Shown: positions 1 to 64,000 of the stretch, piece after piece
Layout: each line of letters opens with the position of its first letter
How positions within the stretch are numbered: the stretch's first letter is position 1
Assembly (NCBI RefSeq): GCF_008632125.1
Contig: NZ_VWRN01000019.1
Span: 62,001 to 126,000 of the forward strand
DNA length: 64,000 bases
Source of the DNA: Cupriavidus cauae
Lineage (GTDB): Bacteria > Pseudomonadota > Gammaproteobacteria > Burkholderiales > Burkholderiaceae
Direction of reading: 5' to 3'
Position numbers and translations under genes: made by a program
Notes under the pieces: generated by a model
Databases searched by the model: none
What the model was told of the DNA's origin: nothing
The model's input: only the letters and a program-made list of their open reading frames with translations

Positions 1-502
1 CAGCGGCGGCCGCGCGAGCTATCGCAATGCCGGCCGCACGCTGCGCCAGGGCGTGGAACTGGGCTGGAGCGGCGTGCTGCACCGTCATTGGCAGGCGCAA
101 CTCGCGTACAGCTTTCTGGATGCGACCTTTCGCGACACCGTGCCGCCCGGCATCGTCGCCGGCAACCGCCTGCCCGGCACCGCGCGCCACGCGTTCTATG
201 GCTCGCTGGGCTGGGCGCCGCCGCGCGGCTGGCGCGCCGGCATCGATCTGCGCTATCTGAGCGCGGTGCCGGTCGACGACCGCAACAGCGACCGCGCGCC
301 GGGCTATGTCGTGACCGGCATTCACGCGGGCTATGCGATGCCATTCGGCCGCTGGACGGTCAATGCCTTTGCGCGCATCGACAATCTGTTCGACCGCCGC
401 TATGCGGGTTCGGTGATCGTCAACGATGGCAATGGGCGATATTTCGAGCCCGCGGCGGGGCGCAATGCATTTGCGGGGATATCGCTGTCGTATGCGTTCT
501 GA
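1..502 (+). CDS. TonB-dependent outer-membrane receptor, C-terminal part
   Basis: The frame is open from the first base of the window, so only about the last 166 residues are present. The residues alternate polar and aromatic as in beta strands. A conserved NLFDRRYAGS segment lies about 40 residues before the end, and the protein ends in a terminal phenylalanine (SYAF), the signal for insertion into the outer membrane. These are typical of the last strands of a 22-strand TonB-dependent siderophore or metallophore receptor. Such proteins take up substrate with energy from TonB-ExbBD. The ligand cannot be told because the plug domain lies outside the window. No terminator is obvious downstream. 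Confidence 0.85.
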   Translation, partial: SGGRASYRNAGRTLRQGVELGWSGVLHRHWQAQLAYSFLDATFRDTVPPGIVAGNRLPGTARHAFYGSLGWAPPRGWRAGIDLRYLSAVPVDDRNSDRAPGYVVTGIHAGYAMPFGRWTVNAFARIDNLFDRRYAGSVIVNDGNGRYFEPAAGRNAFAGISLSYAF

Positions 503-719
503 GCTTCAGATTTCGAACCCCGGTTCCGAGCTCTTGAACGCCGAGCTCCGGATTCCGCGCGCCAATTGTGGTAATCGCTCCGTTAATTCCGGTGGTTCGA
601 AAACGCAATGGAGTTCGCAAAAAGCGCGCCGTGTTTCAGCTCTTACAATATGTCACGCCTTTCCGGAGCGATCGGAAATTATGCTCAAGATTCCCAATAA
701 GGAAGTCAAGGAGAGGGAA

Positions 720-1889
720 ATGAGAACCAATTTCAAGTACCGGGGGCTGGCATTCGGCGTGGCCGCGTCTGCCGCAATCCTGGCCGCCTGCGGTGGCGGC
801 GGTGATGACGATGGCGGCGGCAAGGGTACGCTGAGCGTATCGATGACGGACGCGCCCGCCTGCGGTTTCGATCATGTCTTCGTCACCGTCGACAAGATCC
901 GCGTCCATACCAGCGCCAACGCCGAAGACGGCACCGGCGGCTGGGCCGAGATCGACGTCAATCCGTCCCGCCGCATCGACCTGCTGTCGCTGCAGAACGG
1001 CACCCTGACCAAGCTGGGGCAGACCGTGCTGCCGGCCGGCCAATACCAGCAGATCCGCCTGGTGCTCGATCGCAATACCGGCAATTCCCTCGCCAACTCG
1101 GTGGTGCCCACGGGCGGCGCCGAACAGCCGCTCGATACGCCGAGCGCGACCCAGAGCGGGTACAAGATCATCCGTCCGTTTACCGTGCAGCCCGACACGC
1201 TGGTCGACCTGGTGCTCGACTTCGATGCGTGCCGCTCGATCGTGCAGCGCGGCAACGGTTCCTATGCGCTCAAGCCGGTGGTGACCGCGGTGCCGCTGGT
1301 GGTCAGCGGCGCGATCCAGGGCTATGTCTCGCCGGCACAGGCAGGCGCGACCGTCTACGCGCAGCAGAATGGCGTGACCATCAAGGGCACGCTGGCAGAC
1401 AGCAATGGCGCCTTCACGCTGTCGCCGCTATTGCGCAGCAGCGACGCCGGCAACTACAGCGTGGTGGTCGTGCAGAACGATCGTGCCACCGGCGTGATCC
1501 AGAACGTGCCGGTCACCGCGCAGACCACCACCACGGTCTCGACCTCGGCGGCGCCGATCACGCTGCCGGCCTCGCCGATGCGCCGGATCACCGGCTCGGT
1601 GCTGCCCGCATCCGCGCAGGCCTTCGTGCAGGCGAAGCAGACCGTGGCCGGCTCGCCGATCGAAGTGGCCGTCGCCAATGCGAACTTCGATACCGGCGCC
1701 TATCAGCTGAACGTGCCGGCCGCCGCGCCGCTGGTGGGAACGTATCAGCCGACGCTGCCGATCGCCCTCGCTGCCGACACGGCGGCCGCGGGCAAGTACA
1801 CTGTCACGGCGACATCGATTACTGGCGCCACGCTGAGCACCGACCGCGACGTGTCGGCGACCGATGCGACGGCAAACTTCCAGTTCTGA
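720..1889 (+). CDS. DUF4382 domain lipoprotein
   Basis: A 389-residue protein. The start at 720 is chosen because AAGGAG at 708-713 sits six bases before the ATG; longer starts at 426 or 681 lack such a site. The N-terminus is a lipoprotein signal with lipobox LAAC (Cys24), followed by a Gly/Asp-rich linker. Residues from about 36 (GTLSVSMTDAP) match the start of the DUF4382 family, whose members are secreted beta-sandwich proteins of unknown role. The C-terminal half looks like carboxypeptidase-regulatory-like beta-sandwich repeats (GAIQGYVSPAQAGATVYA). It is likely anchored to a membrane facing the periplasm or outside. The small lipoprotein at 1926 follows within 40 bases and probably shares its transcript. 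Confidence 0.8.
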   Translation: MRTNFKYRGLAFGVAASAAILAACGGGGDDDGGGKGTLSVSMTDAPACGFDHVFVTVDKIRVHTSANAEDGTGGWAEIDVNPSRRIDLLSLQNGTLTKLGQTVLPAGQYQQIRLVLDRNTGNSLANSVVPTGGAEQPLDTPSATQSGYKIIRPFTVQPDTLVDLVLDFDACRSIVQRGNGSYALKPVVTAVPLVVSGAIQGYVSPAQAGATVYAQQNGVTIKGTLADSNGAFTLSPLLRSSDAGNYSVVVVQNDRATGVIQNVPVTAQTTTTVSTSAAPITLPASPMRRITGSVLPASAQAFVQAKQTVAGSPIEVAVANANFDTGAYQLNVPAAAPLVGTYQPTLPIALAADTAAAGKYTVTATSITGATLSTDRDVSATDATANFQF

Positions 1890-1925
1890 TGCAATGAACC
1901 CCCAACGAAAAACCAGGAAAACGCA

Positions 1926-2099
1926 ATGAAGGCAATGAAGGGAATTTGCGCGCTGCTGATCGGCGCCGGCACGCTGCTCGGCGGCTGCGCTGTCTATACC
2001 CCGCACGGTGCGGTGGTCACGCCGGGCGCGGTCGTGGTGGACCCGGGCCCCGGCCCGTACCACTGCCCGCCGGGACAGGCGAAGAAGGGCCGCTGCTGA
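1926..2099 (+). CDS. Small lipoprotein, 57 residues
   Basis: A short frame preceded by an AGGAAAA ribosome-binding site and followed at 2151 by a strong terminator, so it is very probably a real gene. It has a short signal peptide with lipobox LGGC (Cys21), then a mature part rich in Val, Pro and Gly, ending in a basic stretch with three Cys in all after the signal. Small lipoproteins of this shape are common in Burkholderiales and have no known role. It lies 36 bases after the DUF4382 lipoprotein and is probably its operon partner. Confidence 0.7.
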   Translation: MKAMKGICALLIGAGTLLGGCAVYTPHGAVVTPGAVVVDPGPGPYHCPPGQAKKGRC

Positions 2100-2150
2100 T
2101 TAGGCGTCCCGGTTGGCGACCGATTGACGATCCGCCAACCGCCACGGTGA

Positions 2151-2181
2151 AGATGGGCCTGCGGGCCCATCTTTTTTTTTT
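2151..2181 (+). terminator. Rho-independent terminator after the lipoprotein pair
   Basis: A perfect 9-bp stem (2151-2159 with 2164-2172), loop TGCG, followed by a run of ten T. It ends the transcript of the two lipoprotein genes and separates them from the convergent fdxA. Confidence 0.92.
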
Positions 2182-2214
2182 CCGTGATTTCCCGTTACGG
2201 CCGAGCGCGATGCT

Positions 2215-2547
2215 TCAATCGCGGATCAGCTTGTCGAGCTTGCCCTGGACCCTGGCCCAGGCCTCATGCTCCGGCAACGGCCCCTTGGCATGCGTCAGCC
2301 GTTTCCATTCGGTCTTGCGGGCCAATTCGGCATTGATCGCAACGAAATGCCGCTGGTCTTCGGGAAGATTCTCTTCGGAATAAATGGCGCCGACCGGGCA
2401 TTCGGGCACGCACATCGAGCAATCGATGCATTCGTCGGGATCGATCACGAGGAAATTCGGCCCTTCGTGGAAACACGACATCGGGCAGACCTCGACGCAA
2501 TCGGTATAGCGGCACTGGATGCAGGCATCCGTTACGACAAACGTCAT
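2215..2547 (-). CDS. fdxA: 7Fe ferredoxin FdxA ([3Fe-4S][4Fe-4S])
   Basis: A 110-residue protein starting MTFVVTDACIQC. Cysteines 9, 17, 21 and then 40, 43, 46 and 50 are spaced as in Azotobacter-type seven-iron ferredoxins. In that family the first set with Cys50 holds a 3Fe-4S cluster, and Cys40/43/46 with Cys21 holds a 4Fe-4S cluster. The tail after residue 60 (EENLPEDQRHFVAINAELA) is also characteristic. It is a cytoplasmic low-potential electron carrier. The start at 2547 is chosen because the family begins there; a longer frame to 2640 adds a basic, unrelated stretch. Confidence 0.93.
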   Translation of the reverse strand: MTFVVTDACIQCRYTDCVEVCPMSCFHEGPNFLVIDPDECIDCSMCVPECPVGAIYSEENLPEDQRHFVAINAELARKTEWKRLTHAKGPLPEHEAWARVQGKLDKLIRD

Positions 2548-2690
2548 GGGGCAATGCGCGGGGACACGGAACAACGAAAGCCCCGATGCTAGCGCGCGAT
2601 CGGGTCGCCGTGCCGGCGCCGGTTTGTGCGACACCATCAAAAATCTTCAAGCCATGCCGCGGTACGGCATTCGATGGGGCCAAGGAGGGC

Positions 2691-2726
2691 GCCAATGAGG
2701 GCCGCCAATGAGGGCCGCCAATGAGG
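2691..2726. repeat. 13-bp tandem repeat, 2.8 copies
   Basis: The unit GCCAATGAGGGCC occurs at 2691-2703 and 2704-2716, with a partial third copy to 2726. It lies upstream of fdxA and is one of many short tandem repeats at gene edges in this window. Confidence 0.9.
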
Positions 2727-2730
2727 GGCG

Positions 2731-2762
2731 AAATAAAAAGGGGCCGGTAGTCCTACCGGCCC
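2731..2762 (-). terminator. Rho-independent terminator of the porin gene
   Basis: A perfect 10-bp stem (2741-2750 with 2753-2762). On the minus strand it is followed by CTTTTTATTT. It lies about 110 bases after the porin stop codon. Confidence 0.85.
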
Positions 2763-2873
2763 AACGTCCTTGCACCCATGAAGAAGACAAGGTCGATATG
2801 ATCGTTCGCGCGGCGGCGCGCGAGTGTCCTGGCGCCGCCGCGTGCCCGCGTGGCGGGCCTTCGGAGGCTTCGC

Positions 2874-3932
2874 TTAGAAGCGGTGACGCATGCCGATGGT
2901 CACGCCGGTCTGGTTCTCGCCGGCCTGGGCGGTACCCGCGCCGTTCAGGCCCAGGTCCGAACCGTCCTTGTTGCGCACGTAGCCAACGTTCATATAGACG
3001 TCGGTGCGCTTGGACAGCGAGTAGTCGGCGGACAGCACGAACATCCACGGATCGGCACCGGTGTTCTTGGTGTCTTCGTAGTAGGCCGCGCCGGTCAGGC
3101 TGAAGGCCGGGGTGAACTTGTAGCGAGCGCCGGCCCAGTACAGGTTGCTGCGGACGCTGGTGGCGGTGGCGCTGCCCACGCCCTCGTCGCGCATCCAGCG
3201 ATAGCCGGCGAACACCTTGGCGGCGCCGAACTCGTACGCGGTACCGACCGCCAGGCGCTTTGCCGCGCGGTCCTGCAGCGCGACGGTGGCGCCCTGGTAC
3301 TGGTCATAGGCCGTGCCGACCGAGAAGCCGCCCGCCGCGTACGACAGGCCACCGCCGAACTGGCGCGCCACCTTGGTTTCGCCCGGGACTTCGCCGTTGT
3401 TGTCGCGGCCGAAGCTGTAGAAGCCGGTCGCGGTCAGGCCGCCGAACTTGCCGGTGTACTTGATGTTGTTGTCGGCGCGGCCGTTGAAGGCCGAGTCGAC
3501 GCTGTTCAGCGAGTAGCGCGGACCGACGCCCATCGGGTCGAAGGCGCCGAACAGGTCGTACAGCGCGTTCTGCTGGCGACCCAGCGAGATGGTGCCGAAG
3601 TTGCCTTGCAGGCCGACGTAGGCGGCGCGGCCGAACAGGCGGCCACCCTGGGCCGACCGGCCGGTGTCGATATCGAAGCCGCTTTCCAGCACGAACAGGC
3701 CCTTCAGGCCGCCGCCCAGGTCCTCGGTGCCGCGCAGACCCCAGCGCGAGCCCGACAGGTTGCCCGAGTTCATGCGCACGGCGGTGTCGCCGCCGCCGTC
3801 GCTCGGGGCATTGCTGATGACTTCGATGCCGGCATCGACGATACCGTACAGCGTGACGTTGGTTTGGGCGAACGCTGCGCCGGAGGCGGCGGTGGCAGCG
3901 GTCGCGGCCAGCGCGAGGAGGGCTTTCTTCAC
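2874..3932 (-). CDS. Gram-negative trimeric porin (OmpC/Burkholderia type)
   Basis: A 352-residue outer-membrane porin. The GTG start at 3932 opens a classic signal peptide (KKALLALAATAATAASGAAFA), cleaved before QTNVTLYGIVDAG, the usual first strand of this family. Further family motifs are SGSRWGLRGTEDLGGGL, GRQQNALYD and the C-terminal strand ending GMRHRF with terminal Phe. It forms 16-strand barrels that pass small hydrophilic solutes. No ATG lies closer, and AGAGAA precedes the GTG. It has its own promoter (about 4054-4082) and terminator (2731-2762), so it is monocistronic. Confidence 0.95.
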   Translation of the reverse strand: MKKALLALAATAATAASGAAFAQTNVTLYGIVDAGIEVISNAPSDGGGDTAVRMNSGNLSGSRWGLRGTEDLGGGLKGLFVLESGFDIDTGRSAQGGRLFGRAAYVGLQGNFGTISLGRQQNALYDLFGAFDPMGVGPRYSLNSVDSAFNGRADNNIKYTGKFGGLTATGFYSFGRDNNGEVPGETKVARQFGGGLSYAAGGFSVGTAYDQYQGATVALQDRAAKRLAVGTAYEFGAAKVFAGYRWMRDEGVGSATATSVRSNLYWAGARYKFTPAFSLTGAAYYEDTKNTGADPWMFVLSADYSLSKRTDVYMNVGYVRNKDGSDLGLNGAGTAQAGENQTGVTIGMRHRF

Positions 3933-4046
3933 GGTGTGTTCTCTTTTGACTGGTGATGGAAGACAGAGTCTGTCGCCGGCAGCGTGGCGCGGGTTCGACC
4001 CGTGAACCCCTGCCGGCGCAAACGGGGGCGATCTTCGCTTGCTTTT

Positions 4047-4082
4047 ATGACACCTATAAGTACGGTGAAAATCACGTTGCAA
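4047..4082 (-). promoter_or_regulatory. Candidate sigma-70 promoter of the porin
   Basis: Read on the minus strand, TTGCAA (4077-4082) is followed after 17 bases by TTATAG (4054-4059), which would start transcription near 4047 and give a leader of about 115 bases. Just upstream is a direct repeat of TGAAAGCCCCT (about 4094-4121). Porin leaders of this length are often sRNA targets, but no sRNA is seen here. Confidence 0.5.
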
Positions 4083-4187
4083 AAAAGCCGCATTGAAAGC
4101 CCCTGCGCTGTGAAAGCCCCTACGCCATAAAAAGTCCTTATTACCGGCCGGCCCGTGTCCATGAAGACATTGAATCGCGCTGAAATG

Positions 4188-4217
4188 ACAAGGGCGAAGC
4201 GCCAAAGCGCTTCGCCC
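4188..4217 (-). terminator. Candidate terminator of the M48 protease gene
   Basis: A perfect 11-bp stem (4192-4202 with 4207-4217) with a four-base loop. On the minus strand it is followed by TTGTCATTT, only a weak T tract, so termination is probable but not certain. Confidence 0.5.
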
Positions 4218-4254
4218 CAACGGCCCTTCAGGTCAAACGAGGACCCGCGGCGCC

Positions 4255-5007
4255 TCAGCTGCCCTTGGCCAGACGGCTCTGCATGCGTTTGGCGCGATCG
4301 GCCGAACCCGGGTGCGAATCGAACATGCCCGACTTGCCGCCATCGAGCTTGGCGAGCTTCTCGAAGGCCGTCACCAGCCCCTGGCGGTTCGCCTTGTTCT
4401 TCGTCAGCAGATCGAACGAGTAATCGTCGGCGGCCGTTTCCTGCGCCTGCGAGAACTGCGCGTTGATCAGCTTCTCCGACAGGTCGCCCAGCTGCGACTG
4501 CGACAGCGCGGCCACGGTGCCGTTGGCGCTGGCGGCGAGCGCGCCGCGCGCGGCGACGGCGGTATAGGCCACCTGCATCTGGCTCTTGCTGTGGCCCAGC
4601 GCCACGTGGCCGATCTCATGGCCCAGCACGCCGCGCACCTCGTCGTTGTTCATCATGTCCATCAGGCCGCTGTAGACGCGCACGCAGCCGTTGGCCATCG
4701 CCCAGGCGTTGACGTCCTTGGTCAGGTAGACCTTGGCCTGGACCGGCACGCCGCTGTCCTTCAGGCCGGCCATGATCGCGGTCAGGCGCTTGGTGTACGG
4801 GCTGTTGGCCGGCGCGATCTTGTTTTCCTTGTCCGATTCGGCGCAGGCCTGTTCCGACAGCGTCTTGACGTCCGCGTCCGACAGCGTGGCCGCCTTGAAC
4901 AGCGAGCCGCCGGCATCGACCAGGCCGTTGACGTTGCTGCCGGCGCAGCCGGCGATCAGCGCCGCGGCGCAGGTGGAAAGCAGAGTGAGCGAGAGAACCT
5001 TGGTCAT
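4255..5007 (-). CDS. M48 family zinc metalloprotease lipoprotein (LoiP/YggG-like)
   Basis: A 250-residue protein with a lipoprotein signal (lipobox IAGC, Cys21) and a peptidase M48 domain. The zinc site HEIGH is at residues 130-134, and the third ligand is probably Glu in QETAADDYS near residue 195. In LoiP-type proteases the motif is followed by VALGHS, as here. Family members are anchored in the outer membrane facing the periplasm and act in protein quality control under envelope or osmotic stress. The start at 5007 is chosen because it begins the signal peptide; the longer frame to 5109 has no family match. It appears monocistronic. Confidence 0.9.
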   Translation of the reverse strand: MTKVLSLTLLSTCAAALIAGCAGSNVNGLVDAGGSLFKAATLSDADVKTLSEQACAESDKENKIAPANSPYTKRLTAIMAGLKDSGVPVQAKVYLTKDVNAWAMANGCVRVYSGLMDMMNNDEVRGVLGHEIGHVALGHSKSQMQVAYTAVAARGALAASANGTVAALSQSQLGDLSEKLINAQFSQAQETAADDYSFDLLTKNKANRQGLVTAFEKLAKLDGGKSGMFDSHPGSADRAKRMQSRLAKGS

Positions 5008-5116
5008 CAGTGGAATTGCCCCTGGATTTTTATTGATTCGTTTCAAGCATGCCCGACGAATAAAAGGCGCCGCATTGTACGATTTTTTGGAATCCCGGAT
5101 TGCAAACAACGGTAAT

Positions 5117-5143
5117 AAAAAAACGCCGGACAGGCCGGCGTTT
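5117..5143 (-). terminator. Terminator of the enoyl-CoA hydratase gene
   Basis: A 9-bp perfect stem (5121-5129 with 5135-5143). On the minus strand it runs straight into TTTTTTTATT. It is followed at 5150-5180 by three imperfect copies of a 10-bp AATTCGAGGC unit. Confidence 0.85.
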
Positions 5144-5189
5144 CAAGGCAATTCGAGGTAATTCGAGGCAATTCAAGCGGATGGCAGTA

Positions 5190-6092
5190 TCAGGATCGCT
5201 TGCGATTGACGAATTCCGCCATATAGCGCTGCGGCTCGCCGGTATCGAAGGCGCTGCCGAATTCGGCGACGCTGTTGGCGATCGCCGTATCGACCGGTTG
5301 CTCTTCCCATTCGCGCAGCAGCCGCTTCTGCTGGCGTACCACCGTCGGGCCGAAGCCGGCCAGCAGTTGCGCGACCCGCTCGACTTCGGCGTCGAGCTCG
5401 GCCAGCGGCACCACGCGATGGACCAGGCCCCACGACAGCGCCTGCGCGGCGTCGCACAGCTCGCCGGTCAGCAGCATCCATGCCGCGCGGGCATTGCCGA
5501 TCAGGCGCGGCATCAGCGCGGCGTGGATCACCGACGGAATGCCGACCTTGACTTCGGGCATGCCGAGGTTGGCGTTGTCGGCGGCGATCCGCAGATCGCA
5601 CGCCAGCGCCAGCTCCAGTCCGCCGCCCAGGCACCAGCCCGGCATGCGCGCGATCACCGGCACCGGGCAGTGGCGCACGGCATCGCACAGTTCGCGCAGG
5701 CCGCCGATGAAGCGTTCGGCGGAGTCCCGCGTCAGCGCGACCATCTCCTTGATGTCCGCGCCGCCGATGAAGCCCTTGTCGCCGGTGCCGCGCAGGATCA
5801 GCACGCGCACCTGCGGATCGGCGGCGAGCCTGCGTACCGCGTCGGTCAGCGCGGCGATCACCGGCGTGCCGAGGATATTGAGCGAGCCGGCGTTGCTGAT
5901 GGTCAGGGTGGCAATGCCGCGCTCGTCGATGGCGACGGCGGCGTGGCGGCCCGGATGGGCGTTCGTATCGCCGGAGGGATTGGCCGGCGGATTGGTGGGC
6001 CCATCGGTCGGCGTATTTGTCGGCGTATTGGTCGGCGTATTGGTCGGCGTATAGGCGGGCGTAGTCGTCGGCGGATTGGCGGGAGCGCTCAT
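5190..6092 (-). CDS. Enoyl-CoA hydratase/isomerase family protein with repeat-derived N-terminus
   Basis: A 300-residue crotonase-fold protein. From residue 48 on it matches the family: FIGGADIKEM (oxyanion-hole and substrate loop) and GWCLGGGLELALACD (CoA-binding and second oxyanion residue). It would hydrate or isomerise an acyl-CoA in the cytoplasm. The first 47 residues are low-complexity Pro/Thr/Asn, with TPTN repeats encoded by a 12-bp tandem repeat. Usual family members are about 255 residues and lack this part. The true start could be internal, but no good ribosome-binding site marks one. The TctC gene ends eight bases upstream, so the two are one transcript, probably with the CoA transferase at 7247. 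Confidence 0.85.
   Translation of the reverse strand: MSAPANPPTTTPAYTPTNTPTNTPTNTPTDGPTNPPANPSGDTNAHPGRHAAVAIDERGIATLTISNAGSLNILGTPVIAALTDAVRRLAADPQVRVLILRGTGDKGFIGGADIKEMVALTRDSAERFIGGLRELCDAVRHCPVPVIARMPGWCLGGGLELALACDLRIAADNANLGMPEVKVGIPSVIHAALMPRLIGNARAAWMLLTGELCDAAQALSWGLVHRVVPLAELDAEVERVAQLLAGFGPTVVRQQKRLLREWEEQPVDTAIANSVAEFGSAFDTGEPQRYMAEFVNRKRS
6007..6054. repeat. 12-bp tandem repeat, 4 copies, inside the hydratase N-terminus
   Basis: The unit GTCGGCGTATTG runs as four near-perfect copies (6007-6018, 6019-6030, 6031-6042, 6043-6054). Length changes keep the reading frame and would only lengthen or shorten the Thr/Pro/Asn tract. Confidence 0.95.
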
Positions 6093-6099
6093 GAAGTCC

Positions 6100-7116
6100 T
6101 CACTGCAGTTTGGCGAACTGGATCTTGTCGACGACGCGCTTCCAGTGCTGGTTTTGGTTGCGGATCAGGTCGGCGAAGGCCTTGCGCGAGGTCCACGCCG
6201 GAATCGCACCCTGCTTCTCGATCGCGGCGATGACCTCGGGATCGGCCAGCGCCTGGCGCACCGCGTCGTTGAGCTTGTCCAGGATCGCGTCGGGCGTGCC
6301 GGCGGGCGCGCCGAGGCCGAACCACGACGGATTGTTCATCGCCGGCAGGCCCGCTTCCGCGTAGGTCGGCACATCGGGCAGCAGCTTCAGGCGCTGCCTG
6401 GCGGCCACCGCCAGCGGCTTCAGGCGCTTGCCCTGGATCAGGCCCGACGAAGACGGGATATTGTCGAACACCACCTGGATCTGCCCCGCCACCGCATCGT
6501 TCAGCGCCGGCCCCAGGCCCTTGTACGGAACATGCAGCATGCGCGTGCCGGTCTCGCTCATGAACAGCTCGCCGTTCATATGGCTCAGGCCCCCATTGCC
6601 GGAGGAGCCGAACGAGTACTTGCCGGGGTTGGCCTTCAGCAGCTTGACGAACGAGGCCACGTCGGTGGCAGGGAACGACGGATTGACCACCAGCACATTG
6701 GGCACGTCGGCGAGGTTGCTGATCGGCGCGAAGTCCTTGACCGGGTCGTACGGCGTCTTCACGTAGACGTTGGGATTGACGGCGTGCGAGCTCTCGACCT
6801 CCATCACCAGCGTGTAGCCGTCGGCCGGCTGCTTGGCCGCATAGGCGCTGCCGACCGCGCCGCCGGCGCCCGGGCGGTTTTCGACGACCACCGGTTGCGC
6901 CAGGATGGCGCCCATTTTGGTGCCGACGATGCGGGCCAGGATGTCGGTGGTGCCGCCGGCCGCGTAGGGGACGATCAGCTTGATCGGCTTGCTCGGATAG
7001 CTGTCGGCATGCGCGGGATTTGCGATGGTGGCGATGGCGGCCGTGGCGGTGGTAGCGGCCACCGCGGCGATCAGCTGGCGGGACTTGCGCACGGTGGCGC
7101 GATGCGGATGTTTCAA
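6100..7116 (-). CDS. Tripartite tricarboxylate transporter receptor family protein (TctC/Bug)
   Basis: A 338-residue periplasmic binding protein. A TTG start at 7116 is chosen because GAGGAG lies six bases before it; a GTG at 7092 is the alternative. The signal peptide ends near PAHA. The mature part starts YPSKPIKLIVPYAAGGTTDILAR and has VVENRPGAGGAVG and HVPYKGLGPALNDAVAGQIQ, all hallmarks of the Bug family. Bug proteins bind carboxylates or amides. No TctA or TctB membrane partner lies nearby, the usual state for expanded Bug sets in Burkholderiales. It sits between a CoA transferase and an enoyl-CoA hydratase on the same strand, so its ligand is probably the acid these enzymes process. 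Confidence 0.92.
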   Translation of the reverse strand: MKHPHRATVRKSRQLIAAVAATTATAAIATIANPAHADSYPSKPIKLIVPYAAGGTTDILARIVGTKMGAILAQPVVVENRPGAGGAVGSAYAAKQPADGYTLVMEVESSHAVNPNVYVKTPYDPVKDFAPISNLADVPNVLVVNPSFPATDVASFVKLLKANPGKYSFGSSGNGGLSHMNGELFMSETGTRMLHVPYKGLGPALNDAVAGQIQVVFDNIPSSSGLIQGKRLKPLAVAARQRLKLLPDVPTYAEAGLPAMNNPSWFGLGAPAGTPDAILDKLNDAVRQALADPEVIAAIEKQGAIPAWTSRKAFADLIRNQNQHWKRVVDKIQFAKLQ

Positions 7117-7127
7117 GGGTGTCTCCT

Positions 7128-7190
7128 CGTGGTCTTCGTGGTCTTCGTGGTCTTCGTGGTCTGCGTGGTCTTGGTGGTTGTTCGTGGTTC
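7128..7190. repeat. 9-bp tandem repeat directly upstream of the TctC ribosome-binding site
   Basis: Five copies of CGTGGTCTT (7128-7172, one mismatch) decay into related sequence to about 7190. On the coding strand the array ends right at the GAGGAG site of the TctC gene, so it forms most of its 5' leader. Confidence 0.95.
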
Positions 7191-7246
7191 TTCGTCGGTG
7201 TCCGCAGGTGTTCGTGGCCGGTCGTGGGCGCTCGTATGGCAAAGCG

Positions 7247-8398
7247 TCAGGCGCCGTGCTCGCCCAGCAGCGGCGGGGGAGCGAGCGCGGCGGCGGGCGA
7301 GTGGGGCAGCATCGGATTGCGCACCATCGGAATGCGGCCGAGCGTCGGATGCTCGGCGTGTTGCAGCAGGCCGCGATGCCGGACCTGCGGATGCGCGAAC
7401 ACTTCCTCGATCGAGTGGATCGGCCCCCATGGCACGCCGGCCGCATCGAAGGCATCGGTCCACTGCTGGCGAGAGCGGGTCGCGAATACCTGCGCCAGCA
7501 ATGCCCGCAACGCCTGCAGATTGGCGATGCGCGCGCTGTTGGTGCGATACCGAGCATCGGCCGGCAGGTCGGAGAGGCCGGCTACCTCGCAGAAGCGCGC
7601 GAACTGCGCATCGTTGCCGATTGCCAGGATCAGATGTCCGTCGGCGCAGCGGAACACCTCGTAGGGCGCGCAGTTCGGATGCGCATTGCCGCTGCGCGGC
7701 GGATTGCGTCCGGAGAACAGATAGTTGGCGCCCTGGTTGGCGTTGAGCGCGACCGCGACGTCGAGCAGCGCGATGTCCAGATGCTGGCCCACGCCGCTGG
7801 CCTGGCGCTGGAACAGCGCGGCCAGCACCGCCGAGGTCGCATACATGCCGGTGCTCAGGTCCACCACCGCGACGCCGGTGCGCAGCGGTCCCTCGCCGGG
7901 CTCGCCGTCCGGCTGGCCGGTATAGCTCATCAGGCCGCCCATGCCCTGGAACACGTAGTCGTAGCCTGGCTTGTCGGCCATCGGGCCGCTCTGGCCGAAG
8001 CCGGTGATCGACAGGTAGACCAGCCGCGGATTGCGCGCCTGCAGGCTCGCATAGTCAAGCCCGTAACGCCGCAGCGTGCCGGCCTTGAAGTTCTCGACCA
8101 GCACGTCGGCCTCGTCGGCCAGCGCCAGGATGGCGGCCTTGCCTTCCGGGGTGGTGAAGTCGATCGCCAGCGAGCGCTTGCCGCGGTTGCAGCAGGCGAA
8201 GTAGGCGGACATCCGCTCGCCGCCGTCGGCCGATTGCAGGTAGGGCGGCCCCCAGCCGCGCGTATCGTCGCCGCGCTCCGGGTGCTCGATCTTGGTGACC
8301 TCGGCACCGAGGTCGGCCAGATTCTGGGTACACCAGGGCCCGGCCAGGATTCGGGACAGGTCCAGCACCTTGATGCCGGACAGGGCCTTGTGCAGCAT
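7247..8398 (-). CDS. CaiB/BaiF family (class III) CoA transferase
   Basis: A 383-residue protein. Family motifs are LDLSRILAGPWCTQNLADLGAEVTKIE at the N-terminus (its first part typical of the fold), VENFKAG, and GYDYVFQGMGGLMSYTG, whose Asp is the expected acyl-carrier nucleophile. Class III transferases move CoA between carboxylic acids without ATP. The start at 8398 has GGAGG about six bases upstream, while the frame to 8494 does not. A LysR gene lies upstream on the same strand, and a TctC receptor and enoyl-CoA hydratase lie downstream, together suggesting uptake, CoA activation and hydration of an organic acid. The substrate is unknown. Confidence 0.92.
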   Translation of the reverse strand: MLHKALSGIKVLDLSRILAGPWCTQNLADLGAEVTKIEHPERGDDTRGWGPPYLQSADGGERMSAYFACCNRGKRSLAIDFTTPEGKAAILALADEADVLVENFKAGTLRRYGLDYASLQARNPRLVYLSITGFGQSGPMADKPGYDYVFQGMGGLMSYTGQPDGEPGEGPLRTGVAVVDLSTGMYATSAVLAALFQRQASGVGQHLDIALLDVAVALNANQGANYLFSGRNPPRSGNAHPNCAPYEVFRCADGHLILAIGNDAQFARFCEVAGLSDLPADARYRTNSARIANLQALRALLAQVFATRSRQQWTDAFDAAGVPWGPIHSIEEVFAHPQVRHRGLLQHAEHPTLGRIPMVRNPMLPHSPAAALAPPPLLGEHGA

Positions 8399-8512
8399 GG
8401 GGCCTCCGCGTCGATTCGATCGCGGAGCAGTATATTTTTGCGCCCCTCGGCCAACCAGTCGAATGTCTTCAAGCCACCGTTCGCGGCAATTCAACGGTAC
8501 GGCCGGGCCCGG

Positions 8513-9445
8513 TCACGGCAGCGCGTCGCGCGTCGCGGCCACGTGCGGATCGCCCAGCAGGAACTCGGCAAAGGCCTCGGCGAAGGCGGGCAGCTTGCCC
8601 GCCGCCGGCAGCACCAGATTCAGCTGGCGGCGCGCCCACTCTTCGGCGAGACGTACCCCGACCACGCGGCCGTCGCGCAGCGAGGCCGCGGCGACGCTGC
8701 GCGGCACCAGCGCCAGCCCCACGCCCGCCTCGACCAGCGCCAGCACCGCGTCGAAGGTCGGCGCATGCAGGCGGACATTGGGCGAGCGCCCCAGCCGGTG
8801 CGCGGTATCGCGCAGGAACACCACATTGCTGGTATCGCGGCCCGGGCAGACGAAGTCGTGCTCCAGCGCCGCACCGAAGCGCACGCCGCCGGGCTGCGCC
8901 TGCGCCTCGCGCGTCAGCGGGTGGTCGGCCGGCACGGCCAGGATCAGCTCGTCGACCGCGTACGGCATCCAGCGCACGCCCTGCGTCTCGACCTCGCCGG
9001 CGAGCACGCCAACGTCGGCCTCGCCCGCGGCGATGGCGGCCGCGATCTCGCGGCTGGCCCGTTCCTCCAGGTCGATATTGACCTCGGGATGGGCGTTCAG
9101 GAAGCGGCCGACGCTCGGCAGAATGAAGCCGTTCAGCGAACTGCTGTTGGCGATCAGCCGGATATTGCCCTTCAACCCCGCGGAAAACCGCCCCAGCTCG
9201 CCGTGCATCCGCTCCAGGCCGCGCAGCAGTTCGCGCACGTGGCCGAGCAGCGCGGTGCCGGCTGCGGTCAGCTCCATGCCGCGTGCCGCGCGCACGAACA
9301 ACGGCGTGCCCAGCGCCAGCTCGAGGTTCTTGAGCCGATAGCTGGCCGCCGATGCGGTGATATGGATGGCGGCGGCGCCGCCGGACAGGCTTTGCGATTC
9401 GGCGATGGCCTGGAACAGCCGAAGGTCCGTCAATTCGTAGCGCAC
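8513..9445 (-). CDS. LysR family transcriptional regulator
   Basis: A 310-residue regulator with an N-terminal winged helix-turn-helix (RYELTDLRLFQAIAESQSL, then AASYRLKNLELALGTPLFVR) and a type-2 periplasmic-binding-like effector domain. A GTG start at 9445 is preferred: AGAGAG precedes it and it matches the usual family start. An ATG at 9481 would add 12 residues. It lies 114 bases upstream of the CoA transferase on the same strand and probably controls that cluster; LysR genes are more often divergent from their targets, so this is tentative. Confidence 0.88.
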   Translation of the reverse strand: MRYELTDLRLFQAIAESQSLSGGAAAIHITASAASYRLKNLELALGTPLFVRAARGMELTAAGTALLGHVRELLRGLERMHGELGRFSAGLKGNIRLIANSSSLNGFILPSVGRFLNAHPEVNIDLEERASREIAAAIAAGEADVGVLAGEVETQGVRWMPYAVDELILAVPADHPLTREAQAQPGGVRFGAALEHDFVCPGRDTSNVVFLRDTAHRLGRSPNVRLHAPTFDAVLALVEAGVGLALVPRSVAAASLRDGRVVGVRLAEEWARRQLNLVLPAAGKLPAFAEAFAEFLLGDPHVAATRDALP

Positions 9446-9566
9446 CGGGTTCTCTCTGGCGGGTCGGTCGGTTCGGGCCATGCGAGGCAATGTATTGCAT
9501 TGCAAGCCCGGTGCCGCATTCTAAGCCGCGCCCCCGCACCGGGCGCCGACGTCGCTCCGAGCCGGA

Positions 9567-10913
9567 CTACAGGCCGAATGGGTACGTGTCCGGCATGCCG
9601 GTGCGCGCCACGGTGGGCAAGGCCTTGACGGCGTCGGTGCGGTCGAACCATGCCAGCGCATCGAACTGCTGCGGCAGGCAGGCGAACGCATAGTGGCTGG
9701 CGAACTCGGTGTCGGGCCGGTAGACCACGCCGATGAAGCGTTCCTGCCGCGGCACCGTCAGCAGCGCGCGCGCCTGCTCGTGAACGCCTTCGCGCAGGTC
9801 GATGAAGCAGCGGTCGATGCCGGTGCGCTGGAACAGCGCCTCGTAGCTGTCGGCGCGCGCGGGCACGACGTCCATCACCTGCATCGGCCCGTCCCAGTCG
9901 GCCGCCGCCGCCACGGTGCCGCGCGACGTCGAAAAGCCGATCAGCGCCGCCTCCTTGCCGAAGCGCGCGCGGCACAGCCGGCCGATATTGGTCTCGCCAT
10001 GGTCGCGGCCCATCGCCGTCGCATCCGCATCGCCGATATGCGAGTTGTGCGCCCATACCACCGCCTTCGCGCCCGGCGCATAGGTGTCCAGCAGCCGCGT
10101 CAGCGTGTCGAACATATGGGTGTCGCGCAGGTTCCAGCTTTCGGGCCCGCCGTAGTACATCAGCCGGTAGTACTGCTCGGCCGAGGCCACCAGATGCGCG
10201 TTCTGCGCGGCGTCGAAGAAGGGCTCGCGCCCGCGCAGGGCGTAGTCAAGCTGTCTTTCCAGCAGCGCCTGCAGCTGGGCGATGACTTCGTCCTCGCAAT
10301 CGCGCGCGCGGCCGCTCAGCACCGCGCGGCCGTAGCGCGACGGGTCCTCGCGCCACGGCAGCAGGCAGCCGTAGCGTTCACGCGCCTCGCGCGCACCGTC
10401 GGGATCGACGCGGTTCAGATAGCCCAGCACGGTCGAGATCGAGCTGCCCAGGCTGTAGATGTCCAGGCCGAAGAAGCCCGCGCGCTGGTCCGGCGCGCGA
10501 TCGGCGTTGTAGCCCCGCATCCATTCGACCAGCGCCTCCACCGACGTGTTGCGCCACATCCAGGTCGGGAAGCGCCGGAACGGCGGTTCCTGATGTTCGG
10601 CCGCGGGCAGCTGGCGGACATAGCGGTCGATCGCGGCAGCATCCGGCCAGTCTGCCTCGACCGCCACGATGCGAAAGCCGTGCCGCTCGATCAGCCGTCG
10701 CGTGAAGGCCGCGCGCGCATCGTAGAACTGCGCGGTGCCGTGCGTCGATTCGCCGAGCAATACCACGCGGCAGTCGGCAAACCGGTCCACCGCCGCGGCA
10801 AACGCCGGATCGTCGATCGCCGGCAGCCGTTCGGCCGCCTCGGCGATGCATTCGACGATATCGGTATCGGCGAGCACCTGGCCGGTGATGGGATCGTGCA
10901 GTGCGCTGGTCAT
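9567..10913 (-). CDS. Erythromycin esterase family protein
   Basis: A 448-residue protein of the PF05139 fold. Visible motifs are VVLLGESTHGTAQFY (residues about 50-64), EADWPDAAAIDRY, FGLDIYSLG, WAHNSHIGDA and GFSTSRGT, which hold the conserved Glu/His active-site residues of EreA/EreB-like and succinoglycan-related hydrolases. True macrolide esterase activity cannot be inferred; most chromosomal homologues have unknown substrates. A strong GGAGG precedes the ATG. It follows pcm on the same strand after a 120-base gap containing a 14-bp tandem repeat. Confidence 0.88.
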   Translation of the reverse strand: MTSALHDPITGQVLADTDIVECIAEAAERLPAIDDPAFAAAVDRFADCRVVLLGESTHGTAQFYDARAAFTRRLIERHGFRIVAVEADWPDAAAIDRYVRQLPAAEHQEPPFRRFPTWMWRNTSVEALVEWMRGYNADRAPDQRAGFFGLDIYSLGSSISTVLGYLNRVDPDGAREARERYGCLLPWREDPSRYGRAVLSGRARDCEDEVIAQLQALLERQLDYALRGREPFFDAAQNAHLVASAEQYYRLMYYGGPESWNLRDTHMFDTLTRLLDTYAPGAKAVVWAHNSHIGDADATAMGRDHGETNIGRLCRARFGKEAALIGFSTSRGTVAAAADWDGPMQVMDVVPARADSYEALFQRTGIDRCFIDLREGVHEQARALLTVPRQERFIGVVYRPDTEFASHYAFACLPQQFDALAWFDRTDAVKALPTVARTGMPDTYPFGL

Positions 10914-10959
10914 GTCGGTCCTCCGGGAGTTCGTCGATGGTTTTCGGTCGATGGTCCCC

Positions 10960-10995
10960 GATCGATGGTCGTAGATCGATGGTCGTAGATCGATG
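10960..10995. repeat. 14-bp tandem repeat upstream of the esterase-like gene
   Basis: GATCGATGGTCGTA occurs at 10960-10973 and 10974-10987, with a partial copy to 10995; degenerate copies reach back to about 10935. It lies between the pcm stop and the esterase-like ribosome-binding site. Confidence 0.95.
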
Positions 10996-11033
10996 CGGGG
11001 TTCTCGATTCGATGATGCTGGAGTCGATGGTCC

Positions 11034-11732
11034 TCAATCGCCGGCATTCTCGTTGCCCGCTTCCTCGGCCGTGCGCGCGACCAGCGGCACGAAGGCCACG
11101 CCGGCGAGGTCCTCGCGCTCCAACGTGCCGTCCGCACGCTTGCCGATGCGCAGCAGCCGCTGCGCGTGGCCGGGATGGCCATGCGGCATCACGAGCGTGC
11201 CGCCCGGCGCAAGCTGCGCCAGCCACGCGGCGGGGATGTCGGGGCTGGCCGCGGCGGAAACGATGGCGTCGTAAGGCGCGCCCGCTTCCCAGCCGGCGGT
11301 GCCGTCGGCCAGGTGGACCTCGACGTTATCGAAGCCGAGCGCGCCCAGCACGTCGCTGGCACGTTCGGCCAGCCGCCGCCAGCGTTCCAGCGTGATGACG
11401 TGGGCCGCGATGCGCGCCATCACCGCGGCCGCATAGCCGGAGCCCGTGCCGATCTCCAGCACGCGCGAGGCGGGATGCAACCGCGCGGCCTCGACCATGC
11501 GGGCGACGATATAGGGCTGGGAGATGGTCTGGCCGGAGCCGATCGACAGCGGCGCATCGTCGTAGGCCGATTGCCGCAGCGCGTCGGGCACGAAGCGCTC
11601 GCGCGGCACCGCGCGCATGGCCGCCAGTACCGCGGGGTCGCGGATGCCGCGTGCGGCGATCTGCAGCTCGACCATGCGCTGCCGGTAGCGTTCGGGCTGG
11701 TGTTCGGGGCCGTTGAAGAGAGGGGGATGCAT
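11034..11732 (-). CDS. pcm: Protein-L-isoaspartate O-methyltransferase
   Basis: A 232-residue cytoplasmic SAM-dependent methyltransferase that repairs isoaspartyl residues in aged proteins. Family signatures are VPRERFVPDALR, GSGQTISQPYIVARMVEA and the SAM-binding motif VLEIGTGSGYAAAVMA, with PYDAIVSAAASPDIP as the later motif. The ATG at 11732 fits the usual length. A GTG at 11792 would add a His/Pro/Arg-rich 20-residue lead; neither start has a strong ribosome-binding site. It is the first gene of a likely two-gene unit with the erythromycin-esterase-like gene and is divergent from the small protein at 12031. Confidence 0.92.
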   Translation of the reverse strand: MHPPLFNGPEHQPERYRQRMVELQIAARGIRDPAVLAAMRAVPRERFVPDALRQSAYDDAPLSIGSGQTISQPYIVARMVEAARLHPASRVLEIGTGSGYAAAVMARIAAHVITLERWRRLAERASDVLGALGFDNVEVHLADGTAGWEAGAPYDAIVSAAASPDIPAAWLAQLAPGGTLVMPHGHPGHAQRLLRIGKRADGTLEREDLAGVAFVPLVARTAEEAGNENAGD

Positions 11733-12030
11733 GGCGGGATCGGGGCGCGGCGCGTGTGGCGCATGTCGTGTTTCGTGTTTCGCTTGTGTCACGCATCGAC
11801 CGTGCCACCGATGGCGGCCGCGATTCCCGCGTGCTGTCGATCACGTCGTTTTGCCTGCCTTTGCGCCGCTGGAAGATCGTGCATGGGCCCGCGTACACGC
11901 CGTGTAAATGCTCCATGCGCGTGCGCGACGCCGCCGCACGACGCTAACGGCACGCCGCCGCTGGCAACGATCTTGCGTAACGCTCGGCTTCTTTTCCCCC
12001 GCCGTCCGGCGACTTCCAGGGAGCATGACG

Positions 12031-12477
12031 ATGAAGAGCAAAGCACCACGCGCGAATCCGATGACCGACGTCACGGATGCGACCGATGTGACCGATGTGA
12101 CCAGCGAGTCGTTGGCCGCGCAGCGGCCGATTCCCGCGGTCACCGAAGTGCCCGATGCTTCCACCATGCTGGCGCGCGACTACCTGAAGCTGGCCGCGCT
12201 GGGCTGGAGCTTCTATGGGGCGCTGATGGAGGAGGCCGGCTTCCAGTGGACCTCGTGGATCTGGAAGTGGGACCCCGACGAGCGCCTTGCGCAGCAGATC
12301 ACCGCGCCCGCGCCGGCGCTGGCAATGGCGAGCAGATACGGGCAGACCGCCTGGGAGATCGGCGCCGACATGCAGGGGCGCTGGCTCGATGCATGGATGC
12401 GGTTCTTTACCTGGAATCCCGCGGCAGCGTTGGGCGGGATGACGGGCGGGACCCAGGCGGGCGCTACGGTGCAGTAG
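12031..12477 (+). CDS. Uncharacterised small protein, 148 residues
   Basis: The ATG at 12031 is chosen because AGGGAG lies seven bases upstream; an ATG at 12025 is too close to it. The first 40 residues are disordered, with a DVTDATDVTDVT repeat from a short tandem DNA repeat. The rest is predicted helical and amphipathic, rich in Trp (GFQWTSWIWKWDP, then WEIGADMQGRWLDAWMRFF). No signal peptide or membrane helix is seen. The amphipathic helical pattern recalls phasins or other surface-coating proteins, but I do not recognise the family. It is convergent with the tannase-like gene. Confidence 0.65.
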   Translation: MKSKAPRANPMTDVTDATDVTDVTSESLAAQRPIPAVTEVPDASTMLARDYLKLAALGWSFYGALMEEAGFQWTSWIWKWDPDERLAQQITAPAPALAMASRYGQTAWEIGADMQGRWLDAWMRFFTWNPAAALGGMTGGTQAGATVQ

Positions 12478-12497
12478 CGCCCGCGTTGCCTCGGAAC

Positions 12498-14066
12498 TTA
12501 CGGCGCGGTGCAGGTGTAGTTCGACGCCTGCGCCGCGGCCGCCGCGTCGTTTGCCGGTCCCGTATAGCGCGGATATTGCGGATAGCGGCACAGCGGACGC
12601 GAGAACGCGGTGGCGCCGTTGGTCTCCTTCGTGGCCGTCAGCGTGCCCGGCGCGGTGCCCCTGGTGACCCAGGTATCGAGCGCCGCCAACAGGTCGGTCT
12701 GATCCGCGCCCGGTCCGCCGGCGCAATGATTGACGCCAGGCGCCAGGTAGTAGCGCACGAACTCGTCGGCCGATGCCTGACCGCCGACCGCGCCGACCAT
12801 CCCCTGGTAATAGGCGTTGGTGGCCTTGAAGCTCAGGGCCGAGTCGTTGGTGCCGTGCCAGAGGATCAGCTTGGCGTCGCTGTTCTTCAATGGCCGCAGG
12901 TCGATGTTGGTCGCGTCGTTCAGATTCGCCAGGTTGGCCAGCGCGGCGACATTGCTGTCCCAGGTATAGGTCAGCGAGTTCTGCGAGCGGTCGCGTGCCA
13001 GATAGTTCTTGACCGTCGTGTCCTGGAACAGGAACTGCAGCGCCATGTTCAGGTTGCCGTTGCCCGTCAGCCATAGGCCCCAGGCGCCCGGATCGTCCTC
13101 GTTGCCGGTCAGTGCCCAGCCCGCATTGGAATAGGCGCCGTTGGCCCACACCGCCGGCGTGGTCCACGACTGCACCACCGCCAGCTGCGCGTCCGACAGG
13201 CAGGCGTCACCCGCGTCCGTGCCGCCGGAGCAGCGAAGTACCGCCGGATCGAAGCTGCACGACAGCGGATTCGATACCACGCCGTCGGTGATGCCATCCT
13301 GCGCATCGCAGGCATCGCGCACCGCCTTCGCCAGCAGATTGGTCTTTGCGCTGTTGAACATGCCGCCGGGGGCGGCCAGCGCCTTGGCATTGCGGTTGAA
13401 TGCCCCCATGAAGCCGACCCAGTTGTAGGCCGGCGCGCGGGCGATGATGCCGTCGAACAGGTCCGGATTGCGCTGCGCCGCCATCAGTGCCTCGCGGCCG
13501 CCATTGGAGCAGCCCTCGAAGTAGGAGCGTTCCGGTGCCTTGCCATAGGCGGTCCGAAGCATCTCGCGCGCGGAGGACATCACCGTCGGCACCGACTGAT
13601 GGCCGAAGAGCGCGGCGGCGTGCGGATCGTCGAGGGCAAAGTCGGCCGACAGCCCGTTGCCGGTATGGCCGGAGTCGCTGTTGACGGTGGCGTAGCCCTG
13701 TTTCAGCGCGGTCAGGTTGGTCGGCACGTCGATGCCCGGGATCGATCCGTTGTAACCGCCGCCGCCACCGTAATACAGCTTGCCGTTCCACCGATCCGGA
13801 AGCCGCAGCTCCAGGTTCAGTTGCGGCGCGATGGTCGCGTTGACCTTGCAGAAGAGCGGTTGCGGCCCGCTTGCCGCGACGGTCGCCGCCCCCGTGACGG
13901 TCGCGCCGGCGACGGTCTTGCCGGCCAACTCCGCGCACGCCTGCGCGGCGTTGGCCGAAGGCCGGGGTTTGTGATCGTCGTCGCTGTCCCCGCACGCGGC
14001 CAGCACGGCCACTGTGACAGCAGTCAGGGCAATACGGTGCCAATGAAATGCCAAAGTCGGTGCCAT
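12498..14066 (-). CDS. Tannase/feruloyl esterase family lipoprotein
   Basis: A 522-residue alpha/beta-hydrolase. The start at 14066 has AAGGAG six bases upstream and opens a signal peptide with lipobox LAAC followed by GDSDDD. The nucleophile is the Ser in FEGCSNGGREALM. HGTNDSALS supplies the likely Asp and GVNHCAGGPGAD the His, with paired cysteines around them as in fungal feruloyl esterases and bacterial tannases. A calcium-binding lid region (DACDAQDGITDGVV) is present. It would cleave phenolic esters outside the cytoplasm. No aromatic-acid transport or ring-cleavage genes adjoin. The upstream leader carries CTGCGGTTG repeats (about 14146-14180). Confidence 0.9.
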   Translation of the reverse strand: MAPTLAFHWHRIALTAVTVAVLAACGDSDDDHKPRPSANAAQACAELAGKTVAGATVTGAATVAASGPQPLFCKVNATIAPQLNLELRLPDRWNGKLYYGGGGGYNGSIPGIDVPTNLTALKQGYATVNSDSGHTGNGLSADFALDDPHAAALFGHQSVPTVMSSAREMLRTAYGKAPERSYFEGCSNGGREALMAAQRNPDLFDGIIARAPAYNWVGFMGAFNRNAKALAAPGGMFNSAKTNLLAKAVRDACDAQDGITDGVVSNPLSCSFDPAVLRCSGGTDAGDACLSDAQLAVVQSWTTPAVWANGAYSNAGWALTGNEDDPGAWGLWLTGNGNLNMALQFLFQDTTVKNYLARDRSQNSLTYTWDSNVAALANLANLNDATNIDLRPLKNSDAKLILWHGTNDSALSFKATNAYYQGMVGAVGGQASADEFVRYYLAPGVNHCAGGPGADQTDLLAALDTWVTRGTAPGTLTATKETNGATAFSRPLCRYPQYPRYTGPANDAAAAAQASNYTCTAP

Positions 14067-14346
14067 GTCGTCTCCTTCGATGTCGTGGAGTCCGGCCAGG
14101 ACGGGCGCGACCTGCCCCTCGACACCGGTCTGGCGCAAACTCGAGCGGCTGCTGCGGTTGCTGCGGTTGCTGCTGCTTGGGGGCGGTCCGAAGAAAGCAT
14201 AGACGCCGGTGACGACGCAGATTGTCCCCGCGAGGACAATCCGGGAGCCGTGGCATCGGGACTTGCCCTAGGTACGGGTCGGGAAGTGATGGGCGCGGAG
14301 CCCGCCGCGGAGGCAAGGCGAGGGGAAACGCAGGAACCCCCGCGCC

Positions 14347-15870
14347 TCAGCGCCGCCGCTCGTGCTCGATCAGCTGGGCCAGCAGCCGCACGCCTTCCTC
14401 GATCCGTTCCTCGGCAATCCCCGTGTAGCCCAGGCGGAAGTGCGGAGATGGCCCGTCGGCCGCGAAGAACACATCGCCCGGCTCGATGATCACGCCATGC
14501 CGCAGCGCGACATCGCCGAGCTTGCGTGCGTCGAGTCCCGGCGGCCCTTCGACCCAGAAGGACGACGCCCCCGGCGAATTCTGTACGCGGCATTGCGGCA
14601 GATGCCGCGCCAGCATGTCGCGCAGCACGGCCGCGCGGCGCTGGAAGATCGGCGCCACGCGCCGCAGCAGCGCGTCGTGGTGGCCCAGCGAGATGAACAG
14701 GGCGGTGGCACGCTGGTTGTTGGCCGGCGGGTGCCGCAGCATGTAGCGCCGCAGCGCCCGCGCCTGGCGGATCACCGTGCTGGGCGCGACGATATAGCCG
14801 AGCCGGATGCCGGGCACGAACGACTTCGACAGGCTGCCGACATAGATCACGCGGCCCTCGCGGTCCAGGCTTTTCAGCGCGGGGATCGGCTGCGTCAGCG
14901 CCGGATTCTCGGTGTCGTAGTCGTCCTCGATCAGCACCACGTCGTGCCGGTGCGCCTCGGCCAGCAACGCCTCGCGCCGGTCCAGCGGCATCGTCACCGT
15001 GGTCGGGCACTGGTAGCTCGGCGTAACGAAGGCATAGTCGCAGCGCGCCAGCTCGCCCTCGGGACGCAGGCCGTAGTCATCGACCGGCAGCGGCACGACC
15101 TCGCGTGCCCGCATGCCGAAGATCGCGCGCGCATCGCTGTAGCCCGGCTCCTCCAGCCCGACCACCGCGTCGCGCATCAGCAGATCGGCCAGCAGATAGA
15201 GCGCATGCTGGGCGCCCAGCGTGACCATGATCTCGTCGGGATTGGCCCAGACCCCGCGGCGCGGCAGCACGTGCCGCTGCAACTGCTCGATCAGCAGCGG
15301 ATCGTCCCGGTCGATCAGGTCCGAGGCCCAGCCGCGGATCTCCAGCACGGCCAGCGCCATGCGCGAGCATTCGCGCCAGTCCGCGGTCGGAAACAGCGCC
15401 GGATCGAACTGGCCATAGATGAAGGGGTAGGGGTAGTTCTGCCAGTCGTTGGGCTTGACGATCGCGCGCAGCCCGCTGATGTCGGGCAGCCGTTCGCTCC
15501 AGTCGGGGCCGGGGGATTCGCTACCGCCGTCCGTGCTGGCCGGCGTGCCGGCGGTGCCGGCGTTGCCCACGGACGGCGGCCGCGCCACGCTCGGCAGTTG
15601 TTCGACGACGAAGTAGCCGCGCCGCGGCCGTGTCTCGAGGAAGTGCTCGTCGACCAGCTGCTGGAAGGCCAGGATCACGGTATTGCGCGCGATGCCCAGC
15701 GTCGCGGCGAGTTCGCGGCTCGAGGGCAGCGCGCTGCCTTCGGGCAATTGCCGCGACAGGATCGCGGAAACGATCTGCTGGCGCAGCTGGGCCTGCAGGC
15801 TCAGGCCCGAATCGGCGGGCAATTGCAGCAGCCGATTCCAGAACGTGTTTCCCTTGCCCGCCGTGGCCAT
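14347..15870 (-). CDS. tauR: MocR-type PLP-dependent regulator, likely TauR
   Basis: A 507-residue fusion of a GntR winged helix (residues about 15-80: LQAQLRQQIVSAILSRQLPEGSALPSSRELA) to an aminotransferase-fold effector domain. The PLP lysine is in YVGSLSKSFVPGIRLGY. MocR proteins sense amines or amino acids through PLP. TauR of Rhodobacter is of this type and activates taurine genes with taurine. Here it is the last gene of the xsc-permease-tauXY operon, supporting the same role. The start at 15870 is the best fit; an ATG at 15909 lacks a ribosome-binding site. Confidence 0.85.
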   Translation of the reverse strand: MATAGKGNTFWNRLLQLPADSGLSLQAQLRQQIVSAILSRQLPEGSALPSSRELAATLGIARNTVILAFQQLVDEHFLETRPRRGYFVVEQLPSVARPPSVGNAGTAGTPASTDGGSESPGPDWSERLPDISGLRAIVKPNDWQNYPYPFIYGQFDPALFPTADWRECSRMALAVLEIRGWASDLIDRDDPLLIEQLQRHVLPRRGVWANPDEIMVTLGAQHALYLLADLLMRDAVVGLEEPGYSDARAIFGMRAREVVPLPVDDYGLRPEGELARCDYAFVTPSYQCPTTVTMPLDRREALLAEAHRHDVVLIEDDYDTENPALTQPIPALKSLDREGRVIYVGSLSKSFVPGIRLGYIVAPSTVIRQARALRRYMLRHPPANNQRATALFISLGHHDALLRRVAPIFQRRAAVLRDMLARHLPQCRVQNSPGASSFWVEGPPGLDARKLGDVALRHGVIIEPGDVFFAADGPSPHFRLGYTGIAEERIEEGVRLLAQLIEHERRR

Positions 15871-16007
15871 GCCGTTCGCGCTCCATCTTGTGTTGGGGTC
15901 GGGGAGCATTATCGGGCAAGGGGCGGGGAGGGGATATGAGGGAAAGCCGGTGCTTCGACGCCCTCTCCCGCACGCGGCATGTACGGCAGGAGAGAGCGCA
16001 AGCCGCG

Positions 16008-17492
16008 CTACAGCACGTCGTCCTTCAGGTGATACCAGTGGTACAGGAACCGCTGCCCCAGCCGCCGGAATGGTGCGAATGCCGGCGACTCGACCCACTC
16101 CCGCACATTGGGGAAGGGCAGCGCCGAACGGAAGATCGGCAGCTCCGGACCCGGGTTCTTGCCCGCGATCATCGCCGCCATGCGGCGGCCCGCCTGGGCC
16201 GAGTACATGACGCCGTTGCCGCCGTAGCCCATTGCGTAATAGAGGGTCTGCGCGGGATCGGGCTGGAAGATGCGCGGCATCATGTCGTGGCTGACGTCGA
16301 CCCAGCCCCACCACGAGTAGTCGATCGGAATGCCCTTGAGCGCCGGGAACTTGCGCACCATGTCGTCGACCAGCTTCTGCTCGTATTGGGGCCGCGGCGC
16401 GTCGGTGCCGGTGATCGCGCTGCGGCTGCCGATCTGCAGGCGGCCGTCCGGCATCAGCCGGTAGTAGTGGCGCAGGATGCGGGTGTCGGTGATCACCTGC
16501 GTCGTGCGGAAATTGCAGGCCGCGATTTCGTCGGGCGTCAGCGGCCGCGTCACGATCGAGTTCGACAGGATCGGGAACAGCCGATTCTTCAGATGGGGAT
16601 GCAGGCTCTGCGAGGTGTAGCCGCCGGTGGCGACGCCGACCGCGCGCGCCCGCACGATGCCGCCCGGCGTACGCAGGTAGTGCACGCCGTCGCGCGTGGT
16701 CCAGTCGAGCACCGGGCTCGACGGATGCACGGTGGCGCCCAGCGCGCGGGCGCGGCGCAGATAGCCGAAGGCCAGCTTGCCGGCATGGATGCCGATGCCT
16801 TCAGGCTCGTGCATCGCGCCGGCCGCCTCCTTGTCGTCGACGTATTCGCGCTTGACGGTATCGGCATCGAGAATGCGGGCGTCGTAGTGGAACACCTCGC
16901 GCAGCAGCCTGGCTTCCTTCTCCAGCGCCGGCATCGCCTCCGGACGATGCGCGATGTACAGATGGCCGCCCGGCTGCGGATCGCAGTCGATATCGCGGAT
17001 CAGCGTCTTGAAGGTCTCCATGCCGGCGCACACTTCCTCGTGCAGCCGCAGCGCGGCGTCCAGGCCGTAGCGCTGGATCCATTGCGAGCGCTTGAGCCGG
17101 CCCGAGGCGCATTGCGCCTGCCCGCCGTTGCGCGTACTGCAGCCCCAGCTGACGCGGTTGGCCTCGAGCACGGTCGCCTTGATGCCGTGTTCCTGCGCCA
17201 GGAAGATCGCGCAGGTCAGCCCGGTGAAGCCCGAGCCGATGATCGCGACATCGACGTCGACGTCGTGCGTGATCGGACCGTCGTCGGGCGGGGGCTCGCC
17301 GGCGGTGCCGATCCAGTAGGTCGGGGCGTAGTCGCGGCCCTGGCCGGGCGTCGGCGCGACCAGCGGGTCGTAGGCGGGATCGTAGGGCCGGGAAGGGCCC
17401 GTGGACCCGGTGTGTCCACCAGACTGCCCGCCCGACTGGCCGGGCGTCCCGTTCTCCCGCCCGATGGCGGTGATATCGGCAATGGCTTCCAT
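16008..17492 (-). CDS. tauY: Taurine dehydrogenase large subunit (DAO-fold flavoprotein), putative TauY
   Basis: A 494-residue FAD-dependent oxidoreductase of the D-amino-acid-oxidase fold. The dinucleotide motif GSGFTG is at residues 86-91, with the C-terminal FAD motif GYGGNGVMYSAQAGRRMA. It resembles gamma-glutamylputrescine oxidases and the TauY subunit of Rhodobacter/Cupriavidus taurine dehydrogenase, which deaminates taurine to sulfoacetaldehyde and passes electrons to the respiratory chain. The adjacent TauX-like gene and the xsc operon make TauY the best reading. The first 75 residues are an unusual Gly/Pro-rich extension (GQSGGQSGG). AGGAG precedes the ATG. It lies 28 bases after tauX. 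Confidence 0.85.
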   Translation of the reverse strand: MEAIADITAIGRENGTPGQSGGQSGGHTGSTGPSRPYDPAYDPLVAPTPGQGRDYAPTYWIGTAGEPPPDDGPITHDVDVDVAIIGSGFTGLTCAIFLAQEHGIKATVLEANRVSWGCSTRNGGQAQCASGRLKRSQWIQRYGLDAALRLHEEVCAGMETFKTLIRDIDCDPQPGGHLYIAHRPEAMPALEKEARLLREVFHYDARILDADTVKREYVDDKEAAGAMHEPEGIGIHAGKLAFGYLRRARALGATVHPSSPVLDWTTRDGVHYLRTPGGIVRARAVGVATGGYTSQSLHPHLKNRLFPILSNSIVTRPLTPDEIAACNFRTTQVITDTRILRHYYRLMPDGRLQIGSRSAITGTDAPRPQYEQKLVDDMVRKFPALKGIPIDYSWWGWVDVSHDMMPRIFQPDPAQTLYYAMGYGGNGVMYSAQAGRRMAAMIAGKNPGPELPIFRSALPFPNVREWVESPAFAPFRRLGQRFLYHWYHLKDDVL

Positions 17493-17520
17493 CGCTGCGC
17501 TCCTGTTGCGACGCGTTCGA

Positions 17521-17997
17521 TCAGCCGCGCGAACCGGCCGCCAGCGCGGGACGGTCCTTGCGATAGGCGTTCTTGACCGCGATCTTGCCGTCGCGGAAGG
17601 TGAACACGTCGACCATGCGCGCCTCGATGCGCGAGCCGTCGGCCTTGGTGCCGCGGAAGGTCGATTCGCTGACGCCGCGGTCGCCGCAGACGAAATGCTC
17701 GCCGTCGAGCCAGGCCGCGTCCGGGAAGGTCTGCCAGGCCAGCTGGAAGCCCTCGCGCACCGCCTCGCGGCCGCTGAAGGTACGGCCGAACAGCTCGCCG
17801 CCGGCCACCGCGTGGAACACGCAGTCGTCGGTCATGAAGGACATCAGCGCGTCGATGTCGTGGCGGTTCCAGGCATCGCTGAAGGCCTGCAGCGTGGCGG
17901 CGGTGACGCCGCCGCTGGCGCCACCGGCCTGCTGTCCGGACAGGTTGCTGTCGGCCGCGGTCGCTTCGGTGCCGGCCTGCTTGCTTGCGTACTCCAC
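17521..17997 (-). CDS. tauX: SnoaL-like small subunit, putative TauX
   Basis: A 158-residue protein with an NTF2/SnoaL-like cone fold from about residue 33: AFSDAWNRHDIDALMSFMTDDCVFH, GREAVREGFQLAWQTFPDA and VDVFTFRDGKIAVKNAYRKDRP. The GTG start at 17997 follows GAGGAG. TauX, the roughly 16-kDa partner of TauY, is of this fold and size, and the two genes are 28 bases apart. As a stand-alone SnoaL protein no function could be named; the call rests on context. Confidence 0.8.
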   Translation of the reverse strand: MEYASKQAGTEATAADSNLSGQQAGGASGGVTAATLQAFSDAWNRHDIDALMSFMTDDCVFHAVAGGELFGRTFSGREAVREGFQLAWQTFPDAAWLDGEHFVCGDRGVSESTFRGTKADGSRIEARMVDVFTFRDGKIAVKNAYRKDRPALAAGSRG

Positions 17998-18171
17998 TTG
18001 AATCTCCTCGATGTTGTTGCGGTCCGCGCGGCAGCGGACCCGGTCCTTTGCACGTTCCCAGCATAGGGAAGCGCCGGGACGCGCTGTAGGGCCAGTTGGA
18101 TGGAATCGATTGGGCCAGCGGCTGCCGGCCCGGTGGGCTTGTCGTCCCCGGCGGACGCGGGGACGACGGGA

Positions 18172-19629
18172 TCAGCGCCGTACCGCGTGGGCGCGGGGCA
18201 TGTCGCCCAGATGCTGCTGGTGCGGGTCGATCTCGCTCTCGCGCCGCTCCGCGCCGCGGCGGTACTGCCGACGGACGAGATAGACCAGCAGCAGGATGCC
18301 GAGGCTGACCACGCCGAGCAGCAGCGGCTTGCGCTGGTCCGGAATGAAGGCCATCGCCACCACGATGCCCGTCATGCCGAGGATCGCCACATAGGTCAGA
18401 TACGGATACATCCACATGCGCACGCGCAGCTTGTGCGGCGCCTCGCGTTCGAGCCGCGCGCGCAGCCGCAGCTGCGATACCGCGATCAGGATGTAGACGA
18501 AGATCGCCACCGTGCCGTACGAATTGACCAGAAAGGCGAACACCGTGTCGGGCGAGACGTAGGACATCACGACCGCGGCATAGCCGAACAGCGTCGAGAA
18601 CAGGATCGCGCGGACCGGCACGCCGTTGCGGTTCAACTTGGCCAGTCCGGCCGGGGCATCGCCGCGGCGCGTCAGCGCGAAGATCATCCGCGACGAGGCG
18701 TACAGGCCCGAGTTCAGCGCCGACAGCACCGCGGTCAGCACCACCGCGTTCATCACCTGCGCCGCGCCGCGGATGCCCATGGCGTCGAGCGCGCTGACAT
18801 ACGGCGTGGCGATGCCGGGCGAGTTCCACGGCACCAGGCACACCACCAGCAGCACCGAGCCGACATAGAACACCAGCACGCGCGTGATCACCGAGTGGGT
18901 GGCCTTGGCGACCGCCTTCTGCGGCTCCGCGGTCTCGGCCGCGGCGATGGTCACGATTTCCGCGCCGAAGTAGAAGCCCGTCGCCGCGACGGCGCCGGTC
19001 AGTACCGGCATGATGCCGTTCGGCGCGAAGCCGCCGTGCGCGCTCAGGTTGGCGACGCTGGGCGCGGTATCGGGCCACATGCCGAGCACGAACAGGCCGG
19101 CCAGGAACAGGAACACGACGATCGCGGCCACCTTGATCGAGGCGAACCAGAACTCGAACTCGCCGAAGGACTTGACCGAGAACAGGTTGGTCAGCGTCAG
19201 CATCACCAGCAGCACCAGGCTGATGGCCCAGGAGGGCACGTCGGGCAGCCAGTAGCGGATCAGGTCGGCGCCGGCCACGGCCTCGAGCGCGACCACGATG
19301 ACCCAGAAGTACCAGTACATCCAGCCGGTCAGGAAGCTGGCGAGCGCGCCGGCCTCGGGTTTGCCGTGCCATGCTTCGCGCGCGTATTCGTAGAAGGAGC
19401 CGACGGTGGGCAGCGCGCAGGCCATCTCGCCGAGCATCCGCATCACCAGCACCACCAGCATGCCGGTCAGCAGGAAGGACAGGACGGCCGCCGGGCCGGC
19501 CGACTTGATGACGACGCCGCTGCCGACGAACAGTCCGGCACCGATCACGCCGCCGAGCGCGATCATCGTCATGTGGCGCTGTTTCAGGCTGTGCTTGAGG
19601 CCGCGCGAGCCCTCGGGGTTATCCAGCAA
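18172..19629 (-). CDS. Amino acid permease (GabP/AnsP-like APC family)
   Basis: A 485-residue inner-membrane transporter with about 12 hydrophobic helices. It opens LKHSLKQRHMTMIALGGVIGAGLFVGSG, the signature of the amino-acid transporter (AAT) branch of the APC family, and has GAEIVTIAAAETAEPQKAV and SALNSGLYASSRMIFAL. A TTG start at 19629 with GGAG upstream is used. It lies between xsc and tauX on the same strand, so it likely imports taurine or a related omega-amino acid. GABA and beta-alanine are the usual substrates of its nearest relatives and are structurally like taurine. A 9-bp inverted repeat (19694-19720) lies in the gap to xsc. Confidence 0.88.
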   Translation of the reverse strand: MLDNPEGSRGLKHSLKQRHMTMIALGGVIGAGLFVGSGVVIKSAGPAAVLSFLLTGMLVVLVMRMLGEMACALPTVGSFYEYAREAWHGKPEAGALASFLTGWMYWYFWVIVVALEAVAGADLIRYWLPDVPSWAISLVLLVMLTLTNLFSVKSFGEFEFWFASIKVAAIVVFLFLAGLFVLGMWPDTAPSVANLSAHGGFAPNGIMPVLTGAVAATGFYFGAEIVTIAAAETAEPQKAVAKATHSVITRVLVFYVGSVLLVVCLVPWNSPGIATPYVSALDAMGIRGAAQVMNAVVLTAVLSALNSGLYASSRMIFALTRRGDAPAGLAKLNRNGVPVRAILFSTLFGYAAVVMSYVSPDTVFAFLVNSYGTVAIFVYILIAVSQLRLRARLEREAPHKLRVRMWMYPYLTYVAILGMTGIVVAMAFIPDQRKPLLLGVVSLGILLLVYLVRRQYRRGAERRESEIDPHQQHLGDMPRAHAVRR

Positions 19630-19693
19630 TTTTTGTCTCCAGTGCTTCTCATGATGGTGTCGTCACGGCGTCGCTGTCTTTGTTTTGTCTGTC

Positions 19694-19720
19694 CGGGGCC
19701 GCATTGCTGCGGCGGCCCCG
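19694..19720 (-). other. Intercistronic stem-loop between xsc and the permease
   Basis: A 9-bp perfect inverted repeat (19694-19702 with 19712-19720), GC-rich, without a T tract on the minus strand. It may protect the xsc message end or lower expression of the downstream genes rather than terminate. Confidence 0.5.
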
Positions 19721-19776
19721 AAGGCCGTGATCGCGCGGCGCGGCCGGGGCCGCACCGCGCGCCTCGTTTGCTTCCG

Positions 19777-21579
19777 TTATACGTAATCCTTGTACTTGTC
19801 GAGCAGGCGGACCGGCTTGGACAAGGCATCGCGGCGGAACGGATCGCCCAGTTCGCGGGTGCACATGATTTCCACGATGGTGGTCTTGCCGTGGTTCATC
19901 TGCAGGTCGATGGCCTTCTTCAGCGCGGGGCCGACGTCTTCCAGCCGGTCGACCACGATGCCTTCGGCGCCCATCGCGCGGGCGATCTCGGCGAAGCTCG
20001 GATTGTCCAGCTCGCCGGCGACGAAGCGGCGGTTGTAGAAGTCCACCTGGTTCTTCTTCTCCGCGCCCCACTGGCGGTTGTGGAAGACCACCGCGGTGAC
20101 CGGGATGTTGTGGCGCACGCAGGTCATGGTTTCCATCAGGCTCATGCCCCAGGCGCCGTCACCCGCGTACGAGATCGCCGGACGGTGCGGCGCCGCGACC
20201 TTGGCGCCGATGATGGTGGGGAAGGCGTAGCCGCAATTGCCCCAGCTCATTGCCGCGAAGAAGCTGCGCGGCTTTTCGAAGCGCAGATAGCTGTTGGCCA
20301 CCGAGTTGATGTTGCCGATGTCGGTCGACACCATCACGTCGGCCGGCATGGCCTTCTCGAGTTCGCGCAGCACCTGGCGCGGATGCAGGTAGTAGCCGCC
20401 GTTCGGCGTGCGCTCGTTCTTCTGCTCCTCGATCATGTCCAGGCTGAACGGGTCGCGCTCGTGCGTCCACTCGTCCAGTTCCTTCTCCCAGGCCGCCTTT
20501 TCGGTGGCGATCTGGTCGGCGCGCGCGGCGCGGGTCGCGTCGCACGCCAGCGTGCGGTTGGCCAGGCGTTCGGTCAGCGCGACGGCGGCCGCCTTGGCGT
20601 CGCCGCAGATGCCGACCGAGATCTTCTTCACCAGGCCCAGCATCTTGTGGTCGGCATCGATCTGGATGATCTTGGCCGTCTTCGGCCAGTAGTCCATGCC
20701 GTGCTGCGGCAGCGTGCCGAACGGTCCGAGGCGCGAACCGAGCGCCACCACCACGTCGGCACGCGAGATCAGCTTCATCGCCGCCTTCGAGCCCTGATAG
20801 CCCAGCGGGCCGCACCACAGCGGGTGGCTGGCGGGGAAGGAATCGTTGTGCAGATAGCTGTTGACCACCGGCGCGCCCAGCCGCTCGGCCAGCGCCTTGC
20901 ATTCCTCGACGCCGTCGGCCATCACCACGCCGCCGCCGGAGATGATCACCGGGAACTTGGCCTGCGCCAGCAGCTCGGCCGCTTCGTTCAGGCTCTGCTC
21001 CCCGCCGGGGCCACGGTCCAGCCGGCGCGGCTGCGGGATCTCGGCCTTGATCTGCCCGTAGAAGTAGTCGCGCGGGATGTTCAGCTGGGTCGGGCCCATC
21101 TCGGCCATCGCGCGATCGAAGCAGCGGCCGGTGAATTCGGCCATGCGCGCCGGGTTGGTGACGTGGCCCTGGTACTTGGTGAACTCCTGGAACATCGGCA
21201 GCTGGTTGGCTTCCTGGAAGCCGCCCAGGCCGATGCCCATGGTGCCGGCCTCCGGCGTGACGATCACCACCGGGCTGTGCGCCCAGTAGGCCGCGGCAAT
21301 CGCGGTCACGCAGTTGCTGATGCCCGGACCGTTCTGGCCGATCACGACGCCGTGGCGGCCCGACACGCGGGCATAGCCGTCGGCCATGTGGCCCGCGCCC
21401 TGCTCATGCACCACCGGGATCAGGCGGATGCCGGCCGGCGCGAAGATGTCCATCGCATCCATGAAGGCCGAGCCCATGATGCCGAACATATCGGTGACGC
21501 CGTTGGCGGCGAGGGTTTCGACGAAGGCCTCGGAAGGCGTCATGGCCTGCGGGCCGGCGGTGGGGGTGTGGTCGGACAT
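19777..21579 (-). CDS. xsc: Sulfoacetaldehyde acetyltransferase
   Basis: A 600-residue thiamine-diphosphate enzyme that converts sulfoacetaldehyde plus phosphate to acetyl phosphate and sulfite. The start MSDHTPTAG at 21579 gives the usual Xsc length. The TPP-activating Glu59 is in VVHEQGAGHMADGYARVSG. The specific Xsc features are IGQNGPGISNCVTAIAAAYW and the TPP/Mg site GDGAWGMSLMETMTCVRHN. The neighbours Pta, TauE-type exporter and taurine dehydrogenase support it over oxalyl-CoA decarboxylase or acetolactate synthase. It is the first gene of a five-gene minus-strand operon, with a palindromic box 43 bases upstream of the start. Confidence 0.95.
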   Translation of the reverse strand: MSDHTPTAGPQAMTPSEAFVETLAANGVTDMFGIMGSAFMDAMDIFAPAGIRLIPVVHEQGAGHMADGYARVSGRHGVVIGQNGPGISNCVTAIAAAYWAHSPVVIVTPEAGTMGIGLGGFQEANQLPMFQEFTKYQGHVTNPARMAEFTGRCFDRAMAEMGPTQLNIPRDYFYGQIKAEIPQPRRLDRGPGGEQSLNEAAELLAQAKFPVIISGGGVVMADGVEECKALAERLGAPVVNSYLHNDSFPASHPLWCGPLGYQGSKAAMKLISRADVVVALGSRLGPFGTLPQHGMDYWPKTAKIIQIDADHKMLGLVKKISVGICGDAKAAAVALTERLANRTLACDATRAARADQIATEKAAWEKELDEWTHERDPFSLDMIEEQKNERTPNGGYYLHPRQVLRELEKAMPADVMVSTDIGNINSVANSYLRFEKPRSFFAAMSWGNCGYAFPTIIGAKVAAPHRPAISYAGDGAWGMSLMETMTCVRHNIPVTAVVFHNRQWGAEKKNQVDFYNRRFVAGELDNPSFAEIARAMGAEGIVVDRLEDVGPALKKAIDLQMNHGKTTIVEIMCTRELGDPFRRDALSKPVRLLDKYKDYV

Positions 21580-21878
21580 GCTTGCGGTCTCCGGTAGGTT
21601 GGGATCGTTGTGATCGTAAAACGGTACGTGATGTACCGAAAACTGTTGTTTCGCTGAAATGTAGGACGGACCGCAGGTATCGTCAATAGGAAAATCCATT
21701 ATTCGGAATGTGTTGTGTCTAAAAATGAGACTGAGCTATGATGGCTCCATGGAACCGCGGGAGCCATGGCGCGCCTGCGCCGCCCGGGACAGCCGGGACA
21801 TCGGGGACATCCCTCCAGCCTTGTCCGGCCTCATACAGCCTTATCCAGCCTCATAGAGCCTCATCCAGGAGAACCGAA
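21580..21878. promoter_or_regulatory. Divergent xsc / cobS-like promoter region
   Basis: A shared upstream region of 299 bases. It holds the perfect palindrome CGGTAC-gtgat-GTACCG (21622-21638) flanked by AAAA on both sides. From about 21775 to 21870 there are imperfect repeats of CCGGGACA and of GCCTCATCCAG ahead of the CobS-like ribosome-binding site. Confidence 0.7.
21618..21642. promoter_or_regulatory. Palindromic operator candidate upstream of xsc
   Basis: CGGTAC and GTACCG, six bases each, are separated by GTGAT and embedded in AAAA...AAAA. Fifteen bases of the left side (AAAACGGTACGTGAT) recur upstream of pta at 26805-26819. It is probably the site of the regulator of the sulfonate genes (TauR or another). 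Confidence 0.65.
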
Positions 21879-22853
21879 GTGGCGATCGACCTTGCCAGCG
21901 TGGAACCGGACCGCATGGTGTCGGTGCGTGATGTGTTCGGCATCGACAGCGCGATGCGGGTGCCGGCCTTCGGCGTGCGCGATGACCACGTGCCGGAAAT
22001 CGATCCGGGCTACCGCTTCGAGCCGGAGGTCACGCTGGCGATCCTGTCCGGCTTCGTGCGCAATCGCCGCGTGCTGGTGCAGGGGCTGCACGGCACCGGC
22101 AAGTCGACCCATATCGAACAGGTGGCGGCGCGGCTGAACTGGCCGTGCCTGCGCGTCAATCTGGATGGGCATATCGGGCGCATGGACCTGGTCGGGCGCG
22201 ACACCGTGGTGCTGCGCGATGGCCAGCAGGTCACCGAATTCCAGGAGGGCATCGTGCCGTGGGCGCTGCAGCGGCCGATCGCGCTGGTGTTCGACGAATA
22301 CGACGCGGGCCGTCCGGACGTGATGTTCGTGATCCAGCGCGTGCTCGAGCGCGATGGCCGCTTCACGCTGCTGGACCAGAACCGCGTGATCCAGCCGCAT
22401 CCGTTCTTCCGGCTGTTCGCGACCGCCAATACCGTCGGGCTCGGCAACCTGACCGGCATGTATCACGGCACCCATCTGCTGAACCACGCGCAGATCGACC
22501 GCTGGAACGTGGTGGCGACGCTCGACTATCTGCCGCGCGAGGCGGAGATCGACATCGTGCTGGCGCGCGTGCCGGAGCTGGCCGACGCGGCGGGACGCGA
22601 GCTGGTCGGCGCGATGGTCGCCGTCGCTCAGCTGACGCGCGAAGGGTTTGCCGCGGGCGATGTGTCGACGCTGATGTCGCCGCGCACCGTGATCGCCTGG
22701 GCCGAGAACTGCCAGATCTTCCGCGATCCGGCGCTGGCGTTCCGGCTCAGCTTCCTGAACAAGTGCGAGCCGGGCGAGCGCCCGATCGTCGCCGAGTATT
22801 TCCAGCGGGGCTTCGGCACCGAGCTGGAGCCCTGCGGCGACGCGGCGGCCTGA
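21879..22853 (+). CDS. CobS-like AAA+ ATPase (cobaltochelatase small-subunit family)
   Basis: A 324-residue MoxR-branch AAA+ ATPase. Walker A GLHGTGKST is at residues 69-77, Walker B LVFDE at 136-140 and a sensor motif LFATANT follows. The segments STHIEQVAARLNWPCLR, VFDEYDAGRPDVMFVIQRVLE and GTHLLNHAQIDRW are closely CobS-like. CobS with CobT powers cobalt insertion by CobN, yet no cobN or other cobalamin gene is here. The GTG start at 21879 follows CCAGGAG; the frame to 21738 is repeat-rich leader. It is divergent from xsc and two bases ahead of the CobT-like gene, so both are probably co-translated with the sulfonate regulon. Confidence 0.88.
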   Translation: MAIDLASVEPDRMVSVRDVFGIDSAMRVPAFGVRDDHVPEIDPGYRFEPEVTLAILSGFVRNRRVLVQGLHGTGKSTHIEQVAARLNWPCLRVNLDGHIGRMDLVGRDTVVLRDGQQVTEFQEGIVPWALQRPIALVFDEYDAGRPDVMFVIQRVLERDGRFTLLDQNRVIQPHPFFRLFATANTVGLGNLTGMYHGTHLLNHAQIDRWNVVATLDYLPREAEIDIVLARVPELADAAGRELVGAMVAVAQLTREGFAAGDVSTLMSPRTVIAWAENCQIFRDPALAFRLSFLNKCEPGERPIVAEYFQRGFGTELEPCGDAAA

Positions 22854-22855
22854 CG

Positions 22856-24736
22856 ATGTTGGCACCGGCGATACCGGAGGCCGAGCACGCGGCGGCGTCG
22901 AAGGTTGCGGCCGCGGCGACGCGGGAGGTTGGGGCCGTGTTGTCGCCGAAGGTTGGGGCCGCAACGCCGCCGGAGGCTGGGACCGCGGTGGGGCCGGAGC
23001 AACCGTTGCCCGCGTCGACCCAGCGCCGGCGCGAGGCCTTGTGCGCGGCGGCCCTGCGTGCGCTGGCGGGAGACGCCACGCTGCATTACCGCGCCGGCAG
23101 GCCCTGGCGCGGCCAACGGCCGCTGCCGTTGCACGCCCCGCACTTGCTGACCGATGCCGCACGCGATACCTTCGCCGACCTGCGCGGCAGCGCGGACGCC
23201 GTCGCGCTGCGCCTGCGGCATGGCGATGCGGCCTTGCACCGCGCGCTGCGTCCCGCCGATCCCGTCGCGCGGCTGCTGTTCGAACTGTTCGAGCAGCTGC
23301 GCTGCGAAACCCATCTGCCCGCCGGCATGCCGGGCGTGGCCGCCAACCTGCACCGGCGCTTCGCGCAATGGTCGCTGGCCTTCCATCGCTCCGGGCTGAC
23401 CGAAGGGCGTTTCGGCATCCTGATCTACACGGTCGCGCAGGTGGTCTGGTCGCGCCTGTCGGGCCGGCCGGTGATCGAGGAGACCGAGGACCTGATCGAG
23501 GCCACGCGCGCCGCCATCGTGCCGGCGCTGGGCACCGCGCTGGCCGGCATGCGGCGCACGCGCGCCGACCAGCGCGCCTTTGCCGAACATGCGCTCGCCG
23601 CGGCCGAGATGGTGGCGGCGATGCTGCGCGACGATGCGCGGCGAGCCGGCCTGGCCGACGACGAGGCGCGGGAATCGCCCGAGACCGTGCGCGACGGCTT
23701 CTCGCTGCTGCTCGATTTCGAGGACGAGGCGCCGTTGCAGCAGGGAGCCGGTGCCGGCCCCGGCGGCGCGCGCGCCGGCGCCCACGGTGCACTCGCACCG
23801 GGCTACGCGGCCTTCACCACGCGCTACGATCACGAGCTGCGCGCCGCCACGCTGGCGCGCCAGGCTTCGCTGCAGGCATGGCGCGAACGCCTGGACCGGC
23901 GCATCGTCGAGGGCGGCATCAATCCGGTCCGCATCGCGCGCACGCTGTCGTCCGCCTTCGCGATACCGGCCGCCGACGGCTGGTCGTCCGGCGAAGAGGA
24001 GGGCCGGCTCGATCGCAGCCGGCTCGCGCAACTGGCCTGCGCCGGCGGCCAGCCGCGCATTTTCCGCCAGCCGCGGCTGCAGCCGCGCACAGACGCGGTA
24101 CTGAGTTTCCTGATCGATTGCTCGGGCTCGATGAAGGCCCATATCGACCAGATCGCCTTGCTGGTCGACGTGATGACCCGCGCGGCCGATGCCGCGGGCC
24201 TGGTCACCGAAGTGCTCGGCTTCACCACCGGCGCCTGGAACGGCGGCCGCGTGGCGCGCGACTGGCAGGCCGCGGGCCGCCCGCCATCGCCTGGCCGCCT
24301 GAACGAGGTCTGCCATCTGGTGTTCAAGGATGCCGACACCAGCTGGCGCCGCGCACGAACCGGCATCGCCGCGCTGTTCAAGGCCGACCTGTTCCGCGAA
24401 GGGATCGACGGCGAGGCGGTCGACTGGGCCTGCGCCCGCCTGCTGTCCCGCCCGCAGTCGCGCCGCCTGCTGGTGGTGGTATCCGACGGCAGCCCGATGG
24501 ACCGAGCCACCGCGCAGGCCAACGGCGAGCGGCTGCTGGACGACCATCTGAAGGACGTGGTGGCGCGCCACGAGGCGCAGGGGCGCATCGAAGTGATGGG
24601 GCTCGGCGTCGATCTGGACCTGAGCCCTTACTACCGGCGCCATTTCCCGCTGGATACCTCGCGGCCGCTCGACACGGCGGCGATCGACGCGATCGCGCGC
24701 TGGGTGGGGAGCGGGGGACGGGGAGGGCTGGGGTAG
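22856..24736 (+). CDS. CobT-like protein with C-terminal VWA domain
   Basis: A 626-residue partner of the CobS-like ATPase, starting two bases after its stop. Residues from about 60 (ALCAAALRALAGD) to 250 match the CobT N-terminal helical part. A VWA domain begins near residue 410 with MIDAS motif DCSGSMKAH (D421, S423, S425), then GFTTGAWNGG and VVSDGSPMD. The family's acidic linker is reduced to a short Gly/Ala-rich stretch near residue 300. The first 50 residues are imperfect Ala/Pro/Val-Gly repeats from tandem DNA repeats (22890-22990). MoxR-VWA pairs remodel or load metals into partner enzymes; here the partner is unknown. Confidence 0.85.
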   Translation: MLAPAIPEAEHAAASKVAAAATREVGAVLSPKVGAATPPEAGTAVGPEQPLPASTQRRREALCAAALRALAGDATLHYRAGRPWRGQRPLPLHAPHLLTDAARDTFADLRGSADAVALRLRHGDAALHRALRPADPVARLLFELFEQLRCETHLPAGMPGVAANLHRRFAQWSLAFHRSGLTEGRFGILIYTVAQVVWSRLSGRPVIEETEDLIEATRAAIVPALGTALAGMRRTRADQRAFAEHALAAAEMVAAMLRDDARRAGLADDEARESPETVRDGFSLLLDFEDEAPLQQGAGAGPGGARAGAHGALAPGYAAFTTRYDHELRAATLARQASLQAWRERLDRRIVEGGINPVRIARTLSSAFAIPAADGWSSGEEEGRLDRSRLAQLACAGGQPRIFRQPRLQPRTDAVLSFLIDCSGSMKAHIDQIALLVDVMTRAADAAGLVTEVLGFTTGAWNGGRVARDWQAAGRPPSPGRLNEVCHLVFKDADTSWRRARTGIAALFKADLFREGIDGEAVDWACARLLSRPQSRRLLVVVSDGSPMDRATAQANGERLLDDHLKDVVARHEAQGRIEVMGLGVDLDLSPYYRRHFPLDTSRPLDTAAIDAIARWVGSGGRGGLG

Positions 24737-24755
24737 CCGGCGCGCGATGGCGTCA

Positions 24756-24837
24756 CGCATAACGTAGCCGAGCGGCTACGTTGAGGGCATTTCGGCCGCG
24801 CAACGGCAATAAAGGATACGAGCGGCTACGTTATGCG
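24756..24837. terminator. Three-armed inverted repeat between convergent cobT-like and tauE genes
   Basis: CGCATAACGTAGCCG (24756-24770) is the exact reverse complement of 24823-24837. A third arm, CGGCTACGTT (24773-24782), can also pair with the first. Two alternative hairpins are possible. T tracts are weak, but the position between convergent stops suggests a bidirectional terminator. Confidence 0.55.
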
Positions 24838-24844
24838 GTGCGCC

Positions 24845-25618
24845 TTATGCCGAAGGCGCCGCGAACCACTGCCACAGGGGCCCGGCCATCAGATACGCGC
24901 CCAGCACCACCAGCACCCCGAACGCCACCCGCCGCGTCGCCTCGGCCGACAGCGGCGGCGGGAAGCGCCGTGCCGCGATCGTGCTCAGCGCGACCACCGG
25001 GAAGGCCAGCGCGGCCTGCAGCCAGACGTCGCTGGCCAGTTCGCCTTGCCAGGCGCTGTAGGCGGTGCGCACCGCCGAGGTGGTGGTGAAGACCAGGATC
25101 AGCGCGCAGCGGATCTGCACCATGTTCAGCGGCTGGCGATAGAACTGGAAGATCAGCGGCGGCCCGGAGACGCCGAACAGGCCGCTGAGCAGGCCGCCGC
25201 AGACGCCGCTGACGAAGAAGCTGCCGTCGCCGGAGCGGCTGGACAACGCGGCGGGACGCAGGGCCGCGCCGATGCCGCCGTACAGCACCACGGCGCCGAG
25301 CATCAGCTGCAGCACGCCGGCGGCGGTGCCGCTCAGGTAATGCAGCAGCACGACACCGGCCACCACCGACGGCAGGATGCCGAGCGTGGCGGCCCGCACC
25401 GCGCGCCAGTCGATATGGTGCAGCTTGCCGGGCAGCGCGAGTGCGCCGTTGGCGAGCGTCAGCAGGCTGACCAGCGCGGCCAGCGTGGCGACCGGCGCCA
25501 GATGCAGGCCGCTGGCCGCGCCCATCACGATCAGACCCATGCCGAACCCGGTCACGGTCTGGAAATAGCTGCCGAGGCCGAGCAGGGCCAGTACCGGCAG
25601 CAAGGTGTCGAGACTCAT
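24845..25618 (-). CDS. tauE: TauE/SafE family sulfite/sulfoacetate exporter
   Basis: A 257-residue inner-membrane protein with about eight hydrophobic helices and the two TauE/SafE repeats (GLGSYFQTVTGFGMGLIVMG and CGGLLSGLFGVSGPPLIFQF). In Cupriavidus necator TauE exports sulfite made by Xsc. The ATG at 25618 shares its A with the TGA stop of pta, so the two are translationally coupled. Confidence 0.9.
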   Translation of the reverse strand: MSLDTLLPVLALLGLGSYFQTVTGFGMGLIVMGAASGLHLAPVATLAALVSLLTLANGALALPGKLHHIDWRAVRAATLGILPSVVAGVVLLHYLSGTAAGVLQLMLGAVVLYGGIGAALRPAALSSRSGDGSFFVSGVCGGLLSGLFGVSGPPLIFQFYRQPLNMVQIRCALILVFTTTSAVRTAYSAWQGELASDVWLQAALAFPVVALSTIAARRFPPPLSAEATRRVAFGVLVVLGAYLMAGPLWQWFAAPSA

Positions 25619-26712
25619 CAGGACTGCGTGGCTCCCGATGATGTGGTGCCAGTCGCCGGGCCTCCAGCCATGCCCGGCAGCGCCATCTGCGCGCTGGCAT
25701 CGCCCGCTTCGAGGTCGGCGGCCTGCGCCTGCACCACGGTGACCGCGATCACGTGAAAGATGTCGTCCGCGCTGCAGCCGCGCGACAGATCGTTGGCCGG
25801 GCGCCGCAACCCTTGCAGCATCGGCCCGATCGCCACGGCGCCGCCCAGGCGCTCGGCGAGCTTGTAGCCGATATTGCCGGCCTCCAGGCTCGGGAACACC
25901 AGCACATTGGCATGCCCATGGACCTGCGAGGCGGGCAGCTTGCGCTCCGCGATCTCCGCGACGATGGCCGCGTCGAGCTGCACGTCGCCGTCGATGGCCA
26001 GGTCGGGTCGCAGCGCGCGCACGCGTTGCGTGGCCGCGGCGACCTTGTCGACGGCGGCGTGGTGCGCGCTGCCATTGGTCGAGAACGACAGCATCGCCAC
26101 GCGCGGCGTCTCCATCAGCAGGCTCTGCGCGCTGTCGGCGGCGGCCATCGCGATCTCGGACAGCGCCTCGGCGTCCGGGTCGATCACCAGGCCGCAGTCG
26201 GAGAAGATCAGCCCGCCCTTGAGCGAGTGGAAGGGCTCGCAGAACATCATCAGGAAGAAGCTCGATACCAGCCGGAAGGACGGCGCGATGCCGATGATCT
26301 GGATCGCGTGGCGCACCACGTCCGCGGTCGTATGGACCGCGCCCGCCACCGAGCCGTCGGCGTCGCCGGCGCGCACCATCAGATTGGCGAAGCACAGCGG
26401 CGCCAGCACGTCGCGCTGCGCCTGCTCGGGCGTCATGCCCCTGGACTGGCGCAGCGCCAGCCATTGCTGCGCGTAGCGGTCCCGCTGCGCGGCGCTGGCG
26501 GGATCGACCAGCTCCATGCCGTCCAGCGCGATGCCGTGCCGCTCGGCCGCATCGGCGATGCGGGCGGCATCGCCGACCAGCACGATGCGGGCGATGCCCT
26601 CTTGCGTGGCGCGCCGCGCGCCTTGCAGCACGCGCGGGTCCTCCGCCTCGCACAGCACGATGCGCCGGGGAGACGAGCGCGCGCGCTCGATGATGCGGTG
26701 GATCGCTTTCAT
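25618..26712 (-). CDS. pta: Phosphate acetyltransferase
   Basis: A 364-residue single-domain Pta (acetyl phosphate + CoA to acetyl-CoA + phosphate). Motifs are RRIVLCEAEDPRVLQGA, DGSVAGAVHTTADVVRHAIQIIG and ANVLVFPSLEAGNIGYKLAERLGGA. It lacks the N-terminal DRTGG regulatory part of long Pta forms, as in sulfonate-linked Pta. It overlaps tauE by one base. A box nearly identical to that of xsc lies about 97 bases upstream, so it likely drains acetyl phosphate formed by Xsc. The start at 26712 has only a weak ribosome-binding site; the frame to 26961 runs through the promoter and is rejected. The C-terminus carries a short Gly/Ser/Thr-rich tail. Confidence 0.93.
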   Translation of the reverse strand: MKAIHRIIERARSSPRRIVLCEAEDPRVLQGARRATQEGIARIVLVGDAARIADAAERHGIALDGMELVDPASAAQRDRYAQQWLALRQSRGMTPEQAQRDVLAPLCFANLMVRAGDADGSVAGAVHTTADVVRHAIQIIGIAPSFRLVSSFFLMMFCEPFHSLKGGLIFSDCGLVIDPDAEALSEIAMAAADSAQSLLMETPRVAMLSFSTNGSAHHAAVDKVAAATQRVRALRPDLAIDGDVQLDAAIVAEIAERKLPASQVHGHANVLVFPSLEAGNIGYKLAERLGGAVAIGPMLQGLRRPANDLSRGCSADDIFHVIAVTVVQAQAADLEAGDASAQMALPGMAGGPATGTTSSGATQS

Positions 26713-27204
26713 GGCGGGATTGAAAAGTGGGATGAAACGTACCGAAAACGGTGATATGACGGAAGGATAGGGCGGCGAGGCATTCCGGTCAACAAAAATC
26801 TCGGAAAACGGTACGTGATATGCACTAAAACGGGACAAAACAGCCCGCCACGGTGCGCTGAGGGCGCGAAAAAAGCCCCGGAACCGGGCTCCCGGGTGAG
26901 GCGATTCGCGCGGTTCGGCGGCCGGCGGGCGCTTGGACCCACGATTGCCGCCCAGTGGCACTATGGCCCGCGCCCCCGGCTGCCTACGATAGCGCTACCC
27001 AACGTGCAAGGCGTTGGCCGCCGATTGCCACCACGACGTGGCGACGGCCGATACAAGGACGCGACAGCCGTCCACTGCAAGGAGACATTGGCATGCGACC
27101 TGCTTTCTGTCTTCCCCTCCTCGAGTAGGCACCTTGCCGGTGCCTGGATCTCCGTGCCGCTCCCTGCCGCGGCACGCAACCTGTTTTTCTTGAGGAATAC
27201 GACG
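26713..27204. promoter_or_regulatory. Divergent pta / tauA intergenic region
   Basis: 492 bases without a supported gene. It holds a half-box GTACCGAAAA (26739-26748), the full box AAAACGGTACGTGAT (26805-26819), and at 26863-26892 a short GC hairpin that on the minus strand is followed by TTTTTT. The rest, up to the tauA ribosome-binding site (AGGA near 27193), shows nothing clear. Confidence 0.6.
26802..26830. promoter_or_regulatory. xsc-type box upstream of pta
   Basis: AAAACGGTACGTGAT is identical to the left side and centre of the xsc box. The right half is degenerate (ATGCAC instead of GTACCG), but the flanking AAAA is kept. Confidence 0.6.
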
Positions 27205-28215
27205 ATGCGTTGGATCGAGCGTTGGATCAAGCAGTTGGCAACGGGCGCGGTGCTGGCCGCCGCCGTGCAGACGGGCGCGCTGGCACAGCCCAGGGAAGTG
27301 GTGATCGCCTACCAGGACATGGTGGTGCCATGGCGCCATGTGCAGGACGCCAAGGAGATCGAGAAGCAGACCGGCTACAAGGTGTCGTTCCGCCAGTTCT
27401 CCGGCGGCGGCGACGTGATCCGCGCGATGGCGTCGGGACAGATCGCGATCGCGGAGGCCGGCACCTCGCCGATTGCCTCGGCCCTGTCGCAGGGGCTGGA
27501 CGTCGAGCTGTTCTGGATCCTCGACGACATCAACGCCGCCGAGGCGATGGTCGCGCGCAACGGCACGCGCATCGAGAACGTCGCCGACCTGAAGGGGAAG
27601 CGCATCGGCGTGCCGTTCGTCTCGACCACGCACTATCACACGCTGGTCGCGCTGGAGCAGGCCAAGGTCGATCCGAAGCAGGTCCGCATCATGAACATGC
27701 GGCCGCCGGAAGTCGCCGCCGCCTGGCAGCGCGGCGACATCGACGCGACCTTCATCTGGGACCCGGTGCTCGCGCGCATCAAGCCGACCGGCAAGGTGCT
27801 GCTGACCTCGGGACAGATCGCCCAGTCCACCGGCAAGGCGACCTTCGACGGCATGATCGTCAGCAAGAAGTTCGCGCGCGAGAACCCGGACTTCATGGTC
27901 AAGTTCGTCAGGATGCTGGCGGCCGCGGACGACAACTACCGCAAGAACAAGGCGGCGTGGACCGCGGATTCGCCGATGGTCAAGACGGTGGCCAGGATCT
28001 CGGGCGCCAAGCCCGAGGACGTGCCGGGCAGCATGTCGCTGTACGCCTTCCCGACGCTGGAGGAACAGGCCTCGGCGCGCTGGCTCGGCGGCGGCGCGGC
28101 CAAGGCCCTGCAGTCGGCGGCGCAGTTCCTGAAGGAGCAGGGCACGATCCAGACCGTGCTGCCCGACTACTCCGCCGGCGTCAACGCCGAGTGGGTCAAG
28201 CGGGCAATGCGTTGA
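27205..28215 (+). CDS. tauA: Taurine ABC transporter substrate-binding protein
   Basis: A 336-residue periplasmic protein with signal peptide ending near GALAQ. The mature part ([17 protein letters not shown], then [33 protein letters not shown] and [15 protein letters not shown]) is the TauA pattern of the SsuA/NMT1-like family. TauB and TauC homologues follow directly. AGGA lies about nine bases before the ATG; the longer frame to 26815 crosses the promoter. Confidence 0.93.
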
Positions 28216-28271
28216 GCCGCTGTCCGTCCCTATCCGCCAGTCATTTGCCAACGACCCAACAGGGAACCGAG

Positions 28272-29048
28272 ATGGCCAAACTCGAAATCGACAACCTCAG
28301 CGTCAACTATGGGGGCGCGGGCAGTACGCAGACGCTCGCGCTGTCGCAGGTCAACCTGACCATGGAGCGCGGCGACTTCGTCGTCGCGCTGGGCGCCTCC
28401 GGCTGCGGCAAGACCACGCTGCTGTCCTGCATCGCCGGCTTCATGCAGCCGTCCGAAGGGGAGATTCGCCTCGACGGCCACGCCGTCAACGGTCCAGGCG
28501 CGGAGCGCGGCGTGGTGTTCCAGAAGCATGCCCTGATGCCGTGGCTCAATGTCGCCGACAACGTCGCGCTGGGTTTGCGCATGCGTGGCGTCGGCCGCGC
28601 GGAGCGGCTGCGCATCGCGCGCGACAAGCTGGCGCTGGTCGGGCTGGAGCACGTCGCCGACAAGCCGGTCTATCAGCTGTCGGGCGGCATGCAGCAGCGC
28701 GTCGGCATTGCACGCGCGCTGGCCAACGATCCGGCGGTGATGCTGATGGACGAACCGCTCGGCGCGCTCGATGCGCTGACGCGCGAGTCGATCCAGGCGC
28801 TGATCCTGAAGCTGTGGGCACGCGAGCAGAAGATCGTTTTCTTCATCACGCACAGCGTCGAGGAGGCGCTGTTCCTGGCCACGCGGCTGATCGTGATGAC
28901 GCCGTCGCCGGGCCGCATCGCCCACACCTACGAGCTGCCGTACGCGCGCCGCTATATCGAATGTGGCGATGCGCGCGCCGTCAAATCCGATCCGGATTTC
29001 ATTCGCCATCGCGAGGAAATCGTCGACCTGATCCATGCCACGCCATAA
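28272..29048 (+). CDS. tauB: Taurine ABC transporter ATP-binding protein
   Basis: A 258-residue ABC ATPase. Walker A is GASGCGKTT, the Q loop is in [11 protein letters not shown], the signature is LSGGMQQR and Walker B is [12 protein letters not shown], followed by [12 protein letters not shown] as in the SsuB/TauB group. It acts on the cytoplasmic face with TauC. It starts 56 bases after tauA. Confidence 0.93.
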
Positions 29049-29058
29049 GGATAAGCCG

Positions 29059-29997
29059 ATGCCTGCCACCGTTCAGAGCCTGTCGGGCGCGCCGCGCGCG
29101 CCGGGCGCCATCGTTGCCGACGAGATGTCTTCCACCACGAACGCCGCCGCCGTTGGGTCGGTGGGGCCGGCGGGGCCGGCCGCGCCGGCACGCAAGGTCC
29201 GCACGGTCTCCGGTTACCGGATGCCGGGCGAGGGCTCCAGCTCGCGGATTTCCGCGGTCACCGTGGTGTCGCTGCTGGTACTGTGGTGGGTCGCCAGCCA
29301 TTTCGGCTGGGTGCCGCCGCTGTTCCTGCCGACGCCGGAGTCGATCGGCAAGGCCTTTGTCGATGCGTGGAACGGCAATGTGCAGGGCGGCCTGCCGCTG
29401 CTCGACCATTTCTGGGCCAGCATGGTGCGCGTGTTCGGCGCCTTTGCGCTGGCGGCCATCACCGCGGTGCCGGTCGGCGTGCTGATGGGCGTGTCGCGCA
29501 TCGCGCGCGGCGTCTTCGATCCGCCGATCGAGTTCTACCGGCCGCTGCCGCCGCTGGCCTATCTGCCGCTGATCGTGATCTGGTTCGGCATCGACGAGAC
29601 CTCGAAGGTGCTGCTGATCTTCCTGGCCTGCTTCGCGCCGATGGCGATGTCGGCGCGCGCCGGCGTGCGTTCGGTGACGATCGAGCAGATCAACGCGGCC
29701 TATTCGATGGGGGCCACGCCGTGGCAGGTGATTCGCCATGTGGTGTTGCCGGCCGCGCTGCCCGACATCCTGACCGGCATGCGCATCGCGATCGGCTTCG
29801 GCTGGACCACGCTGGTCGCCGCCGAGATGGTGGCCGCCACCGCGGGCCTGGGCCAGATGGTGCTCAACGCCTCGAACTTCCTGCGTACCGACGTGGTGGT
29901 GATGGGCATCGTGCTGATCGGCCTGATCGCCTATGGCTTCGATCTGCTGATGCGCGGCATGGAGAAGTGGCTGGTGCCGTGGAAGGGACGGGCTTGA
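29059..29997 (+). CDS. tauC: Taurine ABC transporter permease
   Basis: A 312-residue permease with about six membrane helices and the binding-protein-dependent EAA loop (INAAYSMGATPWQVIRHVVLPAALPDILTG). The start at 29059 follows AAGGA by seven bases; an ATG at 29035 would overlap tauB. The first 50 residues carry Ala/Gly/Pro repeats (GSVGPAGPAAPA) not usual for TauC. It completes TauABC. Confidence 0.93.
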   Translation: MPATVQSLSGAPRAPGAIVADEMSSTTNAAAVGSVGPAGPAAPARKVRTVSGYRMPGEGSSSRISAVTVVSLLVLWWVASHFGWVPPLFLPTPESIGKAFVDAWNGNVQGGLPLLDHFWASMVRVFGAFALAAITAVPVGVLMGVSRIARGVFDPPIEFYRPLPPLAYLPLIVIWFGIDETSKVLLIFLACFAPMAMSARAGVRSVTIEQINAAYSMGATPWQVIRHVVLPAALPDILTGMRIAIGFGWTTLVAAEMVAATAGLGQMVLNASNFLRTDVVVMGIVLIGLIAYGFDLLMRGMEKWLVPWKGRA

Positions 29998-30025
29998 TCG
30001 GCTGAGGCGCGATACCGTTGCTTTG

Positions 30026-30138
30026 CGTCCCTCTCCCCTCCGCGGGGGAGGGATAGAGGGTGAGGGCGGGGGACGGTTGGCGGATAGCGAAAGCCGGAGG
30101 CAAGACGAGCCGCGCCCGCAGCCCGACCCCCGCCCTCA
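30026..30138. terminator. Nested inverted repeats between convergent tauC and IclR genes
   Basis: A GC-rich hairpin CCCTCTCCC...GGGAGGG (30029-30060) resembles the common Burkholderiales/Xanthomonas intergenic repeat. A second perfect 12-bp inverted repeat pairs 30061-30072 with 30127-30138, the latter overlapping the IclR stop codon. It probably ends both transcripts. Confidence 0.65.
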
Positions 30139-31023
30139 GAACGTCGACGCCAGATCCCTTGCCGCCTGCTGCAGCCGCGGCACGAATTCCAGCGAACGCG
30201 ACAGCGGCGAGCGCACCGTCGGTGCATGGACCGCGAGGGCGGCCACCACCTGGCCGCGCTCGTCGCGTACCGGCACCGCGACGCAGCTGATGCCGGCGAC
30301 GAACTCCTCGTTGTCGACGCCGATCTGCTTGTGGGCGCAGCGGTCCAGCTCCGCCTCCAGCAGTTCGACATCGGTGATGGTGTTCTGCGTGAAGCGTTCC
30401 AGCGGCAGTTGCTTCACCAGCGCGCGGCGCTGCTCGCGCGGCAGCAATCCGAGCAGCAGCTTGCCGCTGGCCGAGCAGTGCAGCGGCACGTGGGAGCCGG
30501 GCTTCAAGTCCAGCCGCAGCGGCCAGGGCGCCTCCATGCGGTCCAGATACAGCACGGCGCTCTCGTGCAGCATGGTCAGGTTGACGGTCTCGCCGATGTC
30601 CTCGACCAGCCGCGACAGGATCGCGTGGCGCAGCTGGCGGGTGCCGGAGTGCGTGACGATGGCCACGCCGAGGCGGGCCAGCCGCGGCCCGACCGCATAG
30701 GCGTTGCGCGCGCCGGGTTCGCGGATCACCAGCCCGCCCGCTTCGAGCGCGCCCAGCATCCGGTGCAGCGAGGCCTTGGGCGCCTCGAAGCCCTGCATGA
30801 TCTCCGCCAGCGTCAGCGGCCGGTCGGCCGCGACCAGGAATTCGAGCAGCGCGAAGGCGCGCAGCGTGGGCGTGTCGCCACGGTCGTTGGCGGCTTCGCT
30901 GGGCGAGGGCGGGGGCGGCACCGGGGCGGGCCGCGCGGCGGCCTTGGCCGCGGCGGCCGAGTTGGCCTTGGCGGCCCCGCGCGCGCGTGGAGCGGACGCC
31001 GCGGCGGTGGTGGCGGTTTTCAA
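30136..31023 (-). CDS. IclR family transcriptional regulator
   Basis: A 295-residue regulator. A TTG start at 31023 is preceded by GGAGGA; the longer frame runs into the next gene. After a 50-residue Ala/Pro-rich lead comes the winged helix (LRAFALLEFLVAADRPLTLAEIMQGFEAPKASLHRML) and the IclR effector domain (VPLHCSASGKLLLGLLPREQR, DNEEFVAGISCVAVPVRDERGQVVAALAVHAPT). It is downstream of the EamA transporter and the AEP operon on the same strand, and convergent with tauC. Its target is unknown. Confidence 0.9.
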   Translation of the reverse strand: MKTATTAAASAPRARGAAKANSAAAAKAAARPAPVPPPPSPSEAANDRGDTPTLRAFALLEFLVAADRPLTLAEIMQGFEAPKASLHRMLGALEAGGLVIREPGARNAYAVGPRLARLGVAIVTHSGTRQLRHAILSRLVEDIGETVNLTMLHESAVLYLDRMEAPWPLRLDLKPGSHVPLHCSASGKLLLGLLPREQRRALVKQLPLERFTQNTITDVELLEAELDRCAHKQIGVDNEEFVAGISCVAVPVRDERGQVVAALAVHAPTVRSPLSRSLEFVPRLQQAARDLASTF

Positions 31024-31119
31024 AGCGATTCCTCCGTTCCGGAAAACGAGACAAAGCGATTGTACTTCCGGATGGGGTGAGCCGCCATGAGACGGCGGTA
31101 TGGCGCGGCAGGACGCCGC

Positions 31120-31196
31120 TCCTCGGACCCTCTCCTCGGACCCTACCTCTCCCCGGACCCTACCTCTCCTCGGACCCTGCCTCTGCTGGGACCTTA
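31120..31196. repeat. Imperfect tandem repeats of CTCCTCGGACC type
   Basis: Six degenerate copies of a 14-16-base unit (CCTCTCCTCGGACCCTA and variants) lie between the EamA stop and the IclR start. Confidence 0.85.
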
Positions 31197-32045
31197 CCGC
31201 GCCAGCTGCAACGTCACGATCCCCGCCAGCACCAGCGCCGTCGCCATCAGCCGCCGCCGGTCGAACGGCTCGCGCATCAGGAAGTAGCCCAGCAGCGCGG
31301 CGAAGATCACGCTCGATTCGCGCAGCGCGGCGAGCTTGGCCACCGGCGCCAGCGTCATCGCCCACAGCATCAGCGCATACGACCCGACCCGGTTGATGCC
31401 GCCGATCCACGCGCGCTTCCACTCCGTGCGCAGCAGCGTCAGCAGCGTGCGGCCGCGCCGGACCGCCGCATAGCTCGGCATGAACAGGTGCGACAGCGTC
31501 TGCAGCCAGACGATGTACGAGAACACTTCGCCGTGGCGCTTGACCGCGGTGCCGTCGATCACCGTGCCGCCCGCCAGGCACGCGCCGGCCAGCAGCGCGA
31601 AGCCCATCAGCTGCGGCGACTGCGTGCGCCAGCGCACCAGGCTGACCAGCCCGCAGCAGATCAGCGCGATGCCGGCATAGCCGCCGGGGCCCAGCCGCTC
31701 GCTGCCCATCGCCAGCAGCAACAACGCGACCATCATCGGCGCGCAGCCGCGCATCAGCGGATAGGCCTGGCTGAAGTCGCCGCGGTTGTAGGCCGCGACG
31801 AGCGACAGCTTGTAGACGACCTCCAGGCAGACCGTCGCCAGCAGGAAGGGCCAGACCGCCGGCGCGGGCAGCGGCACCACCAGCAGGAAGGGCAGCGCCG
31901 CCAGCAGGCAGAAGGTGTCGATCAGCGCCATCGACGACAGGCGGTCGCCGCCGATCTTGACGATCGCATTCCATGAGGCGTGCATCACGGCGGACAGCAT
32001 CACGGCGACGAACGCCATCCAGTGGAAGTCGGCGGGAAGGGTCAT
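31194..32045 (-). CDS. EamA/DMT family transporter
   Basis: A 283-residue inner-membrane protein with about ten hydrophobic helices in two EamA repeats (ASWNAIVKIGGDRLSS near the start; ALRESSVIFAALLGYFLMREPF near the end, the usual EamA signature). DMT transporters export amino acids or other metabolites. It lies 154 bases after phnW on the same strand and may export a product of AEP use such as alanine, but that is only inference. Confidence 0.88.
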   Translation of the reverse strand: MTLPADFHWMAFVAVMLSAVMHASWNAIVKIGGDRLSSMALIDTFCLLAALPFLLVVPLPAPAVWPFLLATVCLEVVYKLSLVAAYNRGDFSQAYPLMRGCAPMMVALLLLAMGSERLGPGGYAGIALICCGLVSLVRWRTQSPQLMGFALLAGACLAGGTVIDGTAVKRHGEVFSYIVWLQTLSHLFMPSYAAVRRGRTLLTLLRTEWKRAWIGGINRVGSYALMLWAMTLAPVAKLAALRESSVIFAALLGYFLMREPFDRRRLMATALVLAGIVTLQLAR

Positions 32046-32199
32046 GCTGGCCCTGTTGGGGAAGTGGCACGGCCGGCCCGGCAGCTCGCATCGTGCGCGC
32101 GGGCTGCCGGGGCCGGCCGGAAAGTCGATCGGTGCAATGCGTGGCGAGCGGAGCGGCGGGATCGGTGGGTTCGGTGGGATCCGTGGCGAGCGCCGCGGC

Positions 32200-33333
32200 T
32201 CAGGCCGCCTTGGCCAGCTGCGCCGCCATGTCGATCCCCATCTCCCGCAGCGTCAGCCAGATCGCGGACACCACGTTGCGCATTTCGTTGTCGTCGATCG
32301 CGCCGATGCAGCCGACGCGAAAGGTCTCGACCTGCGTCAGCTTGCCGGGATAGAGGATATAGCCGCGCTCGCGCACCTTCGCATAGAAGGTCTTGAAGTC
32401 GTAGCGGGGATCGTCGGGCGCGTGGAAGGTGACGATGATCGGCGCCTGCACCTCCGGACGCAGGAAGGGACGAAAGCCCAGCTCGCGCATGCCGTCGATC
32501 AGCGCGGCGCAGTTGCGGCGATAGCGCTCGCCGCGCACCGCTTGCCCTCCCTCGGCCAGATACTGGTCCAGCGCCGCGCGGAAGGCCGCGACTACGTGCG
32601 TGGGGGGCGTGAAGCGCCACTGGGTGGTCTTCCGCATATAGACGTACTGGTCGTACAAATCCAGCGCCAGCGAATGGCTGTTGCCCTGGCTGGCCTCCAG
32701 CACGTCCTTCCTGACCAGCACGAACCCCATGCCCGGCACGCCCTCGATGCATTTGCCGGTGGCCGCCACCAGCGCGTCGAACGGCATCGTGCGCGCGTCG
32801 ATCTCGATCGCGCCGAACGAGCTCATCGCATCGACGATCAGGCCCTTGCCGAGCCGCGCGCACAGCTGCGCGATCTCGGGCAGGGGATTGAGCACGCCGG
32901 CGCCGGTCTCGCAATGGACCTGCGCCACATGGGTGATCGACGGGTCCGCGGCCAGCGCGGCCTCGATCGCCGCGGCGCTGGCGGGCTGGTCTTCGGGAAT
33001 CGGCAGCTCGACGCAGGCGCGGCCGATCGCCTTGCAGATCTTCAGGATGCGCTGGCAATAGGCGCCGTTCTGCGGCACCAGTACCTTGCCGTCGCGCGGG
33101 ACGACATTGGCGATCGCCGCCTCGACCGAGAACGTGCCGCTGCCCTGCATCGGCACGCAGACGTGCGTGCCTTCGCCGTGCACGATGCGGACCAGATCCT
33201 CGCACAGGCTGCCGGTGATGGCGTTGAAGGCGGCGTCCCACGAGCCCCAGTCGCGCAGCATGGCTTGCTTGGTCGCGAGCGAGGTGGTCAGGGGGCCGGG
33301 CGTCAGCAGAATGGGGTCGTTGCCGCGAATCAT
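32200..33333 (-). CDS. phnW: 2-aminoethylphosphonate-pyruvate transaminase
   Basis: A 377-residue class-V aminotransferase. It converts AEP plus pyruvate to phosphonoacetaldehyde plus alanine. It opens [14 protein letters not shown], binds PLP at Lys194 ([15 protein letters not shown]) and has the length of Salmonella PhnW, where the lysine is also 194. It follows the transporter genes by 57 bases. Confidence 0.95.
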
Positions 33334-33390
33334 GGTCGAATCTCCTGGCAGGGGGGTGGCGGAGCGGGAATCGTGTGGTTGTTGTTGTGG

Positions 33391-35180
33391 TCAGTCGCGT
33401 TCGTCGGCGCCGCGCCAGGCCTGGGTGCGGCGCTCGAGCCAGCGCTGCAGGCCGTGGTAGGCGAGGCAGGCGCTGGCGCAGGTCAGCACGACTAGCGTCG
33501 CCATCGCGGCGGCCGGGCCGATATCGCCGGACTCGTCCAGATTGACGATCTCGACCGAGGCGAGCTTGGTATCGGTGCCGTACAGGAACACCACCGCGGA
33601 CACGGTGGTCATCGCATTGATGAACAGGTAGCGCGAGATCTCGACGATCGCGGGCAGGCAGGCCGGCACGGTCACGCGCAGGAAGGTGGTGTAGAACGGC
33701 ACCTTCAGCGAGGCCGAGACCGCCTCGAACTCGCCGTCGAGCTGCTTGAGCGCGGTCACCGCCGTCAAATGGCAGGACGCGTAGTAGTGGACGATGGTCA
33801 CCAGCACCAGGATGCCCAGCGTCTGGTACAGGACGTTGAGCGGATTGGCCGCCGGCACGAAGAAGAAGATGTAGCCCAGGCCCAGCACCAGCCCCGGCAC
33901 GCCCATCGGCAGCACCGCCATCAGCCGCACGAAGCCGCGCAGCCACGGGAGGCCTCGCGTCTTCTCCAGCAGATAGGCCGTGGTGAAGATGAAGACCGGA
34001 CCGATCAGCGCGCAGGCCAGCGCCAGCTTCAGGCTGTTGAACCAGGAAGCAACGACGCCGCCTTCCACCAGGCCGACCCGGTAGTGGTTCAGCGACAGCG
34101 AGAAGTTGTAGGGCCACAGCTTGACGAAGGACGCGTAGATCGCCATGCCCATCACGGCCACCATCAGCGCCGCGACCAGCCAGCAGAATGCCGCCATGGC
34201 GAGGTCGAAGCGGCGGCTGCGGCGGGGCACGTAGGGCACCGAGCGGGCCGACATCTGCGCCATCTGACGGCGCTGCACGCGCGCGTCGATGCAGTAGGTC
34301 ACCAGCACCGGCACCAGCAGCATCAGCGCGACCACCGCGCCCTGCGAGAAGTCCTGCATGCCGATCACCAGCTTGTAGATGTCGGTGGCCAGCATGCGGA
34401 AGTTGCCGCCGATCACCTTCGGAATGCCGAAGTCCGAGATCGCGTAGGTGAACACCACCATCGCGGCGCTGACCAGGCCATAGCGCGCTGCGGGCACGGT
34501 AATCGTGAAGAACTTGCGCACGGTGGACGTGCCCAGCGCATCGGCCGCCTCGTACAGCCGCGCATCGGTCAGCGACAGCGCCGTGATCAGGATCATCAGC
34601 GCGTGCGGGAAGGTCGCGAACACCAGCGCGCCGACCACGCCGAGCGGCCCGTAGATCTGCAGTTCGCCCATATAGGCCTTCAGCAGCCCCTGGTTGCCAA
34701 ACCAGAAGATGAAGGAGATCGCGGCCAGCAGCGACGGCGCCAGCAGCGGAATCAGCGCGAGATTGCGCAGCAGGCCCTTGGCGCCGATGCGGCTGCGCGT
34801 CAGCGCGTAGGCGAAGGTGAACGCGAGCGGCACCGTGATGGCGGTGGCCAGCGTCGATACCCAGACGCTGTTCCAGACCGAGTGCCACAGCGCGGGCGTG
34901 GCCAGGTACGTGCGGAAATGCGCAATGCCGGCCAGCGTGCCGTCGCGGTTCTGCACGCTCTTGGCCAGGATCATCACGATCGGCGCCAGCACGAAGCACA
35001 GCAGCGCCAGCGCGGCGGCCCACAGCAGCGCGTGGGCAATGCGGTCGGTCCAGTGGGTACGGACCGCACCGAAGGGGATGCCGGGCGCGGCGGAAGGGGA
35101 TAGCGGCGGCACGGGCGGGGCCGACGGAACGGGCGGAAGGGGCGGAACGGGCGGCACGGTCGCCTTGGACAGGAGCAGGC

Positions 35181-35184
<4 letters not shown>
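33391..35184 (-). CDS. phnU: AEP ABC transporter permease, two permease domains fused
   Basis: A 597-residue membrane protein with two binding-protein-dependent permease domains in tandem (residues about 70-300 and 330-590), each with an EAA-like loop (AADALGTSTVRKFFTITVPAARYGLVSA and VSASLKVPFYTTFLRVTVPACLPAIVE). It corresponds to the fused PhnU2 form of the putative AEP importer, and so replaces separate PhnU and PhnV. The N-terminus has a Pro/Val repeat (PPVPPLPPVPSAPPVPP) encoded by repeated DNA (about 35105-35160). It overlaps phnT by four bases (ATGA). Confidence 0.93.
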
Positions 35185-36290
<1,106 letters not shown>

Positions 36291-36339
36291 GGATGTGGGC
36301 TCCATCGAGTCGGACGGGGGCGCGCGTCTGGTGAATGCG

Positions 36340-36460
36340 TCTGGTGAATGCGTCTTGTGGTTGCGGCGGGTGGTTGCGGCGGGTGGTTGCGGCGGCTGGG
36401 TGCGGCGGTTCGCTGCGGCGGTTGGCTTCGGCGGGCGGCGGCGAGTGGCCGGCCAGCGCG
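36340..36460. repeat. Repeat-rich gap between phnS and phnT
   Basis: GTGAATGCGTCT (two copies) is followed by several copies of GGTTGCGGCGG with variants. It forms the leader of phnT; no gene is present. Confidence 0.85.
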
Positions 36461-36482
36461 ATGCCCTGCTGCCTGCCGCTGC

Positions 36483-37514
36483 TTACTGCTTCTCCGCCTT
36501 GGCGCTGTAGCGCTTCTGCCATTCGGCCAGCACGCGCTCGCGGTTCTTCGCGATATGGCTGAAGTCGTTCTTGACCAGCATCTTTTCGTAGTCGGCCGGA
36601 ATCGTCTCGATCTTGCGGGCCACGCCGGGGTAGGCCACGATGGCCCAGTCGCGCGCGAACAGCTCGTTGGCTTCCTTGCTGGCGAGCCAGTCCAGATAGC
36701 GCTGCGCGGCCTCCTGCTTCCTGGTGCCCTTGACGATGGCGGCGGCCTCGATGTCGTAGCCCAGTCCTTCGCGCGGGAAGATGATGTCGATCGGTGCGCC
36801 CGCTGCCTTGGTCTTGTGCGCACGCAGCTCGAACGAGATGCCGATCGGGAATTCGCCGGCGCCGGCCTGCTTGCACGGCTTCGAGCCGGAATGCGTGTAC
36901 TGGGCGATGTTCTCGTGCAGCGCGTCCATGTACTTCCAGCCTTCCTGCTCGCCGAACAGCTGCAGCCACGCGGTCACGTCGAGAAAGCCGGTGCCCGATG
37001 AGGCCGGGTTGGGCATCACGATCATGCCCTTGTAGATCGGCTTGGCCAGGTCGCGCCACGTTTCCGGCTTCGGCAGGTTGCGCTTTTTTGCTTCGATGGT
37101 GTTGAAGCACACCGTCGCGCCCCAGACGTCCAGGCCGAGCCACGAGGGCGGCGTCGCCTTGTCGCTGTAGTCGCGCGTCAGGCGTTCGAAGCCCTTGGGC
37201 GCATAGGGCTGCAGCATGCCTTCCTGCTTGAGCAGCTCCAGGCTCGAGGCGGCCAGGCCGGCGATCACGTCGGCCTGCGGGTTGGCCTTCTCGGCCAGCG
37301 CCTTGGCGGTGATCACGCCGGTCGAGTCGCGGACGTACTTCAGCTCGATATCGGGCGCGACCTTGGCGAACCCCTCGGCGTAGGGCTTCAGCGTCTCGGT
37401 TTCCCAGGCGGTGTAGACGGTCAGCGTGGTCTTCTGCGCGAATGCGGCGCCGGCCAGAAGAAGGGCGGCGCTGGCGGCGAGGGCTTGCTTGGCGAGTGTC
37501 ATGGCGGTTCTCAT
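36483..37514 (-). CDS. phnS: AEP ABC transporter substrate-binding protein
   Basis: A 343-residue periplasmic protein of the iron/AEP binding group. The ATG at 37514 follows AAGGAG; the signal peptide ends AGAAFAQ. The mature part begins KTTLTVYTAWETETLKPYAEGF, with VIAGLAASSLELLKQEGMLQPY and a conserved PNPASSGTGF phosph(on)ate-binding loop. It is first in the operon phnS-phnT-phnU-phnW. Confidence 0.93.
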   Translation of the reverse strand: MRTAMTLAKQALAASAALLLAGAAFAQKTTLTVYTAWETETLKPYAEGFAKVAPDIELKYVRDSTGVITAKALAEKANPQADVIAGLAASSLELLKQEGMLQPYAPKGFERLTRDYSDKATPPSWLGLDVWGATVCFNTIEAKKRNLPKPETWRDLAKPIYKGMIVMPNPASSGTGFLDVTAWLQLFGEQEGWKYMDALHENIAQYTHSGSKPCKQAGAGEFPIGISFELRAHKTKAAGAPIDIIFPREGLGYDIEAAAIVKGTRKQEAAQRYLDWLASKEANELFARDWAIVAYPGVARKIETIPADYEKMLVKNDFSHIAKNRERVLAEWQKRYSAKAEKQ

Positions 37515-37824
37515 TGTGGGGCTCCTTGCGGCATTGTATGTGCTGAGTTGTGTCAATTTGGTGAATTAGTTGCAGTGCGTGGCCAGACCCGTGCACCACC
37601 GTGAATCACCTGAAACCCTTGTACAGCAACGCTTGCAAGACATATGCCCAAACGAACTCGCGCAGTCTCCCCGATTTCGCGCTCGTCGGCGTCTTGGTTT
37701 GTTGACAATATACAAACCGCTTGCTTTAATCGCAACCAGGAAATGCACGCACGCCAGCCGGGCCCAAAAGACGGTGGAAATGAATGCGCGGCGCGTGCAC
37801 CGCCATCCCGTGTCAGGAGTCTTC
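37515..37824. promoter_or_regulatory. Divergent phnS / GntR promoter region
   Basis: 310 bases without a gene. It contains a strong plus-strand promoter and an inverted repeat at 37696-37730 (separate entry). The minus-strand promoter of phnS was not clearly seen. Confidence 0.7.
37696..37730 (+). promoter_or_regulatory. Sigma-70 promoter with overlapping operator for the GntR-phnAY unit
   Basis: TTGACA (37702-37707), 17 bases, TTTAAT (37725-37730). A 7-bp inverted repeat, GGTTTGT (37696-37702) and ACAAACC (37712-37718), overlaps the -35 box and is a likely GntR site allowing autoregulation. Confidence 0.7.
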
Positions 37825-38613
37825 ATGTCCCGCCAAGCGCCGCTGTCGAGCGAAATCGAAATCCTGCAGAGCCAGTCGCTGACGTCGCTGGTGCAGCGTG
37901 AGCTGGAGCGGCGCATCACCGCGGGAGAGCTCGCGCCGGGCGACAAGCTCAACGAGATCGAGCTGGCCGGCGAGCTGAACGTGTCGCGCGGTCCGGTGCG
38001 CGAGGCCTTTCGCGCGCTGGAACAAACCGGGCTGCTGCGTACCGAAAAGAACCGCGGCGTCTTTGTCCGCTCGGTCTCCCTGCACGAGGCGGACGAAATC
38101 TATGCGCTGCGCGCCGTGCTGGACGAATACGTCGGCCGGCAGCTGGCCCAGCGCATCACGCCCGAGGCGCTGCGCGAACTGCGCGCGATGATCGAGGCGC
38201 TGGGCGCCGCCAGCGCGGCGCGCGACCTCGACGAATATGCGCGGCTGAACTTCGCCTTCCACGATCGCATGGTCGAGCTGGCCGGCAACGGCAAGCTGCT
38301 CGAGACCTATCGCCGCCTGGTCAAGGAATTGACGCTGTACCGGAGGGAAGCACTGTCCGCCGCGCCGACCGCGATGCCGACCTCGACGCGCGAGCATCGC
38401 GACATCGTCTCGGCGATCGCCTCGCGCGATCCGGAGCTTGCCGGCCGGCTGATGCGCGAGCACGTCGAGCGCGGCCGTGCGCGGCTGCATGCGGCGGTGC
38501 AGGGCCACGCCGGGGCCGGCACCGGCACTGACGCCGGCACCGGCATTGACGCCGGCACCGGCACTGGCTCCGACGCGACATCGGAGGCCGCTGCGCCGCC
38601 GGGCGCCGCCTGA
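37825..38613 (+). CDS. GntR (FadR subfamily) regulator of phosphonate genes
   Basis: A 262-residue regulator: winged helix (residues about 20-85, LVQRELERRITAGELAPGDKLNEIELAGELNVSRGPVREAFRALEQ) and an all-helical FCD effector domain (ALRAVLDEYV, FAFHDRMVELAGN, SAIASRDPELAGRLMREHVERGR). AGGAG lies five bases before the ATG. The last 35 residues are a Gly/Thr/Ala/Asp repeat from an 18-bp tandem repeat. It is divergent from phnS and upstream of phnA-phnY, so it most likely controls both sides. Confidence 0.92.
   Translation: MSRQAPLSSEIEILQSQSLTSLVQRELERRITAGELAPGDKLNEIELAGELNVSRGPVREAFRALEQTGLLRTEKNRGVFVRSVSLHEADEIYALRAVLDEYVGRQLAQRITPEALRELRAMIEALGAASAARDLDEYARLNFAFHDRMVELAGNGKLLETYRRLVKELTLYRREALSAAPTAMPTSTREHRDIVSAIASRDPELAGRLMREHVERGRARLHAAVQGHAGAGTGTDAGTGIDAGTGTGSDATSEAAAPPGAA
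38515..38568 (+). repeat. 18-bp tandem repeat in the GntR C-terminus, 3 copies
   Basis: GCCGGCACCGGCACTGAC at 38515-38532, 38533-38550 and 38551-38568, with two mismatches in all. It codes for AGTGTD-AGTGID-AGTGTG. Confidence 0.95.
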
Positions 38614-40029
<1,416 letters not shown>

Positions 40030-40105
40030 TCCGGCCCGGCCCGGCCTCGGCTAGGCCTGGCCTGGACCGGATCGCCCCTTGCCTGCACCTCACGGAGCCC
40101 CGAAC

Positions 40106-41569
40106 ATGAACGCCCCCCAGTTTCCCGCCGCCTCTGTCAGCCCGCATTTCCGCGCCGAAGCGCTGCGCATCGACGGCGAGAAGGTCGTGCGCGACCGCGT
40201 CATCGACGTGCGCAATCCCTACGACGGCAAGCTGGTCGGCACGGTGCCGAAGGCGACCGTCGAGGACGTGCGGCGCGCTTATACGGTGGCGCGCGCCTAT
40301 CGCTCGACGCTGACGCGCTACGAGCGCGCCGCGATCCTCAATCGCGCCGCGGCGCTGCTGCGCGAGCGCACCGAGCCGGCTTCGGACCTGATCACGCTCG
40401 AATCGGGACTGTCGAAGAAGGATTCGCTGTACGAGATCGGCCGCGTCGCCGACGTGCTGAACTTCGCCGCCAACGAGGCGCTGCGCGACGACGGCCAGAT
40501 GTTCTCGTGCGACCTGACGCCGCACGGCAAGAAGCGCCGCGTGATGACGCAGCGCGAGCCGCTGCTGGGCGTGATCACCGCGATCACGCCCTTCAACCAC
40601 CCGATGAACCAGGTCGCGCACAAGGTCGCGCCGTCGATCGCGACCAACAACCGGATGGTGCTCAAGCCCTCGGAGAAGGTGCCGCTGTCCGCGTACTACC
40701 TGGCCGATCTGTTGTACGAAGCGGGGCTGCCGCCGCAGATGCTGCAGGTGCTGACCGGCGATCCGGCCGAAATCGCGGACGAGCTGATCACGCATCCGGC
40801 GGTGGACCTGATCACCTTCACCGGTGGCGTGGCGATCGGCAAGTACATCGCGGCCAAGGCGGGCTACAAGCGCGTGGTGCTGGAGCTGGGCGGCAACGAT
40901 CCGCTGATCGTGATGGACGACGCCGACCTCGAGCGCGCCTCGGACCTCGCGGTGCAGGGCTCGTACAAGAACTCCGGCCAGCGCTGTACCGCGGTCAAGC
41001 GCATGCTGGTGCACCAGGCCGTCGCCGCGCGCTTTACCGAGCTGGTGGTCGAGAAGACGCGGGCGTGGAAGTACGGCGACCCGATGGACCGCGGCGTCGA
41101 CATGGGCACGGTGATCGATGCGCAGGCCGCGGCGCTGTTCGAGGCCCGCGTCAACGAGGCGGTGGCGCAGGGCGCGCGGCTGCTGATCGGCAACCAGCGC
41201 GACGGCGCGCGCTATGCGCCCACCGTGGTCGATCGCGTCGATCCGGCAATGACGCTGGTGAGGGAGGAAACCTTCGGCCCGGTCTCACCGATCATCACGT
41301 TCCGCGATATTGACGAGGCCATCCGCATCTCCAACGGCACGGCCTTCGGCCTGTCATCCGGCATCTGCACCAACCGCATGGACGACTTCACGCGCTTTGC
41401 CAACGAACTGCAGGTCGGGACCGTCAACCTGTGGGAGGTGCCCGGCTACCGCATCGAGCTGACGCCGTTCGGCGGCATCAAGGACTCGGGGCTGGGCTAC
41501 AAGGAGGGCGTGCAGGAGGCCATCAAGAGCTTCACCAACCTGAAGTCGATCACGATGCCGTGGGGGTGA
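40106..41569 (+). CDS. phnY: Phosphonoacetaldehyde dehydrogenase
   Basis: A 487-residue aldehyde dehydrogenase: catalytic Cys in NSGQRCTAVKRM, Glu in VVLELGGNDP, NAD-site FTGGVAIGKYI. It would oxidise phosphonoacetaldehyde from PhnW to phosphonoacetate for PhnA. With phnW and phnA it completes the PhnWAY route known from Sinorhizobium. GGAG precedes the ATG at 40106; an ATG at 40079 is less likely. Confidence 0.93.
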   Translation: MNAPQFPAASVSPHFRAEALRIDGEKVVRDRVIDVRNPYDGKLVGTVPKATVEDVRRAYTVARAYRSTLTRYERAAILNRAAALLRERTEPASDLITLESGLSKKDSLYEIGRVADVLNFAANEALRDDGQMFSCDLTPHGKKRRVMTQREPLLGVITAITPFNHPMNQVAHKVAPSIATNNRMVLKPSEKVPLSAYYLADLLYEAGLPPQMLQVLTGDPAEIADELITHPAVDLITFTGGVAIGKYIAAKAGYKRVVLELGGNDPLIVMDDADLERASDLAVQGSYKNSGQRCTAVKRMLVHQAVAARFTELVVEKTRAWKYGDPMDRGVDMGTVIDAQAAALFEARVNEAVAQGARLLIGNQRDGARYAPTVVDRVDPAMTLVREETFGPVSPIITFRDIDEAIRISNGTAFGLSSGICTNRMDDFTRFANELQVGTVNLWEVPGYRIELTPFGGIKDSGLGYKEGVQEAIKSFTNLKSITMPWG

Positions 41570-41702
41570 GAGCGGTGAGAGGGGCCGGGTGAGAGCGGGG
41601 GGGTCAGAGGTGCGTGCGCAAGCGGCGTGCGCGGTCGCCGCTGCCGTCCTGTCACAACGCTCCGCTAAAATCCCCGCACCTTCCACAAGCCTCGGAGCTC
41701 CC

Positions 41703-42458
41703 GTGCTGGCCGAACAACGGCAGAAATACATCCTCGACCAGCTGGCCGCCAGCGGCGCGCTGCAGATCAGCCAGTTGGTCAGCGAGCTCGACGTCTCGCG
41801 CGAGACCATTCGCCGCGACCTCAATGCGCTCGCCGCGCGCGGCCTGCTGACGCTGACCCATGGCGGTGCGCTGGCGTCGAACCGCGCCGAGGCCGATACC
41901 CAGACGCGGGCGGCCGTCAATGCCGAGGGCAAGCGCGCGATCGGCGTGCGCGCCGCCGAGCTGGTGCCCGACGGGGCCTCGGTGATCATCGACTACGGCA
42001 CCACCACGCATGCCGTCGCGCAGGCGCTGCTGGGCCACCACAACCTGCTGGTCTATACCAACGACCTGTCGATCGCGCTGCTGCTCGGCCGCCGCAACGG
42101 CAACCGTGTGGTCGTGCTCGGCGGCGAGCTGCAGGACAACGAGGACGCCACCAACGGCTGGGACACCGTCGAGCAGCTGTCGCGCTATCACGCTGATTTC
42201 GCCTTCATCGGCATCGGCGGCATCAGCAACGATGGCGAGGTCAGCGAGTATTCGCGCCCGGCGGCCGAACTGCGCGGCCGGATGCTGCTGTCGGCCAGCG
42301 TGCCCTGCGTGGTGGCGGACCATACCAAGTACGGCCGGCATACCGGCGTGCAGGTCCGGCACTTCGACAAGGCGGCCTATCTGATCAGCGACATGGCCCC
42401 CGAGGCCTCGCTGGCCGAGGCGCTGAAGCGCCGCGGACCGGCGCTGCTGATCGCCTGA
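41703..42458 (+). CDS. DeoR family transcriptional regulator
   Basis: A 251-residue regulator: N-terminal helix-turn-helix (RQKYILDQLAASGALQISQLVSELDVSRETIRRDLNALAARG) and a sugar-isomerase-like sensor (DYGTTTHAVAQALLGH, VVVLGGELQDNEDATNG, DFAFIGIGGIS). The GTG start at 41703 follows GGAG; this is the usual family start. It lies 133 bases after phnY on the same strand. DeoR proteins usually sense phosphorylated sugars; the ligand here is unknown. Confidence 0.9.
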   Translation: MLAEQRQKYILDQLAASGALQISQLVSELDVSRETIRRDLNALAARGLLTLTHGGALASNRAEADTQTRAAVNAEGKRAIGVRAAELVPDGASVIIDYGTTTHAVAQALLGHHNLLVYTNDLSIALLLGRRNGNRVVVLGGELQDNEDATNGWDTVEQLSRYHADFAFIGIGGISNDGEVSEYSRPAAELRGRMLLSASVPCVVADHTKYGRHTGVQVRHFDKAAYLISDMAPEASLAEALKRRGPALLIA

Positions 42459-42513
42459 ATTGGCGGCCGGAACGGGCAGTTCCGCATTTTTGCGCTGCGG
42501 GTCACAACACTTT

Positions 42514-42575
42514 TGACTGTCGAATTTCACCATTTCGGTGCTAAAGTCGCGCTCCGACTCAAGAAAATTCGACAG
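42514..42575 (+). promoter_or_regulatory. gdhA leader with perfect 11-bp inverted repeat
   Basis: CTGTCGAATTT (42518-42528) is the exact reverse complement of 42565-42575, the arms being 36 bases apart. The left arm overlaps a TTGACT (-35-like, 42514-42519). The right arm ends eight bases before the GTG start, so a leader hairpin could mask the ribosome-binding site, or the arms may be a two-site operator. Confidence 0.6.
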
Positions 42576-42583
42576 AGACAGCT

Positions 42584-43927
42584 GTGAGCCTTCCGACCCT
42601 CGATGCCTTCCTTGCCGGCGTGGCCCGGCGCGATCCTGACCAGCCCGAGTTCCAGCAGGCGGTCAAGGAAGTGATGATGACCCTGTGGCCGTTCGTCGAG
42701 CGCAACCCGCGCTACGCCGACCAGGCCCTGCTGGAACGGCTGGTCGAGCCCGAGCGTGTGATCCAGTTCCGCGTGGCATGGACCGACGACCAGGGCAAGG
42801 TGCAGGTCAATCGCGCCTTCCGCGTGCAGCACAGCTCGGCGATCGGCCCCTACAAGGGCGGCATGCGCTTCCATCCGACCGTCAACCTGTCGGTGCTCAA
42901 GTTCCTCGGCTTCGAGCAGACCTTCAAGAACGCACTGACGACGCTGCCGATGGGCGGTGGCAAGGGCGGTTCGGATTTCGATCCCAAGGGCAAGTCGGAC
43001 GGCGAGGTGATGCGCTTCTGCCAGGCGCTGATGACCGAGCTCTATCGCCATCTCGGCGCGGACACCGATGTGCCGGCCGGCGATATCGGCGTGGGCGGCC
43101 GTGAGGTCGGCTTCATGGCGGGCATGATGAAGAAGCTGTCGAACCAGTCGGCCTGCGTCTTTACCGGCAAGGGCCTGGCCTTCGGCGGCAGCCTGATGCG
43201 TCCCGAGGCGACCGGCTACGGCACCGTCTATTTCGCGCAGGAGATGCTGCACCGGACGGGTCGCGACTTCGACGGCCAGCGCGTGCTGATCTCGGGCTCG
43301 GGCAACGTCGCGCAGTACGCCGCGCAGAAGGCGATCGAACTGGGCGCCAAGGTGCTGACCGTGTCCGACTCGGGCGGCGTGCTGCACTATCCGGAAGGCA
43401 TGAACGACGAGCAGCTCGCCGCGCTGATGGCGTTCAAGAACGAGGAGCGCGGCCGCCTGTCGGACTTCGCCGAGCGCCAGGGCCTGCGTTTCGAGGCCGG
43501 CCGCACGCCGTGGCATGTGCCGGCCGATATCGCGCTGCCGTGCGCGACGCAGAACGAGCTCGATGGCGAGGATGCCAAGCGGCTGCTGGCCAATGGCGTG
43601 TTCTGCGTGGCCGAGGGCGCCAACATGCCGTCGACGCTGGAGGCGGTGGACCATTTCCTTGCCGCGCGCATCCTGTACGCGCCGGGCAAGGCCAGCAATG
43701 CCGGCGGCGTCGCGACGTCGGGCCTGGAGATGTCGCAGAACGCGATGCGGCTGTCGTGGCATCACGCCGAGGTCGACTCCAAGCTGCACTTCATCATGAA
43801 GGACATCCACCAGAACTGCATCCATCACGGACGCAAGGACGACGGCTACATCAACTATGTCGAAGGCGCCAATATCGCCGGCTTCGTCAAGGTGGCCGAC
43901 GCCATGCTGGCGCAGGGCGTGATCTGA
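42584..43927 (+). CDS. gdhA: NADP-specific glutamate dehydrogenase
   Basis: A 447-residue hexameric-type GDH (ammonia + 2-oxoglutarate to glutamate). The glutamate/2-oxoglutarate lysines are in GPYKGGMRFHP and LPMGGGKGG (K127), and the NADP fold has GSGNVAQYAAQKA. The length and MSLPTLDAFLAGVARRDP start fit the small NADP-dependent class. A GTG start is used. It has its own leader and terminator, and sits beside two clusters that release amino nitrogen. Confidence 0.95.
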   Translation: MSLPTLDAFLAGVARRDPDQPEFQQAVKEVMMTLWPFVERNPRYADQALLERLVEPERVIQFRVAWTDDQGKVQVNRAFRVQHSSAIGPYKGGMRFHPTVNLSVLKFLGFEQTFKNALTTLPMGGGKGGSDFDPKGKSDGEVMRFCQALMTELYRHLGADTDVPAGDIGVGGREVGFMAGMMKKLSNQSACVFTGKGLAFGGSLMRPEATGYGTVYFAQEMLHRTGRDFDGQRVLISGSGNVAQYAAQKAIELGAKVLTVSDSGGVLHYPEGMNDEQLAALMAFKNEERGRLSDFAERQGLRFEAGRTPWHVPADIALPCATQNELDGEDAKRLLANGVFCVAEGANMPSTLEAVDHFLAARILYAPGKASNAGGVATSGLEMSQNAMRLSWHHAEVDSKLHFIMKDIHQNCIHHGRKDDGYINYVEGANIAGFVKVADAMLAQGVI

Positions 43928-44072
43928 CGCTCTTGACGCTCAGGTCGGGCGCGCCGGCGATGTAGCTTCTTACTCGCGTCTTGCCCGTGTCGCAGCGGCG
44001 GCGCTTGCGGCGTGGCAATTCTGCAAGCCCGTGTAAGAACGCGCCGCCGGCGCCAGCGATACCGCACCGCAC

Positions 44073-44100
44073 AGCGGGCCTTCGGGCCCGCTTTCTTTTT
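44073..44100 (+). terminator. Rho-independent terminator of gdhA
   Basis: An 8-bp perfect stem AGCGGGCC / GGCCCGCT with TTCG loop (44073-44092), followed by TTCTTTTTG. The 145-base gap after gdhA holds no other feature. Confidence 0.85.
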
Positions 44101-44101
44101 G

Positions 44102-44632
44102 TCAGTCGGTACCCGCCGACGGCGCCGAGGCCGGAATGGCTCTTGCATCTGGGCCCTGGCGCGGCCGGCATAGCGTGACCAGCGGCAGCGCGAGCCCGAA
44201 GGCGACATAGACCAGCGCCAGCGACCACGGCGAGAGCCGCCGCTCGAAGCCCGGGGTCAGCCGTTTCGGCGTCAGGCGCAGGTCGACCACGCAGGCCGCC
44301 GCCGCGACCGCGAGGCCGGCCAGGATCGCCGCCGCGGGCCTCTGCCGCTGCGGTGAGCGGCCCACCCAGGCTTCGTAGAACGCGGCCCAGAATACCGACA
44401 TCGCATGATGGATCACGTATCCCACCGCGGTATAGCGCCACGCCGGACCATTGGCATGGATCGCCCGATCGCCCCAGACCCAGTGGCTGACGGCATTGAC
44501 CGGCGCCAGCGTGTCGCGGCAATCGAAATGGCCGGCGCAGGCCAGGGCGATGGTGGACAGCGCGCTGGCGCTGGTGCCGGAGACCAGGCTGCGGCCAACG
44601 AAATCCTTGATGGGGCTCATGTTGGCGCTCAT
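44102..44632 (-). CDS. Small integral membrane protein, unknown function
   Basis: A 176-residue protein with about four hydrophobic helices (SGTSASALSTIALACAGH; AVGYVIHHAMSVFWAAFYEAWV; AAAILAGLAVAAAACVVDL; SLALVYVAFGLALPLVTLC). AAGGA precedes the ATG at 44632; a second ATG at 44620 is possible. The family is not recognised with certainty. It is head-to-head with the SDR-DoxX gene, and its start lies only nine bases from the start chosen there. Confidence 0.75.
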   Translation of the reverse strand: MSANMSPIKDFVGRSLVSGTSASALSTIALACAGHFDCRDTLAPVNAVSHWVWGDRAIHANGPAWRYTAVGYVIHHAMSVFWAAFYEAWVGRSPQRQRPAAAILAGLAVAAAACVVDLRLTPKRLTPGFERRLSPWSLALVYVAFGLALPLVTLCRPRQGPDARAIPASAPSAGTD

Positions 44633-44641
44633 GTCGGTTCC

Positions 44642-46198
44642 TTGGAACGGGATGCGGCGACCGGCGGCACCGCGCCTCCCACGGTGCTGCTGACCGGCGC
44701 CAGCGGTTTCATCGGCGCCGCGATTGCCGCGGCGCTGGCACGGGCCGGCTGCCGGGTCCTCTGCGGCGTGCGCGATCCGGCGAAGGCCGCGCGCGACCTG
44801 GGCGCATGCGAATTCCGTGCCGTCGATTTCGGCGCGCTGACCGACGCGCAGGCATGGCTGCCGCTGCTCGACAGCGTGGACGTGGTCGTCAATGCGGTCG
44901 GCATCTTTGCCGAGCGCGGCACGCAGACCTTCGAACTGCTGCATCGGCGCGCGCCGATCGCGCTGTTCGCCGCCTGCGCGCAGGCCAACGTGCGCGCGGT
45001 GATCCAGATCTCGGCGCTGGGCGCGGACGAGCAGGCCACCACGCCGTACCACCTGAGCAAGAAGGGCGCCGACGATTTCCTCGCCGGCCTGGGCCTGCCG
45101 GCCGCGATCCTGCAGCCCTCGCTGGTCTACGGGCCGGGCGGGACCAGCGCGCGGATGTTCGGCACGCTGGCGACGATGCCGCTGCTGCTGTTGCCCGAGG
45201 GCGGGAAGCAGCGCGTGCAGCCGGTCCATCTGGACGATGTGGTGGCCGCGATCGTGCGGTTGGTAATGATGGCCGGAGACAGCGACGGCGGGGGTCCCGG
45301 CGGTGGTCCTGGCGGTGGTCCCGGCGGTGGTCCTGGCGGTGGTCCTGGCGGTGGCCCTGGCGGTGGTTCTGGCGGTGGTCTCGGTGGTGGTCGCGGTGTT
45401 GGTCCCGGTTGTGATTCCGGTGGTGATTACAGCGGCGGTCGCGGAGTCGGTCGTGGAGGCGATCCCGGCGGCGATCCGGCAATGCGGCGGAATTGGCCGC
45501 AAGGACGCATCCCCGTGGTCGGACCGACGGCCCTGAGCCTGCGCGACTACCTCGCCCAACTGCGCCATACGCTCGGGCAACCCGGCGCGCTGCGCGTGCT
45601 GCCGGTGCCCGACGCGCTGGTCCGCGCCGGCCTGCCGCTGATGACGCGCCTGGCGCCGGGGCTGCCGTTGAACGAGGACGCATTGGCGATGCTCGCGCGC
45701 GGCAATACCGGCGACCCCGCGCCGATGCATCGGCTGCTGGGAAGGCCGCCGCGCGCCGTCGACGAATTCGTACCGGCGCGCTGGCGCGAGGCCGCGCGCA
45801 CGCAGGCCGTGCTCGGCTGGCAATTGCCGATATTGCGCACCGCCGTCGCGCTGGTCTGGATCATCACCGGCATCGTCTCGCTGGGGCTCTATCCGGTCGA
45901 GGACAGCTATGCCTTGCTGGCACGCGCCGGCGTACCGCAGGCGCTGCGGCCGCTGGCGCTGTACGGCGCGGCCGGGCTCGACCTGTTGTTCGGGTTGATG
46001 TGCTTCGCGCCCGCGCGCTGGCGCTTTCCATGGATCTGGGCCGCGCAGGCCGCGCTGATCCTCGGCTACACGGCGATCATCAGCGTGCGGCTGCCAGAGT
46101 TCTGGCTGCATCCCTATGGTCCGCTCACCAAGAACCTGCCCATGTTGGCCGTGTTGTGGCTGCTGGGTACGCTGGAGCGCAAGCGATGGACTACATGA
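44642..46198 (+). CDS. NAD(P)-binding SDR (atypical) fused to a DoxX-like membrane domain
   Basis: A protein of about 518 residues. The N-terminal half is an extended/atypical SDR (VLLTGASGFIGAAIAAALARAG nucleotide motif, VDVVVNAVGIFAE, SLVYGPGG). The C-terminal 120 residues have four hydrophobic helices of the DoxX kind (VALVWIITGIVSLGL onward). Between them a 60-residue glycine-rich stretch is coded by a 12-bp tandem repeat. A TTG at 44642 is used; a GTG at 44684 is also possible and neither has a clear ribosome-binding site. The DUF2269 gene overlaps its end by 13 bases. Confidence 0.75.
   Translation: MERDAATGGTAPPTVLLTGASGFIGAAIAAALARAGCRVLCGVRDPAKAARDLGACEFRAVDFGALTDAQAWLPLLDSVDVVVNAVGIFAERGTQTFELLHRRAPIALFAACAQANVRAVIQISALGADEQATTPYHLSKKGADDFLAGLGLPAAILQPSLVYGPGGTSARMFGTLATMPLLLLPEGGKQRVQPVHLDDVVAAIVRLVMMAGDSDGGGPGGGPGGGPGGGPGGGPGGGPGGGSGGGLGGGRGVGPGCDSGGDYSGGRGVGRGGDPGGDPAMRRNWPQGRIPVVGPTALSLRDYLAQLRHTLGQPGALRVLPVPDALVRAGLPLMTRLAPGLPLNEDALAMLARGNTGDPAPMHRLLGRPPRAVDEFVPARWREAARTQAVLGWQLPILRTAVALVWIITGIVSLGLYPVEDSYALLARAGVPQALRPLALYGAAGLDLLFGLMCFAPARWRFPWIWAAQAALILGYTAIISVRLPEFWLHPYGPLTKNLPMLAVLWLLGTLERKRWTT
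45299..45394 (+). repeat. 12-bp tandem repeat, 8 copies, inside the SDR-DoxX gene
   Basis: GGCGGTGGTCCT and close variants run in phase from 45299 to 45394, with degenerate copies to about 45470. They code for (GGGP)n, then GGGS, GGGL and GGGR. Confidence 0.95.
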
Positions 46199-46659
46199 TC
46201 GTCAAATGGATCCACGTGGTCGGCAGCACGCTGCTGTTCGGCACCGGCGTGGGCAGCGCCTTCTATCTGCTGGCCGCCACGCTGACGCGCGACAGCCGCG
46301 CGGTCGCGGTGACCTCGCGCCATGTGGTGATCGCCGACTGGCTGTTCACCGCCAGCACGGCGATCCTGCAGCCGGTGACCGGCTACATGCTGATGCGCAT
46401 TGCCAATTTCTCGTGGGAGCTGGCGTGGCTGCGCGTGTCGATCCTGCTCTATGTAGTCGCCATCGCGTGCTGGCTGCCGGTGGTCTGGCTGCAGATGCGG
46501 ATGCGCACCGTGTCCGCCGCCGCGGCAGGCGCGCAGGCACCGCTGCCGCCGGCCTACTGGCGGTACTTCCGCTGGTGGTTCGCGCTCGGTGTGCCGGCGC
46601 TGTTCAGCTTCCTGGCGATCTTCTATCTGATGATCGCCAAGCCGGCCACGCTGTTCTGA
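46186..46659 (+). CDS. DUF2269 family membrane protein
   Basis: A 157-residue protein with four hydrophobic helices, opening DYMIVKWIHVVGSTLLFGTGVGSAFYLL, the DUF2269 pattern. GGAG lies eight bases before the ATG at 46186. It overlaps the SDR-DoxX gene and is probably translated with it. The function is not known. Confidence 0.85.
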   Translation: MDYMIVKWIHVVGSTLLFGTGVGSAFYLLAATLTRDSRAVAVTSRHVVIADWLFTASTAILQPVTGYMLMRIANFSWELAWLRVSILLYVVAIACWLPVVWLQMRMRTVSAAAAGAQAPLPPAYWRYFRWWFALGVPALFSFLAIFYLMIAKPATLF

Positions 46660-46710
46660 GGGCGTGCCGACGGGGTGACCGGCTTCAGCGTGTGCCAGTG
46701 ACCGACGTCC

Positions 46711-46784
46711 GCGCGCGTCAGTGACGGCCTCCGCGCGCGTCAGTGGCTGGCCTCGGCGCGCGTCAGTGGCCGGCCTCGGCGCGG
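46711..46784. repeat. 22-23-bp tandem repeat, three copies
   Basis: The unit GCGCGCGTCAGTGGCCGGCCTC recurs at 46711-46732, 46733-46755 and 46756-46778, with GCTTCAGCGTG(C/T)GCC copies on either side (46682, 46862). It fills the gap between two convergent genes. Confidence 0.85.
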
Positions 46785-46863
46785 CAAGGGGGCGACCCAC
46801 AGCGCGCCCGTGGCCGCTACAGCGTGCGCCCGCGGCGAGTTTCGGCGCCCCCCTGGACCGGCT

Positions 46864-47259
46864 TCAGCGTGCGCCGCTCTCGCGCGGATCGGTGCTGGGC
46901 TCGCGCGCCTGATCGATTGCGGCACCGCCGCTGCCCTTGCGCTCGCGGCCCTTCAGCGGCGCCTGCGGCGGCGACGGCGCGGCGCCGGAGGCCTGCGTGC
47001 GTGGCGAAGGCTCGTCCTTGCCACCGGGCGCGCTGGGCATCGGATCGCCCAGCTTGCCCAGGCCGCCCGGATTCGAGCGGATCGCTTCACCTTCGCGGGT
47101 CGACGGCTGGGTCACCGCCTTGGGCTGGCGCGACATCTGGTTGCCGCTGCCGCGTTCGGATTCGGTCGGCACATTGGCCGGCTGCGCAGCGGCCGTGGTC
47201 GCCCACGCCGCGCCGAGCGCCAGCAACGCGGCGCAGACACCATGTCGATGGAACAGCAT
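46864..47259 (-). CDS. Small secreted Pro/Gly-rich protein, unknown
   Basis: A 131-residue protein with a clear signal peptide (VCAALLALGAAWATTAAAQ) and a mature part that is hydrophilic, rich in Pro, Gly, Ser and charged residues, so probably disordered. AAGGAGAG lies seven bases before the ATG, which supports it as a real gene. No family is recognised. Confidence 0.65.
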   Translation of the reverse strand: MLFHRHGVCAALLALGAAWATTAAAQPANVPTESERGSGNQMSRQPKAVTQPSTREGEAIRSNPGGLGKLGDPMPSAPGGKDEPSPRTQASGAAPSPPQAPLKGRERKGSGGAAIDQAREPSTDPRESGAR

Positions 47260-47329
47260 GATTTCTCTCCTTGTGGACCGGATATCGACCCTTGAAGCAC
47301 AACCCGGGCCAAGGAGAGGCGCGCCCGGA

Positions 47330-49445
47330 TCAGCCGAGCCGGACCGGCGGCTCGGTGGCGTGCACGGGTACCGTCGCCTGAGCGGTTACCGTTGCTCCGG
47401 CTTCCACGCCGGCGGGCCTGTCGAAGCCAAGCCAATGGCGAAGCCCTGGAGGCAGTTTACCCGCCATGTACAGCAAGAAGCCCGCGCGCCGCTCATATTC
47501 CAGCCGCATCGACGTCTTGCCCTCGACAAAGTCCTGGAACAGCTGCCGCAACGGCTTGAGCATCGCTTCGTCGCTGCGTAGGGTCATGCTTTCGATCAGT
47601 TTCCTCAGCGCCATTTCGTCGGCGGAAGACGCACAGCACCGCAGGCTGTCGATCATTGTCTTCCTGTCGTCGGCATAAACGTCGTCGAGACGAACCAGGG
47701 ATCGCAGCTCCAATGCCTGGAGCAGGGCTCGATCCATTCCAAACTCTGCCATCGCTTTCCACAGAGTGTCTCGGGTAACGGGCCGATCGCGATCGAGGAG
47801 TGCTTTCAGCAAGGCATCGATGGCAAGGAACTTGTTTTCCCGCATCTCGTCGATCGTGGCGTCACGTTGTGCATCGAGGAAGTGTTTGGCTTGCTCATGC
47901 GCCTGCATGTCGTTGTCGGCCAGCACATTGGTGTTATGGCGGTTCTTGTAGTTGCGGATAACGCTGGCGACAAGCCATACCGTGCCGCTCAGCAGCGCCA
48001 CGGCACCCACCACGATGCCGACCGGGGTACCAGTCCGAATACCGCCGCGGCCACGATCAAACCGGTACCGATCCCGATCGAGACGCCGCCATATGCCATG
48101 CGGAACTTGGCCCACCAGATCTTCAGCCGTTCGGCTGCCTCGATGGCCCCAAATGCCTTTTCGCGGTGGTGCATCATGACTTCGATCATGTCATTGGCGC
48201 GCTGAATATCGGCAAGTCTTGCCGATTCCGCGTGCTCGACCTCTTGTGCCGGTTCATGCTGTTGTGCGATGACTGGCACGGATGCCTTGGCGGAAGCAGC
48301 ATTGCGTGGCCGCTCCTGTGGAAGCGCACTCGCGATATCCGACACGCGCCGCTGGCGAGCGTGCGGGTCCTGCCAGTCCGATCCCCGGATTCGAGCCGCT
48401 TGGATGTCTTCCAGCCGGCGCGTGGCCTGATACCAGGCCAGTGCCCCCGCAGCGACATGCATGGTGCCCATCGCCACGCTAAACGCACCACCGGCGACAC
48501 CGGCTGCGGCGAGGTTCACTCCCGGAACACCGGCCTTCCCGAGGGTCGCCGCAACGCTGCACGCGGTCCCGCCCAACTGGATCACGACGTCGCGTGCGGT
48601 AGCCAGACCCAGCGCGTGAATGTTATCGGTGGCGTCGGCCAGTTCGTTGGCAGCCTGTTCGTACTGGATATAGTCTTTGAGATCCTTGACGAGCTCCAGG
48701 GCCCGCTCCTTGAGCTGCTCGACTACGTCCTGCAGGCCGGCTTCTGTATCGGCCAATTTTCTGGGCGGCTGGGTCGGATCCGATTCGTGCGCGATCTCTG
48801 GTAGAGGTTTGTTCTCATCGTCGACCGGCCAGTTCCGCAGCAGGGCCTCCAATTCACGTTGCCGGTCGAACAACCATGCGATCCGCTCTTTGTACTCATC
48901 ATCGCCGTGCACGAATCGCTCATGACCATTTGCACACTGGCGGATGTATTCTTTCAGCTCGCTTTTCTTGCGATCGGCCTTCCATGTCAGGTGAACAGTC
49001 CCAGCTGCTTCCAGAATAGCGAAGACGCCGCGACCAACCCCGCTTCGCTCGTCGCTGGCGCGTGAGAGGTAATGGACAGCGTATCCATCTTTCCGGTCGC
49101 AAAAGCGGTCACCTGGAGGATCGCGCGACCGGCCGTCGTCGAACCCCACGCGCCATATGTCAACTCGTTGAGTAAATGCCAACCTTTGGTTTTTTCCAGT
49201 TTGGCATGTGTCAAAAAAGGAGGCGGCCACCTTGGCGTTTCCATACTGCCTGCGGGAACCTCGCCGGGAGCTGCCTGGTTGGCCAACTGAGCAGTTCTTG
49301 GGAGGGACTTGTCTAGCTCTTCTGTCGAGCGCGTGGCGATGTCGGCCTCTGCAGGGCTCGGATCGCGATCTGCGATACCACCGACTGACTCGAGAATTTT
49401 TCCTTGATTCCCACAAACGACAGACCGAAAAGAGCCAATTGGCAT
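47330..49445 (-). pseudogene. Broken gene for a ~700-residue protein with hydrophobic hairpins (two frameshifts)
   Basis: Three minus-strand frames read on from one another. The N-terminal part starts at the ATG at 49445 (GGAGGAGACC before it) and stops near 48987. The middle part runs from about 49000 to 48030, and the C-terminal part from about 48040 to 47330. Continuity is shown by WKQLG/TVHLTW at the first junction and by VAAAVFGL/GTPVGIVVGAVAL at the second. Each needs one added base, at GGG near 49000 and GG near 48030. The product would be helical and coiled-coil-like (LKERALELVKDLKDYIQYEQ), with two long Gly/Ala-rich hydrophobic regions. No family is recognised; the composition differs from the neighbours. 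It could be a type III effector or translocator-like protein, or simply carry sequencing errors. Confidence 0.6.
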
Positions 49446-49558
49446 GGTCTCCTCCAGGGGTTGTTCCGTTCGTTATCGCCAGCGCCGCCTTGGCCCATAT
49501 GTCCCGGCGCACGGCAGATAAAAAATCTCATGCGGTTTGCCCGCGCTCGCTCGCCTGG

Positions 49559-50829
49559 CTACCACAGGACGGCCGGCAATGAGTCGGCGCGAGGCACCGG
49601 CTTACTCTTGGGCTCATAGGCACGCATGGGATCGATCGGCGGCACCGTACCCGGTAGGGGTTCGGGCGGGGCCAGATAGTCGAGTTCTTCTTCGCTGCAA
49701 GCAGCCATATAGGGATCCGATCCTCGTCCGCGCGTGTTGGATAACCGGTCGAGGAGGCTGATCAAGAGATCCGTCTCATGGCCAATCGAGAACTTGACGC
49801 GGAACTTGTGGGTAAGTTGGCTGAAGCCATGGCGCAGCGCACGCAATGCCACATAGTCCTCGTCACGGGGAACGGCGGACATTGATTTGTAAATCGATTC
49901 CCAACGCCGCACGGAGCCCGGCACATCGTTCGGACTGATTCTTTGCGCCAACTGCGCCAGAACGCGCAATCGGGCGAAGCGAATTTCCTCATTGGCTGGA
50001 TCCAGCTCGAGCGCCGTTTTGGTCAGCATGTCGAAGGACTTGCTGTCGGTATGGGGGATCCAACGTGCGAAGTAGCGCATCAATTCCAGTGCCCACAGAT
50101 CCGAGTGCCTCCGCGCGCGGTCGAGCACGTCGATGATCAGGTTTTGCCTGCCCTGGACCGACATTGACCGCGTCATGAAAATCACTGTTCGCATGGCCCA
50201 TTCGCGCGTGACCGGCTTCTGCGTTGCCACTGTATCGACCATCGAGAGGATCTGATCGGAGCGATCCATTCCGGCGATGCGTCGGGCAATGACATCGTCG
50301 TTTCGATACTGCGGCATCATCGACAAGGCCTTGAGGGCGAATGAAAGGCCTTGCATGTGGTGGCGAGTGTGGAACCTCCGATCTGGAGATACCGCTCATT
50401 TGGGGGAATCCGGACCAATACCTCACATAACAATTCGGACGGAAGATCGAGTACTGGAAACGGCGTGGCGGGTTTCGAAGGCAGTACCGGCCTGGGCTGC
50501 TGTTGGACCGGCGCATACATCTGATCATCCTCTCGCGGCGGCTTGTCCGGCCCGACGCGCAAATCGGAGCTGGCGCATCGCTTTAGCCGCTGCGACGGCG
50601 TATTGAGGCGGCCGAAGAAGGAGAGCACCGCATCCCATGCGCCGGTAATGCCTTCGCGCGGAGAGCGGGGGGCAGCGTCTTGCGTTCGGCGGTGATATTG
50701 AACGCAGGCCGCGCTTCCGCCAGCCTGAATTGCCATCGTTCCATGATGGCTCCGTGAATTGACGTCTGCTGTGGGCGGTGGTCTGGTATCGACGGCGGCG
50801 GACGAACAGGCATGAGTGGTGCCAGCCAT
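49559..50829 (-). pseudogene. Broken gene for a ~420-residue F-box-like protein (one frameshift)
   Basis: It starts at the ATG at 50829 (AGGAG upstream). The first frame ends at 50317 and the second covers 50356-49559. They join at CKAFHS/FALKALSMM if one base is restored near 50335. Around residues 125-160 the sequence LPSELLCEVLVRIPPNERY, then TLATTCKAFHS, fits the F-box pattern (LPxELL..IL..L, then C+.F). The rest looks like helical repeats (REWAMRTVIFMTRSM, DPANEEIRFARLRVLAQLAQ). F-box proteins in bacteria are usually secreted effectors acting in host ubiquitin pathways, e.g. Ralstonia GALA. That role is inference. Confidence 0.6.
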
Positions 50830-51272
50830 GATTGCTCCTGAGGAAGTGGGGATGGGACCGCCAGCGCTTGGCGGTGGTTAGCACCGATGGGGGGACGTGC
50901 TTGCCGGTGCTAACGCGGAAGTGTCGACGTCGAGGTTTTACTCAACTGTCGAATTCCGCCGCAACTTTTGCGATTTGAGGAACCAGGCCGGCGCGGACCT
51001 GGCGCGCCGATCGCCGACCGTTCGGGAATAGGTCAGGGAACGAACGGACGACGGTCGGGAACGATCCGGGAGGAAGGAACGACGACCCCATCGTCATCAC
51101 AGGGTCGTCGCTTTCGGGCAACAGGTGTGCGGCGGTGAGAGAGGCGCTTCGGGCGCAAATCCGCGCCCATGATTGACCGCGTTGCCCCTGCGCGCTACGG
51201 GGCGTTACGGAGCGCTCCTGAGCGTCGTGTGCCCCGATGCCGACCGATGCGGGCCGGGTCGACGCTGCCCGC
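50830..51272. other. Intergenic region between the F-box-like gene and opgD
   Basis: 443 bases with no supported gene. It holds repeats of GGGAACGA (51010-51080) and a 9-bp inverted repeat (51080-51088 with 51102-51110), on the minus strand followed by TTCCTTCC, a possible terminator of opgD. Confidence 0.6.
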
Positions 51273-52892
51273 TCAGACGTTCGTCCGGAACGGATGGTAC
51301 TGATACAGCCACGTCTCCGACAGAGGCTTGCCGTTCAGACGCAGGAACAGCCGCATGTCGACCGGCTCGTCGCCGTCGACGGTCAGGTCGAACTGCGCGC
51401 GCCAGTGGCCCGGCACGCCGTTGGGCACGGCCTCGGTGAAGATGTACGAGAACTTGCCGCGCGAGGCCCACAGCACGGCCTCGGGCTTGGTGCCGAAGGG
51501 CAGGCCTTCGAGCGGTGCGCCCTTGAACTCGACCATGAACTTGCGCACGCCCGGCGGGCGCGGCTGGCCGGGCTGGCCGCCGTTGCCCATGCGCGTGGCC
51601 ACGCAGCGGGCCAGCGGCGTGGGATAGGGTTCGTCCGCCAGCCAGTGCAGGCGGTAGCGCAGGCGATAGGCGTTGCCGGCCTTGGCCGGCGCCTTCGGCA
51701 CCCACATCGCGACGATGTTGTCGTGAATCTCGTCGTCGGTCGGGATCTCGATCAGCTGCACGGTGCCGGCGCCCCAGCCCTCGCGCGGCTCGACCCACAG
51801 GCTCGGCCGGCGCTCGTAGAAGACGCCGTCCTGGTAGTGGTCGAAATTGCGGTCGCGCTGCAGCAGGCCGAAGCCGCGCGGGTTGTCGTCGCCGAAGGCG
51901 GACGCGATGGTGCGCGGCGGATTGTTCAGCGGACGCCAGACGCGCTCGCCCGCGCCGGTCCACATCGCCAGCCCGTCGGAGTCGTGCACCTCGGGGCGCC
52001 AGTCGACGCCGGTGCGCTTGACCGACTCGGAATACCAGAACATCGAGGTCAGCGGTGCCAGGCCCAGGCGCCCGACGTCCTTGCGCAGGAACAGCGCGCA
52101 GTCGACGTCCATCACCACGCCCTTGGCGCGCTGCATCGTGAAGCGGTAGGCGCCGGTGACGCTGGGCCCGTCGAGCAGCGCGTGCACGGTGACGGTATCG
52201 CTGCCGTCGCGCGGCGCCTCGAAATAGAAATGAGTGAAGGAGGGGAATTCCTCGGGCTTGTCCGGCTGCGCGACATCGACCGCGATGCCGCGCGCCGACA
52301 GGCCGTACTGATAGAGCTCGCCGATCGCGCGGAAGTACGAGGCGCCAAGAAAGGCGACCCAGTCGTTCTTGCGCCAGTCGAGCTTCTTCTGGTCGCCGAG
52401 CCGGCTCTCCTGGAAGCGAAAGCCGGCGAAACCGCTGCCGCGCGGCAGCTTGCGCGCCGGGCTGTTGGCCGGCATGTCGAAATACGACTCGTCATAGACG
52501 ATCTCGCGGGCAGTGCCTCCCGAACTTGCACCGCCGGTCTCGACAAGATGCATCCGGACCGGCACGCGGAAGAAGGTGCCCAGGTGGAAGAAGGTCACCG
52601 GAAACTGGCCGGGACCGTCGGCAAAGAGCGCATCGTCGGTGCGATAGCGGATCTTGCCGTGTTCCTCGTAGTCGATGCGGGCCAGGATGTCGGCCGGCGG
52701 GGAGGGGGGCGCGACATACGGCCGGCCTGCCATGGTGCGGGCCAGTTCGACCAGGCCCTCGTGGGTGAAGGGTTGGCCCTTGGCCAGTTTGATGCGGCCG
52801 GCGGCCAGAGCGGAAGCGGGAATGCCCAGTGCGGCGAGCGCAGCAGTGGCGGCGGCGGAGACCAGCACGGTCCGTCGGTTCATTTTCGGCAT
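51273..52892 (-). CDS. opgD: Periplasmic glucan biosynthesis protein OpgD/MdoD
   Basis: A 539-residue periplasmic protein of the OpgG/OpgD family acting in osmoregulated periplasmic glucan backbone structure. A twin-arginine signal (MNRRTVLVSAAATAALA) is typical of OpgD rather than OpgG. Family segments include FFRVPVRMHLVE, YFRAIGELYQYGLSARGIAVD, LTSMFWYSES, HDSDGLAMWTG and RGFGLLQRDRNFDHYQD. The start could be 52892 or 52883; neither has a clear ribosome-binding site. No OpgH partner is in the window. Confidence 0.93.
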   Translation of the reverse strand: MPKMNRRTVLVSAAATAALAALGIPASALAAGRIKLAKGQPFTHEGLVELARTMAGRPYVAPPSPPADILARIDYEEHGKIRYRTDDALFADGPGQFPVTFFHLGTFFRVPVRMHLVETGGASSGGTAREIVYDESYFDMPANSPARKLPRGSGFAGFRFQESRLGDQKKLDWRKNDWVAFLGASYFRAIGELYQYGLSARGIAVDVAQPDKPEEFPSFTHFYFEAPRDGSDTVTVHALLDGPSVTGAYRFTMQRAKGVVMDVDCALFLRKDVGRLGLAPLTSMFWYSESVKRTGVDWRPEVHDSDGLAMWTGAGERVWRPLNNPPRTIASAFGDDNPRGFGLLQRDRNFDHYQDGVFYERRPSLWVEPREGWGAGTVQLIEIPTDDEIHDNIVAMWVPKAPAKAGNAYRLRYRLHWLADEPYPTPLARCVATRMGNGGQPGQPRPPGVRKFMVEFKGAPLEGLPFGTKPEAVLWASRGKFSYIFTEAVPNGVPGHWRAQFDLTVDGDEPVDMRLFLRLNGKPLSETWLYQYHPFRTNV

Positions 52893-53282
52893 GCGGTGAA
52901 TCGGCGTCTGGCGCCTTCAATGAAGTTGCAGAAAAGACGCCCGCTGGCGCAAAAAGTTCGACGGCTCCGTGGGGAGCCGGACGCCGCGGGCACGACAGAA
53001 CGCAGCATGGTACCGCATGGCCCCGGCGCACTCGGCACTTGAAGGCATGCGCTACGGACGCGGTCGAGACGTGACAAGGAGCAGACGAGACGCCGCTGAG
53101 ACCGGGGTGAGATCGGAATGAGACCTTGCCGGACGCTGGTTGGGGGCTGCCTGAACCCAGCTGGCACCTTCTGCGACCCTGCTCGGACTCGCCCCGCACG
53201 CAAATAGAGGTTGTGATTCCGCGCTTGTGAAATATAGTATGTGATATATCAATTCACCAAAAAAGCACGGGAGACAGCCATC
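52893..53282. promoter_or_regulatory. Divergent opgD / reductase intergenic region
   Basis: 390 bases without a gene. The only clear signal is an AT-rich island (53228-53258) with the palindrome TGATATATCA (53243-53252) inside GTGAA...TTCAC, a likely operator for the downstream reductase. Confidence 0.6.
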
Positions 53283-54257
53283 ATGAAGGTATGTATCTAC
53301 GGCGCCGGCGCCATCGGCGGCTACATCGGCGCGCAACTGGCCGGGGCGGGCGTCGACGTCAGCTTCGTCGCACGTGGGCCGCACCTGGCGGCGATGCAGG
53401 CGAACGGCGTCAAGCTGCTGATCGACGGCGAGGAGCGGGTGCAAAAGGTCCGCTGCACCTCGGACCCCCGCGAACTCGGCGAACAGGACTATGTGTTCAT
53501 CACGCTGAAGGCGCATTCGGTGCCAGGCGTGGTCGACCTGATGCAGCCGCTGCTGGGCCCGGATACCGCGATCGTCACCGGCGTCAACGGCATCCCCTAC
53601 TGGTATTTCTATCGGCACGGCGGCGAGCTGGCCGGCACCACGCTGCAGAGCGTCGATCCGGGCGGCCGGCAATGGAGCGGCTTCGGTCCCGAGCGCGCGA
53701 TCGGCTGCGTGCTCTATCCCGCGGCGGAAATCGCCGCGCCGGGCGTCATCCGGCACGTCTACGGCAAGAAATTCCCGCTCGGCGAACCTGACGGCACGCG
53801 CTCGGAACGGGTGCTGCGCCTCAGCGAGGCGATGATCGCCGCCGACCTGGAGGCGCCGGTGCGCGAGGACATCCGCAACGAGATCTGGCTCAAGCTGTGG
53901 GGCAATCTGTGCTTCAACCCGATCAGCGCGCTGACCCACGCCACGCTGGACGTCATCACGTCTGACCCGGGCACGCGCGCGCTGTCGAGGCAGATGATGC
54001 TCGAGGCCAAGTCGATCGCCGAACGCTTCGGCGTGCATTTCCGCGTCGATGTCGAGCGGCGGATCGACGGCGCGGGGGCCGTGGGGGCGCACAAGACCTC
54101 GATGCTGCAGGATCTGGAGGCGGGCAGGGCGATGGAAATCGACCCGCTGCTGACGGTGGTGCAGGAGATGGGCCGGCTGGTCGGCCAGCCGACGCCGATG
54201 ATCGACGCGGTGCTGTCGCTGATCAAGCAGCGCGAGCGGATGGCGCAGGCGGCGTGA
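53283..54257 (+). CDS. Ketopantoate reductase family oxidoreductase (PanE/ApbA-like)
   Basis: A 324-residue NAD(P)-dependent reductase with N-terminal Rossmann motif GAGAIGGYIGA (residues 7-17) and a C-terminal helical domain with EIWLKLWGNLCFNP, which holds the conserved lysine/asparagine region. Genuine PanE makes pantoate, but many paralogues in Burkholderiales act on other 2-oxo acids. Its position before a GntR regulator suggests a catabolic paralogue. GGGAGA precedes the ATG at 53283. Confidence 0.88.
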   Translation: MKVCIYGAGAIGGYIGAQLAGAGVDVSFVARGPHLAAMQANGVKLLIDGEERVQKVRCTSDPRELGEQDYVFITLKAHSVPGVVDLMQPLLGPDTAIVTGVNGIPYWYFYRHGGELAGTTLQSVDPGGRQWSGFGPERAIGCVLYPAAEIAAPGVIRHVYGKKFPLGEPDGTRSERVLRLSEAMIAADLEAPVREDIRNEIWLKLWGNLCFNPISALTHATLDVITSDPGTRALSRQMMLEAKSIAERFGVHFRVDVERRIDGAGAVGAHKTSMLQDLEAGRAMEIDPLLTVVQEMGRLVGQPTPMIDAVLSLIKQRERMAQAA

Positions 54258-54403
54258 GCGCGGCCGGGCCCGCCATGGCGGCCACCATGGCGCTGGCCGT
54301 GGTGACCGCCATGACGGTGACCATGGCCTGGGCGGCGCAGCGGGTCGGTTGCGCCGCCGCCACGCCTGGACGATGCCGCCAGATCGAAGTGGCGGTGCAC
54401 GCG

Positions 54404-54424
54404 TTCTGATATACCATATACAAA
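54404..54424. promoter_or_regulatory. AT-rich operator candidate before the GntR gene
   Basis: TGATATACCATATAC (54408-54422) contains ATAT-acc-ATAT dyad symmetry and shares TGATATA with the box before the reductase gene at 53243. It lies 20 bases before the start codon. Confidence 0.5.
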
Positions 54425-54442
54425 AATCGAAAGAGCGATCCC

Positions 54443-55195
54443 ATGTCCGTGCAACCCGCGCAACGTCAAGCCGAGATGTCTTCCGCCACTGCCTCAGATG
54501 CGCCTCCCCCGGGCCTGGCGCTGTCCCTGCAGCCGATCAACGCCGGCGCCAGCCTGCGCGACCAGGCCTACGCGATGCTGCGGCAGGCGATCGCCGATGC
54601 CGACATCTACCAGTCGCGCGAGGAGATCCGGCTCGACGAGCGCGTCCTGAGCGAAGCGCTGGGCGTCAGCCGCACGCCGATCCGCGAGGCGATGACGCTG
54701 CTGGAGCAGGAAGGCTTCCTGCGCACGGTGCCGCGCCGCGGCATCTACATCATGCGCAAGACCAAGCGCGAAATCGTAGAAATGATCCAGATGTGGGCCG
54801 CGCTGGAGAGCATGGCCGCGCGCCTGGCGACGCTGCATGCCACCGACGAGGAGATCTCGCGGCTGCGGCATATGTTCGACAACTTCCGCGATACCACGCC
54901 GGCCGAGCATATCGAGGAATACTCGGACGCCAATATCGCGTTCCATCAGGCGATCGTGCAGCTGTCGAAGTCGCAGATCATCATGGACACGATCAAGAAC
55001 ATCTTCATCCACGTCCGTGCGATCCGGAAGATGACGATCTCGCAGAGCGACCGCGCCGCGCGCTCGATCGTCGACCATCTGCGCATCATCGAGGCGCTGG
55101 AAAAACGCGATACCGAACTGGCCGAACGGCTGGTGCGCCAGCACTCGCTGGACCTGGCCGACTACGTCGAGAAGAACTGCGATTTTCTCGACTGA
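54443..55195 (+). CDS. GntR (FadR subfamily) transcriptional regulator
   Basis: A 250-residue regulator: winged helix (LRDQAYAMLRQAIADADIY..., LSEALGVSRTPIREAMTLLEQEGFLRTVPRRGIYI) and FCD domain (WAALESMAARLA, NIAFHQAIVQLSKS, DHLRIIEALEKRDTELAERLVRQH). It is downstream of the reductase gene; similar AT-rich boxes lie before each, which suggests it controls both. A terminator follows. Confidence 0.9.
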   Translation: MSVQPAQRQAEMSSATASDAPPPGLALSLQPINAGASLRDQAYAMLRQAIADADIYQSREEIRLDERVLSEALGVSRTPIREAMTLLEQEGFLRTVPRRGIYIMRKTKREIVEMIQMWAALESMAARLATLHATDEEISRLRHMFDNFRDTTPAEHIEEYSDANIAFHQAIVQLSKSQIIMDTIKNIFIHVRAIRKMTISQSDRAARSIVDHLRIIEALEKRDTELAERLVRQHSLDLADYVEKNCDFLD

Positions 55196-55227
55196 CGACA
55201 GTCCCGCGGCACGCGCCGCAAGCATCG

Positions 55228-55251
55228 AAGGCCGGTTCGCCGGCCTTTTTT
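55228..55251 (+). terminator. Rho-independent terminator of the GntR gene
   Basis: An 8-bp perfect stem AAGGCCGG / CCGGCCTT with TTCG loop, then TTTT. It is followed by three imperfect copies of CCCCGCCGCATCATGG up to 55325. Confidence 0.9.
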
Positions 55252-55332
55252 CATGTCCCCGCCCGAATCATGTCTCCGCGGCATGCTGGCCCCGCCGCAT
55301 CATGGCCCCGCCGCATCATGGCCGCACCAGCA

Positions 55333-56247
55333 TCACGCCCGCGCCTGCGTCTCCCGCACGAATTCCGAGGCCGACTCCAGCAGCCATTCCCGCAACCGCG
55401 ACATCGCGTCGCTGACCGGCTGCATTTCGGGATAGACGAGGTAGTACCCGCCCGATGACGGCATCGCCAGCGGCACCGGCATCACCAGCTCGCCTTCCTC
55501 CAGATAGCGCTCGACCAGGAAGCGCGGCACCAGCCCGATGCCCAGCTTCGCGCGCGCGGCGGCGATCACCATGCTGTGGTGGTCGTAGCGCGTGCCGCGC
55601 ATCGCATTGACGTCCTCGACGCCCGCGAGGCGCATCCATTGTTCCCACTCGAACTGGCGCGTCGACAGATGCAAAAGCTCCGCCCCGGCGATATCGGCCG
55701 GGCGGATGCGCTTGCGGCCGCCGAAGTAGTCGGGATGGCAGACCGGCACCGACTCCTCGGGAAACAGCGGATCGGCGCGAGCGCCGGGGTAGTGTGGCTC
55801 GCCGAAGTGGATGGCGGCGTCGAAATCCGTTCCGTCGAACAGGAACACGTCCGAGCGCGCGGTCAGGTTCAGCACCACCTGCGGATGGCGCGCGTAGAAG
55901 TCGGGCAGCCGCGGAATCAGCCATTCGACCGCCAGCGTCGGCAGGCAGGCGAGCTCGACGATGCCGCCGCTGCCCTCGTGCGCCATGATGTCCAGCGTAT
56001 CGCGCTGCAGCTTGCGCAGCGTTTCGCGGACCTGCCGGCTGTACAGCGTGCCGGCCGGCGTCAGCGTCAGCCGCTGGTTGACGCGATGGAACAGCTGCAC
56101 GCCGAGCTGGCTTTCCAGCGTGGCGATCTGCCGCGACACCGCGCTCTCGGTGACGTAGAGATCGGCCGCCGCGCGGCGCAGGTTCAGATGCGAGGCGGCG
56201 GCCTCGAAGGCGCGAAGACTGGACAGGCTGGGGACGCGAAAAGCCAT
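55333..56247 (-). CDS. LysR family regulator (GcvA-like)
   Basis: A 304-residue LysR protein beginning FRVPSLSSLRAFEAAASHLNLRRAAADLYVTESAVSRQIATLES, the GcvA-type helix-turn-helix. The effector domain has FDAAIHFGEPHYPG. It is divergent from the TctC-oxoadipate cassette and probably controls it. Confidence 0.92.
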   Translation of the reverse strand: MAFRVPSLSSLRAFEAAASHLNLRRAAADLYVTESAVSRQIATLESQLGVQLFHRVNQRLTLTPAGTLYSRQVRETLRKLQRDTLDIMAHEGSGGIVELACLPTLAVEWLIPRLPDFYARHPQVVLNLTARSDVFLFDGTDFDAAIHFGEPHYPGARADPLFPEESVPVCHPDYFGGRKRIRPADIAGAELLHLSTRQFEWEQWMRLAGVEDVNAMRGTRYDHHSMVIAAARAKLGIGLVPRFLVERYLEEGELVMPVPLAMPSSGGYYLVYPEMQPVSDAMSRLREWLLESASEFVRETQARA

Positions 56248-56401
56248 TGGCGCGATGGGGTGGAACGTGGTTGCGAAGTGGGCAGGACGTGGGCGGGGCG
56301 TAGGTGCGACGTGGCCCGCAAAGTTGATGCGTTTTTCTCATCAACCCCGGCAAATTTCTCGCTTGAGCACCGTTCGGGGATGAGAAAGAATCGGCGCCGT
56401 A

Positions 56402-56438
56402 GCAAATACCAAAGCCAATACCAACACCAATACCAACA
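56402..56438. repeat. 12-bp tandem repeat in the TctC leader
   Basis: CCAATACCAACA at 56415-56426 and 56427-56438 is perfect, with a degenerate copy before it. The ribosome-binding site CGGAGGAGA follows within 15 bases. Confidence 0.9.
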
Positions 56439-56464
56439 CAGCAAGAGCCCCCGGAGGAGACCGC

Positions 56465-57478
56465 ATGACAAAGATGAACCCGTCCCGCATTCCTGCTGCC
56501 ATCGCTGCCGCCATCGCGGCCGTCGCGCTGGCCGTGCCGATGACCTCAGCCGTAGCGCAGACGCAGGATTTTCCGAACAAGGCGGTCCGCATCGTCGTGC
56601 CGTACCCGCCGGGCGGGACGACCGATATGGTAACCCGGCTGATCGGCGATCAATTGTCGAAGGTCTGGGGCCAGCCGGTCATCGTGGACAACCGTCCCGG
56701 TGCCGGCGGCATCGTCGGCACCAGCCTGGCGGCGAAGGCGCCGTCCGACGGCTATACGCTGCTGATGGGCTCGGTCGGCGAGTTCGCCATCAATCCGACG
56801 CTGTACCGCAAGCTGGCCTACGACGTCGCCGATTTCGCGCCGGTGTCGCTGGTCGCCCGCGTGCCGAACGTGCTGGTGATGTCGCCCGCGTTCGCCGAGC
56901 GCTCCAGGGTGATGTCGCTGCCCGATTTCGTCGCCTATGTGAAGGCCAATCCGAAGAAGGTCAACATGGCCTCGGCCGGCAACGGTACCTCGACCCATCT
57001 GGCCGGCGAGCTGTTCCAGCGCATGACCCACACCGAGATGAGCCACGTGCCCTACAAGGGCAGCAGCCCGGCGATCTCGGACATGATGGCCGGCAATGTC
57101 GACGTGATGTTCGACAACCTGCCCGCCTCGCTCGAATTCATTCGCGCCGGCAAGCTCAAGCCGCTGGCGGTGACCTCGGCGCAGCGCTCGCCGGCGCTGC
57201 AGGATGTGCCGACGGTGGCCGCAGCCGGTCCGGTGCCGGGCTTCGACGCGACGCCGTGGTTCGGCCTGTTCGCGCCGAAGGGGGTGTCGCCGGCGGTGGC
57301 CGAGAAGATCAGCAAGGACCTGGCGGTCGCGCTGAATGACGCGAAGATCCTCGGCCGCATGCGCAATATCGGCGCCGAACCGGCCTTCAACACGCCCACC
57401 CAGTTCGCCGAACTGGTCAAGCGCGACCGCGAGAAGTGGGGCGAGGTCGTCAGGCAGTCCGGCGCGACCATCGATTGA
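56465..57478 (+). CDS. TctC/Bug family periplasmic binding protein
   Basis: A 337-residue protein with signal peptide to about AVAQ, then [37 protein letters not shown] and [23 protein letters not shown], all Bug-family marks. GGAGGAG precedes the ATG. It is first in a cassette with the DUF1338 enzyme, D-2-hydroxyglutarate-dehydrogenase-like protein and aminotransferase, so its ligand may be a C5-C6 dicarboxylate or aminoadipate. No TctAB is nearby. Confidence 0.92.
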
Positions 57479-57590
57479 TTTCCGTCGGCGGCGGCCTGCA
57501 TGGCGGGCCGCCGTTCTTTTCGCAGGCCGGCGCCGCCGCGCCCGCGATCCGTTTTCCCAAGCCATCGTCTTCATTGTCTTCAGAGTCTCC

Positions 57591-58610
57591 ATGTCCGACC
57601 ACATCCTCTCTCTGGTGTCCGCCTGCGTGGGCGCGACCAAGGCCGCCAAGCTGCTGTCGCTGATCGAAACGCCCGCAAGCCTGCCCGCCGGTGCCGCCGG
57701 CCAGCCCAGCCGTGCCGAAATCGCGCACGCGCTGAACGTGGTGCTGTTCGACGGCATCCTGACGCGCGTGCCGACCGGCCGCGAGTACACCGAGGATGTC
57801 GCCGCCGCCGGCGGCAAGGTCAACTTCGACCATGGCGCGCTGCGCACGGTGGCGTGGCAGGCCAATGGCCAGCTGCCTCCTGGCGAGGCGGCCTTCACGC
57901 GCTTCCTGCGGCCGCTGGGCTATCGCCTGAACGGCACCTATCCGCTCGACCGCATCGGCATGACCGGCCGCTCCTATGCGCATGAAGACGCGCCGGACGG
58001 CATCGCGCAGTTCTTCGTCAGCGAATTCCACCCCGAGCGCTTCAGCGCCGAGCTGCAGGCCGCGGTGACCCGCGTGGTGTCGACCTCGGTCGATCCGCTG
58101 CGTCCGGACACGGTGGCGCTGCTGTGGAAGCTCGACCGCGACCGCACGCTGCCGCAGGACGAGGCCATCCACGTGATCTGCAACCTCACCGCCTGCTTCG
58201 AGCGCCATCACGACACGCCGCGGCTGGAGGACTACCAGCGCATCCTGCAGGAATCGGCCGAGATGGCGTGGATCGCCACCGAGGGCAATGCCTTCAACCA
58301 CGCGACCGACCGCGTCGAGGACGTGTTCGCGCTGAGCGACCAGCAGCGCGCGCTCGGCCGGCCGATCAAGGAAAAGGTCGAGGTGTCGGGCAGCGGCCGC
58401 GTCAAGCAGACCGCGTTCCGCGCCGATCCGGTGATGCGCGAGTTCGTCGGCGCCGCCGGCGAGATCGTGATGCGCGAGGTGCCGGGTTCGTTCTACGAGT
58501 TCATCACGCGCGACCGCTATGCCGATGGCGGCAGCCAGAACAAGCTGGACCTGGGCTTCGATGCCTCCAACGCGCAGGGCATCTTCAAGATGACCGCGGC
58601 CACGGTCTGA
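57591..58610 (+). CDS. DUF1338 protein, 2-oxoadipate dioxygenase/decarboxylase-like
   Basis: A 339-residue protein of the DUF1338 (YdcJ/HglS) family, Fe(II)-dependent enzymes that convert 2-oxoadipate to D-2-hydroxyglutarate and CO2. A likely metal His is in KVNFDHGALRTV near residue 81, and the family patterns LNGTYPLDRIGMTGRSYAHED and VPGSFYEFITR are present. It is shorter than the roughly 450-residue HglS, so it is one of the short forms. The next gene encodes a D-2-hydroxyglutarate-dehydrogenase-like enzyme, which fits the proposed reaction order. Confidence 0.82.
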   Translation: MSDHILSLVSACVGATKAAKLLSLIETPASLPAGAAGQPSRAEIAHALNVVLFDGILTRVPTGREYTEDVAAAGGKVNFDHGALRTVAWQANGQLPPGEAAFTRFLRPLGYRLNGTYPLDRIGMTGRSYAHEDAPDGIAQFFVSEFHPERFSAELQAAVTRVVSTSVDPLRPDTVALLWKLDRDRTLPQDEAIHVICNLTACFERHHDTPRLEDYQRILQESAEMAWIATEGNAFNHATDRVEDVFALSDQQRALGRPIKEKVEVSGSGRVKQTAFRADPVMREFVGAAGEIVMREVPGSFYEFITRDRYADGGSQNKLDLGFDASNAQGIFKMTAATV

Positions 58611-58620
58611 GGCCGCGCAG

Positions 58621-60048
58621 ATGTCGTCCAGCAAGGAGCTGATCGGGTTTCTGTCGCAGGCCCATCCGGACCTCGACGTGCTGACCGATGCGACCGACCG
58701 CGCCGGCTACGAGACCGGCGCGCGCTACGGCGTCGGCACCGCCGCGGCGGTGGTGCGGCCGGCCGCGCGCGAGCAGGTGCAGGCCGTGGTGGCCGCCGCG
58801 CAGCGCTTCGGCGTGCGGCTGGTCGTGCAGGGCGCGAACACCGGCCTGGTCGGTGCGTCGACGCCCGATGCGGGCGGCGAGCAGATCGTGCTGAGCACCG
58901 CGCGCCTGAAGGGCGCCATCGCGGTCGACCCGCTGAACCAGTCGGTGACCGTCGGTGCCGGCGTGCTGCTCAGCGAGCTCAATACCCGGCTCGCGCAGGA
59001 CGGCCTGTTCTTCCCGGTGGACCTGGGCGCCGACCCGACCATCGGCGGCATGATCGCCGCCAATACCGGCGGCGCGCGGCTGCTCAAGTACGGCGACGTC
59101 CGGCAGAACCTGCTGGGGGTCGAGGCGGTGCTGGCCGAGCCGGCCGGCGAACTGCTGGACCTGAACCGGGCGCTGCGCAAGAACAATGTCGGCTTTGATT
59201 TCAAGCAGCTGTTCGTCGGCACCGGCGGTGCCTTCGGCGTGGTCACCGCGGCGACGCTGCGGGTCTATCCGCTGCCGGCGCAGACCGCCACCGCGCTGCT
59301 GGTGCCCACCGGCGTGGCCGAGCTCGAGGCGCTGCTGCTGGCGCTGAACGCGGAGCTGGGCGATTTCCTGTCGTCGTGCGAGGGCATCTCGCGCGAAGCG
59401 GCGCAGGCCGTGGTGCGCCACCTGGACGATGTCGAGGACCCCTTCGCCGAGATGGAAGGGGCCGACTACGCGATGCTGGTCGAGCTGTCGTCGACGATGC
59501 CGAGCCGCGCCGGCGGGCTCGATCTCGAGGCGCTGCTGATGGACTTCCTGGAGCGCCACTACGGCACGCTGATCGGCAACGCGGTGGTCGGCAAGCCCGA
59601 GGCGCTCTGGCGCCTGCGCCATTCGATCACCGAGTCGATCCGCAACGAAGGCAAGATCATCGCGCTGGACCTGTCGGTGCCGCGCTCGCGCTTCCCGGCG
59701 TTCCGCGCAGAGGCGCGCGCGCTGATCGCCGCGCGCTATCCGTGGCTGCGCATCTACGACTTCGGCCATCTCGGCGACGGCGGCGTTCACCTGAACATGG
59801 TCTGGCCGCTGCAGGACGCGCCGGCCTACGACGAGGCGGTGGCGAGCGAGGTCCGTGCCGAGCTGTACCGGCTGACGGTCGAGCGTTTCGACGGCAGCTT
59901 CAGCGCGGAACACGGCATCGGCCCGTACAACGAACGCTTCTATCGCGATTTCACCGCGGACGCCGTGCTCGGCCATGTCGGCGCGATGCAGTCGCGGCTC
60001 GATCCGCGCCGCACGCTGAGCCGCCTGTGGCTCGGCAAGGGCGAATGA
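58621..60048 (+). CDS. FAD-linked oxidase, D-2-hydroxyglutarate dehydrogenase-like
   Basis: A 475-residue flavoprotein of the GlcD/D2HGDH (VAO) fold. The FAD-binding loop is VVQGANTGLVGASTPD and the C-terminal motifs are HLGDGGVHLNMVWP and SAEHGIGPYN. Eleven bases separate it from the DUF1338 gene. The chosen substrate, D-2-hydroxyglutarate, is the product of the upstream enzyme; D-lactate or glycolate dehydrogenases share the fold, so context decides. Confidence 0.85.
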   Translation: MSSSKELIGFLSQAHPDLDVLTDATDRAGYETGARYGVGTAAAVVRPAAREQVQAVVAAAQRFGVRLVVQGANTGLVGASTPDAGGEQIVLSTARLKGAIAVDPLNQSVTVGAGVLLSELNTRLAQDGLFFPVDLGADPTIGGMIAANTGGARLLKYGDVRQNLLGVEAVLAEPAGELLDLNRALRKNNVGFDFKQLFVGTGGAFGVVTAATLRVYPLPAQTATALLVPTGVAELEALLLALNAELGDFLSSCEGISREAAQAVVRHLDDVEDPFAEMEGADYAMLVELSSTMPSRAGGLDLEALLMDFLERHYGTLIGNAVVGKPEALWRLRHSITESIRNEGKIIALDLSVPRSRFPAFRAEARALIAARYPWLRIYDFGHLGDGGVHLNMVWPLQDAPAYDEAVASEVRAELYRLTVERFDGSFSAEHGIGPYNERFYRDFTADAVLGHVGAMQSRLDPRRTLSRLWLGKGE

Positions 60049-60078
60049 CGGGCCCGGACGAATGACCAGACCGGACCA

Positions 60079-61302
60079 ATGACAAGCACGGACGCCACCA
60101 TGTTCCCCTTTGCCTCGGCCTTCCAGCAGCCGGTCGGCTCGCCGATCCGCGAGCTGTTCCCCTACCTGTCCCGCCCGGGCATGATCTCGTTCGCCGGCGG
60201 CTACCCGGCCGCCTCGACCTTCGATACCGCGGCGATCGGCCAGTGCATGGCCGAGGCGCTGGCCAGCCATCCGGCCGAATGCCTGCAATACGGCGCCACC
60301 GAAGGCGTGCCGGCGCTGCGCGAGGCGCTGAGCCGGCAGATGGGGCAGGCCGGCGCGCCGACGCCCGCCGAACGGATCCTGGTGACCTCGGGCTCGCAAC
60401 AGGGCTTCGACTTCCTGGTGCGCGCCTTCGTCGAGCCCGGCGTGCCGGTGATCGTCGAGGCGCCGACCTATCCGGCCGCGATCCAGGCGCTGCGCCTGGC
60501 CGGTGCCCGGCTGGTGCCGGTGCGGGCCGATGCCGAAGGGATCGATACCGTCGCGCTGGACCAATGCCTGCGCGACTGCGCGCCGGCCGAGCGCCCGCGC
60601 CTGATCTATCTGGTGCCGACCTTCGCCAATCCGACCGGCGCGACGTTGTCGCTTCGGCGGCGTCAGGAGGTGCTGCGGCTCGCCGCGCAATACGAGCTGC
60701 TGGTGATCGAGGACGATCCGTACGGCTGCCTCGCCTTCGACGGCGCGCCGCCCGCGACGCTGCTGTCGATGGCAAACGGCGAGCCCGCACTGCGCGACCG
60801 CATCATCTACCTGGGCAGCCTGTCGAAGACCGTGGCCCCCGGCCTGCGGATCGGCTGGATGGCCGCGCATCCCGACGTGGTGCGGCGCGCGGTGCTGGCC
60901 AAGCAGGCCTCGGACCTGTGCACGCCGCCGTGGATCCAGCGCGCGATGGCCGCCTATCTGGACGCCGGCCATCTGCGCGGACAGATCGCGCGCATCGTCG
61001 CGGTCTACCGCGACAAGCGCGACGCCATGGTGTCGGCGCTCGATCGCGAGCTCGGCGGCCGCGTCGACTATGCGCGGCCTGGCGGTGGCATGTTCGTCTG
61101 GGCCTCGCTGCCCGAGGGCGTCGATTCCACCGCACTGCTGCGCGAGGCGATCGAGGAAAACGTGCTGTTCGTCCCCGGCAAGGCCTTCCACGTGGCAACC
61201 GGGCAGCCATCACCGGCGCTGCGGCTGTCGTTCGCGACGCCGTCGGTGGCCGAAATCGAAGAGGGCGTACGGCGCCTCGCGCGCGCGTTGGCGAGGGTCT
61301 GA
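60079..61302 (+). CDS. Class I/II aminotransferase, 2-aminoadipate transaminase-like
   Basis: A 407-residue PLP enzyme of the LysN/MocR-domain type (without a DNA-binding part). The PLP lysine is in YLGSLSKTVAPGLRIGW; FANPTGATLSLRRRQEV and GGGMFVWASLPEG are typical. With the two upstream enzymes it completes 2-aminoadipate to 2-oxoadipate to D-2-hydroxyglutarate to 2-oxoglutarate. The 30-base gap carries near-copies of GAATGACC. Confidence 0.87.
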   Translation: MTSTDATMFPFASAFQQPVGSPIRELFPYLSRPGMISFAGGYPAASTFDTAAIGQCMAEALASHPAECLQYGATEGVPALREALSRQMGQAGAPTPAERILVTSGSQQGFDFLVRAFVEPGVPVIVEAPTYPAAIQALRLAGARLVPVRADAEGIDTVALDQCLRDCAPAERPRLIYLVPTFANPTGATLSLRRRQEVLRLAAQYELLVIEDDPYGCLAFDGAPPATLLSMANGEPALRDRIIYLGSLSKTVAPGLRIGWMAAHPDVVRRAVLAKQASDLCTPPWIQRAMAAYLDAGHLRGQIARIVAVYRDKRDAMVSALDRELGGRVDYARPGGGMFVWASLPEGVDSTALLREAIEENVLFVPGKAFHVATGQPSPALRLSFATPSVAEIEEGVRRLARALARV

Positions 61303-61426
61303 CGGGCCCGGGCGGCGGCATTCCCCGGTAATATCGCGGGGCTTCGGGCTTGCCCGTCATCCTGTCCTTGATCGCCTTGCCCGCCGCCTTGCCCGCCGCC
61401 CTCCCGACTGCCTTCCCGACCGCCCG

Positions 61427-62176
61427 ATGGAATATCTGATCATCGCCCTTGGCGCCGCCCTGGCGGGATTCGTGCAGGGGCTGTCGGGCTTTGCCTTCGG
61501 CATGGTCGCGATGTCGCTGTGGGCATGGACGCTGGAACCGCGCATGGCCGCGGTGCTGACGGTGTTCGGCTCGCTGACCGGGCAATTGATCGCCGCGGTG
61601 CGCGTGCGGCGCGGTTTCGATGTCGCGGCGCTGGCGCCTTTCATTGCCGGCGGGCTGGCCGGCATTCCGCTCGGCATGCTGCTGCTGCCGTATCTCGACA
61701 TGGCCTCGTTCAAGACCGCGATCGGCGCCTTCCTGGTGCTATGGTGCCCGGCCATGCTGATGGCGCGGCGGCTGCCGCCGCTGCGCTGGGGCGGCCGCAG
61801 CGGCGATGCCGGCGCCGGCCTGATCGGCGGCGTGATGAGCGCGATCGGCGGGTTCAGCGGCACCGTGCCGACGCTGTGGTGCACCTTGCGCGGCTATCAG
61901 AAGGACCGGCAGCGCGCCATCATCCAGAACTTCAACCTGACCATCCTGGCCGTGACGATGGCGGTCTACCTGATCGCGGGCAACGTCACCGTCGAGATGC
62001 TGCCCCGGTTCGCGGTGGTCGCGCCCGCGATGCTGATTCCCACGCTGATCGGCGCAAAGGTCTATCACCGCATCGACGAGGCGCGTTTCCGCGCGATCGT
62101 GCTGACGCTGCTGACGGTGTCGGGCGTGATGATGCTGGCATCGGGTTTGCCGACGGTGCTCGGCCGCATCGGCTAG
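61427..62176 (+). CDS. TauE/SafE family permease
   Basis: A 249-residue inner-membrane protein with about eight hydrophobic helices and family repeats AGFVQGLSGFAFGMVAMSLWAW and GGVMSAIGGFSGTVPTLW. It is a second TauE/SafE member in the window, unlike the first. Because it follows the aminoadipate cassette it may move an organic anion rather than sulfite. The leader has CCTTGCCCGCCG repeats (61376-61420). Confidence 0.85.
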   Translation: MEYLIIALGAALAGFVQGLSGFAFGMVAMSLWAWTLEPRMAAVLTVFGSLTGQLIAAVRVRRGFDVAALAPFIAGGLAGIPLGMLLLPYLDMASFKTAIGAFLVLWCPAMLMARRLPPLRWGGRSGDAGAGLIGGVMSAIGGFSGTVPTLWCTLRGYQKDRQRAIIQNFNLTILAVTMAVYLIAGNVTVEMLPRFAVVAPAMLIPTLIGAKVYHRIDEARFRAIVLTLLTVSGVMMLASGLPTVLGRIG

Positions 62177-62201
62177 CGACGGCGATGCCGGCGCCGGCCG
62201 C

Positions 62202-63023
62202 TCAGGCCGGCTCGTTGCCGAACGCCTGCCCGAGTTCTTCGCGCAGCAGCCGGCCCAGTTCCACCCTCCGCCCGGGATGCATGCGGCTGCTGATCGCGCC
62301 CAGGCTGATTGCCGCCTCGGCGCCATAGGGCAGCGAGAAGGCGCAGCCCACGCCCGACACGCCGACCGTGATGCTGTCGACGATCTCGGCAAAGCCCTTC
62401 TTCCTCGCACGCTCGACCGCGCTGTTCAACTTGGCCAGCGTCATGCCGTGTTCGGCGTAGAGCGCGGCGCGCCGCTTGAACACCTCGCGGATTGCGTCGT
62501 CGCGCATCTTCGCCATCAAGGCCAGGCCGCCGGCGCCGATGCCGAGCAGCCGCCGCTGCTGCGGCACCGTGGTGAAGATGCGCACCGGAAAGGGCCCTTC
62601 CTCGCGATGCAGGCAGACGGTGAAGTCGCCCTGCTGCACCACCAGGAACACGGTATCGCCGGACAGCCGCGCCAGCCGCTTCATCGCCGGCAAAACCAGA
62701 TCGACCACCGGCGCCTTGTCGTGGACGGCGGCGCCCAATTGCAGCGCGTCTAGGCCGAGCCGATAGCGCTTGCTGGCCGGATGGCGTTCGGCGAAGCGTT
62801 CCTCCTCCAGGCAGCACAGCAGGCGGTAGGCGGTCGGCCGCTCCAGTCCCGTCGCCTCCACCAGTTCGGCCAGCGTTAGTCCTTCCTCCTGACGATCCGC
62901 CATCAGCCGCAGCAGCTGCAGGCCGCGCCGCAGCGTCTGCGCGCCGGCGGTCCTGGCGCCTGGTTCCCTGGTCTCCTCGGTCTGCCTCACCCCCTTGATT
63001 GCCTTGCTCATCGCATTGTCCAT
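62202..63023 (-). CDS. IclR family transcriptional regulator
   Basis: A 273-residue IclR protein: winged helix (TLRRGLQLLRLMADRQEEGLTLAELVEATGLERPTAYRLLCCLEEERF) and effector domain (RRLLGIGAGGLALMA, DSITVGVSGVGCAFSLPYG). Starts at 63023 or 63011 are possible. It is divergent from the enoyl-CoA hydratase gene and probably controls it. Confidence 0.9.
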   Translation of the reverse strand: MDNAMSKAIKGVRQTEETREPGARTAGAQTLRRGLQLLRLMADRQEEGLTLAELVEATGLERPTAYRLLCCLEEERFAERHPASKRYRLGLDALQLGAAVHDKAPVVDLVLPAMKRLARLSGDTVFLVVQQGDFTVCLHREEGPFPVRIFTTVPQQRRLLGIGAGGLALMAKMRDDAIREVFKRRAALYAEHGMTLAKLNSAVERARKKGFAEIVDSITVGVSGVGCAFSLPYGAEAAISLGAISSRMHPGRRVELGRLLREELGQAFGNEPA

Positions 63024-63128
63024 ATAGTGGTCATTTGGTGCGGATAAGTTTGTATTGTAGAAACCCTGCTTTCTACACTGGCCCTCGCCTGACGACAAGA
63101 CCAAACCACACAAGACGAGGAGACCGGG

Positions 63129-63950
63129 ATGGGCGATGCCACCATCGAGATCGAGCAGACAGGCGCGGTACGGCGCCTGTGGTTGTCGCGCGAGAGCGCG
63201 CGCAATGCCCAAAGCCAGCAAATGCTGGACGAACTGGACGCCGCGCTGCAGGCGGCCGAGCACGACGACAGCGTGCGCGTGGTAGTGATCGGCGGCCGCG
63301 GCGCCCATTTCTCGGCCGGCCACGACCTGAAGGAAGCGCAGGCAAAGCGCGCCGACTTCACGGTGGAGGAACGCTGGGCCTACGAGAGCCGGCGCTATTT
63401 CGACTACTGCCTGCGCATCTGGGATTTCCCCAAGCCGACCGTCGCGCAGGTGCAGGGCGCCTGCGTCTCCGGCGGCTTCATGATCGCCAATATGTGCGAC
63501 CTGATCGTGGCGGGCGAGTCGGCCTATTTTTCCGATCCGGTGGGCCATACGCTGGGTGCCGCGGCCACCGAGGTGCTGATCCATCCATGGGTGATGGGCC
63601 TGCGCAAGGCCAAGGAGATGCTGTATGCGGGCGGCCGCATCGATGCCGCGGAGGCGCTGCGCATCGGCATGGTCAATCGCGTGGTGCCGGACGCCGCGCT
63701 GGACGACGAGGCGATGGCGCTGGCCGGGCGCATTGCGCAGGCGCCGCCGTTCGGCCTGCGGCTGATCAAGCGGTCGCTGAACCGGACGCTGGATGCGCAG
63801 GGGCTGCGCTCCGCGCTGTCGGCCCACTTCGATACGCACCAGCTGTCGCACCTGAGCGAAGGCTTTCTGCGGGCGCGCGACGCCGGGTTGGCCAAGGCGA
63901 TCCAGTCGGGCCCGGCCCGCGAAGCGCGGAGCGGCAACCATGGCGCATAG
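63129..63950 (+). CDS. Enoyl-CoA hydratase/isomerase family protein
   Basis: A 273-residue crotonase-fold protein with HFSAGHDLKEA and GACVSGGFMIANMCDLIVA as oxyanion-hole segments. AGGAG precedes the ATG. It overlaps the acyl-CoA synthetase start by 11 bases, so the pair is coupled. Confidence 0.9.
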   Translation: MGDATIEIEQTGAVRRLWLSRESARNAQSQQMLDELDAALQAAEHDDSVRVVVIGGRGAHFSAGHDLKEAQAKRADFTVEERWAYESRRYFDYCLRIWDFPKPTVAQVQGACVSGGFMIANMCDLIVAGESAYFSDPVGHTLGAAATEVLIHPWVMGLRKAKEMLYAGGRIDAAEALRIGMVNRVVPDAALDDEAMALAGRIAQAPPFGLRLIKRSLNRTLDAQGLRSALSAHFDTHQLSHLSEGFLRARDAGLAKAIQSGPAREARSGNHGA

Positions 63951-64000
63951 GCTCGATCCGCTGCTCGATCCGCAATCGATCGCCATCATCGGCGCCAGCG
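63940..64000 (+). CDS. Acyl-CoA synthetase (ADP-forming type), N-terminal fragment
   Basis: A frame from the ATG at 63940 runs off the window after 20 residues. MAHRLDPLLDPQSIAIIGAS matches the start of the CoA-binding domain of acetate-CoA ligase (ADP-forming)/acyl-CoA synthetase proteins. It overlaps the hydratase gene and would supply its acyl-CoA substrate. Confidence 0.7.
   Translation, partial: MAHRLDPLLDPQSIAIIGAS

Follow-up and report, generated by a model that had tools for sequence, protein, structure and literature searches.

A CobS/CobT-like gene pair of Cupriavidus cauae and its relatives follows one clade of Xsc and probably serves Xsc rather than cobalamin synthesis

In Cupriavidus cauae we found two adjacent genes related to the cobaltochelatase genes cobS and cobT within a cluster for taurine breakdown. 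The following features of the window (the whole 64 kb stretch of DNA that was analysed) bear on them:

14347..15870, minus strand: MocR-family regulator (GntR and aminotransferase domains, PF00392 and PF00155), TauR-like by position
16008..17492, minus strand: FAD oxidoreductase of the DAO family (PF01266), candidate for what we take to be TauY
17521..17997, minus strand: SnoaL/NTF2-like protein (PF12680), candidate for what we take to be TauX
18172..19629, minus strand: amino-acid (GABA-type) permease (PF00324; TIGR01773 at 547.6 bits, below the cut-off of 678.1)
19777..21579, minus strand: xsc, sulfoacetaldehyde acetyltransferase of 600 aa (TIGR03457 at 1084 bits, cut-off 676.4), the presumed client
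21622..21638, no strand: palindrome CGGTAC-GTGAT-GTACCG between xsc and cobS (exact match), a presumed shared operator
21879..22853, plus strand: CobS-like MoxR-type AAA+ ATPase of 324 aa (PF12556 and PF07728), the presumed motor
22856..24736, plus strand: CobT-like protein of 626 aa with an ATG start (PF06213 and the VWA domain PF11775), the presumed client adaptor
24845..25618, minus strand: tauE, sulfite exporter family (PF01925)
25618..26712, minus strand: pta, phosphate acetyltransferase (TIGR00651 at 347.6 bits, cut-off 311.2; start taken from the gene caller)
27205..29997, plus strand: tauABC-type ABC transporter (the best NCBIfam models, taurine TauB and TauC, do not reach their cut-offs; NMT1-like binding protein)
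30136..30921, minus strand: IclR-family regulator (PF01614 and PF09339), candidate reader of the palindrome

The earlier note on this DNA had described a CobS-like ATPase and a CobT-like partner with a MIDAS VWA domain lying two bases apart, divergent from xsc and with tauE and pta on their other side, and the open reading frames, domains, positions and family matches bear this out. The two bases separate the cobS stop from the cobT start; the CobS-like frame begins with GTG, and AGGAGAA can be seen by eye upstream of it. Its Walker A and B motifs are intact, as K75, S76, D139 and E140 do not vary in any of 10 aligned sequences. The CobT-like protein has a helical N-domain, a linker and a VWA domain whose full MIDAS (DxSxS, T, D: D421, S423, S425, T458, D544) is invariant in 38 of 38. 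With the MIDAS so conserved, and with cobS adjoining cobT in all 80 of the best 80 of 437 relatives, the pairing is not due to chance. In phmmer searches the best PDB chains were CobS for the first protein (8e-142; CbbQ and NorQ were also among the matches) and CobT for the second (2.2e-67). An AlphaFold model of the CobT-like protein (mean pLDDT 77.1, residues 268-315 below 50) gave chains of the NorQ-NorD complex first and then the midasin MIDAS in a Foldseek search of the PDB; CobT structures (9uka series) were absent among the 50 matches listed, and the searched copy perhaps does not hold them.

Both proteins fall under the equivalog cut-offs of the true cobaltochelatase subunits, the CobS-like one on TIGR01650 (519.9 bits against 558.55) and the CobT-like one by far (TIGR01651, 262.5 against 759.05). 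The CobT tree split 48 taurine-type sequences from 21 ordinary CobT with a support of 100, so that the CobT-like protein is of separate ancestry; the CobS tree divided 48 taurine-type from 18 ordinary CobS on a short branch with a support of 87. The 60-aa D/E maximum was 0.15-0.32 in taurine-type CobT (10 of 98 sequences) and 0.33-0.55 in most ordinary CobT (18 of 21), with values of 0.17-0.23 in three. One genome (G248) with a longer CobT match of 343 bits was tried as a carrier of a taurine-type pair and rejected, because the match groups with ordinary CobT and the genome has CobN; two matches in the order sample (G500 and G581, 313 and 281 bits) were likewise counted as ordinary CobT. A search for CobN (PF02514) across the full 5.75 Mb assembly, which has 74 contigs and is rated 100% complete, gave no match; this extends the absence of cobN noted earlier for the 64 kb and leaves no cobN just outside the window. 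Nor did the trees join the pair to true cobaltochelatase, with the reservation that the separating branch of CobS has a support of 87 only. Given the missing CobN, the two missed cut-offs and the separate CobT clade, the evidence supports the earlier view that the pair does not belong to a cobaltochelatase, and we reject the cobaltochelatase reading for this genome.

The distribution of the pair across genomes followed Xsc. In the genus, the CobT-like gene was present in 19 of 36 genomes and Xsc scored above its cut-off in exactly the same 19 (Fisher p 1e-10; a weak CobT match of 22 bits in G043 was not counted, and G012 is just 54% complete). CobN was found in 8 of these 19, one of them (G034) by a partial match, versus 13 of the remaining 17, an association in the opposite direction (p 0.049). 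Among 398 genomes sampled across the phylum, the seven with a taurine-type CobT (at least 560 bits) were the seven top Xsc scorers of 27 genomes with Xsc, and CobN was present in two of them (G009 and G253); the pair was found in none of the 20 genomes outside the window's class whose Xsc is 45-48% identical. Among 305 genomes of the order, 10 of 11 with an Xsc at least 83% identical to that of the window carried the pair, versus none of 26 at 76% or less (p 3e-8 for the contrast). The Xsc tree, in which the window and the identical G000 are both included, placed 34 pair-linked rows and genome G555 in one clade (branch 0.38, SH-aLRT 100) and needed two changes of the pair/no-pair label overall. 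At the best 80 of 437 relatives, with gene presence set by identity and coverage thresholds, xsc lay within the fetched stretch at 58 pair loci, as a fragment at a contig end at 6 and elsewhere in the genome at 6, while 6 gave no trace, these counts covering 76 of the 80 loci. Of the 15 genomes reached via these loci, 11 had no intact Xsc, 5 holding contig-end fragments and 6 none. G555 keeps the Xsc of the clade together with pta and TauY and lacks the pair, which is thus not strictly required. These samples, which carry out a check proposed earlier for xsc-linked pairs, support the view that the pair follows one Xsc clade and not CobN; since it tracks the form of Xsc from genome to genome, it is probably a helper of Xsc and not a set of B12 genes.

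Allowing one mismatch at most, the 400 bases preceding xsc or cobS hold a copy of the palindrome at 45 of the best 80 of 437 relatives; it was missing from 29. At nine loci where xsc and cobS lie apart, each of the two genes has a palindrome before it. It was also missing from 11 of 18 other loci, including those of Photobacterium and G239/G309. The iclR gene is present at 62 of the same best 80, and its product is a candidate for the protein that reads the palindrome. The TauR operator CTGGACYTAA was considered and rejected, both before cobS (9 of 81 regions, where shuffling leads one to expect 22) and across the window (33 matches, 26 expected). A sigma-70 scan gave a single 9-of-12 site, on the xsc strand.

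We hypothesise, with a probability of about 0.55, that the pair is a MoxR AAA+/VWA remodelling machine derived from CobS/CobT, released from cobaltochelatase duty and dedicated to one clade of Xsc. This builds on the pairing of the genes, the ancestry of CobT, the co-occurrence with one Xsc clade, the neighbourhood and the shared palindrome, and on traits of MoxR AAA+/VWA pairs that are present here, namely intact Walker motifs, an adjacent MIDAS VWA protein and co-inheritance with the client gene except in G555. The CobS-like protein would form an ATP-driven ring, and the CobT-like adaptor would hold on to Xsc with the VWA domain that bears the MIDAS, an analogy drawn from CbbO with Rubisco and NorD with NO reductase; the movement driven by ATP could then open Xsc, for its maturation or, as we judge likelier, for its rescue from an inhibited state. 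Contact with Xsc, the remodelling and whatever is removed or inserted are, in this proposal, predicted from genes.

Several known systems can be compared. CobS-CobT of CobNST (PDB 9ujv/9uka series) shares the CobS_N and AAA_5 domains, the CobT N-domain with a MIDAS VWA and the order cobS-cobT; it differs from the pair here, which has no CobN, scores below the cut-offs, a CobT clade of its own, a sulfonate neighbourhood and a weaker acidic stretch. The Rubisco activase CbbQO, according to the part of PMC4660213 consulted, also couples a MoxR AAA+ motor to a MIDAS VWA adaptor and occurs as separate pairs, each specific, for two forms of Rubisco, whereas the client here would be a thiamine diphosphate (ThDP) enzyme and the adaptor is of CobT and not CbbO type. 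NorQD is a further AAA+ and VWA pair, and its chains are the best matches of our CobT-like model, but its client cNOR needs iron while Xsc depends on ThDP (PMC13036017 and PMC9976466, in part). RavA-ViaA, a MoxR and VWA pair acting on specific enzymes, has another client and is likened here by its description (PMC10585395, in part).

The Pfam domains of Xsc mark it as a ThDP enzyme, so that the pair is no less likely to repair or remodel it than to insert a metal. A narrower and tentative version, to which we give a low probability, is that the pair is a repair activase for Xsc, a counterpart of Rubisco activase for a ThDP enzyme made of cobaltochelatase parts. Xsc would release sulfite beside its own ThDP, and sulfite cleaves thiamine (PMC8839250, in part), so that the cofactor could be cleaved; the machine would prise Xsc open, drive out the spent cofactor, whether cleaved or in a dead-end form, and let fresh ThDP bind. 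The presence of thiG in the actinobacterial TauR regulon would fit a raised demand for thiamine (PMC5320631, in part), and cofactor damage of this kind in Xsc is not described in the portions of the literature consulted.

The client could also be another enzyme of taurine or isethionate breakdown, TauXY (with the pair inserting a cofactor) or Pta, and Xsc a fellow traveller. The clade of Xsc is confounded with the pathway: in the 21 of 26 genomes whose pair-lacking Xsc loci were viewed, TauXY is missing from 20 and a pta like that of the window from all 21, so that another feature of the cluster could be the partner (of eight such loci listed gene by gene, five encode an aldehyde dehydrogenase of the acylating type as well as a CoA ligase). 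At the best 80 of 437 relatives, the TauY and TauX candidates are each present at 52 and pta at 59. Against this, 12 of the 58 loci with pair and xsc among the best 80 show no TauX and no TauY within the fetched sequence, several of them being cut contigs; in the fetched stretches of C. campinensis and G009, genes for a GMC dehydrogenase and a sulfatase-like protein take the place of TauXY; G509 combines TauXY with an Xsc from a different clade and lacks the pair; and G555 has TauY and pta without the pair. We therefore consider another client in the cluster unlikely and disfavour TauXY as an obligatory partner. The earlier note had offered TauXY, Xsc or another oxygenase as clients; the tie to xsc holds, and TauXY is the less likely of the two.

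A role for the pair in loading a cofactor or metal (ThDP or Mg) into newly made Xsc, a biogenesis like that of NorQD with no repair, is a sub-case of the Xsc client, and we give it little weight. To our knowledge ThDP enzymes generally load their cofactor unaided, which counts against such a role, as does the existence of more distant Xsc without the pair. The long branch of Xsc coincides with the pair, the predicted fold of the CobT-like protein lies closest to NorQ-NorD, and NorQD is needed for the insertion of iron into cNOR (PMC13036017, in part), all of which speak for it. Somewhat less likely again is a pair that serves general sulfite or aldehyde stress, or some other regulation, and is co-expressed with xsc through a common sulfonate response: the shared palindrome by itself names no client, but the pair tracks a single clade of Xsc and is absent from all 20 phylum genomes with a distant Xsc, whose reaction, judging from the family name, should release sulfite too. 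That this is an ordinary cobaltochelatase ST pair with its CobN elsewhere, placed beside xsc by accident, is very improbable, for the strong similarity to CobS of the PDB and the CobS branch support of just 87 are set against the lack of CobN in C. cauae, in 11 of 19 pair-bearing genomes of the genus and in 5 of 7 of the phylum sample, and against both missed cut-offs and the separate CobT clade.

For the proposed dedication to Xsc, the client sequence offers candidate residues. Comparing 70 pair-linked with 19 pair-lacking Xsc, without G555 and without the incomplete sequences of L120 and L178, gave 28 sites whose residue is fixed in 97% or more of the first group and rare in the second, among them E132 (versus K/R) and a loop with E389; as they are confounded with ancestry, they may serve solely as candidates for mutagenesis. 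The AlphaFold model of Xsc is too poor (pLDDT 54) for contact residues to be placed. In 59 of 59 Xsc the C-terminal tail reads LDKYKDYV or differs from it by one step, and it was rejected as a tag specific to the pair because G553 and G509 carry it without the pair.

An Xsc-linked CobS/CobT-like pair is undescribed in the literature searched, which covers no full text of some works naming taurine, CobS/CobT or COG4547; a key 2003 paper on Xsc, outside that scope, may mention the genes. Should Xsc prove to be the client, the known clients of AAA+/VWA machines would be joined by one of a new kind, the breakdown of taurine and isethionate would have a dedicated keeper for one of its key enzymes, and motors of the CobST type could be tested on a soluble enzyme, free of tetrapyrrole chemistry. 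The question is directly testable in close relatives that differ, G044 and G702 with the pair and G555 without it. At a minimum of 80 loci, CobS/CobT-like genes of this kind would be mistaken for genes of B12 synthesis, and the CobT-like gene of Caballeronia sp. NK8 already bears the annotation 'cobalt chelatase'.

The earlier note had placed a CobS/CobT-like pair at 21879-24736, its genes two bases apart, opposite in strand to xsc and with tauE-pta on the other side; the coordinates proved exact to the base, and the gene order agrees:

21879-22853, + strand: CobS-like AAA+ gene
22856-24736, + strand: CobT-like gene, 2 bases from the CobS-like gene
left flank, opposite strand to the pair: xsc (sulfoacetaldehyde acetyltransferase), amino-acid permease, SnoaL-like gene, FAD oxidoreductase, MocR regulator
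right flank: tauE, pta, taurine-type ABC transporter, IclR regulator
21622-21638: exact palindrome, upstream of xsc by about 43 bases and of cobS by about 240

We take the SnoaL-like gene to be TauX and the FAD oxidoreductase to be TauY. Degenerate 10-base tandem repeats (21814-21868) lie immediately 5' of the cobS ribosome site, and beside the taurine cluster (32203-41569) are 2-aminoethylphosphonate route genes, namely PhnW, the PhnU2 and PhnS2 transporter parts, the phosphonoacetate hydrolase PhnA and phosphonoacetaldehyde dehydrogenase, all above NCBIfam cut-offs.

The pair tracks one Xsc clade. In the genus sample (the window's own genome plus 35) a CobT-like protein was present in 19 of 36 genomes and Xsc above cut-off in the identical 19, the two genes lying at most 28 kb apart on the same contig in 18 of them and on separate contigs in G017. 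At phylum level, taurine-type CobT (at least 560 bits) occurred in 7 of 398 genomes, and these were the top 7 Xsc scorers of the 27 above cut-off. In the order sample, where Xsc matches taken at 1e-170 were found in 37 of 305 genomes, the pair was present in 10 of the 11 genomes whose Xsc shares 83% identity or more with that of the window, with cobT within about 2.2 kb of xsc in 9 of the 10, and in 0 of the 26 with a more distant Xsc, among them G500, which has an ordinary, cobaltochelatase-kind CobT. On an Xsc tree of 54 rows, the 34 pair-linked rows and G555 form a single clade (branch 0.38, support 100), and the pair label changes twice, which we interpret as a single gain plus a single loss. 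Pair loci were found in Burkholderiaceae, Oxalobacteraceae, Zoogloeaceae, Rhodocyclaceae, Chromobacteriaceae, Neisseriaceae and Halomonadaceae, and also in a Photobacterium and in two genomes of the same class (G239, G309) that group with it. In the literature searched, mostly without subscription papers, there was no description of such a pair together with xsc, and a match for taurine plus "cobalt chelatase" was an unrelated gene list.

Of 437 CobT relatives from named genomes the best 80 were taken, the closest being from Cupriavidus sp. and C. gilardii (90-92%). In all 80 loci cobS adjoins cobT, and the stretches examined contain xsc in 58, pta in 59, an IclR gene in 62 and candidates for TauX and TauY in 52 each. 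Of the 22 loci lacking xsc in the stretch, 6 carry xsc fragments at contig ends, 3 of these at both ends, so that cobST-tauE-pta sits between two xsc copies (L102, L169, L177); this duplication around cobST was seen whole in L138, L172 and L098. Four others have xsc elsewhere in the same genome (L142, L144, L154, L176), two belong to G002 and G029, both with xsc, and the tally leaves out L136, L161, L162 and L170. No trace of xsc was found in the remaining 6 of the 22 (L109, L113, L129, L135, L141, L149), where the contig ends at most 444 bp upstream of cobS; since contigs below 3 kb are absent from the collection, the missing xsc may be an assembly gap. The earlier note had asked whether the pair co-occurs with tauXY rather than with cobN. 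The pair does not follow CobN, which occurred in 8 of 19 pair genomes versus 13 of 17 others in the genus (Fisher p 0.049, CobN being rarer with the pair) and in 2 of the 7 phylum genomes with taurine-type CobT. TauXY was not constant, both genes being absent from the stretch examined, in some cases a cut contig, in 12 of the 58 loci with pair and xsc among the best 80 of 437; 4 of the 12 span about 10 kb on each side (L138, L148, L157, L160).

Cupriavidus loci that include L057, L060 and L087 have an island between cobST and xsc. It encodes a haem-oxygenase-like protein (Haem_oxygenas_2), two 2Fe-2S ferredoxins, a ferredoxin reductase, HbpS-like, amidase and ornithine-cyclodeaminase-like proteins and an ALDH. 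Its haem-oxygenase-like gene was found in 13 genus genomes fetched and in 7 of the 80 named loci (best 80 of 437), and the island is possibly a new oxygenase pathway supplying sulfoacetaldehyde. In Caballeronia sp. NK8 (L094, 11576-14193), the genes after cobT encode a GTP-binding protein, which by eye resembles COG0523, and an amidohydrolase. A TauR regulon comparison places COG523 and COG1574 proteins in Comamonadaceae TauR regulons; its main text leaves CobS and CobT unnamed, with 0 occurrences of "CobS" or "chelatase" (PMC5320631).

The palindrome found in upstream regions, CGGWAC-N5-GTWCCG, has 76 copies with at most one mismatch in 51 of the 80 loci (best 80 of 437) and is absent at that stringency from the other 29; a single base-shuffled version of these sequences contained 24 at any position. 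Of the 76, 55 are upstream of xsc or cobS by no more than 400 bases, and they fall in 45 loci. Nine loci in which xsc and cobS are not arranged as divergent neighbours (L112, L116, L122, L123, L128, L132, L133, L174, L175) have a separate copy upstream of each gene, at a distance of 26-29 bases from xsc and of 57-68 from cobS. The palindrome also occurs in 7 of 18 further loci, a set including Photobacterium, G239/G309 and the pair-lacking G555, and in 3 of 21 pair-lacking Xsc loci, two of which have it some 90-100 bases upstream of xsc. An IclR regulator is its likely reader. A second exact copy (42468-42484) lies right after a regulator-like gene behind the phosphonate genes.

The pair could follow the pathway rather than the Xsc clade, and the two are confounded, since pair-lacking Xsc loci mostly lack TauXY and pta: of the 21 viewed (L305-L324, L092), 1 has TauXY and 0 a gene resembling the pta of the window, with an IclR gene beside Xsc in 18. 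Five of the eight listed gene by gene (L306, L311, L315, L318, L321) carry an acylating-type aldehyde dehydrogenase and an AMP-dependent CoA ligase, presumably SauS/SauT-like, and pair-lacking loci are probably sulfoacetate clusters. The sole case separating pathway from clade is G509, which has TauXY, an Xsc of another clade and no pair. G555 has xsc, pta and TauY and lacks the pair, under the same genus code as the pair-bearing G044 and G702. The pair was absent from all 20 phylum genomes that have a more distant Xsc (45-48% identical); these lie outside the window's class and are taken as Alphaproteobacteria.

A cobaltochelatase was rejected for the window's genome: the absence of CobN claimed earlier extends beyond the window, with zero matches across the 5.75 Mb assembly, the CobS-like protein scores below the NCBI equivalog cut-off and the CobT-like protein far below its own, and on the CobT tree (48 taurine-type, 21 ordinary) a single branch with support 100 splits the two sets. 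For CobS (48 and 18 proteins) the splitting branch is short, with support 87. The adaptor appears to have diverged far and the motor little, which fits a changed client with an unchanged engine. Ordinary CobT is marked by a strongly acidic stretch: the maximum D/E fraction over 60 residues was 0.33-0.55 in 18 of 21 ordinary CobT (0.17-0.23 in the other 3) and 0.15-0.32 in ten of 98 taurine-type proteins.

In the relatives aligned, neither the motor's Walker A and B nor the adaptor's five MIDAS residues vary, so an active machine is to be expected. The CobT-like structure model has a mean pLDDT of 77, with linker 268-315 poorly predicted, and its best Foldseek matches in the PDB were NorQ-NorD complex chains, then the midasin MIDAS. 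In CbbQO, the adaptor MIDAS is described as binding an acidic surface residue of Rubisco, whose C-terminus takes part (PMC4660213), and in NorQD, which serves NO reductase, the proposal is that the motor twists and stretches the adaptor linker (PMC13036017). If the CobT-like VWA is the client-gripping part, as in these adaptors, it would grip Xsc and the CobS-like motor would open it. Candidate contacts on Xsc, all confounded with ancestry, are E132 (replaced by K or R in each of the 19 pair-lacking Xsc compared), a loop with E389 (a gap in the same 19) and the C-terminus. Our preferred guess is that opening would release dead-end or sulfite-cleaved ThDP, because Xsc generates sulfite at the ThDP it carries, and thiamine is cleaved by sulfite (PMC8839250). 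Eleven Aeromonas plasmids of about 103-135 kb encode a protein, annotated hypothetical, that matches the CobT-like protein in its C-terminal part at about 29% identity.
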